Source of the DNA: Anaerocolumna sp.
GTDB taxonomy: Bacteria > Bacillota > Clostridia > Lachnospirales > Lachnospiraceae
Reading direction: 5' to 3'
Assembly (NCBI GenBank): GCA_029239455.1
Contig: JAQZAX010000003.1
Coordinates: 1 to 40,196 of the forward strand
Length of the DNA: 40,196 nucleotides
In this document: one piece after another, positions 1 through 40,196 of the stretch
Layout: each line of letters starts with the position of its first letter
Numbering within the stretch: the first letter of the stretch is position 1
Notes under the pieces: model-generated
The model's input: the letters and a program-made list of their open reading frames with translations, nothing else
Told to the model about the DNA's origin: nothing
The model's database searches: none
Made by a program: the position numbers and the translations under genes

Positions 1-1
1 A

Positions 2-850
2 ATGATTTATAATGTGTATTTAGTGGCCTTTTCGGCGAGTATTGCCTGTATTATTGTCATGGGTTACGGTATCGGTTATATTAAAAAGCATTTAAAGTGG
101 ATGGAAGAGGAAAAAGATAAGGCAACTACGGAAGGCAGAAAAAAGCAGTTAGTAAATTTAAAAAATCAAAGTACGGAAAATACATATAAATTTTCCATTA
201 TTGTTTTCACTTTTTTATGTGTGGAAGCAACCTGTCTGATCGATATCATAGTGAAAAGTTTAATACTGAAAAGATTAATGCCGAATTGTTTACTAACGAA
301 TAAGGAGCTATATGCTATAATAGAAGATGTAATTAACGGCGGATTTATAATATTGGTTGGTATGATAGTTTCAAGCTTTCTGATGAAGAAAGTGATAAGA
401 AGAATAAATATAATACCGGATACGGACCCGGTTAGTATAACAAACAATTCAATGAAAAATAACCTGTATAATAAAAGAGAAAGATTGGTTAACCAGCTTA
501 CCTTCTCTTATTCCCTGGCTAATTGTGTAATAATTATCGGATTAATTATAATACAGTTATATGATTATGCGGTCACCTGGGGATTTGTATTAGCAGGTAA
601 ATTTATATGGTTTGGAATCTATGATGTATCAAATGCGGATGATAGAAAAGAAAAAAATAAATATTCCCCGTTATTGTATGAGAAGATAATCTATATTGCA
701 ATTTCAGCTTATTTTCTTGTATATATGATAAGTCTGCAGTATAAACTTGAAATTGTGAGCGATATTATTATGGGGTCGGGGATAGCATTTATACTGTCAG
801 GTCTTATAATATATACCGCTGATATGATAATTAGGAAAATACATAAGTAA
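2..850 (+). CDS. Multi-pass membrane protein of unknown function (5' end uncertain)
   Basis: I do not recognise this family. The frame is open from the first bases of the window, so the ATG at base 2 may be the true start or an internal methionine. The 282-residue translation has about seven hydrophobic segments, at roughly residues 4-26, 63-88, 108-130, 165-188, 190-208, 228-246 and 253-276. A charged, Lys/Glu-rich loop lies between the first two. No catalytic motif is visible. It ends about 100 bases before the AraC-type regulator on the same strand, so the two could be linked, but nothing shows this directly. Confidence 0.6.
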   Translation: MIYNVYLVAFSASIACIIVMGYGIGYIKKHLKWMEEEKDKATTEGRKKQLVNLKNQSTENTYKFSIIVFTFLCVEATCLIDIIVKSLILKRLMPNCLLTNKELYAIIEDVINGGFIILVGMIVSSFLMKKVIRRINIIPDTDPVSITNNSMKNNLYNKRERLVNQLTFSYSLANCVIIIGLIIIQLYDYAVTWGFVLAGKFIWFGIYDVSNADDRKEKNKYSPLLYEKIIYIAISAYFLVYMISLQYKLEIVSDIIMGSGIAFILSGLIIYTADMIIRKIHK

Positions 851-950
851 TAAACCATTATCTATGATAAGAAATACCTCTCTTTATGGTGCATCAAAGG
901 AGAGGATTATTTTAAGAATCTGCTTTATAGTAAGGGTAGGAGATGACAAG

Positions 951-1790
951 ATGGATTGGATAAAACGTTTCAATAGTGCAATAAATTATATGGAAGAACA
1001 CATGAGAGATGAGATTAATTATGAAGAGGCTGCGAAAATTGCCTGCTGCTCTCTTTACCATTTTCAAAGAATGTTTTCATACATGGCAGGCATACCGCTT
1101 TCAGATTATATACGGCGAAGAAGAATGTCGTTAGCAGCAGTAGATTTGCAAAGTGGAGGCAAGGTCATAGAGATTGCCTACAAATATGGCTATGATTCAC
1201 CGACTGCATTTAACCGGGCTTTTCAGTCGGTTCATGGAATCGCACCTTCTAAGGCTAAGTCAGCCGGTACTATATTAAAGGCCTATCCTCCTGTCAGCTT
1301 CAAGCTTATAATAAAAGGAGATGTATCGATGGATTACAGAATTGAAAAGAAAGGGGCTTTTCGTATTATCGGAGTATCTATGCCCCTGGAGAAAGAGATT
1401 GAGAAAAACTTTGAAGCAGTGCCAAAAATGTGGCAGACTGCGGCTATGGATGGAACAATACCAAAGCTGATGTCTAAGATGAATGGAACTCCCATGGGGG
1501 TATTAGGTGTCAGCGCATGCAATGATACCAACGACTGGAGGTATTTTATTGCCGTAGCAAGTACCCATCCAACCGAGGACACTCTGGAGGAATACCAGAT
1601 ACCTGCATCCACCTGGGCAATATTTACGGGAGAGGGTACAGGCATCTCCATTCAGGAACTGGAAAAAAGAATCGTTACTGAGTGGCTCCCTACCTCCGGA
1701 TATGAATATGCCAATGCACCTGATATAGAAGTATATTTGACGCCGGATCCTGTAAATCAAAAATACGAAGTATGGATACCGGTAAAGTAA
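951..1790 (+). CDS. AraC-family regulator with GyrI-like effector-binding domain
   Basis: A 279-residue transcription factor. Residues about 5-105 form the double helix-turn-helix of the AraC/XylS family: the first helix pair contains YEEAAKIACCSLYHFQRMF and the second EIAYKYGYDSPTAFNRAFQ. Residues about 125-279 resemble the GyrI/Rob-type ligand-binding domain, which in related proteins binds small lipophilic or drug-like molecules. The start at ATG 951 is chosen because AGGAG at 938-942 lies 8 bases upstream; an earlier in-frame ATG at 864 would add 29 residues unlike the family and lacks a good ribosome binding site. Palindrome R1 begins 5 bases after the stop. Target genes and ligand cannot be read from the sequence. 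Confidence 0.9.
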   Translation: MDWIKRFNSAINYMEEHMRDEINYEEAAKIACCSLYHFQRMFSYMAGIPLSDYIRRRRMSLAAVDLQSGGKVIEIAYKYGYDSPTAFNRAFQSVHGIAPSKAKSAGTILKAYPPVSFKLIIKGDVSMDYRIEKKGAFRIIGVSMPLEKEIEKNFEAVPKMWQTAAMDGTIPKLMSKMNGTPMGVLGVSACNDTNDWRYFIAVASTHPTEDTLEEYQIPASTWAIFTGEGTGISIQELEKRIVTEWLPTSGYEYANAPDIEVYLTPDPVNQKYEVWIPVK

Positions 1791-1795
1791 AAACT

Positions 1796-1869
1796 GGTGT
1801 CAGGCACCCTTACAAATTTCTTACGAAATCTTTGGATTTCGTAAGAAAAACGTAAGGGTGCCTGACACC
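1796..1869. repeat. R1, dispersed palindrome, type B core
   Basis: The 74-bp element has ends GGTGTCAGGCACC and GGTGCCTGACACC. The core carries CTTACAAATTTC and TTACGAAA on the left and the matching TTTCGTAAG and GTAAGGG on the right. It begins 5 bases after the AraC-like stop codon and sits upstream of the SGNH gene. Type B cores do not contain the early TGA found in type A. Confidence 0.95.
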
Positions 1870-1939
1870 GTTTTTATTGTATACTAAACCAATAACTTAC
1901 CAAACCACTACAATAGTATTTGCACATAGGAGGAAAGAA

Positions 1940-3241
1940 ATGTTAATACGAAAGAATGCGTGCAGCAAAATAATCCTGGGGTTGATAATATTTAGTGTTA
2001 TGCTTTTCAGTCATTACAGGACGATCCAAGTTAAGGCATCAAGTAGCAACAATTATCTTGTACTTGTTCAAAATAGTGATAAGACCTGGACAGCATATGA
2101 AGATGTGATGGAACAATCTTCAGGAGGCAACCTGATGATTCAGGCTAAACCCATAGCTCTGGCACTTAATATGAAATATATCGAACGCAGTGATGGCACA
2201 TTTAGAATCAAGCGAAGTACCTATAGATATAATACTTATACCATAGGGGAAAGAAAATATTCCTTTAAAAGCAGCAGCACTTTAAGTACTGTTCGGACAG
2301 CAGTTTATGCCCCATATATTAGCCATGTGAGCGGAAAAGCATTGATCCACTCAAGTACCATAAATTCCATGGTTTATAATAAATATTTTAGTATTGCTAA
2401 CGCAGCTGAGTTTAGAGCGAAAGGGTACCGTGGCGTGGCATGTTTTAGTATCTATGGGGAGATAACGGAAGTTCCTTCCATAGATGAAGTTGTAAATTCA
2501 TTTGGTGAGAAGTATTTTGAAGGCACCGATCTGGTAGAAGTAGTTCCTATAGATCAGGAGACAGAGAACCAAGGCTCAGGTAGTTCAGGTAGTGAGTGGC
2601 AGCAGGAAGTTGAAAAACTCACTTACCAGACAGAGAATAAACTCATATTCGTTGGAGACTCAAGATTCAACAATATGAGCCGGTGGGTGCAGCCAAGTGT
2701 AAATTCTGAGTTTATTGCCAAGAATGGAATCGGTTATGAATGGTTTTTGAATGTTGCAATTGATGAAGTGACGGAATTGATAAAACCGGGTGATGTTATT
2801 ATTGTGTGGTTAGGGGTAAATGACTATTATTCCACCAGCTATGGCAGTGATTCCTGGCTGGCTTACGCTGAAACCATTAATAATTTGGCTAACGAAGAGT
2901 GGGCGGACTGCAAGGTGTATGTTTCAGAAGTAGGCTATGTGGATTCTAATCGTATCTATGATTATTACGGTAAATACAAAATGATGAATGTTTCCCAGTT
3001 GGGTTACGAATATGAGATAAACGGAATTCAGGAGTTCAATGAAATGCTAAAGAGTAATCTAAATGAGAATATAACCTGGATTGACACCAATGCGGTAATT
3101 GGCATAAATAGTAATGACTATGAATTGACCCCGGTATCGTATTGGCTTACCAGAGGTAATGGCAAGAAGGATGGTATACACTACGGGAAAGACGTAAGTG
3201 TTGCGTTATATAACCATTTTGTAGATGCGATATTTAAATAG
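1940..3241 (+). CDS. Exported SGNH/GDSL-like hydrolase with N-terminal stalk-like domain
   Basis: A 433-residue protein with a signal peptide-like N-terminus (basic start, hydrophobic stretch at about residues 11-25). Residues about 35-150 resemble the copper-amine-oxidase-N / stalk-type domain of exported Clostridia proteins. The C-terminal half carries SGNH hydrolase signatures: GDSR with the candidate nucleophile Ser241, GVND with Asn294, and DGIHY with Asp411 and His414. It probably removes an ester-linked group from a cell-surface glycan or other extracytoplasmic substrate; the substrate is unknown. ATG 1940 is used because AGGAGG at 1928-1933 precedes it by 6 bases. The upstream in-frame ATG at 1877 lies only 7 bases beyond R1 and has no such site. 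The last base of the TAG stop is the first base of palindrome R2. Confidence 0.85.
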   Translation: MLIRKNACSKIILGLIIFSVMLFSHYRTIQVKASSSNNYLVLVQNSDKTWTAYEDVMEQSSGGNLMIQAKPIALALNMKYIERSDGTFRIKRSTYRYNTYTIGERKYSFKSSSTLSTVRTAVYAPYISHVSGKALIHSSTINSMVYNKYFSIANAAEFRAKGYRGVACFSIYGEITEVPSIDEVVNSFGEKYFEGTDLVEVVPIDQETENQGSGSSGSEWQQEVEKLTYQTENKLIFVGDSRFNNMSRWVQPSVNSEFIAKNGIGYEWFLNVAIDEVTELIKPGDVIIVWLGVNDYYSTSYGSDSWLAYAETINNLANEEWADCKVYVSEVGYVDSNRIYDYYGKYKMMNVSQLGYEYEINGIQEFNEMLKSNLNENITWIDTNAVIGINSNDYELTPVSYWLTRGNGKKDGIHYGKDVSVALYNHFVDAIFK

Positions 3242-3315
3242 GTGTCAGGCACCGTGAACAAAGTGTGAACAAATGTACTGTATTTGTTCACACTTTGTTC
3301 ATGGTGCCTGACACC
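3241..3315. repeat. R2, dispersed palindrome, type A core
   Basis: A 75-bp hairpin. The arms GTGAACAAAGTGTGAACAAAT and ATTTGTTCACACTTTGTTCAT pair fully except the outermost G/T position. Its first G completes the TAG stop of the SGNH gene. The jetA promoter -35 starts 6 bases beyond its end. R2 and R3 are the only copies carrying AAAGT in the arm. Confidence 0.96.
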
Positions 3316-3321
3316 TTTTAG

Positions 3322-3350
3322 TTGATAAAACCATAGAAAACCCTTATAAT
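3322..3350 (+). promoter_or_regulatory. Predicted SigA promoter of the Wadjet operon
   Basis: TTGATA at 3322-3327 and TATAAT at 3345-3350 are separated by 17 bases. This near-consensus vegetative promoter starts 6 bases after palindrome R2 and about 80 bases before jetA, so the operon is probably transcribed constitutively and independently of the gene upstream. Confidence 0.75.
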
Positions 3351-3432
3351 GTTTAATAACTTAACTACCAGCTAAACCACCAACCGAAACCCAGCAGAAC
3401 TAACCGAAACCAGACGAAGCAAGGAGATTTTA

Positions 3433-4914
3433 ATGAACCTATCAGAGAAACAAGTAAAGCCTATAATTGAGACCAAGTATCTGACTGCAGATAATGTGTC
3501 CAGGTACCGTGCTATCCTGCGTTTCTTTTATCTTCAGTATGAGAAGATAAAATACTGGCTCTACCAGGAAGATGTTTTTGAGGAAATGATATCCCATGAC
3601 ATATTTCGGGACTATACCATGGAACAGTGCAGGCAGGATTTGGATGCATTAGTTGGCTGGAACAATCTGTCTCCCATGCAGGATACCAAAAAAGTTACAT
3701 CCATAGAAGCCTTTAAGAATAAAAAGTTTCGCTATCAGCTTACAGAATATACAGTGGAAATAGAGAGAATGGCCATCAAACTGGAGAATCTGTTTGTAGA
3801 GGGAGCCTCTTTAGAACCAACCTTGTTAGAGAGAATACGAAAGAATCTGTCTCAGATTACTTCTATTAAAAATGAAGAAGATTCAAAGATTTATACCTGG
3901 TGGAGCGATTTAAGTAATGACTTTATCAGACTGAATCAAAATTATCAGGATTACATCAGGGACTTAAGCAGCCTGCGAGCGGAAGAGATGATGAAATCAA
4001 GAGAATTCTTAATTTTTAAAGATAAGTTAATAGAATATTTAAGAACATTTGTAAAAAGTTTGCAAATGAACTCTGGAACCATAGAAAAGCACCTCCTTGA
4101 CGTTACGGGGGAGGAATGGGAAATAATAGCGGGCAAAATAACTGCTTACGAAATGTCGATTCCCAGATTAGAGATTGAACGTAAAGAGAGCGACATCAGA
4201 GAGAAAATTGATGGGCGATTTGAAAGCATTAAGGAATGGTTTATCGGAAAAGATGCAGACTCCAATGAGGCAAGTCATTTGTTTGATACCACCAACGAAA
4301 TCATCCGCAAGATTACCAGATATGCGGCACAGATAGCGCAAATGTACGGAAGTGGGGCAAACCGTAAGGAAGAATATCAAAAACTATGTCAGATATTTTC
4401 CAGATGTTGTGATATCAATGAAGCCCATAAACTTTCCGCTTATGTTTTTGGAATAGAAAGACCAATCCATCTAAAGGGCGACTTTATTCGTGAAACAGAT
4501 AGTATCAATAGTGGTGTGTACGAAGAAAATCCATTTTCACTGACCGTAGTGCCAAGAGTTAGAAACTACAGGGAGAAGTCGAACCGAAGCCATATCAGGG
4601 AACATACTGCAGAGAAAGAGGAAGTCAAACAGAATATGTTGTTAACCATCGAAAAGGAGCGCCAACTAGTAAATAGCTATATTATAGATAACCAGATTGT
4701 ATTTGCGAAACTGCCGGTGATTGAGCCGGAGGTCAGGAATGTTTTACTACGGTGGTTGTCAAAAGCATTGGAACATAAGAGTAAATCTGCCAAAACAGAG
4801 GATGGAAGACAATACAAAATAGAGCTGGATGATTCGGAGAAACAGTGCGAATTAAGATGTAGGGACGGAATTTTTAATATGCCTGCTTACAAGCTGATAT
4901 TTACTGAGGGGTAA
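3433..4914 (+). CDS. jetA: Wadjet defence protein JetA (DUF5716-like)
   Basis: A 493-residue protein starting at ATG 3433, with AAGGAG 6 bases upstream. The N-terminal region (YRAILRFFYLQYEKIKYWLY) matches my memory of the Wadjet JetA family annotated as DUF5716. The rest is helical and charged, consistent with the kleisin-like role of JetA, which bridges JetC ATPase heads. Wadjet is an SMC-like complex known to restrict plasmid transformation by extruding and cleaving circular DNA. The gene is first of four tightly packed genes; jetB begins 4 bases after its stop. The DUF5716-type JetA suggests a subtype other than the DUF3375 type I, probably type III, but subtype needs a profile search. 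Confidence 0.9.
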   Translation: MNLSEKQVKPIIETKYLTADNVSRYRAILRFFYLQYEKIKYWLYQEDVFEEMISHDIFRDYTMEQCRQDLDALVGWNNLSPMQDTKKVTSIEAFKNKKFRYQLTEYTVEIERMAIKLENLFVEGASLEPTLLERIRKNLSQITSIKNEEDSKIYTWWSDLSNDFIRLNQNYQDYIRDLSSLRAEEMMKSREFLIFKDKLIEYLRTFVKSLQMNSGTIEKHLLDVTGEEWEIIAGKITAYEMSIPRLEIERKESDIREKIDGRFESIKEWFIGKDADSNEASHLFDTTNEIIRKITRYAAQIAQMYGSGANRKEEYQKLCQIFSRCCDINEAHKLSAYVFGIERPIHLKGDFIRETDSINSGVYEENPFSLTVVPRVRNYREKSNRSHIREHTAEKEEVKQNMLLTIEKERQLVNSYIIDNQIVFAKLPVIEPEVRNVLLRWLSKALEHKSKSAKTEDGRQYKIELDDSEKQCELRCRDGIFNMPAYKLIFTEG

Positions 4915-4917
4915 GTC

Positions 4918-6066
4918 ATGAATATACTAGAAGAGCTAATGAATGAGCGCTGGATTGTTAAAGCGAAGGATAAAGATAAATACTATTATATTAAGGATAA
5001 CATTGGAGAGCTAAAGAAGTTTCTTGCAGAAAAACTAGGATATCATATATTTGTGACTCCGGCAATGATTAAGCTTGAGAAGATTCCAGGAAAAGCAGAG
5101 AACTGGATGGGAGTGGAGGATTTTACGGATCCCATAGAATATGGATTTCTTTGTATCATTCTTATGTTTTTAGAAGATAAAGAGGCGGAGGAACAATTTG
5201 TATTGTCTCAGCTTACAGAATATATTTCATCTAAATACCAGGATGCAGAAATTGATTGGACAAAATACCACACCAGAAGGCAACTAATTCATGTAATAAA
5301 ATTTTGCTTAAAGAATTCTTTATTTACTATTGATGATGGCACAGAAGAAGAATTCTCCTCCAACTATGAGGCAGAAGCGCTTTATGCCAATACAGGATTA
5401 TCAAGGTATTTTATGAGAAATTTTACAACTGATATTATGGGTTACTCAAAACCTAAGGACTTTGAGAATAGTGAATGGATGGATATGAATCAGGACCGCG
5501 GATTTGCCAGACGCCACAGAGTTTACCGTAGAATACTAATGTCTATGGGTGTTTATAGTGAAGGTACAGAGGATGAAGATTTTGTATATATCAAACACTA
5601 CCGTAATATGATTGAAAATGATTTGGAGCAATATCTAGATTGCAATCTTCAGGTTCATAAAACCAGCGCTTATCTAGTGATTGGGAAAGATGGAGAATTA
5701 GGAAGAACATTTCCGGAGAATAACACACTTTCAGATATTATTCTGTTATTTCATAATATGATTCGCCAGAAGGTGACACAGGGAATTCTAAATGCCTCAG
5801 TTGATGAAAACATGGATATGTCCCTTGCCGGATTTGAACAGCTCATAAATGAATTCAGACAAAAATACCGAAGTGGATTTATTAAGACATATCGGGATAA
5901 AACCAGCGGAGAATTTACAGAATTGCTTAAAAAATATATGATATTTATGGAAATGATACAAATAGACTTGATACACAACCAGGTTACCATTCGACCAATT
6001 GTGGGGAAAATAACAGGCCAGTATCCAGAGGATTACAAGATGGAGGAAAGTAACGATGCAGAATAG
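4918..6066 (+). CDS. jetB: Wadjet defence protein JetB (DUF4194-like)
   Basis: A 382-residue protein placed exactly where JetB belongs, between jetA and the SMC-like jetC. The C-terminal part (residues about 180-370) resembles DUF4194 proteins, which act as the KITE-type winged-helix partners binding the kleisin in MukBEF/Wadjet complexes. No catalytic motif is expected and none is seen. The start ATG 4918 follows the jetA stop by 3 bases, with GAGGGG within the jetA end as ribosome binding site. Its last 11 bases overlap the start of jetC, which suggests translational coupling of the two subunits. Confidence 0.88.
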   Translation: MNILEELMNERWIVKAKDKDKYYYIKDNIGELKKFLAEKLGYHIFVTPAMIKLEKIPGKAENWMGVEDFTDPIEYGFLCIILMFLEDKEAEEQFVLSQLTEYISSKYQDAEIDWTKYHTRRQLIHVIKFCLKNSLFTIDDGTEEEFSSNYEAEALYANTGLSRYFMRNFTTDIMGYSKPKDFENSEWMDMNQDRGFARRHRVYRRILMSMGVYSEGTEDEDFVYIKHYRNMIENDLEQYLDCNLQVHKTSAYLVIGKDGELGRTFPENNTLSDIILLFHNMIRQKVTQGILNASVDENMDMSLAGFEQLINEFRQKYRSGFIKTYRDKTSGEFTELLKKYMIFMEMIQIDLIHNQVTIRPIVGKITGQYPEDYKMEESNDAE

Positions 6067-9000
6067 CAAATGGGTGATTCACAGAATCGGACTGATTGAT
6101 TTCTGGTATTATGACGAGGAAGAATTTCATTTTCTGGATGGAAGATTATTACTCCGAGGAGCCAATGGTTCTGGTAAGTCAGTTACCATGCAAAGTTTTA
6201 TTCCCCTTCTTTTGGATGGAAACAAAGCCTCTGAGCGATTGGACCCATTTGGCTCTAAAGCTAGAAAGATTGAAAATTATCTGTTAGAGGAAAATGATGA
6301 CAGGGAAGAGAGAACCGGATATCTCTACATGGAATTCAAACGAAAAGAAAATGACACCTTTCTGACCATTGGAATCGGTCTTCGCGGACGAAAATATAAA
6401 AAGCTTGAATCCTGGTATTTTTTCTTATCAGATGGAAGAAGAGTAGGAAAAGACTTCTTCCTGTATAAGGATATGGACCACAAAATAACCCTTAGCAAGG
6501 TTGAACTAAAGAACCGCATTGGTGAGGGCGGTAAAGTTTTTGAGAGCCAGAAGGAATACATGGAATATGTAAATGAACAACTCTTTGGATTTGATTCCGC
6601 AGAAGAATATAAGGAACTGATTAATTTATTGATTCAGCTAAGAACACCTAAGCTTTCTAAGGAATTTAGACCAACGGTAATCAATGAGATTCTGAGTAAT
6701 TCCCTGCAGACACTATCGGAGGATGACCTGCGTCCCTTGTCAGAAGCCATTGAAAATATGGATGCACAGAAGACAAGTCTTGACAATCTGCTAGATGGCA
6801 AAAAAGCAGCGGACAGAATTAAATTCATATATGATGACTATAATAAAGCGGTTCTTGTTGAAAAGGCATCGAAATACAAAAGCTGTAAGGATAATAAATT
6901 GCAGCTGGAAAGACAGCTTGCCGATGGCAAGGCAAATTTAAATGCAAAAAGTGAACAGCTAGAACAAACGAATTTAAAAGGACAGGCTCTGGAAGAAGAG
7001 CAGAAAATCTTAGAGGAACAAAAGAAGAACCTTGAGAAAAACGATGCCCTTTTATTAAGGGAACAACAACTGGCACTGCAACAGGAGATAGAAGAGCGAA
7101 CAAAGAATCTGGCGGTAAAGGAGAAGAACCTGGAAGAAAAAGAAATCAGGCAGAAAACCTTGGAAGTGGATGCTAAGAAAAAGCAGCAAACAGCAGAAAT
7201 TCTCGGGAATGATATTCATCAGAAACTAAGTGAAATGAGGGAAGACCTACAGGGAGTAACCTTTGATGAACATGAATTTATGGTTTCTGAATTAAAGGAA
7301 GAGATGAAAAAGCCCTACGGATTTGCTACCATTGAAGCCATGGCAGGAAAGCTCCTAGACCGGATTAGCACTGCCATTGATAAATGGAAAGACCAGGAAC
7401 GCCTCAGTGAAATATACGACATCCAGTTAAAGGAGTTAGAGGATAAGAAAAAGGAACGGGACACCCTTGAAAGAGAGGAAGCCCAGGCCCAAACTCAGCT
7501 GACGGAAGTAAAAAATGAGCTGATTGAGAACCTATATGGCTGGGAGAAAAACAATGAAGAACTAAAACTTTCAAGAGAACGGTTACAATTATGTACGGGT
7601 CTTATTGACCGTTTTGATGAATCTGCAGATTATGCTGTAATCAGGGAAGAAATCAGGGATGCGAAAACAGAATATAGTTCGGGATATCAGGAAGCAATTG
7701 TTAAGAGTGAGCATGATCTGAAATTACAGATTCAGGAGGAAGAGGAGAAAAAGTCACTCCTTAATGATTGGATGAACCGTAAGGACCCGGAACCTGAGAA
7801 ATCAAATGCAGTTACGAGAAACCGTGATAAATTAAGGGGTCTAAATATACCATTCTATCCCTTTTACAAAGTTGTGGATTTTGCAACTGGGATTGACAGC
7901 GAGAAAGCGGACAGGCTGGAAGAAGCATTATTAGAAATGGGTATTTTAGATGCCATAATTGTACCTGGGCATTATAAAGAAAAAGTATACCAGTGTGACT
8001 TAGGGTTTTGTGACAAATATATTTTTGCTGATATCAGCCAGGTAAAAGAGAATATTAGCAGTGTGCTTGAGCTAGATAATGAGATTGATAATATTATATT
8101 ATTTCAGGAGTTGTCCGCTGTTTTAAGAGGAATCGGGGTAGTTAGCGGTGAAAGTACCTTTATTAGGGAAGACGGCACCTATGGAATCGGAATCCTAAAA
8201 GGAACGGTAACAGGCCAATATAAAGCAAAATATATCGGTGTAAAGGCAAGGGAAAAATACCGTCTGGAAATGATAGCTTCCTTGGAAATGCAGGTAAATG
8301 AGGCATTTGCAAAGAGGCAAGAAATCGAAGTGAAAATTAAGAAATTACATTTATCCAAAGAACAGTTAGAAATGGAATTTCAACAATTTCCCTCAGGTGA
8401 AGACCTAAAGGTTGCAGCAAAAGAATGCGCTGATATCAAAGCAAAATTAGGATATATCGGTGATGAAATTAAAAAACGAGAAGAAAGAGCCCAGGAAATA
8501 TATCTAAAACTTACCCAGATAAAGCAGGAAGTTGTTACTTTATGCAGTGAAATCTATATTAAACCGGGGCTTACAGCATTAACGGAGGCTTTTAGCTCCA
8601 TAAAACAGTATCTCTCAAATCTATATTCACTTCATAGAATGCATTTAAATTATATTCATGAAGAAGAATTGCACCTCTCCCTTTGTAATCAGATTGAGGA
8701 TTTGGAAGCAGATTTAGATGATATTCGTTACGAACTAAATATGCAGCAGCGTAAGATACGAGAAACCGGAGGAAAATTGGAGGCATGTACAAAACAGCTG
8801 GAATTAACCAATTATAGTCAGATAAAGGATCAATTAGACTTTTGTATTATGCGGTTACTCGCACTGCCAAAAGAAAAAGAGGAAACGATTGTCCTGGCAA
8901 CGAATCTCAAAAGCGAAATTGCAACAGGGGAATTGCAGAATAAACGCCTGATAGAAGAAGGGAAGCGTGCAGAACAACTGCTAGCACTTCTTAACAGGGT

Positions 9001-10276
9001 TTTACAGGAGGAATATGAACTTCATTACGTGTATTCTGAGGAAAAAGTGGATCATGAGGGCACTGAGGAAATAGTGGATCATGAGGGTACTGAGGATAAA
9101 GTGGATCATGAGGGCACTGAGAAACAATTACGCTCCACTGTATACAAAGAAAGCAGGATGTCGTCAGAAGCCCCTAGAATAGATGCAGATAAAATCGCCA
9201 GGGAAATTCTAAAAGAATATGCCTATATTCTGGAAGGTAAACGAATCAACGAACTAGAAAGCACTTTGCAGGAACGTGTATTTCAAAATGCAGCTGCACT
9301 GGTTGAATACAATGTCACCAGAAACTTTATTTTTACAGCAGAAGATTATAAAGATGAGGAAGCAGATTATGATAAGAGCAATTTTCGAAGAATTGACCTA
9401 CTGGGAAAATATCAGGGAAAATCCGTTACCTTTAATCAATTAATTTATCATATGCAAACAGATATTGAGACTCAGAAAAACCTGTTAAAAGATAGTGACA
9501 GAGAGTTGTTTGAAGAGATTCTTACCAATACCATAAGCAAAAAAATTCGCAGCCGAATCTTTATGAGTGAAGACTGGGTGAATAAAATGAATGCCCTGAT
9601 GAATTCCATGAATACATCAAGTGGTTTAAAATTAAGCCTAAAATGGAAGCAGAAAAAGGGAGAAACAGAAGAACAGTTAGATACTGGGGAGCTGGTGGAG
9701 TTATTAAAAAAGGATACAGAGTTAATGCGGGAAGAGGAATTTGTGAAATTATCGAAGCATTTTCGTTCAAAAATTGCAGAAGCAAGAAGAATTCTAGAAG
9801 ACACCGGAAGCGTGCAAAGTTTTTACGGCATTATTAAGGAAGTTCTGGATTATAGAAAGTGGTTTGAATTCCAGCTATATTTCCAAAAAACCGGAGAAAA
9901 AACAAAAGAACTTACCAATAGTGCATTCTTTACCTTTAGTGGTGGTGAAAAGGCTATGGCTATGTATGTTCCGCTATTTTCTGCAGTTGTGGCTAAATAC
10001 CAGGGAGCAAGGGCAGATGCACCAAGGTTAATATCCTTAGACGAAGCATTTGCTGGTGTTGACGAAACTAATATTCGGGACATGTTCCGCCTGATGATTG
10101 AATTTGACTTTGAATTTATTATTAACTCTCAGATACTGTGGGGCGATTATGACACTATGCCAAATCTTGCGATTTATCAGCTGTTGCGCCCTGAAAATGC
10201 TAAATTTGTGACTACCATTCCTTATATATGGAATGGTCATCAGAAGCTGGTGGTAGATAAAATTGGTGATGAATGA
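6056..10276 (+). CDS. jetC: Wadjet SMC-like ATPase JetC
   Basis: A 1406-residue SMC/MukB-like ATPase, the motor of the Wadjet complex. Walker A GANGSGKS lies at residues 35-42, the ABC signature SGGEKA at 1295-1300, and Walker B LISLDEAF with D1329/E1330. Long heptad-rich coiled coils span about 270-590 and 740-1010, separated by a globular hinge-like region near 590-720. All motifs needed for ATP hydrolysis are present. The start overlaps jetB by 11 bases, with GGAGG just upstream. Residues 998-1024 are three tandem copies of a nine-residue unit beginning VDHEGTE, encoded by a 27-bp repeat at 9047-9127; this is unusual for the family and lies where a coiled coil re-enters the head. Confidence 0.94.
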   Translation: MQNSKWVIHRIGLIDFWYYDEEEFHFLDGRLLLRGANGSGKSVTMQSFIPLLLDGNKASERLDPFGSKARKIENYLLEENDDREERTGYLYMEFKRKENDTFLTIGIGLRGRKYKKLESWYFFLSDGRRVGKDFFLYKDMDHKITLSKVELKNRIGEGGKVFESQKEYMEYVNEQLFGFDSAEEYKELINLLIQLRTPKLSKEFRPTVINEILSNSLQTLSEDDLRPLSEAIENMDAQKTSLDNLLDGKKAADRIKFIYDDYNKAVLVEKASKYKSCKDNKLQLERQLADGKANLNAKSEQLEQTNLKGQALEEEQKILEEQKKNLEKNDALLLREQQLALQQEIEERTKNLAVKEKNLEEKEIRQKTLEVDAKKKQQTAEILGNDIHQKLSEMREDLQGVTFDEHEFMVSELKEEMKKPYGFATIEAMAGKLLDRISTAIDKWKDQERLSEIYDIQLKELEDKKKERDTLEREEAQAQTQLTEVKNELIENLYGWEKNNEELKLSRERLQLCTGLIDRFDESADYAVIREEIRDAKTEYSSGYQEAIVKSEHDLKLQIQEEEEKKSLLNDWMNRKDPEPEKSNAVTRNRDKLRGLNIPFYPFYKVVDFATGIDSEKADRLEEALLEMGILDAIIVPGHYKEKVYQCDLGFCDKYIFADISQVKENISSVLELDNEIDNIILFQELSAVLRGIGVVSGESTFIREDGTYGIGILKGTVTGQYKAKYIGVKAREKYRLEMIASLEMQVNEAFAKRQEIEVKIKKLHLSKEQLEMEFQQFPSGEDLKVAAKECADIKAKLGYIGDEIKKREERAQEIYLKLTQIKQEVVTLCSEIYIKPGLTALTEAFSSIKQYLSNLYSLHRMHLNYIHEEELHLSLCNQIEDLEADLDDIRYELNMQQRKIRETGGKLEACTKQLELTNYSQIKDQLDFCIMRLLALPKEKEETIVLATNLKSEIATGELQNKRLIEEGKRAEQLLALLNRVLQEEYELHYVYSEEKVDHEGTEEIVDHEGTEDKVDHEGTEKQLRSTVYKESRMSSEAPRIDADKIAREILKEYAYILEGKRINELESTLQERVFQNAAALVEYNVTRNFIFTAEDYKDEEADYDKSNFRRIDLLGKYQGKSVTFNQLIYHMQTDIETQKNLLKDSDRELFEEILTNTISKKIRSRIFMSEDWVNKMNALMNSMNTSSGLKLSLKWKQKKGETEEQLDTGELVELLKKDTELMREEEFVKLSKHFRSKIAEARRILEDTGSVQSFYGIIKEVLDYRKWFEFQLYFQKTGEKTKELTNSAFFTFSGGEKAMAMYVPLFSAVVAKYQGARADAPRLISLDEAFAGVDETNIRDMFRLMIEFDFEFIINSQILWGDYDTMPNLAIYQLLRPENAKFVTTIPYIWNGHQKLVVDKIGDE
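9047..9127 (+). repeat. In-frame 27-bp tandem repeat (3 copies) inside jetC
   Basis: Three consecutive 27-bp units (9047-9073, 9074-9100, 9101-9127) each begin GTGGATCATGAGGG and encode VDHEGTE plus two variable residues. The copies differ mainly in the last six bases. The length is a multiple of three, so gain or loss of a unit keeps the frame. Confidence 0.97.
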
Positions 10277-10299
10277 TTTTTCATATGGGGGCATAATAC

Positions 10300-11571
10300 A
10301 TGGCTACATTACAGGAGGCAGTCAGTTATTTTAAAAACAATAAGGGATATGACCGGCTATTTCTAGGCATTCAGGACAAATATGCTTCTCTTGGATTAAT
10401 GGGAGGAAGTGTAACCTTAGCAGATTTAAGAGCAGAGGAACGTGAAGTCTTAGAAGGTTTATTTCACAGAAGTTTTCGAAGTCAGCAATCAGCTAGTGTT
10501 TCAATTGTCAAACTTGAGAAAGCACTAAAGACCACAAAGTTTGGTGAATTTACCTTAAAGGAGATTGTGGAGGGTTATTTCGTGGGAACTTTATCTGCCA
10601 ATAGGGAGCTACGGGAAAGGGCAAAAGAGCGCCAGGAACATTTTTTTAATTCAGTTATTAGAGAAAGTGGCTCTAGTATTGGAATTAAGTGGCTAAGTGA
10701 TATCTTTCAATCAAGAGAAGTACCCTATAAGACCCTATTGCACAGATATCATACAGACCATTCCTCCCTACGCAGCGATTTACTAAAAGTTATGAAAGCC
10801 CTTGACTGTCTGCCTGTGTATGTGGATAAAGTAAAAAGATTACCTGTATTTGCGGCAGAGATAAGTGGCAACCCTCACTATTTAGATGAAGGTAGCGATG
10901 GGGATAGGCTTTTTACTTACGCTCTATGTAAAATATGGAATGTGCCATATCAAGACGTCAGTATTGCAGAACAAAAAGCGGAATTGCTATATAAAGCCGG
11001 TATCCTAAAAGATGAATTGTCAAATTACACAGTATGCTACAATATCAAGGCATGGAAGAAAGACAATTCTCTCCACGAAGGAATCGAGGGATTTCGTACG
11101 AGTAAGGAAACAGTCATATTTACCATAGAAACCATAAAAAACTTAAGCAAAGTTGAAGGGTTACACAATCTTATTTATGTTGTGGAGAATCCTTCCGTAT
11201 TTGGCAGTATGAAAGACTCACATCAGTTTGAGGATGCCTCACTGATGTGCACTAACGGGAATCTACGGTTAGCTTCCCTGCTTACATTGGATTTGCTGGC
11301 CAAAAGCAACACTAACATATATTATGCGGGAGATTTTGACCCGGAAGGAATCTTAATTGCAGCAAAGTTGAAAAACCGCTATAAGGACCTTCTTACTTTA
11401 TGGCATTACACCGTAGATGATTATAAGCTGGCATTATCAAATGAGCACATCGATGACAAACGTCTACATAAACTAGACAAAGTTGAGTGCGAAGAGTTAA
11501 AAGATACAATAGCGCTGATGAAGGAACTAAAGAGGGCTGGATATCAGGAGAATATGATTTCTTTATTTTAG
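10300..11571 (+). CDS. jetD: Wadjet nuclease subunit JetD (TOPRIM, DUF2220/DUF2399-like)
   Basis: A 423-residue protein completing the JetABCD set. JetD is the nuclease of Wadjet and has a TOPRIM-type active site related to topoisomerase VI/Spo11. The expected motifs are visible: ENPSVF with Glu296 and DFDPEG with Asp345 and Asp347. The N-terminal 200 residues are the DNA/complex-binding part. It starts 23 bases after jetC, with a GGGGG stretch as ribosome binding site. The TAG stop shares its last base with palindrome R3, which closes the operon. The subunit appears intact, so the system is predicted to be functional. Confidence 0.9.
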   Translation: MATLQEAVSYFKNNKGYDRLFLGIQDKYASLGLMGGSVTLADLRAEEREVLEGLFHRSFRSQQSASVSIVKLEKALKTTKFGEFTLKEIVEGYFVGTLSANRELRERAKERQEHFFNSVIRESGSSIGIKWLSDIFQSREVPYKTLLHRYHTDHSSLRSDLLKVMKALDCLPVYVDKVKRLPVFAAEISGNPHYLDEGSDGDRLFTYALCKIWNVPYQDVSIAEQKAELLYKAGILKDELSNYTVCYNIKAWKKDNSLHEGIEGFRTSKETVIFTIETIKNLSKVEGLHNLIYVVENPSVFGSMKDSHQFEDASLMCTNGNLRLASLLTLDLLAKSNTNIYYAGDFDPEGILIAAKLKNRYKDLLTLWHYTVDDYKLALSNEHIDDKRLHKLDKVECEELKDTIALMKELKRAGYQENMISLF

Positions 11572-11645
11572 GTGTCAGGCACCGTGAACAAAGTATGAAC
11601 AAACACTCCGTGTTTGTTCATACTTTGTTCATGGTGCCTGACACC
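11571..11645. repeat. R3, dispersed palindrome, type A core
   Basis: The 75-bp hairpin completes the TAG stop of jetD with its first base. It is the closest relative of R2. Where R2 has GTGTG paired to CACAC, R3 has GTATG paired to CATAC, so both arms changed together. Confidence 0.96.
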
Positions 11646-11656
11646 TATTGCAGTCT

Positions 11657-11685
11657 TTGCAATTATATGCTAAAGTTACTATTAT
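11657..11685 (+). promoter_or_regulatory. Predicted SigA promoter of the GGDEF gene
   Basis: TTGCAA at 11657-11662 and TATTAT at 11680-11685 are separated by 17 bases. It begins 11 bases beyond R3 and ends 54 bases before the GGDEF start codon. Confidence 0.55.
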
Positions 11686-11739
11686 TACTTTAATTTAGTG
11701 CATTAATTTGAAATATCTACCCAGGAGAAATTAGTTAGT

Positions 11740-13395
11740 ATGAATACAAATAAGAAGAAAAGCCTTTTTTTATACATAATGGTGGTGTTCGTAATTGTTA
11801 TTATAGGTATATTTGCCTTCCTAATTCCAACGGAGAATTTAAGAATAGGCAGGGGTCGGGTATATGACTTAAATAGTGGCTGGAGGATAGAGTATCAGGG
11901 AGTGGTCATGAATGATGTAACACTTCCCACCAAAATAGAGGTAGCACCTAAGGAAATATATTTTGCAAGTTATGTATTTGAGGAAGAGCTACCAGAATCT
12001 ACGACTTTGCGGATCCGGTCTTCCATGCAATCAATCAGAATAACTCTTGATGGAGAAGAAATTTTTACTACGGAGAAGCCGGCGGACGGAACTTTACATA
12101 GCCCTGAAGCAAGCGTGTGGTATTTCATCCCACTGCCCTCTGGCGTAAAAGGCGAAACGCTCACCATGGAGATTTCCTCAACGATGGAAGGATTTTCAGG
12201 TATTGTGAACCCAGTGTATTATGGAGAAAGTCAAGCCTTGCATTTTGATTTGTTTAAGACCAATAGAGTAGGCTTCCTGAGTTCCGTAATTATACTGCTC
12301 CTTGGGATACTCTCAATTATTATGTCATTCTTCCTATTTAACATGGGAGACAATCGGCTATTTTATCTGGGGCTATTCGCTGTCACAGTAAGTATCTGGA
12401 TTATGGCGGAAGCGAAGCTATTGCAGTTTTTCACTGGTAATCGGTTTGTGCTTGGCGGTATCAGCTACATGATGGTTGCTCTGATGCCAATACCTTTGTA
12501 CTTATATATCCGAGATGCGGTAATAACCAAAAAGAAAAAATTAATAACTGGTTTTGCCGTAATTTTATTCCTTGATTTTGTGGCAAACATAATTCTTCAA
12601 GTTACTGGTATCGTTGGATTTCTTCCATCACTTTCGGTGACCAATGGAATAATTTTATTGACAGCAGCGGTTGTAGTCTATCTTTTATTTCGGGAAGTAC
12701 ACCGGGATAATAACATAGAAGCAAAACATTTCCTATTAAAACTTTCTTTATTTTTAGTATTAGCTGTATTTGAAATTATACAGTTTTTTAGCCAGAACTA
12801 TGCAGATATATCTAAGTATTCCAGAGTGGGTATTATTGTATTCTATTGTCTTTTAATATACGATACAATACATTATATTGATGAATTAATAGTAAAAGAA
12901 AATGAAGCTAAATTCTATCACAAACTTGCATTTAAAGATATACTTACCGGTAGTGATAACCGAACAAGCTTTAATAAAGATTTAGAAGTACTGCTTTATG
13001 GGAAGGATAAGAAGGCATTTCGCCTGATGTTATTGGACATTAACAATCTGAAAATGATCAATGATCAATTTGGACATCAGGAAGGCGATAGGGCAATCAT
13101 TAAATGTTATCAGAGTTTATCGGATGCTTTTCATAAGATAGGCAGGTGTTATCGGCTGGGTGGAGATGAATATGCCTGCATTATGAAGAACACAGATAGC
13201 AAGACATACGAACAGGCCTATCACCTTATTGGGGAGCAACTCAAACAGGAAAGTATGAGGCTGCCCTACAGCTTAGAGATTGCAGCTGGCAGCGCAATAT
13301 ACTCCCATGATTGTAATTATAATGATTTTTATAACCGTGTAGACCAATTGATGTACGAAGATAAAAGGAATAAAAAAAGGTGTCAGGCACCGTGA
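11740..13395 (+). CDS. Membrane diguanylate cyclase with 7TM-DISM-like sensor
   Basis: A 551-residue protein predicted to make cyclic di-GMP from two GTP. An N-terminal membrane anchor (about 8-28) is followed by an extracytoplasmic beta-rich domain (about 40-170), then about seven membrane segments (178-385), as in 7TMR-DISM sensors, and a C-terminal GGDEF domain. The active site reads GGDEY at residues 474-478, an accepted variant of GGDEF; the preceding LDINNLKMIND matches the metal/GTP site. The natural family ending MYEDKRNKK is followed by RCQAP and a TGA stop, both encoded by palindrome R4. The ribosome binding site AGGAG at 11723-11727 is rather far, 12 bases from the ATG. Confidence 0.92.
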   Translation: MNTNKKKSLFLYIMVVFVIVIIGIFAFLIPTENLRIGRGRVYDLNSGWRIEYQGVVMNDVTLPTKIEVAPKEIYFASYVFEEELPESTTLRIRSSMQSIRITLDGEEIFTTEKPADGTLHSPEASVWYFIPLPSGVKGETLTMEISSTMEGFSGIVNPVYYGESQALHFDLFKTNRVGFLSSVIILLLGILSIIMSFFLFNMGDNRLFYLGLFAVTVSIWIMAEAKLLQFFTGNRFVLGGISYMMVALMPIPLYLYIRDAVITKKKKLITGFAVILFLDFVANIILQVTGIVGFLPSLSVTNGIILLTAAVVVYLLFREVHRDNNIEAKHFLLKLSLFLVLAVFEIIQFFSQNYADISKYSRVGIIVFYCLLIYDTIHYIDELIVKENEAKFYHKLAFKDILTGSDNRTSFNKDLEVLLYGKDKKAFRLMLLDINNLKMINDQFGHQEGDRAIIKCYQSLSDAFHKIGRCYRLGGDEYACIMKNTDSKTYEQAYHLIGEQLKQESMRLPYSLEIAAGSAIYSHDCNYNDFYNRVDQLMYEDKRNKKRCQAP

Positions 13396-13453
13396 ACAAA
13401 ATATGAACAGATGCATGGCATCTGTTCATATTTTGTTCATGGTGCCTGACACC
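13379..13453. repeat. R4, dispersed palindrome, type A; encodes the end of the GGDEF protein
   Basis: A 75-bp hairpin with core loop ATGCATGGCAT. Read on the plus strand it gives the last residues RCQAP and the TGA of the GGDEF gene. Its far end touches the TAA stop of the convergent Acg-like gene at 13454-13456, so one element closes two transcription units. Confidence 0.96.
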
Positions 13454-14644
13454 TTATTCTATTATTTCCATTACATCCTGACGCATACTAAGTGGGACAT
13501 CTTTTGTAGGCTGACCTAGTCGGAGCAGCATTTGAATCGTACTTCCATCCATGGCATAATCCTTATGAATGGAGGTGTATGGGAGATTCATTTCTGGATA
13601 TTCTTCCAGTGGCTGGCTAAGGGGCTGCATTACAACTCCAAGTTTGTGCGCAGTTAATACTAAATTACTATAAATCATCCCACTCTCCACCTGACTAATT
13701 CTGCTATTATCCTTAGTAAATATCATTGCATAGGCTGCCGTATTGTCTACAGAGGTCTGCGTAGACTTAATAAAATTAGTAGTAGCTGCCTCACCGGAAT
13801 TCATAGATGGAAACAGAGTGACCAGGCCTTGAATTATGTGGCGCATAATTCCACTCGTCCCCTGCCCTTCTACGGAGAAACCATAACGGTATTGATTTTT
13901 CTTGAATTCATTAGAACGGAATATAACTTCTGTTTCCTCCATTACTCTATCCGTATTCGCCTCAATGGTAACGCTGTCCATAATATATGTCTTAAGTTTT
14001 GCAATATTGGATGAATCTTGAAATATTTTAACTATTATGCCTGTATTTTTGCTTACAGCCTCCAATTCACTTACCTGCTCCATAGTCAATTGCTCGGGTT
14101 TATACGGAGAACGGTTAGTATCGGGCATAAACAGGTAATCATAAAGAGGGTCTTGTTGCGGAGAGGCTTTCGTAAGTGTAACTTTGGCTACTGGTGTGGA
14201 TTGCATGCTTTTTATAAGATCTGTCTCATCAAAAACGCCTTGGGGAAATAATTCCACTGATGCCGGATAACCCAAATAATTTCCTGCAATTTTAACATAT
14301 TCTAAAAATGCACCTTGGGTCACCATCATTTGCCTGGAAAATGGATCCACTTCCCCCGTCATACGATTACTGTCACTATACAGATAGAAAACCATTGGAT
14401 TTTCCTTATCCAGCTTTATCATCCACGGCTGCATATTATGCCCATTTCCCGCCAGCAGACCATGAGCCGCCAACTGAATTCTTGGATCTTCAAATTGTAA
14501 AGCATAATCTTTCTCCCATGGCTCTAAGTATTCCTGTTTCTCAAATACACCACTTATAAGCAGAAGACTTGCAAATGTAAGTATAATTAAAGAACCTATA
14601 CTTAATAAGATAATTAACATAGTTTTTTTCACCACTTTCTTCAT
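13454..14644 (-). CDS. Membrane-anchored Acg-like FMN-binding nitroreductase-family protein
   Basis: A 396-residue protein with an N-terminal membrane anchor at about residues 9-31. The motif GNGHNMQPW near residue 66 matches the GxHNxQPW signature of Acg-type proteins, an FMN-binding branch of the nitroreductase fold; a late segment (SGMIYSNLVLTAHKLGVVMQPLSQ) is also typical of that fold. Some Acg relatives are thought to sequester flavin rather than catalyse reduction, so the reaction is uncertain. It is the second gene of a two-gene operon: its ATG shares one base with the TAA of the TetR gene (TAATG), and GGAGG lies within the end of tetR. Expression is probably controlled by that TetR protein. 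Confidence 0.8.
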   Translation of the reverse strand: MKKVVKKTMLIILLSIGSLIILTFASLLLISGVFEKQEYLEPWEKDYALQFEDPRIQLAAHGLLAGNGHNMQPWMIKLDKENPMVFYLYSDSNRMTGEVDPFSRQMMVTQGAFLEYVKIAGNYLGYPASVELFPQGVFDETDLIKSMQSTPVAKVTLTKASPQQDPLYDYLFMPDTNRSPYKPEQLTMEQVSELEAVSKNTGIIVKIFQDSSNIAKLKTYIMDSVTIEANTDRVMEETEVIFRSNEFKKNQYRYGFSVEGQGTSGIMRHIIQGLVTLFPSMNSGEAATTNFIKSTQTSVDNTAAYAMIFTKDNSRISQVESGMIYSNLVLTAHKLGVVMQPLSQPLEEYPEMNLPYTSIHKDYAMDGSTIQMLLRLGQPTKDVPLSMRQDVMEIIE

Positions 14645-15309
14645 TAATAAATGCCTCCTTTTTTAGTTTGCAATGATTGGATAATCAACTCAAAAGCTCC
14701 TGATATGAAATCTTCCTGATTTATTTCATGATAGCTTTCAAGATAAATCTTCTTTTTCCTTGAAGTATTAAAAACGCCAAGCATACAAGCCCATAAAATT
14801 AAAGCAGTTTTATTTACCGAAATGCTGCTGTTTATTGTGCCTTCTGCAATGCCCCGAGTAAGTGAGCGTTCCAAATACATTAGAATCTCTTCGCCCAAAG
14901 CATAACATTCATCTCGGGATTGGTCCGGAATTGTATTTTGAAAATCATACACACTATTTTCATACTCCATAATAGTCCAAAAATAATCAGAATAATCAAT
15001 ACTAAAATGGTAAAAAGTTAACGCTATCTGTTTTATCTCATCAATAGCGTTATCCTTTGCTTCCATTTCCATATTGGATTTTAGCATAGATAGCAACAAT
15101 CTGTATCCTCGTATCATAATCTCGAAGTAAATCTGTTCTTTACTGCTAAAATACACATAAATTGTTCGCTTACTAAATTCCGCCTTTTTGGCGACATCAT
15201 CCATAGTTGAGTTTCCATACCCCCTTTCAAAGAAAATACTTTCTGCAGCATCTATAATATCATTCCTGCGAATATTCATTTCTTTTTCTTTACGTTCTTT
15301 ACTTCCCAT
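14644..15309 (-). CDS. TetR-family transcriptional repressor
   Basis: A 221-residue regulator. Residues about 10-57 form the TetR DNA-binding domain: IIDAAESIFFERGYGNSTMDD followed by VAKKAEFSKRTIYVYFSSKEQI. The remaining helical part is the ligand and dimer domain; its ligand is not evident. The start is ATG at 15309 because GGAGG lies 8 bases upstream; an earlier ATG at 15363 would place its own promoter and operator inside the gene. It is translationally coupled to the Acg-like gene downstream. A perfect 14-bp palindrome between its promoter and start suggests autoregulation. Confidence 0.9.
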   Translation of the reverse strand: MGSKERKEKEMNIRRNDIIDAAESIFFERGYGNSTMDDVAKKAEFSKRTIYVYFSSKEQIYFEIMIRGYRLLLSMLKSNMEMEAKDNAIDEIKQIALTFYHFSIDYSDYFWTIMEYENSVYDFQNTIPDQSRDECYALGEEILMYLERSLTRGIAEGTINSSISVNKTALILWACMLGVFNTSRKKKIYLESYHEINQEDFISGAFELIIQSLQTKKGGIY

Positions 15310-15334
15310 CCTTTTTACCTCCAAAACACAATGT

Positions 15335-15348
15335 TTCACTATAGTGAA
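15335..15348. promoter_or_regulatory. Candidate TetR operator
   Basis: TTCACTATAGTGAA is a perfect 14-bp inverted repeat lying between the predicted -10 (15364-15369) and the tetR start codon (15309). A repressor bound here would block the tetR-acg transcript just after initiation. Confidence 0.6.
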
Positions 15349-15363
15349 TATGATTACACTCAC

Positions 15364-15392
15364 AGTTTACTATGATGTATTTCGTTTGTCAA
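15364..15392 (-). promoter_or_regulatory. Predicted promoter of the tetR-acg operon
   Basis: On the minus strand TTGACA (15392-15387) and TAAACT (15369-15364) are separated by 17 bases. The -35 is a perfect match and the -10 matches four of six. The -35 sits 8 bases from palindrome R5. Confidence 0.6.
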
Positions 15393-15400
15393 TATAAAAA

Positions 15401-15475
15401 GGTGTCAGGCACCGTGAACAAAATATGAACAGATGCATGGCATCTGTTCATATTTTGTTCACGGTGCCTGACACC
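15401..15475. repeat. R5, dispersed palindrome, type A core, in a divergent promoter region
   Basis: A 75-bp perfect hairpin whose core is the same as R4 and whose two arms pair at every position. It is the only copy not beside a stop codon: it lies between the minus-strand tetR promoter and the plus-strand HD-GYP gene. Confidence 0.96.
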
Positions 15476-15560
15476 CCCCTATATACATATTAGTCAAATT
15501 GTGGTAGAATACATTTATTCAAAAAAATTATACTAAGGAAGTGAATGTGATTACTTTACC

Positions 15561-16685
15561 ATGATAAATAAAATAACAACACAAATGGAACAAAATATGA
15601 CGGAGGAAGAGTTGTTATCTCTAAAGTTTTCTATCATCGCAAATGCATTTGTAGATACAAAGAATCTAAATAAAAATGAATTCTTCAGCCGTGTTTTTGA
15701 AACAGTATTTCTATTAATTCCCGAGGCGCAGAAAGGTTCTTTCTATGAACTGGATGGTGACATTTTTCGACCTGTATTTGGAAAGGGTTATGATATGGAT
15801 TTACTAAGAGAGCTGGCCTTTAGTAAAGATGAAGCCTTTATCGACTATTACAGCCCGTTAACTCAGGAGATTGATGCATATCAGGTAAATATTAATAAGC
15901 GTGATGATAGTTTATTTTCTGAAAGACAAATTACTATATTTAAACAGCTTGACACCTATTCGGACTTCGCTTCTCTTTATGCTCCGATTAAATTAGATGA
16001 TGTAAAAATAGGACTTTTGTGTCTTGAGAATTTTGATAAAAAGATGTTTTCTGAGACTTCGAGACTGGTATTAAAAATATTTGCAAGGTTAATATCAAAC
16101 TTTTACTCTTATAAAGTTTATCAGGAACTAGAAAGTAAAAGGTATAAAGACATCATAGATGCTTTAGTCTCTGCCATAGAAATTAAAGATGTTTATACAG
16201 AAGGACATGCGAAGAGGGTATCTGAAATCAGCATAAAAATTGCCCAAGTCATGGATATTCCGGCGGGCAGATTCAGAACCATTGAGATTGCCGCAATCTT
16301 ACATGACATTGGTAAGATTGGCACACCAACAGAAATACTGAATAAGACTTCAAGTTTGACAGAGGAAGAATTTGAAATTATTAAGAGACACCCTCTAGAT
16401 GCCAAGAAAATCTTAGATAAAATTCAGGGCTTTGAAGAAATTTCTGATTTAACCTATCGACATCACGAGTATTTTGATGGATCCGGTTATCCGGAAGGAC
16501 TGTCCGGTGATCAGATTCCAATAGAAGCTCACATTATCCAAGCAGCAGACGCACTGGATGCAATGACGTCTAAAAGAGCTTATCGTGAAGCAATGAGTAT
16601 TGAAACAGCACTAAATATATTTAAAAAAGAAAAAGGGAAACAATTTCATCCCGAAGTAACGGATGCAGTATTAAAGTTGTTTTAA
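15561..16685 (+). CDS. GAF-like plus HD-GYP cyclic di-GMP phosphodiesterase
   Basis: A 374-residue soluble protein. Residues about 35-185 look like a GAF-type sensory domain and residues about 190-374 form an HD-GYP domain, which hydrolyses c-di-GMP or related cyclic dinucleotides using bound metals. Visible catalytic residues are His248-Asp249 in LHDIGK, the HHE triad at 301-303, and the GYP motif at 309-311. The start ATG 15561 is forced by an in-frame TAA shortly upstream with no other start codon between; the AAGGAAG site is unusually far, about 18 bases. The TAA stop abuts palindrome R6. The gene faces the minus-strand HTH gene across that element. Confidence 0.92.
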   Translation: MINKITTQMEQNMTEEELLSLKFSIIANAFVDTKNLNKNEFFSRVFETVFLLIPEAQKGSFYELDGDIFRPVFGKGYDMDLLRELAFSKDEAFIDYYSPLTQEIDAYQVNINKRDDSLFSERQITIFKQLDTYSDFASLYAPIKLDDVKIGLLCLENFDKKMFSETSRLVLKIFARLISNFYSYKVYQELESKRYKDIIDALVSAIEIKDVYTEGHAKRVSEISIKIAQVMDIPAGRFRTIEIAAILHDIGKIGTPTEILNKTSSLTEEEFEIIKRHPLDAKKILDKIQGFEEISDLTYRHHEYFDGSGYPEGLSGDQIPIEAHIIQAADALDAMTSKRAYREAMSIETALNIFKKEKGKQFHPEVTDAVLKLF

Positions 16686-16760
16686 GGTGTCAGGCACCAT
16701 GAACAAATTGTGAACGGATATGTAATATCCGTTCATATTTTGTTCATGGTGCCTGACACC
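16686..16760. repeat. R6, dispersed palindrome, type A; closes two convergent genes
   Basis: A 75-bp element directly following the HD-GYP stop codon. On the minus strand its arm supplies the RCQAP tail and the TGA (16746-16744) of the HTH gene. The loop reads GGATAT-GTA-ATATCC. Two positions in the inner arm are mismatched, unlike most copies. Confidence 0.95.
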
Positions 16761-18372
16761 TTAATATACTTATATAGCTTTGCAAAAAAGCCGTAATCTC
16801 CTTTTTGTCCTTGTCGATAGGTGAAATATGTTCCCAAAGTTCGTTAAAATACTCCATAAAAGCCTTGACAATGACAGGCTCTTCTATAGATAAGCGAATT
16901 TCAGTTGGCTTTTTTAATGGATCAAAAGCATGGAGAAATACAGCCTGCCGATCCTTTATAATGAATTTGATGTCATTGTTGATGTCAAATTTATCATTGG
17001 TATGATTTATGATAGCAACATGATAATTATCATAAGTGTTGATAAAATTTATTATATTTTCATAGTATTCTATTAAATCCATAGTTTCCAGATGAACTTT
17101 TTCTATTCCGGAATAGGTATATAGATATAAGTATCTTGTTTGAAATAGTGAATCCATAGCCTCTACAAAATGTATATTCAGAAACTTTTCTCCCTGCAAA
17201 TTAACAATAATGGCATTTAACTGTCTTTTATAAAAATCTACAGATTTTAAGACATCACAAAAAGACATTCCACTCTTTAATAGTAATTTATGGTATAAAT
17301 CTTCCGTGATTAACTCCATACTAAAGCTGCAATTATAGTTCAATTGACGGCCTATCTTTTCTTTCGCTTTAATTACAGCTTCATAATAATTTTCTTTTAT
17401 ATCCTCTGGATAAAATTTAATCAGGCTCTTAGCATGTTTACCAAGAAGTACATTAAAATAATTGGCGTAGACAGTAACGGCTTCTTTATCTTTTAAATAA
17501 ATGCCGCAATTTATCACAGAATTTAAATCAGTTGGAAAACAGGATAATACACCAACTTCTGATATAATATAGATTTCTCGATCTGTCAGAGTATTGTAGT
17601 TATTTAAGTAGTATAAATGCACATTTCCGGTTTTAATAAGTGGCAGAACATAATGAATGAATTTAATAATTCGATCAATATTATGATCAATTCTAAGTAA
17701 GAATACTACCTTCCAATGATTCTTAATTAGATTTAATAACTCATCTCTTATAGAGAATATATTACACTCAGGTTGAATTACTAAATTATAATTATTTGTA
17801 TAAGTAATATAGACAACGTTATTTTTCCCTTGCTCAACTTCTACCGCTTTTTTTAGCAATGCAATACCTGCATTATAGATATTGTCAATTCCATAAACAA
17901 GACTTGCAGAAAAATCTTTGGAACTAGGAAATGTAATATTACATAGATTACTTTTGGAAGAAGAATCTGAATTATTATTCATTTTATTACTCGGCAATTT
18001 GATTTTGTCTTTCGGCGTCCTATTAGCCAATTTATATTCCTGTTCTCTACATTCTTTTGAGTAACCTTGTGCTTCTAGTAATACTTCAATCATCTTATCT
18101 TTATAATGTGCCGGCATAGGACAATCTCCATATAGATTAGAAAAAAAATCATCTAAGAGTCTAATTTGATATGAATTATAGATATTTTTTGAAAAGAATT
18201 CTGCTATATTTTCAATGTAAGAAGAACCATAAGGAGGTATTCTTTTTCCATGTACCCAGTGGTTAATCAGTGAGTTGTCAACATTAATCGATTTTGACAA
18301 TTGACTCATACGAATGTTTAGAGTAGTAAGAAAGAATTTCAAACATTCACCAAATGCTATTTTCTTTATCAT
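16744..18372 (-). CDS. Unrecognised 542-residue protein with N-terminal helix-turn-helix
   Basis: The first 70 residues look like an XRE-type helix-turn-helix (MSQLSKSINVDNSLINHWV followed by HGKRIPP, typical of the recognition helix and wing). The remaining about 400 residues match no domain I know. They alternate helices and strands, with a low-complexity Asn/Ser linker near residues 130-145. There is no membrane segment and no obvious enzyme motif. It may be a transcription regulator sensing an unknown input, and it diverges from the first chemoreceptor gene, which could be a target. The final residues RCQAP and stop come from palindrome R6. Start: ATG at 18372 with AAAGGAAA just upstream. 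Confidence 0.8.
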   Translation of the reverse strand: MIKKIAFGECLKFFLTTLNIRMSQLSKSINVDNSLINHWVHGKRIPPYGSSYIENIAEFFSKNIYNSYQIRLLDDFFSNLYGDCPMPAHYKDKMIEVLLEAQGYSKECREQEYKLANRTPKDKIKLPSNKMNNNSDSSSKSNLCNITFPSSKDFSASLVYGIDNIYNAGIALLKKAVEVEQGKNNVVYITYTNNYNLVIQPECNIFSIRDELLNLIKNHWKVVFLLRIDHNIDRIIKFIHYVLPLIKTGNVHLYYLNNYNTLTDREIYIISEVGVLSCFPTDLNSVINCGIYLKDKEAVTVYANYFNVLLGKHAKSLIKFYPEDIKENYYEAVIKAKEKIGRQLNYNCSFSMELITEDLYHKLLLKSGMSFCDVLKSVDFYKRQLNAIIVNLQGEKFLNIHFVEAMDSLFQTRYLYLYTYSGIEKVHLETMDLIEYYENIINFINTYDNYHVAIINHTNDKFDINNDIKFIIKDRQAVFLHAFDPLKKPTEIRLSIEEPVIVKAFMEYFNELWEHISPIDKDKKEITAFLQSYISILRCQAP

Positions 18373-18733
18373 AGTTATTTCCTTTCATAAGGAACTATCA
18401 AGCCCGTTTCTAACTGTCGCAAATTTAGACACTATGTTTATGCTAGAACCTATCATACTATTTTTATCTTAATGTTACAACTAGACGAGTCCATAAGGTA
18501 AATTATTCTAGTAAAATGTCATAGACGTGTCATTGACAGTTACAAACGGATAGTATAAATACTCCCGTGATTCATCTATAATTGACATTACATATTATAA
18601 TTTGACACATAAGTAAGAAGGGAGGATCATTCTTTTAACTTAATTTTTATTAATAATTATGAATAAATAATAACAATAGGAAAAGAGATGATTAATGCTG
18701 CTAAAGTATTAATTTCACGTGGGAGGAAGAAAT
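18373..18733. other. Divergent intergenic region between the HTH gene and chemoreceptor 1
   Basis: About 360 A+T-rich bases without a gene. It contains the predicted minus-strand promoter of the HTH gene, an exact TGTCA-T-TGACA inverted repeat at 18528-18538, and further TTGACA/TTGACAT copies near 18583 and 18603. A plus-strand promoter using TTGACA 18533-18538 and TATAAA 18554-18559 would have a short 15-base spacer, so the chemoreceptor promoter is uncertain. Confidence 0.5.
18452..18480 (-). promoter_or_regulatory. Predicted promoter of the HTH gene
   Basis: On the minus strand TTGTAA (18480-18475) and TATGAT (18457-18452) are separated by 17 bases, ending about 80 bases before the start codon at 18372. 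Confidence 0.5.
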
Positions 18734-20788
18734 ATGGAGACAAATAACAGCGCGAAGAACAATTTGAAAACCACAAGTATAAAAACCACCAGTATAAAAA
18801 CGAAAAGTATAAAAACCAGACTAATACTCAGTTTCATTGGGTTAATTTTATTATCTTCCATTGCGTTAGGTGTAATTACCAGAAGGGTCGCCAGCAATAT
18901 TATCACCAATGAGGCCAGGAAAACAATCACGGAAATGGCTTTTGAAGCTGCCAGATTGGAAGAAGGACGGTTAGAAACCCAAAAGAAAACTTTGGAGCTA
19001 ATTACTGTCATAGACGGGATGGATGGTATGGATTGGAAAGTACAGCAGCCAATCCTAACGAATATGCTGGAGCATACTGCATTTAAAGAATTAGGGGTAG
19101 TGCAGATGGACGGAACAGTGAGCTATTCTGCAGGCAGTACAATACAAATAGAAAAATCAGATCCTGTAATGCAAGCATTAGTAAGTGGAAATGCTGTTAT
19201 TCACTTTGGTATCAGTCCAAGTTCGGGTGAATTAGTGCTAGTCCAGGCAGTGCCAATCAAAAAGGATGGTCAGATAGTAGGAGGATTACTTGGCCGCAGG
19301 GATGGGGAAGTATTAAGTGTCATGGCTGATGATACGGGCTATGGCGAAGAAGGTTTTGGATATATCATTGACGGAAAAGGTACTATCATTGGTCATAAAG
19401 ACAGGGAATATGTAACCAGCCAGAGTAACATAATAGAACAGGCCAAAAGTGACAATAATATGGCTTCTACTGCGGCAGTTTTGCAGGAAGCCTTAAACAA
19501 CAAAAATGGCACAGGGGAATACAATTATAATGGAAATCAGCGATTTGTAGGTTATTCGGCGATCAATGGAACTGATTGGATCTTCATTTTAGTTGCCAAT
19601 CGAAGCGAGATCTTAGCACCTATTGTAACACTACAAAATTATATCATTTTGATTGTTGTTCTAGTGCTAATTATAAGTATTGTCATTACGTATTTCATAG
19701 GACATTCCATAACCAAGCCGGTGATTGATACGGTAGCCTATGCCAATAAGGTTGCTGGTCTTGATTTAACCGAAAATGTAAAACCAAAATATTTAACAAT
19801 GAAAGATGAAATCGGAGATTTAGCTAAGGCACTTCAAAGCATCACCAATGGTGTCAGAAATATCATCGGAGAAATCAATAATTCCGCAGAACAGATGGCA
19901 GCCTCCTCAGAAGAGTTAACGGCAACTTCGCAGCAGACAGCCACTGCGTCACAGGAAGTAGCAAAAACCGTGGAAGAAATTGCCCAGGGAGCATCGGAAC
20001 AGGCTAAGCATACGGAAATAGGTTCCACGCAAGCTATTCAATTAGGAGCTACCATTGAAAAAGTGCAAGGATATATCAGTAATGTAAATTCATCGTCAAC
20101 AAAAGTAACAGATGTAGTATCCGAGGGGTTAAAAGAAATTGATGCCTTAAGTAAAATAACTGAGGAAAGCACGGAAGCCGTAGAGGAAATTTACCAGGTT
20201 ATTATGAAAACAAATGAAAGCTCCAATAAGATTGGTGAGGCAAGTAGTGTCATTGAATCCATAGCAGCTCAGACTAATTTGTTATCTTTAAATGCAGCCA
20301 TAGAGGCAGCAAGAGCGGGTGATGCCGGCAGGGGATTTGCAGTCGTTGCAGAAGAAATCAGAAAACTTGCAGAGCAGTCTTCCAATTCTACCAAGTTGAT
20401 AAATGAAATTGTAAGCGAGTTACAAGGTAATACAAGTAATGCAGTACAAACTATGCATAGAGTAACGGGCATATCACAAGAGCAATCAAACAGTGTTAAT
20501 AATAGTAAGAATAAATATAAATTAATTGCAGAATCCATGAATGAATCCATAGCGGCAGTAAAACAGCTGATTACCTCAGGAGAAGAGATGGATATGATGC
20601 GGCAGGAAATTCTGGATGTTTTAGAAAGCCTTTCTGCAATTGCAGAAGAAAATGCGGCAGCTGCAGAAGAAGCTTCAGCGTCTACGGAGGAACAAACTGC
20701 ATCCGTAGAAGAAATCGCAGGAGCAAGTGACAGTTTATCTGGTTTGGCACTGAATCTGCACAATTTAGTTGCGAAGTTCAAGCTTTAG
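18734..20788 (+). CDS. Methyl-accepting chemotaxis protein 1 (dCache, HAMP, signalling domain)
   Basis: A 684-residue chemoreceptor. A short cytoplasmic N-terminus with three tandem five-residue units ([15 protein letters not shown]) precedes a membrane segment at about 33-55. An extracellular dCache-like ligand domain follows (about 60-295), then a second membrane segment (about 300-322), a HAMP domain and a long cytoplasmic coiled coil. The hairpin tip [16 protein letters not shown], where CheA and CheW bind, is intact. The ligand is unknown. ATG 18734 has GGGAGG 8 bases upstream; an earlier GTG at 18719 would overlap that site. The cytoplasmic half is almost identical to the second receptor at 21884-24100, indicating duplication. 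Confidence 0.95.
18767..18811 (+). repeat. In-frame 15-bp tandem repeat at the start of chemoreceptor 1
   Basis: Three 15-bp units beginning AAAAC encode [10 protein letters not shown] and KTKSI; a fourth partial unit continues as KTRLI into the membrane segment. Confidence 0.9.
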
Positions 20789-20884
20789 TTGGATATGGGG
20801 ACATCATAGCTTAAACAGAAAGGGAGATGGGGGAAAATAAAGGGACATTTTAGAGTATTCGACGCATTTAAGAAATTACCCATT

Positions 20885-21667
20885 GTGCCGAACAGGAATG
20901 AACTTGAAAACGAGAGGAATCAGCTTAGTGAGATAGCAAAAGATATTGAAAAAGCAATAGTAAAAGAGGAATTTACACTGTATTATCAACCCCAGTTTGA
21001 CTTAAAAACTGGCAAAATTACAGGTATGGAAGCCCTAGTACGATGGATTCATCCGGTACGGGGGATGATTTCCCCGGCAATATTTATCCCATTTGCAGAG
21101 GAATCGAAACAGATCTATGCATTAGAGAAGTGGATATTTAGAAATGCTTTGCAGCAAAAAGCCCAGTGGGAAAAAGATGGTAGGAGGCATTTAGAGCTGG
21201 CAATCAACATATCAAGTAAAACATTGGGAAGCGAAGCAGCTTTTCATGAGATAGAAGAGATAATGCTGCGCTATAAAGTTGATTACACATCGGTGGTAAT
21301 TGAGATAACAGAAACAGCTTTGCTTGTGGATATGGAGCTGGCCGCAAAGCGAGTACATCGTCTTAAGAAGTTTGGGGTTAAAATAGCATTAGACGATTTT
21401 GGAACAGGATATTCCTCTCTGATGCATCTAAAAACATTACCCATAGACATAATCAAAATTGATAGAAGTTTCGTAGCCTTAGTACCGGAAGAGGAAAAAG
21501 ATACAATTATTATCAAAAATATTGTATCCTTTGCCCGTGATTTAAAATACCGCGTCGTAGCAGAAGGAATAGAAAAACAAGAACAGCTAGAGTTTTTAAG
21601 AGAAATCTCCTGTGAATCAGGGCAAGGCTTTTTGCTATGTAAACCAATAAGGTGTCAGGCACCATGA
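20885..21667 (+). CDS. Stand-alone EAL-domain cyclic di-GMP phosphodiesterase, C-terminus replaced by R7
   Basis: A protein of about 260 residues consisting of one EAL domain, which linearises c-di-GMP. Signature MEALVRW places the catalytic Glu at 49; the later metal and substrate residues are also visible in NIS, ITETALL, DDFGTGYSSL, IIKIDRSF, AEGIE and QGFLL, so catalysis should be possible. The last helix normal for EAL domains (after the KP-I/L motif) is missing: the reading frame runs from CKPI straight into R7, giving RCQAP and TGA. GTG 20885 is the first standard start but has no ribosome binding site. A good GGGAG site at 20822-20826 lies 10 bases before an in-frame ATA at 20837. It sits between two paralogous chemoreceptors. 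Confidence 0.88.
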   Translation: MPNRNELENERNQLSEIAKDIEKAIVKEEFTLYYQPQFDLKTGKITGMEALVRWIHPVRGMISPAIFIPFAEESKQIYALEKWIFRNALQQKAQWEKDGRRHLELAINISSKTLGSEAAFHEIEEIMLRYKVDYTSVVIEITETALLVDMELAAKRVHRLKKFGVKIALDDFGTGYSSLMHLKTLPIDIIKIDRSFVALVPEEEKDTIIIKNIVSFARDLKYRVVAEGIEKQEQLEFLREISCESGQGFLLCKPIRCQAP

Positions 21668-21725
21668 ACAAAATGTGAACGGATATTACATATCCGTTCA
21701 TATTTTGTTCACGGTGCCTGACACC
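21651..21725. repeat. R7, dispersed palindrome, type A; encodes the end of the EAL protein
   Basis: A 75-bp element. Its loop GGATAT-TAC-ATATCC is the reverse complement of the R6 and R10 loops, so the core is inverted relative to them. The flanks CAATAA (21645-21650) and TTATTG (21726-21731) also pair, lengthening the hairpin. Confidence 0.95.
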
Positions 21726-21742
21726 TTATTGTAAAAAAATGA

Positions 21743-21771
21743 TTGATTACAATTTCTTGCTGTGCTATAAT
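21743..21771 (+). promoter_or_regulatory. Predicted SigA promoter of chemoreceptor 2
   Basis: TTGATT at 21743-21748 and TATAAT at 21766-21771 have a 17-base spacer. The promoter lies 17 bases beyond R7 and leaves a leader of about 105 bases containing a stem formed by AATTTTGAGA and TCTCAAATT. Confidence 0.65.
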
Positions 21772-21883
21772 CTACCATTATGCAACCTATACACATAAAT
21801 GGAAAAAAGCAATTTTGAGAGCTTTTTAGTCTCAAATTATTGATTACTTCTACAGGACGGAGAAATAGGAAGGGAGCAGCACG

Positions 21884-24100
21884 GTGAAAAGATTTTTTAT
21901 AAAGATTAAGAATTTTATAAGGAACAAAAGAGCTCATAAAAACATAAGAGTTAAGAGAAGGTTCGGGAAGCGCAGCATTTTTAAAAGTAAAAGATTTCTA
22001 CAAAGTGAAAATATCATGTTAAATGAAAGCACAGTAATAACTGAAAGTGGTAAAATAGGTAAAAGAAATAAAATAGGTAAGAGAAATACAACTAGCAATG
22101 GCAATAAGACAAAGAAGAGCATAAAAATCAGATTAATTCTTAGCTTTATGGGATTAATTTTATTATCGTTACTAGGACTTGGTACCATAGCCATAACCAT
22201 AGCCAGCAATCTTCTAATTGGAGAAGCCAAGATTACAATCACGTCCTTAGCGGAAGAAGCAGCCAGATTAGAAGAAAGCCGTTTGGAAACACAGAAGAAG
22301 GCTTTGGATGTCATAGCATCTATGAACGAAATCCGGGAAATGGACTGGGAAGTTCAAAAAGAATTTCTTAAGAATCTGATTTCTGTTACCGGTTTTTATC
22401 AATTAGGAGTCATGCAGATGGATGGTTCCGTTGCTTATTCCAACGGAAATACATTCCAATATGACCAGACGGATCCTATACTAAAAGCCTTAACAGTTGG
22501 TAAGTCTGCAATCGATTTTAGTATTAATCCAAGTACTAAAAAATTAGTATTACTTCAGGCCGTTCCAATTAAAAAAGAAGGTAAAATTGTTGGTGCATTA
22601 ATAGGAAACAGAGATGGTAATGCCTTAGGTAATATGGCGGCTGATATGGGATATGGTGAAGAAGGATATGGCTTCATTATTGATGGCACTGGAACTATGA
22701 TCGGCCATGAAGACACACAAAAAGTAATGAGCCAATTTAATCCAATCGAAATGGCAAAAACGGATGACAATTATTCTACAATGGCCAAAACTATTAACGA
22801 AGCATTAGAATTAAAACACGGAACTGGCCAGTATACCTATGAAGGAAGAGAAGAATTTGTTGGGTATGCAACCATTGGCGAAACCAATTGGATCTTTGTT
22901 CTGGCAGCCAGTAAAAATGAAATATTAGCATCTATTGCAACCATGCAGAAGTTAATGATATTTATTATTGCCACTGTGTTAGTCATTAGTATAGTGTTAA
23001 CCTATATTCTGGGAGTATCTATTACGAAACCGGTGATTGGCACTGCAAACTATGCCAATAAAATTGCTAACCTTGACTTAACGGAAGATGTTAACCACAA
23101 ATATATGAAAATGGATGATGAAATTGGTCATTTGGCCAAGGCATTGCAAAGCATTACGGATAGTATACGAAATATCATAAGTGAAATTAATAATTCTTCT
23201 GAGCAAATGTCTGCTTCAGCGGAAGAATTAACCGCAACTTCCCAGCAAACAGCCACTGCATCCCAGGAAGTAGCAAGAACGGTCGAAGAAATTGCACAGG
23301 GAGCGTCAGAACAGGCGAAACATACTGAAGAAGGCTCATCCAAGGCTGTTTTATTAGGAACAACCATCGAAAAAGTGCAGGGATACATCGGTAATGTAAA
23401 TTCTTCTTCCCATAAAGTAACCCAAGTAGTATCCGAAGGATTACAAGAAATTGATTCTCTAAGCAAAATTACGGAAGAAAGTACTGCTGCTGTAGAAGAA
23501 ATCTACCAGGTTATTATGAAAACAAATGAAAGTTCTAATAAAATTGGTAAAGCAAGCAGTGTAATTGAATCCATAGCAGAACAGACGAATTTATTATCCT
23601 TAAATGCGGCCATAGAGGCAGCAAGAGCAGGGGATGCAGGCAGGGGATTTGCTGTAGTTGCTGACGAAATCAGAAAGCTGGCAGAGCAGTCTTCTAATTC
23701 TACCAAACTCATAAATGAAATTGTAAGCGAATTGCAAAGCAATACATTCAGTGCAGTAAATACAATGCAAAGAGTAACTGCCATTTCAAATGAGCAGGCA
23801 AGTAGTGTAAATAACAGTAAAGATAAATACAAATTAATTGCAGATTCCATGAAAGAATCCATAGCAGCCGTAGAACAGTTAAGTGCTTCCGGAGAAGAGA
23901 TGGATCAGATGAGACAAGAGATTCTGGATGTCCTTGGAAATCTATCATCCATTGCTGAAGAGAATGCGGCAGCAGCGGAACAAGCATCTGCTACAACGGA
24001 AGAACAGACTGCATCCGTTGAAGAAATTGCAGCGGCAAGCGACAGTTTATCCGAGTTGGCACTTAATTTACATGGGCTAGTTACGAAGTTTAAAATATAG
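21884..24100 (+). CDS. Methyl-accepting chemotaxis protein 2 (dCache, HAMP, signalling domain)
   Basis: A 738-residue chemoreceptor paralogous to the one at 18734-20788. The order of parts is the same: cytoplasmic N-terminus, membrane segment near residues 85-107, extracellular dCache-like domain, second membrane segment, HAMP, and a signalling hairpin with [16 protein letters not shown]. It differs by a longer N-terminal extension of some 80 residues, the first 45 of which are very rich in Lys and Arg, followed by a duplicated KIGKRN unit (22052-22087). The start is GTG 21884, with AGGGAG about 7 bases upstream; the ATG at 22016 has no clear site. Sequence identity is highest in the cytoplasmic half; the ligand domain has diverged, so the two may sense different compounds. 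Confidence 0.94.
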
Positions 24101-24103
24101 AGC

Positions 24104-24176
24104 GGTGTCAGGCACCCTTACAATTTTCTTACGAAAGTGAAACTTTCGTAAGAAATTCGTAAGGGTGCCTGACACC
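24104..24176. repeat. R8, dispersed palindrome, type B core
   Basis: A 73-bp element starting 3 bases after the chemoreceptor 2 stop and ending 5 bases before the stop of the convergent manA-like gene. The core contains TTTCTTACGAAAGTGAAAC and the matching TTTCGTAAGAAA. Confidence 0.95.
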
Positions 24177-24181
24177 GTTTT

Positions 24182-25111
24182 TCACACTGTTTTTATTACT
24201 ACTACTTCACCTTCCATCGTATATTCACCATATCCGGCAGGCAATATAAAGTGATCGCCTTTTACAATAGGAGTTCCGTCAATGTTTCCTTCTCCTTCAA
24301 CTACACTTAATATCGTAAAGGGTTCTTTTTGCTTAAAGGATTGGGAACCATTTACCCAAAGCTTGCTTACAGTATAATAGTCGCAGGAGATGAGATGCTC
24401 TACAGTAGCATTTTCAAATTCTATTATATTTCTGTCAGCGATTACTTCTTCATGAGGACAAGTTATCACATCAATGCATTTATTAATATGCAATTCTCTT
24501 GGCTTGCCATCAGACAGACGGTCATAATCATATAAACGATAAGTAATATCGCTGCTTTGCTGCGTTTCTAAGATTAAAGTACCTGTCTTAATTGCATGTA
24601 CGGTGCCAGGTTCAATCTGAAAGAAATCTCCCTTTTTAATAGGCAGTACCCGAATTAGATCGTTCCATTTCTGATTATCAATCATATCTTTTAATTCTGT
24701 TTTATCTTTCGCGTTATGCCCAATTACTATTTTACCGTCCGGGTCACAATCTAAGATATACCAGCACTCTGTTTTACCTAAAGCTCCATTTTCATGTTCT
24801 GCCGCATACCTATCATCCGGGTGTACCTGAATGCTTAAGTCATTTTTGGCATCAATAATTTTTACCAGTAATGGAAACACATCTCCCCTTACATTTCCAA
24901 ATAGTTCCGGGTGATTCTTCCATAAGCTGCTCAGTTTTTCTCCTTTAAACAACCCGTTTTTTACTGTGCAGTCTCCGTTTGCATGAGCACTCACTGCCCA
25001 GCATTCTCCCGTGTGATCACTTGGTATGTCATAGCCAAAATCGGATTTTAAGCGGCTGCCACCCCAAATCATTTCCTTTAGTACAGGTTCTAAAAATAAA
25101 ATATCTTTCAC
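24182..25111 (-). CDS. manA: Mannose-6-phosphate isomerase, class I
   Basis: A 309-residue cytoplasmic enzyme interconverting mannose 6-phosphate and fructose 6-phosphate, using zinc. The class I cupin signature is clear: EMIWGG near the start, the zinc-site motif QVHPDD near residue 95, KTECWYIL, and PGTVHAI near residue 170. Length matches the short Firmicutes form. The start is GTG at 25111, with AGGAGG 5 bases upstream. It diverges from a ROK fructokinase; together the two could feed mannose, fructose or sucrose-derived sugar into glycolysis. Palindrome R8 lies just past its stop. Confidence 0.93.
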   Translation of the reverse strand: MKDILFLEPVLKEMIWGGSRLKSDFGYDIPSDHTGECWAVSAHANGDCTVKNGLFKGEKLSSLWKNHPELFGNVRGDVFPLLVKIIDAKNDLSIQVHPDDRYAAEHENGALGKTECWYILDCDPDGKIVIGHNAKDKTELKDMIDNQKWNDLIRVLPIKKGDFFQIEPGTVHAIKTGTLILETQQSSDITYRLYDYDRLSDGKPRELHINKCIDVITCPHEEVIADRNIIEFENATVEHLISCDYYTVSKLWVNGSQSFKQKEPFTILSVVEGEGNIDGTPIVKGDHFILPAGYGEYTMEGEVVVIKTV

Positions 25112-25474
25112 AGTAACCTCCTATTAGTTATAATTCTTACTGATAATTCTTCACTCAATTCTTTAGAGAAACCTTCACTCAATCCTTCACTTAAAACCAC
25201 GCAGAAATGAAAATACCAGATTCAAAAATATAGTATCATATTTGTGATAAGAATGAAACCTTATAAATTTGTTGATGACATTAAAATAATTTGATTGATT
25301 GGAGTAGAACTGATTGAACGGGAATCAGTGAAAAGACTTCATTAAAATCCGAATCAATTAAAACAAGTTAATTATAAGTCTAAAAACCTAAATATATGTA
25401 TATGGACACGTTAAATATAACATGTTAATATAGGTATCAGAAAGGCTATTTTTATTATACGGAGGTAAATTAAC
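25112..25474. other. Divergent intergenic region manA / fructokinase
   Basis: About 360 bases with no gene. The manA side holds several CTTCACTCAAT-like direct repeats (25149-25195). The fructokinase side holds its predicted promoter and the 10-bp palindrome TAACATGTTA overlapping the -10 region, a possible operator. No riboswitch or clear carbon-catabolite site was recognised. Confidence 0.5.
25403..25431 (+). promoter_or_regulatory. Predicted promoter of the fructokinase gene
   Basis: TGGACA at 25403-25408 and TAATAT at 25426-25431 have a 17-base spacer. The palindrome TAACATGTTA at 25418-25427 overlaps the spacer and -10. Confidence 0.45.
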
Positions 25475-26350
25475 ATGTTATTTGGTGCATTAGAAGCAGG
25501 CGGAACTAAGATGGTACTGGCAGTTGGCAACGAATATGGTGAAATAATGGAAGAGATTTCAATTCCTACAAAAGAACCAGACACTACAATTCCATTGATT
25601 ATTGATTACTTTAAAGAGAAAAATATCAGCGCTTTGGGGATTGGTTCCTTTGGACCCATTGATTTAAATGATGAATCAAGTACCTATGGGTATATAACAA
25701 CAACACCAAAACTTGCCTGGGCAAATTATGACATTGTAGGCATTATGAAGAAGGCACTTTCTATTCCCATTGGCTTTGATACGGATGTGAATGGTTCGGC
25801 GTTAGGAGAAGCAACCTGGGGAATTACCAAAGGGCTTTCTTCTAGTGTCTATATTACCGTTGGTACAGGTGTAGGAGTTGGAGTATACATAAATGGAAGT
25901 CTTTTACATGGAATGCTGCATCCGGAGGCTGGTCATATACTGTTACAAAGACATCCGGATGATAATTTTGAAGGAGTTTGCCCTTATCACCCGAATTGTC
26001 TCGAGGGTTTAGCCTCTGGACCAGCCATTGAGAAACGCTGGGGGGAAAAAGCATCTGATTTAGTGGATAAACAAGAAGTGTGGGAGCTGGAAGCTTATTA
26101 TCTTGCACAAGCCATGGTAAACTATATATTAACACTTTCCCCTAAGCGCATTGTTTTAGGCGGTGGTGTAATGCATCAAATGCAATTGTTTCCATTGATT
26201 CGCACCCAGGTAAAAACATTTTTGAACGGTTACGTTAAAACGAAAGAGTTAGATAATCTGGATGAATATATAGTACCCGCCTCACTGGAGGATAAGCAGG
26301 GGATCATGGGTTGTATTCAGTTAGCAAAGCTTAGGTGTCAGGCACCGTGA
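25475..26350 (+). CDS. scrK: ROK-family fructokinase
   Basis: A 291-residue sugar kinase of the ROK family, most like Bacillus YdhR/GmuE-type fructokinases, which phosphorylate fructose with ATP. The N-terminal phosphate loop GALEAGGTKM is present, as are the substrate region DTDVNGSALGE, the VGTGVGVGV motif, and the zinc-binding part HPEAGH with GVCPYHPNCLEGLASG. Length equals the family norm up to about residue 286; the last five residues, RCQAP, and the TGA come from palindrome R9. The ATG follows ACGGAGG by about 8 bases. It diverges from manA; the shared intermediate fructose 6-phosphate supports a joint role. Confidence 0.9.
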   Translation: MLFGALEAGGTKMVLAVGNEYGEIMEEISIPTKEPDTTIPLIIDYFKEKNISALGIGSFGPIDLNDESSTYGYITTTPKLAWANYDIVGIMKKALSIPIGFDTDVNGSALGEATWGITKGLSSSVYITVGTGVGVGVYINGSLLHGMLHPEAGHILLQRHPDDNFEGVCPYHPNCLEGLASGPAIEKRWGEKASDLVDKQEVWELEAYYLAQAMVNYILTLSPKRIVLGGGVMHQMQLFPLIRTQVKTFLNGYVKTKELDNLDEYIVPASLEDKQGIMGCIQLAKLRCQAP

Positions 26351-26407
26351 ACAAAATGTGAACGGATATGAACATCTGTTCACATTTTATTCACGGTGCC
26401 TGACACC
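26334..26407. repeat. R9, dispersed palindrome, type A; encodes the end of the fructokinase
   Basis: A 74-bp element, more diverged than the others: several pairs are G-T wobble positions and one arm has lost symmetry near the loop. It gives RCQAP and TGA to the ROK kinase. Confidence 0.94.
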
Positions 26408-26460
26408 AAAGTAATGAAACTATGATAATATAATAAAAATAGAATATAAGGAGGTACACT

Positions 26461-26808
26461 ATGAATTTATTTGATACATTAGAAAAGGTAGGCGACACTA
26501 TTACAACACAAGGACAGGAAGTTGTAAAGAAGGCGAAAGAGGTTACAGAGAATGTGAAACTGAATGCCCAGATTCGTGAACAGGAGAACAAGTTAAAAGA
26601 TGCATATGCGGTTATTGGCAAGCTCTATTATGAAGAGAATAGAGATGCACAGGAAGAGAAATATGCGGATGCTTTTAAAACCATAGAACAGATTATTGAG
26701 AAAATAATAGAATTAAAGGGTACACAAACCTGTGAAAACTGTGGTACACAAGTAGATAAGGACGCAGTGTATTGCAGTAAGTGTGGAAGTAGGTGTCAGG
26801 CACCATGA
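26461..26808 (+). CDS. Small coiled-coil protein with C-terminal zinc ribbon
   Basis: A 115-residue protein. Residues 1-85 are helical and charged, probably a coiled coil, beginning MNLFDTLEKVGDTI. Residues about 88-110 form a zinc ribbon with two CxxC pairs (CENC and CSKC). Similar small proteins are common in Clostridia, without a known function. The zinc ribbon normally ends just after the second CxxCG, and here it runs into palindrome R10, which supplies RCQAP and the stop. AAGGAGG lies 5-6 bases before the ATG. A GATAAT at 26424-26429, 18 bases downstream of CTGACA inside R9, could serve as promoter. Confidence 0.82.
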   Translation: MNLFDTLEKVGDTITTQGQEVVKKAKEVTENVKLNAQIREQENKLKDAYAVIGKLYYEENRDAQEEKYADAFKTIEQIIEKIIELKGTQTCENCGTQVDKDAVYCSKCGSRCQAP

Positions 26809-26866
26809 ACAAAATGTGAACGGATATGTAATATCCGTTCATTTTTTGTTCATGGTGCCTGACACC
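26792..26866. repeat. R10, dispersed palindrome, type A; encodes the end of the zinc-ribbon protein
   Basis: A 75-bp element with loop GGATAT-GTA-ATATCC, the same orientation as R6. It begins in codon Arg-Cys immediately after the second zinc-binding CxxCG motif. Confidence 0.95.
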
Positions 26867-26977
26867 AATTCTACACATATTTTTCACACATTTTTCATTG
26901 TTTTTCGTTAGAATTATGTAGTAATATATGGGAAGTAGGCGTGGGGCTGTTATAACAATATGAGAAGGAGAAAGAGT

Positions 26978-28861
26978 ATGAAGAGAAAACGTGCATCCCA
27001 ATTAATGGCAATCATGATTGCGCTGTTAGCAGTTTTAGCACCGGCAGAGACCATAATGGCTGCAGATAGTGTAAACACAACCGCACAGATTATTCAGGCT
27101 ATGGGAATTATGAACACAGAGAGAGGCAGCAGTAATAGTGAATCAGCGACGGTTACCAGAGCAGAATTTGCGCAGATGTTGACTAATATGTCAACATTAA
27201 AAGACACAACTGCAGAGAAAAGCAACACATCGTTATTTAAAGATGTCTCCAAGGACTATTGGGCATCGGGTTACATAGAGACGGCGATTACCTGGGGGTG
27301 GATGTCAGGCTATTTAGATGGCACATTTTTGCCAAACAACGCTATTACTCTTCAGGAAGCAGTCAATGGCGTTTTAAAATTATTGGGATACACCAGCGCA
27401 GATTTTACCGGAAGTATTGGTTCGGGGCAGATGGCGCTTTACACTTCTAAGGGCTTAAATGCGAATATTTCGAAAACAGCAAAACAGACCCTTACCAGAA
27501 AAGATATCTCAAATCTATTGTATAACACCCTAACCACCACAGGAAAAGACGGTAAAATATATGCAGAAACCCTGGGATATTCCTTAGATGAAAATGGAGA
27601 GATAAACTATCTTTCTGTCATAAACACGGATATGGAAGGCCCCATTGTTGCTGATGATAACTGGAAGACAGAGATTCCATTTTCCATAACTTCTTCTGTT
27701 ACCTTCTATCGCAACGAAACGAAGAGCAATCTGACCGAAACCCAGGAATACGATGTTTTGTACTATTCTGAGAACATCAATACCATCTGGGCATACGACA
27801 ACAAAGTTACCGGAACGGTAAAAGACATCTATCCCAACCGATTGTCACCGTCTTCAGTAAATATTGGCGGAAATGAATACACAATAGGTACAAATGCAAT
27901 GGCTTATGAGTTCTCCACCCTGGGAAATGTTGATGCAGGAGACACGGTCACCATTTTGCTTGGCAAAGAGGATACCGTTGTGGGAGTACTTAGTTTAGAT
28001 GAATATAACACTACCATAACCGGAATTGTTACAAAGATTGGTGAGCATATGTCAACCGATGAAGAAGGTGATTACATTTACACCAACTACGTGGAGTTTG
28101 TGGATGCTAAAGGAAGTGTATTTCAGCAGGATTATGACATGACGTATCTTTCATTTTCAGAAGGCAACATTGCCCGGGTTACTTATAAAGATGGAGAGGC
28201 GACCGTTAGCAAATATGAAATGGAGAGCAGAAATTTCGGAGATAATACATTTTCAAGTGACGCCAGCATGCTAGGCGGTATTCCCCTTGCGTCAAACGTT
28301 AAGATTTTAGATTATTCTGAGGGTAACTATATCACCATTTATCCGGATAGACTTGCAAATGTAATCTTAGGAGGCAGCACCGTTCTTTATTATGAAATGA
28401 ATTCTATCGGCGAAATTACACAGCTGATTCTAAATAATGTTACCGGAGATTTATATGAGTATGGTGTGATTACAGGAATCACATTTACAGGTTCTGGCAC
28501 TGCCACACTAAATTATATGCTTAATGGCACCTCATACACTACAAACCCACAGCTAGAGAAGGGCTACAATCTTGATGCTGGTCCAAAAGGCTTCTTGTTT
28601 GAGGGCAACATCCTTTCAGACACCCTGACATTGACAGCAGTAGACATAGTATCTGTGGGAACTGCCACGGTTCAATCTTCAGACGGCAAATACCCCATGT
28701 CTGACAACGTTCTAGTATATTACCTTGTAAATGGTAAATATGCAGCAACAACTCTTGATAAAGTATCGGATAAAACAAAATATGAGTTAACCGGATATTA
28801 CGACAAAACCATACTTACCGGCGGACAGGTCAGAGTTATAATAGCAGAGAAGATAAATTAA
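26978..28861 (+). CDS. Exported SLH-domain protein
   Basis: A 627-residue exported protein. A signal peptide (basic start, hydrophobic stretch, likely cleavage near ETIMAADS at about residue 30) precedes S-layer-homology-like repeats: VTRAEFAQML, FKDVSKDYWASGYIETAITWGW and ITLQEAVNGVLKLLGY. SLH domains attach proteins to cell-wall polymers. The rest (about 210-627) is beta-rich with no recognised catalytic site. ATG 26978 has AAGGAG 7 bases upstream; the ATG at 26960 overlaps that site. It ends 19 bases before the adaptor gene of an ABC export system, so it may be an accessory surface component of that exporter. Confidence 0.88.
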   Translation: MKRKRASQLMAIMIALLAVLAPAETIMAADSVNTTAQIIQAMGIMNTERGSSNSESATVTRAEFAQMLTNMSTLKDTTAEKSNTSLFKDVSKDYWASGYIETAITWGWMSGYLDGTFLPNNAITLQEAVNGVLKLLGYTSADFTGSIGSGQMALYTSKGLNANISKTAKQTLTRKDISNLLYNTLTTTGKDGKIYAETLGYSLDENGEINYLSVINTDMEGPIVADDNWKTEIPFSITSSVTFYRNETKSNLTETQEYDVLYYSENINTIWAYDNKVTGTVKDIYPNRLSPSSVNIGGNEYTIGTNAMAYEFSTLGNVDAGDTVTILLGKEDTVVGVLSLDEYNTTITGIVTKIGEHMSTDEEGDYIYTNYVEFVDAKGSVFQQDYDMTYLSFSEGNIARVTYKDGEATVSKYEMESRNFGDNTFSSDASMLGGIPLASNVKILDYSEGNYITIYPDRLANVILGGSTVLYYEMNSIGEITQLILNNVTGDLYEYGVITGITFTGSGTATLNYMLNGTSYTTNPQLEKGYNLDAGPKGFLFEGNILSDTLTLTAVDIVSVGTATVQSSDGKYPMSDNVLVYYLVNGKYAATTLDKVSDKTKYELTGYYDKTILTGGQVRVIIAEKIN

Positions 28862-28880
28862 GCATAGAGAGGTAGCAGAT

Positions 28881-30704
28881 ATGAGTTTGTTTAAGAAAAT
28901 TGCCAGTGGAGGGACAAAAAAATCCCAACGTCCCGATGGACCTGGTAAAAGCATAAAAGGCAGAAAATACTTAAAATGGGTAGTTATTGTGATTGTAATT
29001 ATCATAGCAATATTGACTGTTAGAAACTTTATAAGTGGTAGGAGAAATAATAATACAGCAGCAATTACCACTGAAAATGTAAAAGTCGAGACTAGGGATA
29101 TTCAAAAGGTTCTCTCTTCTTCCGGCACAGTAGCACCACTGAGCACCTATGAGGTCAGAACCTTAGTTGAAGGCGAAATCCTTGCCGCAGACTTTGAAGA
29201 AGGTGACCAGGTAGAAGAAGGCGATATTCTATATCAAATAACGACAGATGATTTAGACAGCAAGATTGATTCAGCGAAGACCTCAGTTACAAGAGCCAGT
29301 GATGATTACAACAAGGCAGTGGAAAATTATGAAAAGGCAGCAGAGGACTATCAGGAAGCCTTAGACGATTACAATAAAGCAAAAGAAGATGTAGGAAACC
29401 CAAATGTAACTGCAGATGTTGCTGGAACAATAACAGCCCTTTCTGTGGAAGTGGGGGATACCATACAGGCAGGAACCCAGATTGCCAATGTGTATGATAA
29501 CAGCTCTATGCTACTTGAAGTACCTTTCCTCTCTTCCGAAGTTGATTCCACCCTGGTTGGTGAAGGGGCAGAAGTAGAACTGACCGACAGCTTTGAGGTA
29601 CTGGTTGGAACCGTTACGAAAGTGAGTAGTCTAGAACAGGTACTAAGTGGAAACCGATTGGTTAAGATGGTTACCATAAAGGTTGAAAATCCTGGTGGAT
29701 TAACCACATCAAATACGGCAACGGCGTCCATTGGCAGTCTCTACAGCAGTAGCGATGGCACATTTAAACCATTAGAAGATACCGTAATTCTGGCAGGAAA
29801 AAGTGGGGAAATTACCAGACTAAATATTGAAGAAGGCAGTAAAATAAATATTGGAGATGTACTTTTTGTATTAAGCGAAGATTCTGTAGAATCTTCCCTT
29901 GATAATTATGAGAAGAATTTAGACAGTGCGGATTCTGCTTTAGATAATGCAACATCACAGATGGAAAATGCAAAAGAAGCCATTGAAGATGCAGAAAGCT
30001 CTTTACAAGATCAGATTGATATGAAAACCGATTACAGCGTAACGGCACCAATCTCCGGACAGGTGATTCGCAAAGATGTCTTAGTTGGAGATACTATCAG
30101 TTCTAATTCATCATTATGTGTAATTTATGACCTGTCTGCGTTAACCTTTGAAATGTATATTGATGAACTTGATGTACTAAGCGTTAAAGTTGGCCAGGAA
30201 GTGGATATTACCGCCGATGCATTACAAGGTGTAGAAATAAGCGGTGTTGTCACTAATATCAGCTTGGAAAGCACTAGTAATAATGGAGTAACCCAATACC
30301 CTGTTACGGTTCGTATTGATGAAACAGGTGACCTATTACCGGGAATGAATGTTACAGGTGAGATTATTATTGAAAAAGTGGAAGGTGTTCTTGCAGTACC
30401 GGCAGATGCCTTAATGCGTGGTGATCTTGTATATGTGGCAGATGAATCAGTCACAGAGGCAGTTGGAGATGTACCTGCAGGTTATCGTTCGGTGGAAGTA
30501 GAAACCGGACTTTCCGATGGAGATTATATAGAAATTAAGAGTGGTTTAAACGGAGATGAGGAAGTATACGTGGTTCGGGCTACCGGTACGACAGAAACTA
30601 TTATGATGCCAGGCCAGTTTAATCAAGAGATGCCAAATGGGCAGACGAGACCTAGTGGAAGCGTCTTTGGTGGTGGCGGCGGAACCAGACCACAGTCACA
30701 GTAG
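28881..30704 (+). CDS. Membrane-fusion (HlyD/MacA-like) adaptor with duplicated lipoyl-hairpin modules
   Basis: A 607-residue adaptor for an ABC exporter, anchored by a membrane segment at about 33-52. Two lipoyl-like modules with helical hairpins occur in series. The first pairs EVRTLVEGEILAADFEEGD with ADVAGTITALSVEVGD, around a hairpin at about 135-170. The second pairs ILAGKSGEITRLNIEEGS with VTAPISGQVIRKDVLVGD, around a hairpin at about 335-375. A beta-barrel and C-terminal region with LPGMNVTGEI follow, and a Gly-rich tail. Usual MacA/YknX proteins are near 370 residues with one module. It precedes the ATPase by 17 bases and probably stabilises or gates the ABC permease at the cell surface. 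Confidence 0.9.
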   Translation: MSLFKKIASGGTKKSQRPDGPGKSIKGRKYLKWVVIVIVIIIAILTVRNFISGRRNNNTAAITTENVKVETRDIQKVLSSSGTVAPLSTYEVRTLVEGEILAADFEEGDQVEEGDILYQITTDDLDSKIDSAKTSVTRASDDYNKAVENYEKAAEDYQEALDDYNKAKEDVGNPNVTADVAGTITALSVEVGDTIQAGTQIANVYDNSSMLLEVPFLSSEVDSTLVGEGAEVELTDSFEVLVGTVTKVSSLEQVLSGNRLVKMVTIKVENPGGLTTSNTATASIGSLYSSSDGTFKPLEDTVILAGKSGEITRLNIEEGSKINIGDVLFVLSEDSVESSLDNYEKNLDSADSALDNATSQMENAKEAIEDAESSLQDQIDMKTDYSVTAPISGQVIRKDVLVGDTISSNSSLCVIYDLSALTFEMYIDELDVLSVKVGQEVDITADALQGVEISGVVTNISLESTSNNGVTQYPVTVRIDETGDLLPGMNVTGEIIIEKVEGVLAVPADALMRGDLVYVADESVTEAVGDVPAGYRSVEVETGLSDGDYIEIKSGLNGDEEVYVVRATGTTETIMMPGQFNQEMPNGQTRPSGSVFGGGGGTRPQSQ

Positions 30705-30721
30705 GAGGTGCATGATATAGA

Positions 30722-31462
30722 ATGATGGAATTAGGAAACGAAGAAAATAATGCACCGCTTATTGACCTTATTAATATTTTTAAAATCTATCAGATGGGAA
30801 CAACGGAGGTTCGTGCCAATGACGGAATCAGTCTTACCATATATGACGGTGAATTTGTGGCTATTGTGGGTAAATCCGGAAGTGGGAAATCAACAATAAT
30901 GAATATCATTGGTGCGCTGGATATTCCAACAGAAGGAAAGTATATCCTTAAGGGCCAGGATGTAAGCAAGATGAAAAGCGACCAACTGGCGACAATTCGC
31001 AATAAAACAATTGGGTTTATTTTTCAGCAGTACAATTTGCTGCCAAGGCAAAACCTCCTGGAAAATGTTGAATTACCCCTATTATATGGCGGCTACGGTG
31101 CGAAAGAGCGAAAGCAGCTGGCAATGGAGGCCTTAGCCCGGGTAGGAATCGAAGATAAATGGAAGAACTACCCTAATCAACTCTCCGGTGGGCAGCAACA
31201 GAGAGGCTCAATTGCAAGAGCTTTAGTAGGAAAGCCGTCCCTGATTCTAGCGGATGAACCTACAGGTGCCCTTGATTCTAAAACGAGCCGCGAGGTATTA
31301 GAGTTTCTTAAACAATTAAATGAAGAGGGAAATACCATAGTTTTAATCACCCATGATCCTACGGTAGCTGCTAAAGCGAATCGAGTTGTAAAAATGCATG
31401 ACGGCAAAATAGTATTCGATGGAACAGCCAGGGAGTATAAGGAACAGGAGGCAGCAGGATGA
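30722..31462 (+). CDS. ABC exporter ATP-binding protein (MacB/LolD/YknY-like)
   Basis: A 246-residue ABC ATPase that powers the permease encoded next. Walker A GKSGSGKS, the signature LSGGQQQR, Walker B LILADEPTGALD and a switch histidine in LITHDP are all intact. The family exports peptides, macrolides or lipoproteins; the substrate here is unknown. AGGAGG lies about 12 bases before ATG 30722, and a second ATG follows at once at 30725. Its stop overlaps the permease start by ATGA, typical of coupled ATPase-permease pairs. Confidence 0.93.
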   Translation: MMELGNEENNAPLIDLINIFKIYQMGTTEVRANDGISLTIYDGEFVAIVGKSGSGKSTIMNIIGALDIPTEGKYILKGQDVSKMKSDQLATIRNKTIGFIFQQYNLLPRQNLLENVELPLLYGGYGAKERKQLAMEALARVGIEDKWKNYPNQLSGGQQQRGSIARALVGKPSLILADEPTGALDSKTSREVLEFLKQLNEEGNTIVLITHDPTVAAKANRVVKMHDGKIVFDGTAREYKEQEAAG

Positions 31463-32631
31463 GCATTTTACAGGCATTTAAATTGGCGGGTAAGAGCATC
31501 GTAGGCAGTAAAATGCGTTCCTTTCTTACCATGCTTGGCATGATAATCGGCGTTGCTTCCGTCATTACCCTCATCGGATTAATGGAAGGGGTAACTAATT
31601 ATGTAATTTCTACATTTTCAGATATGGGCACCAATATGATATCCGTAACCGTTACCAATACAGATACCAGAAAGGTTGATGTGGATGCTGTGTATGAATT
31701 TACGGAGGAAAACAGTGATATTTTTCTTGGTGTAACTCCAAAAGTGAGTTCCAGATATACCGTGAAAAATGGAACAGAGTCCCTTACTACTTCCGTAACG
31801 GGTGTGGGCGAAGATTATTTGGAATTAAATAGTTTGGAGTTATCTGCCGGTCGCTTCATTCAGTACGCAGATATTAAAAACCGATACAATGGCGCCGTGA
31901 TTGGATCTTATATTGTAGAGGAACTATTTGACGGTAACGCAGCCTTAGGAGATACCTTTAAAATAAACGGTCAGGTTTATACTATTATTGGGATTCAAAA
32001 AGAGGAGGCGGATTCGGAGGCTAACTCCACGGATGATGTAGTTTATATCCCTTACTCAAACGCAACCAGGCTGGCAGGTTCAAATGACATCGGAAGTTAT
32101 TCCTTTGCAGCCATAGACAGTGAAACAGTGGAGGCCGGGGAAGAGGTTTTAGATAATTATTTGTATGGCATAATGAAAAATGAAGACCTCTATACTATAT
32201 CCAGCATGACCCAGCTACTGGAAACAGTAAATACCATGACCGGCATGTTATCCGCCATACTTGGAGGAATCGCAGGAATTTCCTTGCTGGTAGCAGGTAT
32301 TGGAATCATGAACATCATGCTTGTATCTGTAGTGGAGCGAACAAAGGAGATTGGTATCCGCAAATCCCTGGGAGCCAAAAAGCGTGATATTATGTGGCAG
32401 TTTGTCATAGAAGCCGCCGCTATCAGTACCATCGGCGGCGTCATCGGAATCATCATAGGGTACATTGCTACCAGGACCCTTGGCAGCGCCTTTGGAATTG
32501 AAGCGGCACCCACACTTAATTCTATCCTCTTAGCATTTGGCGTTTCAGCAGGTATCGGCATCGGATTTGGCTACATGCCCGCCAGCAAAGCGGCTAGCCT
32601 AAACCCCATCGATGCATTGCGAACAGAATAG
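31459..32631 (+). CDS. ABC exporter permease (MacB/FtsX-like, YknZ-like)
   Basis: A 390-residue permease with one N-terminal membrane helix (about 19-42), an extracytoplasmic MacB-type core domain (about 45-255) and three C-terminal helices (about 265-290, 310-340, 350-375) of the FtsX fold. The motif ERTKEIGIRKSLGAKKRDI is characteristic of this family. It overlaps the ATPase gene and ends the SLH-adaptor-ATPase-permease operon. Palindrome R11 begins 5 bases after the stop. The adaptor-ATPase-permease order matches Bacillus YknXYZ, which protects against a toxic peptide; a similar role is possible but not shown. Confidence 0.93.
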   Translation: MSILQAFKLAGKSIVGSKMRSFLTMLGMIIGVASVITLIGLMEGVTNYVISTFSDMGTNMISVTVTNTDTRKVDVDAVYEFTEENSDIFLGVTPKVSSRYTVKNGTESLTTSVTGVGEDYLELNSLELSAGRFIQYADIKNRYNGAVIGSYIVEELFDGNAALGDTFKINGQVYTIIGIQKEEADSEANSTDDVVYIPYSNATRLAGSNDIGSYSFAAIDSETVEAGEEVLDNYLYGIMKNEDLYTISSMTQLLETVNTMTGMLSAILGGIAGISLLVAGIGIMNIMLVSVVERTKEIGIRKSLGAKKRDIMWQFVIEAAAISTIGGVIGIIIGYIATRTLGSAFGIEAAPTLNSILLAFGVSAGIGIGFGYMPASKAASLNPIDALRTE

Positions 32632-32636
32632 TTTAT

Positions 32637-32711
32637 GGTGTCAGGCACCCTTACAAATTTCTTACGAAAACGTTTCGTTTTCGTAAGAAATTCTTAAGGG
32701 TGCCTGACACC
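32637..32711. repeat. R11, dispersed palindrome, type B core
   Basis: A 75-bp element between the exporter operon and the VanZ-like gene. It begins 5 bases after the permease stop, and the next promoter starts 2 bases beyond its end. The core contains TTTCTTACGAAAACG and its complement. Confidence 0.96.
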
Positions 32712-32713
32712 TA

Positions 32714-32742
32714 TTGTAAAAGCACCAACAATATACTATAAT
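32714..32742 (+). promoter_or_regulatory. Predicted SigA promoter of the VanZ-like gene
   Basis: TTGTAA at 32714-32719 and TATAAT at 32737-32742 are separated by 17 bases. The -35 lies only 2 bases past palindrome R11. Confidence 0.65.
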
Positions 32743-32778
32743 GTTTGATTAGCAAAGCAAATAAAGGAAGAATTAATT

Positions 32779-33276
32779 TTGGGTAGCATACTGAATAATC
32801 AAAAATCAAATAAAATATATAACGTATTATCAATGATTCCTGCCATAGTTATCATGGTTGGAATATTCTACTTTTCCTCTCAGGATGCATTGGAGTCCTC
32901 AAGCTTAAGCGGTGGAATCGTAGAGAATATATATCAAGTAATTGAGAAGTTTTTTAACTGGGAATTAACAGCTGCCCATAGAATACAGAGACTGGAGTTG
33001 TTTGAAACTGGAATCAGAAAAGCAGCTCATATGACGGAGTATTCATTGTTAGCAGTTACAGTTGCTTATCCCCTATATCTTTATGGCAGCAGAGGGTATA
33101 AACTTGTTCTTCGTACGGAACTTATTAGTATATTGTATGCTGTCACTGATGAAATTCATCAGCTGTATGTACCGGGACGCTCCGGGCAGATATCTGATGT
33201 ACTAATTGATGGCACAGGAGCGCTAATTGGATGTTTGTTATTTGTATTTTTAGGTGTCAGGCACCATAAACTTTAG
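32779..33276 (+). CDS. VanZ-like membrane protein, C-terminus supplied by R12
   Basis: A 165-residue membrane protein of the VanZ-like family, with about four helices (17-35, 84-102, 110-125, 143-158). Typical conserved parts are FYFSSQDA after the first helix, RKAAHMTEYSLLA, and YAVTDEIHQLYVPGRSGQ followed by DVLIDGTGALIG. VanZ confers low-level teicoplanin resistance in enterococci, but most relatives have no assigned role. The start is TTG 32779, with AAGGAAG about 9 bases upstream. The last seven residues, GVRHHKL, and the TAG lie inside minimal palindrome R12, in a different reading frame from the RCQAP genes. Confidence 0.88.
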   Translation: MGSILNNQKSNKIYNVLSMIPAIVIMVGIFYFSSQDALESSSLSGGIVENIYQVIEKFFNWELTAAHRIQRLELFETGIRKAAHMTEYSLLAVTVAYPLYLYGSRGYKLVLRTELISILYAVTDEIHQLYVPGRSGQISDVLIDGTGALIGCLLFVFLGVRHHKL

Positions 33277-33294
33277 TTTATGGTGCCTGACACC
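33253..33294. repeat. R12, minimal 42-bp palindrome, type C
   Basis: A perfect hairpin of 20 paired bases with a two-base loop. It keeps the outer GGTGTCAGGCACC arms but replaces the long core by ATAAACT-TT-AGTTTAT-like sequence. It encodes the last residues and stop of the VanZ-like protein and is the copy nearest to the RAYT gene, about 0.7 kb away. Confidence 0.95.
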
Positions 33295-33462
33295 ATTAAA
33301 TTTTTCTTAAATTTTTCTTAAATATTTACAATAAATGTCGAATACCGCAGATTTAACTCGATATTTTTGGATTGTTTGGGTATTCCTATTTTTTGCGTAG
33401 TATGCTATATTATTTAAGGCTTAATGAATTATACAATTGCATATTGCAGACAGGAGAAGACA

Positions 33463-33708
33463 ATGAACAAAGAACAAAAAAGCAGATTGCTTTTTGATAT
33501 TGAAGTTAGACTATGGCTGGTTGCTCATTATCAGAAAAAAGTTAATCGAATGCTTGAATTTGGCGTGCCTTTAAGCAGCCCAAAATTAATTAATACATAT
33601 CGCAAAATGGAAAGACTTTTAGACCAAATCACCGAAAAACAAACTAAGTTTGAAAAATCTACCGGTGAAAAGGTCTTTATATTATTATCCGGCAGTAATT
33701 GTATTTAG
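33463..33708 (+). CDS. Small protein of unknown function
   Basis: An 81-residue, mostly helical, basic protein beginning MNKEQKSRLLFDIEVRLWLVAHY. It is not recognised. No signal peptide, membrane segment or cysteine motif is visible apart from one Cys near the end. ATG 33463 has AGGAG about 7 bases upstream; an earlier in-frame ATG at 33424 lacks such a site. It is followed after 12 bases by a conventional hairpin terminator rather than a GGTGTC palindrome. Two direct copies of TTTTTCTTAAA lie upstream at about 33301-33321. Confidence 0.65.
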   Translation: MNKEQKSRLLFDIEVRLWLVAHYQKKVNRMLEFGVPLSSPKLINTYRKMERLLDQITEKQTKFEKSTGEKVFILLSGSNCI

Positions 33709-33720
33709 ATAGGAATATGT

Positions 33721-33752
33721 AAAATCAGGCCAGGTTGAACCCGCCTGATTTT
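33721..33752. terminator. Hairpin terminator after the small gene
   Basis: AAAATCAGGC (33721-33730) and GCCTGATTTT (33743-33752) form a 10-bp stem around a 12-base loop. The T-run lies within the stem end, so it could act in both directions. Confidence 0.65.
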
Positions 33753-33929
33753 ACAATTGCTATTTTATGTGAAATGCGATATGATAATAGTATATTTGCT
33801 TTCATTATATCTTTTTTTCTACAATTCTTTATCATCTAAACTAAATTATAAAATATTTACTTTTTATCTTTAATCTATTACTTTTACCCATGAAATAAAC
33901 CCATTTTCTAATGAATCTATTTGCCATCC

Positions 33930-33959
33930 AAATCAATTCAAATCAATCCAAATCAATCT
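33930..33959. repeat. Three 10-bp direct repeats upstream of RAYT
   Basis: AAATCAATTC, AAATCAATCC and AAATCAATCT follow one another without gaps just ahead of the RAYT ribosome binding site, followed by degenerate TAATTTAATCA. The one-turn spacing would place all copies on one face of the helix. Confidence 0.8.
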
Positions 33960-33988
33960 AATTTAATCAAGCAAGGAGATGATGTTTT

Positions 33989-34519
33989 ATACCAAGAAAG
34001 AAGAGAATATGGTACCCTGGAGCTGTATATCACGTGATAAACAGGGGAAATCATAAAAGTGATATTTTCCGTGAGGAAGAAGATTACCGAATGTTCCTGA
34101 AATTGTTAGAGAAAGCCCAGAAACAATACACCTTTTTTATTATTTCGTACTGCCTGATGACGAATCACGTACATTTGCAAATTGAAACTTCAACTTTCCC
34201 AATCTGGGATATAACTAAATATCTGTTCTGCACTTATTCTCATTATTTTAATCGAAAATATGATGAATTCGGGCATTTATTCCAGGGCAGATACAATTCT
34301 GAAATAATCGATGATGATGCTTATTATCTGGAAACCAGCAGATATATTCATTTAAATCCCGTGAAAGCCCATATAGTTACAAAGCCCATTGATTATCCCT
34401 GGAGCAGCTACAGCGCATATATGGGTGCAAGCAAATGTAGTCTTGTGAGTGAAGGTAAAATACTGGAATACTTCTCTAAAAATTCACGTTCATATAAGGA
34501 GTTTGTTGAAGCAAGATAA
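33989..34519 (+). CDS. REP-associated tyrosine transposase (RAYT, Y1/IS200-like), apparent ATA start
   Basis: A 176-residue single-domain Y1 transposase of the RAYT group, which nicks single-stranded palindromic REP sequences using an HUH motif and one tyrosine. The N-terminal IPRKKRIWYPGAVYHVINRG matches the family start, the HUH site is NHVHLQIE, and FQGRY plus YIHLNPVKA are typical RAYT blocks; a candidate nucleophile is the Tyr of GRY. The family-like first codon is ATA at 33989, with AAGGAG exactly 10 bases upstream, while the first ordinary start, GTG 34034, would drop the first beta strand. Either ATA initiates weakly or the start has been mutated from ATG. It is flanked by 13 palindromes of one family in this window. 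Confidence 0.85.
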   Translation: MPRKKRIWYPGAVYHVINRGNHKSDIFREEEDYRMFLKLLEKAQKQYTFFIISYCLMTNHVHLQIETSTFPIWDITKYLFCTYSHYFNRKYDEFGHLFQGRYNSEIIDDDAYYLETSRYIHLNPVKAHIVTKPIDYPWSSYSAYMGASKCSLVSEGKILEYFSKNSRSYKEFVEAR

Positions 34520-34566
34520 GGTGTTAATTAAAAGTTTCATCCGGAGTTCCAAACTTCCAACATACC

Positions 34567-34595
34567 TTGAACATTTCGGGCAAAAAAAGTATAAT
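34567..34595 (+). promoter_or_regulatory. Predicted SigA promoter of corA
   Basis: TTGAAC at 34567-34572 and TATAAT at 34590-34595 are separated by 17 bases, leaving a leader of about 140 bases before corA. The leader is A-rich with no recognised M-box or other riboswitch. Confidence 0.6.
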
Positions 34596-34741
34596 GAAAG
34601 CAGTAGAAAAATTATGGAATTAAAATAGTAGAAAAAGTAGAAATAACAGAAATACTATTCTTAGTACAAAAAGGATTAAAAAGTATTCAAATAATAATGT
34701 TACAAATGAAGCGAAAACAACAAATAAGGGAGACACACGAA

Positions 34742-35677
34742 ATGATATTTAATGTTGATGACGGAGAACTCATTGAAAGCGAAGCTTCTTCTTTGCATAT
34801 AAATGAAGCAGAGCCTTATCTATGTATTTTCAATAAGGAAGAACTAAGAGCCAATGCAAAGATGCTAAAGGTAAATGATAGAACTGTAAAAGAATGCATT
34901 GAGGGGAATACTTTTAAGTTTGAAAGCCATGAAGGATTTGACTTTATAGCGCTTAATATTCCCTGGGACAGAGAGTCTTTAATAGCACTAAAGCACATAT
35001 CCATCTATTTTAGACCCAATATGCTTATATTTGTTTCAAATCATCTTGAAGTACTGCCCATTGTTGAAGAAATTCAAACGGAAATAGAAGAAACCAGTGG
35101 AGAAATGAAAGACCTCTCCTTACAAAAAATCTTATACCTGTTTTTAGATAATCTAACAAAATCGGATTCTAACAAATTAGAACTCATGGAAGAAAGAATT
35201 TTAAAATTAGAGGAAGCGATTATAACGTCCCGAAATAAGAACTTCATCGCTGAAATTATTAAGATTCGCAAGAAACTTCTTACTTATAAACGTTACTATG
35301 ACAGGCTTCTTTCTATTTCGGAATCAGTGGAAGAGAATATGAATGGCTTATTAAATAAAAAGGAAATGCGCCATTTTCGTTTATTGACGGATCGTACCAG
35401 ACGATTGCTTGAAAGTACCAGGTATTTGCAGGATTATTTATCCCAGATTCGAGAAGCCTATCAAACACAGGTAGATATAAATCTAAACAGTATTATGAAA
35501 CTCTCGACGGTAATAACCACTATTTTTCTTCCGCTGACCCTGATTGTTGGATGGTATGGCATGAACCTTCAAATGCCGGAATATCAGTGGTCCTTTGGAT
35601 ATCCACTCTTAATTACCCTTAGTTTAATTATATCCGTGTTAATTATAATATATTTTAAGAAACATAAATGGTTTTAA
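34742..35677 (+). CDS. corA: CorA-family divalent cation transporter
   Basis: A 311-residue CorA-type channel for magnesium or related divalent ions. A long cytoplasmic N-terminal domain with coiled coil (about 1-245) precedes two membrane helices (about 255-275 and 285-305). The pore signature GMN is present in YGMNLQMPE between the helices. ATG 34742 is chosen because AGGGAG lies about 9 bases upstream; the ATG at 34697 would add 15 residues without a site. Palindrome R13 starts 7 bases after the TAA. Confidence 0.92.
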   Translation: MIFNVDDGELIESEASSLHINEAEPYLCIFNKEELRANAKMLKVNDRTVKECIEGNTFKFESHEGFDFIALNIPWDRESLIALKHISIYFRPNMLIFVSNHLEVLPIVEEIQTEIEETSGEMKDLSLQKILYLFLDNLTKSDSNKLELMEERILKLEEAIITSRNKNFIAEIIKIRKKLLTYKRYYDRLLSISESVEENMNGLLNKKEMRHFRLLTDRTRRLLESTRYLQDYLSQIREAYQTQVDINLNSIMKLSTVITTIFLPLTLIVGWYGMNLQMPEYQWSFGYPLLITLSLIISVLIIIYFKKHKWF

Positions 35678-35684
35678 AATAATT

Positions 35685-35759
35685 GGTGTCAGGCACCCTT
35701 AAGAATTTCTTACGAAAACGTACTGTTTTCGTAAGAAATTCTTAAGGGTGCCTGACACC
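35685..35759. repeat. R13, dispersed palindrome, type B core, with pairing flanks
   Basis: A 75-bp hairpin between the convergent corA and P450 genes, 7 bases from one stop and 2 from the other. The flanks AAAATAATT (35676-35684) and AATTATTTT (35760-35768) are also perfect complements and contain parts of the stop codons of both genes. Confidence 0.96.
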
Positions 35760-35761
35760 AA

Positions 35762-37000
35762 TTATTTTATCACAAACCTGCTTTTTGGAAGAGCTGGTAT
35801 ACGACATAAGCGGTAATGCATATTCTGATGGGGGACTTTATAGCTTAAGTGGCAGGCAATAAAATCGAGACTCGCTTTCATTACCTCGGTGGTGAGCATA
35901 TCACCGGGACAGCGATGCCCATTATTGTAATCACCGCCTCCCTGAGGAATAAATTGATACGGGTTATGATCACTTTTTTTAAAACGCTCAGGCATAAACT
36001 CATAAGGGTGCTTCCATAGCCTGGAATCGTGATTCGTGCCGTAGATATCTAAGAGCACTAAAGTACCTTTCTTAAAATAGTACTTATCCCAAATGAAATT
36101 TTTCTTCACCATAGCTCCAACAAAGGGAGCAAATGGATAATAGCGGCGGACTTCCTGCACAAATTGCTGATTAAAATCAGGGTTTCTAAGCCAAAAACTA
36201 TTTCGGCATTCCGGGTGCTCATATAAAGCTAACGCACCAAAGGTTATATAGGTTGCGATAGCGACAATGGGTCTTAGAATATTAATTAACTCCACGGCAG
36301 CTATCTGGGTGTTTAGGAGCTGACCATAATGATCCCGGTGCCACGAGATAATATAAGCTGCTGAATTATCAAAACAATGCAGTTCCTGTGACCGAATCCG
36401 TTTAATAATTCCCCGAATCCACATTTCCGTATTCTTTCTGGCACGTTTGGCCTGCCAATATCTTGGCCCCACAGCAGCAAACCCATCCACCATTTTGCCT
36501 AAATCCCTTGCTCTTTGGTTTATCTCATAATAATCCAGAGGTACTCCGGCCCACCTGCAGGCCGCCTGACACAGCAGTTTTTGAACCTCATCATACAAAA
36601 CGATTTCTTTTCTATTCCACCGTATTGAATTATAATTCCACTGCTCCCTGATATAGTGAATCAACACTTTCATATTATCAGGTGTCATAATGGATAAAAA
36701 CATCTGCCTTCGATAACGATGTGCCACGCCGTCTAAGCCCTGGATTCCACCTTTACCTAGTAACGTCTTTTGTATCCGCTTAGGTGCAACACCCTGTCTC
36801 TTAAAATATTTATCATTATAGAATATCCTTGCTGCATCTTTCCCACTCATACAGATAACTTTTTTACCCATAAGACGCGTTTGAAACAGATCAGACTGAT
36901 ATTTGCAACATCTTTTTTGAATAAACCGATATCCTTCCATTAATAATAAACAGCTGCTATCCAAAGTTTTTTCCCGAGGCATTTTTCTTAATGAATTCAT
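35762..37000 (-). CDS. Cytochrome P450 of the CYP152 peroxygenase type
   Basis: A 412-residue soluble P450. The heme-binding loop PQGGGDYNNGHRCPGD carries the axial Cys364. Instead of the acid-threonine pair of monooxygenases the I-helix reads LRPIVAIATYITF with Arg243-Pro244, the hallmark of CYP152 enzymes (Bacillus BS-beta, CypC) that hydroxylate or decarboxylate fatty acids using hydrogen peroxide and need no reductase. That suits an anaerobe lacking P450 redox partners and may also consume peroxide. The start is ATG 37000, with AGGAGTG upstream. The next minus-strand gene upstream (HAD) is 166 bases away, so a separate transcript is likely. Confidence 0.92.
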   Translation of the reverse strand: MNSLRKMPREKTLDSSCLLLMEGYRFIQKRCCKYQSDLFQTRLMGKKVICMSGKDAARIFYNDKYFKRQGVAPKRIQKTLLGKGGIQGLDGVAHRYRRQMFLSIMTPDNMKVLIHYIREQWNYNSIRWNRKEIVLYDEVQKLLCQAACRWAGVPLDYYEINQRARDLGKMVDGFAAVGPRYWQAKRARKNTEMWIRGIIKRIRSQELHCFDNSAAYIISWHRDHYGQLLNTQIAAVELINILRPIVAIATYITFGALALYEHPECRNSFWLRNPDFNQQFVQEVRRYYPFAPFVGAMVKKNFIWDKYYFKKGTLVLLDIYGTNHDSRLWKHPYEFMPERFKKSDHNPYQFIPQGGGDYNNGHRCPGDMLTTEVMKASLDFIACHLSYKVPHQNMHYRLCRIPALPKSRFVIK

Positions 37001-37072
37001 AATACTTCACTCCTATACAATGTAATACAAAACCTTCCATAAAGGACCATTTCTTGTTGTTATTATGTGTAA

Positions 37073-37098
37073 ATACAGGAATAAAATACAGGAATAAA
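37073..37098. repeat. Two 13-bp direct repeats
   Basis: ATACAGGAATAAA occurs twice in tandem between the HAD and P450 genes, in an A-rich stretch. Confidence 0.75.
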
Positions 37099-37166
37099 AT
37101 ACTTGTTAAATAATTTTGGTTAACTTATTTAAAATAAAATACTCTTACATTTGGTTTGCATGGATA

Positions 37167-37850
37167 TTATAATAAATCTTTAAGTTCTGCCAGTCTTGTA
37201 ATTTCATAGGTCGGCCAAATAGCTGCACGATTTTCTTTTTTATTTTGGTTAAACCAGCAGGTATCAATACCAAAATTAATCCCTCCCTGAATATCTGAGG
37301 TCAAACTATCGCCAACCATTAGTATACTGCTCTTATCCATAGATTCTGCCGTAGTAACAGCATATTCAAATATTTTCGGGTCCGGTTTTGATACTTTAAC
37401 TTCTTCCGAAATAACAATATACTCAAAATATTCTGCAATTTCGGATTGTCTGATGCGCTTCCTTTGCACTTTTGTAAGACCATTTGTAACAATAGAGAGC
37501 TTATAATTTTTATGAAGACTTTGAATAAGCGCTAAGCTGTCTTCATATAAAAAGGATGTGCCCCCTAAATGCTCCATATAGGAATCTGAAAATGCTGCCA
37601 CATCAAAATGGATATTAAGTTCCTTGGACAATCTGCGAAAACGTTCTACTTTTAACACTTCCTGCGTAATGAGGCCTTCTTCAAATTCCCGCCAGATAGC
37701 GGAATTAATATTATGATATATGGGTAAATGATAATCTTCGTCGTAATCTACATGAAAATGAATCATAGTGTTTTTAAATGCTTCCCGTTCCGACTTCTTA
37801 AAGTCAAATAATGTATCATCAGCGTCAAATAATATTCTGTTGTATCTCAT
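37167..37850 (-). CDS. HAD-family phosphatase, YjjG-like nucleotidase
   Basis: A 227-residue haloacid-dehalogenase-type phosphatase. The first motif FDADDTLFDF has the nucleophile Asp9 and acid Asp11; later motifs IVTNGL, KPDPKIF and VGDSLTSDI are in order. The sequence is closest by eye to the YjjG/YfnB group, which removes phosphate from non-canonical pyrimidine nucleotides as a house-cleaning step. Start ATG 37850 has GGAGG 6 bases upstream. No terminator or palindrome is evident after its stop. Confidence 0.88.
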   Translation of the reverse strand: MRYNRILFDADDTLFDFKKSEREAFKNTMIHFHVDYDEDYHLPIYHNINSAIWREFEEGLITQEVLKVERFRRLSKELNIHFDVAAFSDSYMEHLGGTSFLYEDSLALIQSLHKNYKLSIVTNGLTKVQRKRIRQSEIAEYFEYIVISEEVKVSKPDPKIFEYAVTTAESMDKSSILMVGDSLTSDIQGGINFGIDTCWFNQNKKENRAAIWPTYEITRLAELKDLL

Positions 37851-38139
37851 AAATTCCTCCAGGTATATATTTTATTGAACAAAACTAAGACTTAACTTTG
37901 TAACATAGGCCTTTGTAACAAATATCGTTGTGTTGTAAAACATTGTAACAAACAACATTGTAACAAACAATATAATATAGTACATATAACATAGTAACAT
38001 ATAACTTTCTAGCAAATCACATTCTATCATACAGTCATTTAGTATGTAAAGAAAATTAGAATAAAATCCCTTTTTGCAATTACCTTAATACGATTTAAGA
38101 GTTTAATTCCCATGTCAAGTTTTTTTGCGCTACTAGGAG

Positions 38140-38205
38140 TATAAACGGGGCATGGAAATTCGACAGCCTCCGGCGGATGCACACGAGCAAAGCTCCGCGT
38201 TTATA
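38140..38205. repeat. GC-rich structured island, possible dispersed element
   Basis: Arms TATAAACG (38140-38147) and CGTTTATA (38198-38205) enclose about 50 bases of much higher GC than the surroundings, with internal pairs GCGGA/TCCGC and GAGC-AAA-GCTC. A 19-codon reading frame starts at ATG 38152 and ends at TAA 38209-38211, with AGGAG 12 bases upstream; its peptide resembles nothing I can confirm. From memory, similar sequence is scattered through Lachnospiraceae genomes, and the related part may extend left to about 38085; this was not checked. Confidence 0.5.
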
Positions 38206-38271
38206 TATTAAAAGCCTTAGAAATTATAAATGATAAATAGGGAAAATCCACACCAATTCTATGGGAAATGT

Positions 38272-38299
38272 TTGCAGATTCTAAATTATATGATAGAAT
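38272..38299 (+). promoter_or_regulatory. Predicted promoter of namA
   Basis: TTGCAG at 38272-38277 and TAGAAT at 38294-38299 have a 16-base spacer, ending about 47 bases before the start codon. Confidence 0.45.
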
Positions 38300-38346
38300 A
38301 ATAATTAATTACCAAAAATATATAATGTTACGAAAGGAGTATTAAC

Positions 38347-39366
38347 ATGTCAAAATTATTTTCCAGTTATAAATTAAAGAATATGGAATTAAAGAACCGT
38401 ATCGTAATGCCGCCTATGTGTATGTATAGTGCGGACAATGATGGTAACCCAAAGGATTGGCATCTTATCCACTACACTACAAGAGCGGTTGGTGGAACAG
38501 GCCTTATTATCCTGGAAGCTACCGGTGTGGAACCTCGCGGACGAATCTCAGAGAATGATCTGGGAATCTGGAAAGACGAACAAATTGACGGATTAAAAAG
38601 AATTGTTGATGCGTGTAAAGTACACGGCGCTAAAGTGGGTGTACAGTTAGGTCACGCAGGAAGAAAATCTGAAGCATTTTCAGAGCCGTCCATTGCACCA
38701 AGTCCTATTGCTTATAGTGATGATTACCGAATGCCCCTGGAGATGACAAAAGAAGATATAAAAACTGTAGTGGCAGCTTTTAAAGAAGCTGCAAGAAGAG
38801 CGGATCTGGCTGGCTTTGACACCATTGAGCTGCATGCTGCCCATGGATACCTCATCAGCGAATTCTTGTCCCCACTGACGAATCATCGAACAGATGAATA
38901 CGGAGGAGAGGATAAGAACCGTGTTCGATTCTTAAAAGAAGTATTACAGGCAGTAAAAAGTGTATGGCCAGTTGAGAAACCAATCATTGTTAGAGTCTCT
39001 TGCGATGATTTTGCAGAGGGCGGAAATCATGATGTGGATATGGCAAATATGCTTAACATGGTCAAGGAAGAAGGTATTGACCTGGTAAATGTAAGCGCAG
39101 GCGGTGTTGTCAATGTTGTACCGAAAGTATATCCGGGTTATATGATTACCTATGCTGAAACCATCAAAAATGTAACGGGACTTCCTGTTATGGCTGGAGG
39201 ACTCATAACATCACCGGCTTTGGCAGAAGAGATTGTGCATAATAATAGAGCAGATCTTGTATTCCTTGGACGTGAACTTCTCAGAAACCCATACTGGCCA
39301 CTTGGGGCGGCGAAGGAATTGAGAGAAGATTACATCTGGCCGAAACAATATCAAAGAGCAAAATAG
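38347..39366 (+). CDS. namA: NADPH dehydrogenase, old yellow enzyme family (NamA/YqjM-like)
   Basis: A 339-residue FMN flavoprotein reducing activated C=C bonds of enones, and often nitro-compounds, with NADPH. Family features are visible: NRIVMPPMCMYSA at the start with the flavin-near Cys, GRKS, ELHAAHGYLISEFLSPLTNHR with the substrate-binding histidine pair, and the C-terminal FMN phosphate loop from VMAGGLI to VFLGRELLRNPYWP. Length is standard for YqjM. ATG 38347 has AAAGGAG about 7 bases upstream. It is apparently monocistronic, followed by an A-rich purine tract. Confidence 0.94.
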   Translation: MSKLFSSYKLKNMELKNRIVMPPMCMYSADNDGNPKDWHLIHYTTRAVGGTGLIILEATGVEPRGRISENDLGIWKDEQIDGLKRIVDACKVHGAKVGVQLGHAGRKSEAFSEPSIAPSPIAYSDDYRMPLEMTKEDIKTVVAAFKEAARRADLAGFDTIELHAAHGYLISEFLSPLTNHRTDEYGGEDKNRVRFLKEVLQAVKSVWPVEKPIIVRVSCDDFAEGGNHDVDMANMLNMVKEEGIDLVNVSAGGVVNVVPKVYPGYMITYAETIKNVTGLPVMAGGLITSPALAEEIVHNNRADLVFLGRELLRNPYWPLGAAKELREDYIWPKQYQRAK

Positions 39367-39414
39367 GAGTTGCTTAAGAAATAAGGAACCATCGCAGAAA
39401 AATAAAAAAAGAAT

Positions 39415-39456
39415 AAACAAAAAAGAAAAAAGAACAAACAAAAAAGAAAAAAGAAA
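39415..39456. repeat. Two-copy 21-bp A-rich tandem repeat
   Basis: Two adjacent units beginning AAACAAAAAAGAAAAAAGAA lie downstream of namA within an almost pure purine/A tract (39396-39458), just before the TPP riboswitch promoter. Confidence 0.8.
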
Positions 39457-39470
39457 ATGTTGCAGTTATC

Positions 39471-39499
39471 TTGACAGCAGCAAAATAATATGCTACGAT
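39471..39499 (+). promoter_or_regulatory. Predicted promoter of the thiamine operon
   Basis: TTGACA at 39471-39476 and TACGAT at 39494-39499 have a 17-base spacer. The riboswitch begins about 10 bases later, consistent with transcription starting right before the aptamer. Confidence 0.7.
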
Positions 39500-39508
39500 T
39501 ACAAAAAC

Positions 39509-39614
39509 TAGGGGTGCCTAATGAATTAGGCTGAGAGTAAACTATTCCAATGTTTAAAACCCTTGAAACAGGAGACTGTTTCGTACCTGATCCGGATAAT
39601 GCCGGCGGAGGGAT
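39509..39614 (+). promoter_or_regulatory. TPP (thiamine pyrophosphate) riboswitch
   Basis: The THI-box landmarks appear in order: GGGGTGCC, GGCTGAGAG, ACCCTTGAA, CCTGATCCGGATAATGCCGG and AGGGA. An extra stem, GAAACAG-GAGA-CTGTTTC, sits in the P3 arm, as in many bacterial examples. TPP binding would reduce expression of the genes downstream. A hairpin at 39660-39684 is the likely terminator part of the switch. Confidence 0.95.
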
Positions 39615-39659
39615 GTATATGGAATTATTTGGCCACTTATGTTTAATGCCATAATATAC

Positions 39660-39684
39660 AAGCCTCTCCGTATTGGAGAGGCTT
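39660..39684 (+). terminator. Riboswitch-controlled terminator hairpin
   Basis: AAGCCTCTCC and GGAGAGGCTT form a perfect 10-bp stem with loop GTATT, followed by a U-rich ATTTATTTC. It lies between the TPP aptamer and the first gene; the alternative antiterminator pairing was not resolved. Confidence 0.65.
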
Positions 39685-39780
39685 ATTTATTTCATAGGAA
39701 AGTTCGACCAACTTTCCTGCGAACTTAAAATACCATCAGGGCTGGATTTAGCAGTCTCAAAATTAAAAGGAGGAGTAAAA

Positions 39781-40077
39781 ATGAATGCAAATGTTGCTAT
39801 TCAGGTATTACCAAAGGTAGATACCGACGAAGAAGTAGTACGAATTGTTGATGAAGTGATTGCTTACATTGAAAGTACGGGGTTGAATTATTATGTAGGT
39901 CCCAGTGAAACTTCCATAGAAGGTGATTACGAAGAATTAATGGAAATCGTTAAAAACTGCCAGTATATTGCTATTAAGGCTGGCTGTCCTAAAGTTGCAG
40001 CCTATGTGAAAATAAGCTATGCACCGGAGGGTGGTGTACTAACCATTGACCAAAAAGTTACAAAACATCATAAATAA
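39781..40077 (+). CDS. Thiamine-binding protein of the MTH1187/YqgV family
   Basis: A 98-residue cytoplasmic protein of the small MTH1187/YkoF-like fold. Conserved features include the NVAIQVLPK start, a central GPSETSIEGDYEELMEIV and a C-terminal VKISYAPEGG. Members bind thiamine or a precursor and accompany ABC uptake genes. ATG 39781 follows AGGAGG closely; the frame is open from 39673, but that part covers the terminator hairpin. TPP riboswitch control and the permease next to it support a role in thiamine or hydroxymethylpyrimidine uptake. Its 3' end overlaps the permease start. Confidence 0.88.
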   Translation: MNANVAIQVLPKVDTDEEVVRIVDEVIAYIESTGLNYYVGPSETSIEGDYEELMEIVKNCQYIAIKAGCPKVAAYVKISYAPEGGVLTIDQKVTKHHK

Positions 40078-40196
40078 AATTGCCCCTGCTTTGGCTATCG
40101 TCATTTTACTTACGGTATGGCAGGTATTATCAGCAAGAGGGGTTGTACCCAAATTCATGCTTCCGTCGCCAGCGGATGTAGTGCTTGCATTTATAG
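40046..40196 (+). CDS. ABC transporter permease of the thiamine-uptake operon (3' truncated by window)
   Basis: An open frame running off the window end. The translation from TTG 40046 includes IAPALAIVILLTVWQVLSARG, a first membrane helix, then VVPKFMLPSPADVV, which is typical of SsuC/ThiX-type permeases. An in-frame TAA at 40040-40042 limits the start, and TTG 40046 is the first start codon after it; GGAGG at 40026-40030 is about 15 bases away. The gene overlaps the thiamine-binding gene by 32 bases. An ATPase and a binding protein would be expected beyond the window. Confidence 0.8.
   Translation, partial: MTKKLQNIINKIAPALAIVILLTVWQVLSARGVVPKFMLPSPADVVLAFI

Follow-up and report, generated by a model that had tools for sequence, protein, structure and literature searches.

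The window, i.e. the whole stretch of 40,196 nucleotides analysed here, is one contig of a 75%-complete Anaerocolumna assembly (G000). It carries the gene of a putative HuH-Y1 transposase of the RAYT/TnpA-REP type, read from an ATA codon, as well as 13 REP/REPIN-like palindromes, twelve of 73-75 bp and one of 42 bp (Table 1). The hairpin that separates the transposase gene from the preceding ORF does not belong to the REP family. Just 5' of the Shine-Dalgarno (SD) element, at positions 33926-33965, a 10-bp direct repeat (ATCCAAATCA-like) recurs imperfectly in three to four copies. An Rfam search around the gene gave no match, a promoter scan at the locus performed the same as on shuffles, and no RNA structure masking the start was predicted (z +0.77).

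Table 1. Features of the RAYT locus and REP-like palindromes of the window.
Feature	Position	Strand	Remarks
RAYT/TnpA-REP-like HuH-Y1 transposase gene	33989..34519	+	176 aa plus stop, as read from AUA
Proposed AUA start codon	33989..33991	+	AUA/AUU/AUC in 8/8 clade members
Extended Shine-Dalgarno AAGGAGATGATG	33973..33984	+	core AAGGAG 33973-33978; pairing about -12 kcal/mol
ATGATG, out of frame	33979..33984	+	overlaps extended SD; frame ends at TAA 34054-34056
GTG, codon 16, first in-frame canonical start	34034..34036	+	weak SD (-6.5 kcal/mol); start not conserved
HUH motif codons H60-V61-H62	34166..34174	+	H60 and H62 invariant in 25 aligned sequences
Presumed catalytic tyrosine codon Y119 (RYIHLNP)	34343..34345	+	invariant in 25 aligned sequences
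Hairpin between preceding ORF and RAYT gene	33718..33755	.	13-bp perfect arms; terminator-like on minus strand
Nearest upstream REP-like palindrome	33253..33294	.	42 bp, GGTGTCAGGCACC...GGTGCCTGACACC
Nearest downstream REP-like palindrome	35685..35759	.	75 bp hairpin, same 13-bp ends
Eleven more REP-like palindromes	span 1796..32711	.	73-75 bp; starts 1796, 3241, 11571, 13379, 15401, 16686, 21651, 24104, 26334, 26792, 32637

Judging by sequence and predicted fold, the enzyme is a small RAYT/TnpA-REP-like single-strand DNA transposase, found in gut-type Firmicutes. The protein matches Pfam Y1_Tnp (E 2.5e-12) and spans the whole NCBIfam model REP_Tyr_transpos at 68.9 bits, below the cut-off of 80. 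Because REP_Tyr_transpos is the sole NCBIfam family match and is common to all 25 aligned members, the assignment as RAYT-like can be regarded as safe; that as a strict equivalog cannot. A sequence search among solved structures gave none matching the protein. In the case of the AlphaFold model (mean pLDDT 87, residues 1-5 low), the top fold match in the PDB was 4ER8, a RAYT bound to its REP hairpin (E 4e-9). REP repeats moreover occur in the genome at large and on either side of the gene, as is characteristic of a RAYT. Purifying selection from codon 2 onward, with frames intact, is shown by the sequences compared: between relatives sharing ATA, ATT or ATC (ATH; AUH in the RNA) at the start position, codons 2-14 gave pN of 0.07-0.20 vs pS of 0.44-1.02, in ungapped pairwise counts close to synonymous saturation. 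The enzyme appears functional, because frames are intact, the HUH and tyrosine motifs are kept, the fold matches 4ER8 and, as described below, the palindromes track the gene. No relatives were found in viral contigs and phages, and plasmid-borne ones were only distant (34-41% identity). G000 itself gave a single RAYT match and no second copy, as expected of a RAYT rather than a multi-copy IS, a further one being possible at 75% completeness.

Upstream of the gene, the frame reads TGA (33980-33982), then TGT TTT ATA CCA AGA AAG AAG AGA ATA TGG TAC CCT GGA, and from the ATA at 33989 it stays open for 176 codons to the stop at 34519. Family homology within the open frame begins only at this ATA. 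An earlier note on this DNA had claimed as much for the conserved RAYT N-terminus, which sequence and translation bear out exactly. It had also correctly placed AAGGAG 10 bases upstream; by duplex alignment the distance between core and ATA is 9 nt, by direct reading 10 nt lie in between. Likewise confirmed were the lack of any in-frame ATG, GTG or TTG between the TGA and GTG 34034, and the position of the ATGs 33979 and 33982 in another, soon-stopping frame, which they share.

To place this codon in context, relatives were collected from 145 close genomes, from samples at family, order, class and phylum level, and from GTDB contigs. A maximum-likelihood tree of 71 rows (the W-Y-P-G subfamily plus outgroup) was made without the start residue, and for each relative the codon aligned to the family start was read. 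This codon was ATG in 47 rows, TTG in 9, ATA in 6, GTG in 5, ATT in 3 and ATC in 1. The 10 ATH rows are not scattered: two changes are needed on the tree vs 9.5 in shuffles. All 8 members of the window clade, spanning several genera at about 55-65% protein identity, carry ATH, so that the comparison with close relatives suggested in the earlier note gave AUA, AUU or AUC at the same place throughout. The clade consists of two well-supported subclades (bootstrap/SH-aLRT 100/99 and 96/97) joined by a weak node (80/49), and L065/L091 form a second, separate ATH pair. Among 60 more distant relatives no AUH start was seen. Three distant relatives have CTA, AAA or TGC at the start position, with a canonical start at most three codons away in each, and these are probably register errors. 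Extra searches within three carrier genera returned L140 as the sole further copy with ATH at this position.

The pattern of bases is informative. At the ten ATH loci, the first base (A, 10/10) and the second (T, 10/10) are invariant, and the third is A in six, T in three, C in one and never G; conservation of the flanks is limited to the SD and the coding region. In 10/10 loci the SD core stands 7-9 nt 5' of ATH (median 7, equal to ATG relatives), with pairing energies of -9.3 to -15.9 kcal/mol, only marginally stronger than at ATG loci (p = 0.07). Because AUH stands at ten related loci in exact SD register, chance does not explain it, and the alignment indicates that the codon is the start and not an internal isoleucine. 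Residue 2 is small (A/P/T/G/S) in all ten, like in ATG relatives. Before such a residue methionine aminopeptidase would remove residue 1, whose side chain is then free to vary and has therefore no reason of its own to be conserved.

On these grounds we hold it to be quite probable that translation of a functional RAYT truly begins at ATA 33989, and that the weak AUH start has been retained to keep the enzyme scarce. It could be objected that AUH simply works adequately, as a historical accident of neutral drift without regulatory benefit. Indeed, about two origins suffice on the tree, and at the third base A, T and C replace one another freely. We regard this as unlikely, since with synonymous sites near saturation AUG must have arisen often by a single change and was retained in none of the eight clade members; given the low G content at AT-rich third positions, the missing AUG is by itself only suggestive.

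A start elsewhere is, in our estimation, rather improbable, and takes three forms. Firstly, a standard ORF caller opens the gene at GTG 34034, expression from which, in relatives with ATA, the earlier note had named as grounds for refuting its view. The comparison does not bear this out. The codon sits within the first beta strand. Initiation there would cut off the conserved R-K and W-Y-P-G residues; it is not conserved, L003, L063 and L091 having no canonical start at that position, and it is without a comparable SD. Secondly, some sisters offer an upstream in-frame ATG, at codon -6 in L034, L063 and L044 and at -2/-3 in L140. The ATG codons at -6 precede the SD and are not themselves served by one (-0.9 to +1.3 kcal/mol). 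Taken over all ATH loci, an in-frame ATG, GTG or TTG stands 2-11 codons upstream in 6/10, without a good SD. As 5/10 ATH loci vs 20/61 canonical relatives have a canonical codon within 7 codons upstream, such codons seem close to background. The best in-frame alternative tested reached -8.2 kcal/mol, and at each locus the alternatives were weaker than the SD at ATH. Furthermore, at L001, L002, L003 and L062/L031 there is no upstream in-frame canonical start short of a stop, and downstream such a codon first appears at position 16, 16, 57 and 7 of the frame, respectively, leaving no other usable start. Thirdly, ribosomes could initiate at ATGATG (33979/33982) and shift frame. At ATG 33982 the SD is partial (-7.7 kcal/mol), and ATGATG follows GGAG in L001, L002 and L031; GGAGATGAT is also near an extended SD complement. 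However, the last ATG lies 7, 6 and 5 nt ahead of ATH in these loci, i.e. in three different frames, and in L002 a stop intervenes; therefore a conserved frameshift does not fit.

Turning to the palindromes, all 13 in the window end in identical 13-bp ends, GGTGTCAGGCACC and GGTGCCTGACACC. Their interiors vary by compensatory changes and fall into two subfamilies (TGAACAAA... and CTTACAAATTTCTTACGAAA...). When nine 75-bp copies were aligned, 98.4% of cells proved to be paired; both sides have changed in 13/35 pairs, vs 2-4 in control slides. One copy folded as single-stranded DNA gave -41.8 kcal/mol (z -14.5).

A half-site motif, GGTRYCWGRYACC, was derived from a hairpin search near ATH loci and counted across genomes, with the reversed pattern as control (0 in G000, 0-2 across all genomes). 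In the genus of the window, two genomes with the RAYT gene were searched and held 90 (G000) and 78 (G013) half-sites, vs 0-6, near background, in nine genomes without it. Elsewhere there were 219 in the Anaerobium-like G178, 62 in G322 and 13 in G063, and one each in the two genomes of the second ATH pair. The window contig, 1.6% of the assembly, holds 26 of the 90 half-sites of G000. Within the genus of the window, then, the motif tracks the RAYT gene in the genomes compared. It is also found close to some ATG-starting relatives (L064, L119) and is therefore tied to the RAYT family, not to the start codon. Palindrome abundance would thus speak for activity of this RAYT type, present or past, without indicating the timing or the start codon.

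The placement of the hairpins is also worth describing. Twelve of the 13 (starting at 1796, 3241, 11571, 13379, 16686, 21651, 24104, 26334, 26792, 32637, 33253 and 35685) begin at most about 25 nt from where a plus-strand ORF ends, and those at 13379, 21651, 26334 and 26792 themselves contain, at offset 15-17, the TGA that terminates the ORF. The hairpins may act as terminators or target gene ends.

That a single G-to-A change has silenced the enzyme, as the earlier note had considered, leaving a dying gene or young pseudogene, is hardly credible: AUG to AUA is indeed a single transition, and the genome of the window has no canonical start near the RAYT N-terminus, but AUH is fixed in 8/8 diverged clade members with frames otherwise intact, catalytic residues are conserved under purifying selection with pN far under pS, REP-like palindromes are plentiful alongside the gene, and independent losses hitting only the third start base, never the first two or the frame, are implausible. 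Neither does a sequencing error at 33991 account for the codon, since relatives also have ATH, including the isolates Anaerobium acetethylicum (ATC) and Herbinix hemicellulosilytica (ATA); an assembly error in the genome of the window is therefore not the explanation.

A throttled RAYT is consequently, as far as comparison can tell, the best account, and the ATA looks like a long-kept translational brake rather than a broken gene. Mechanistically, the SD element would set the 30S subunit over the AUH codon (AUA in the window, AUU or AUC in sisters), and initiator fMet-tRNA would pair with its first two bases, A and U, leaving the third mispaired. IF3 would disfavour this complex and remove most of it, such that a small fraction of ribosomes initiate. 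The clade would retain the weak start because a trace of enzyme suffices to maintain and spread the palindromes, and a higher level would be costly. The view of the earlier note that rare AUA initiation keeps the enzyme very low is well supported comparatively; we infer the initiation at AUA, the low yield itself, the part played by IF3 and why the start is selected. Published work is consistent with these steps. Weak third-base pairs are excluded by IF3 (PMC10158994), and expression from S. aureus AUA and AUU starts that have extended SDs is about 10% of that from AUG, the AUA start of ccpN rising to about 30% in rich medium (PMC13009471).

Several known systems bear comparison. The gene of IF3, infC, starts with AUU, AUA or AUC and shares with our case a strong SD and an AUH start mispaired only at the third base and conserved across species; in the RAYTs, too, AUH in SD register is conserved among relatives (10 loci, 8/8 in the clade). 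The difference is that infC encodes IF3 itself, closing a feedback loop, whereas the RAYT is a DNA-processing enzyme, on which control by IF3 would be one-way. In G063, G710 and G178, the three of nine genomes that the pattern used could read, the infC start is read as ATT, accompanied by GGAGG; the hosts therefore use AUH starts elsewhere. The S. aureus ccpN (AUA) and cvfC1 (AUU) are likewise conserved Firmicutes AUH starts with extended SDs (PMC13009471), but they belong to host regulatory or small proteins, and their initiation is experimental, that of the RAYT comparative only. Streptomyces sigR is restrained through IF3 at a non-canonical start, which is kept for this purpose and misannotated in databases (PMC5472188); its start is GTC rather than AUH and its product a sigma factor. 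Among mobile elements, IS911 orfB, a protein beginning at an AUU codon according to Polard 1991 as cited in PMC6211511 (ref. 19), means that non-AUG starts in such elements are already known. IS911 is an IS3-family DDE element with frameshifting; the RAYT is a single-ORF HuH-Y1 enzyme whose AUH start extends across several genera, alternating between AUA, AUU and AUC. With the E. coli RAYT/TnpA-REP (4ER8) and its REP/REPIN sequences, the window shares the fold, the HUH and Tyr motifs, the single copy and the flanking, genome-abundant palindromes. It differs in the non-AUG start, in palindrome ends (GGTRYCWGRYACC) that lack a recognised GTAG tag, and in the long, nearly perfect hairpins. Literature searches, with subscription journals mostly outside their coverage, turned up neither a paper describing RAYTs that start at a non-AUG codon nor a relevant one on the window palindrome. 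A clade-wide AUH start alternating at its third base was likewise absent for RAYTs from the literature covered, such absence being weak evidence.

To our knowledge, few bacterial genes have a conserved start besides AUG, GUG and UUG. Gene callers miss or truncate such starts, the call from GTG 34034 dropping 15 residues here. The clade, alternating between AUA, AUU and AUC, would amount to a replicated experiment of nature on the retention of weak starts, and would suggest how a vertically kept transposase is held down to a level that allows coexistence with its palindromes; Anaerobium and Herbinix offer cultured carriers for testing. More tentatively, and with considerable doubt, this lineage might have hard-wired an IF3-sensitive AUH start as a translational governor, tying the spread of REP/REPIN sequences to the state of initiation fidelity, e.g. 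IF3 level or growth conditions.

A few observations on individual relatives can be added. A neighbouring branch of Lachnospiraceae RAYTs (L038, L041, L042, L048, L050, L053, L056, L067, L069 and L070) has mostly TTG or GTG starts, and weak starts in general may thus be favoured in this family. In the case of L140 (G063:C8), the second RAYT copy in the genome of L002, the start position holds ATT and an in-frame ATG two codons upstream has a fair SD (-8.2 kcal/mol). Initiation at this ATG is plausible from the sequence, and L140 would then be a possible escape from the weak start. In L002 itself (G063:C31), the sequence just 5' of the ATA is GAGGAGATGATGTAA-ATA, so that a two-codon AUG-AUG-UAA frame adjoins the AUA start; it might couple to initiation at the AUA or compete with it.
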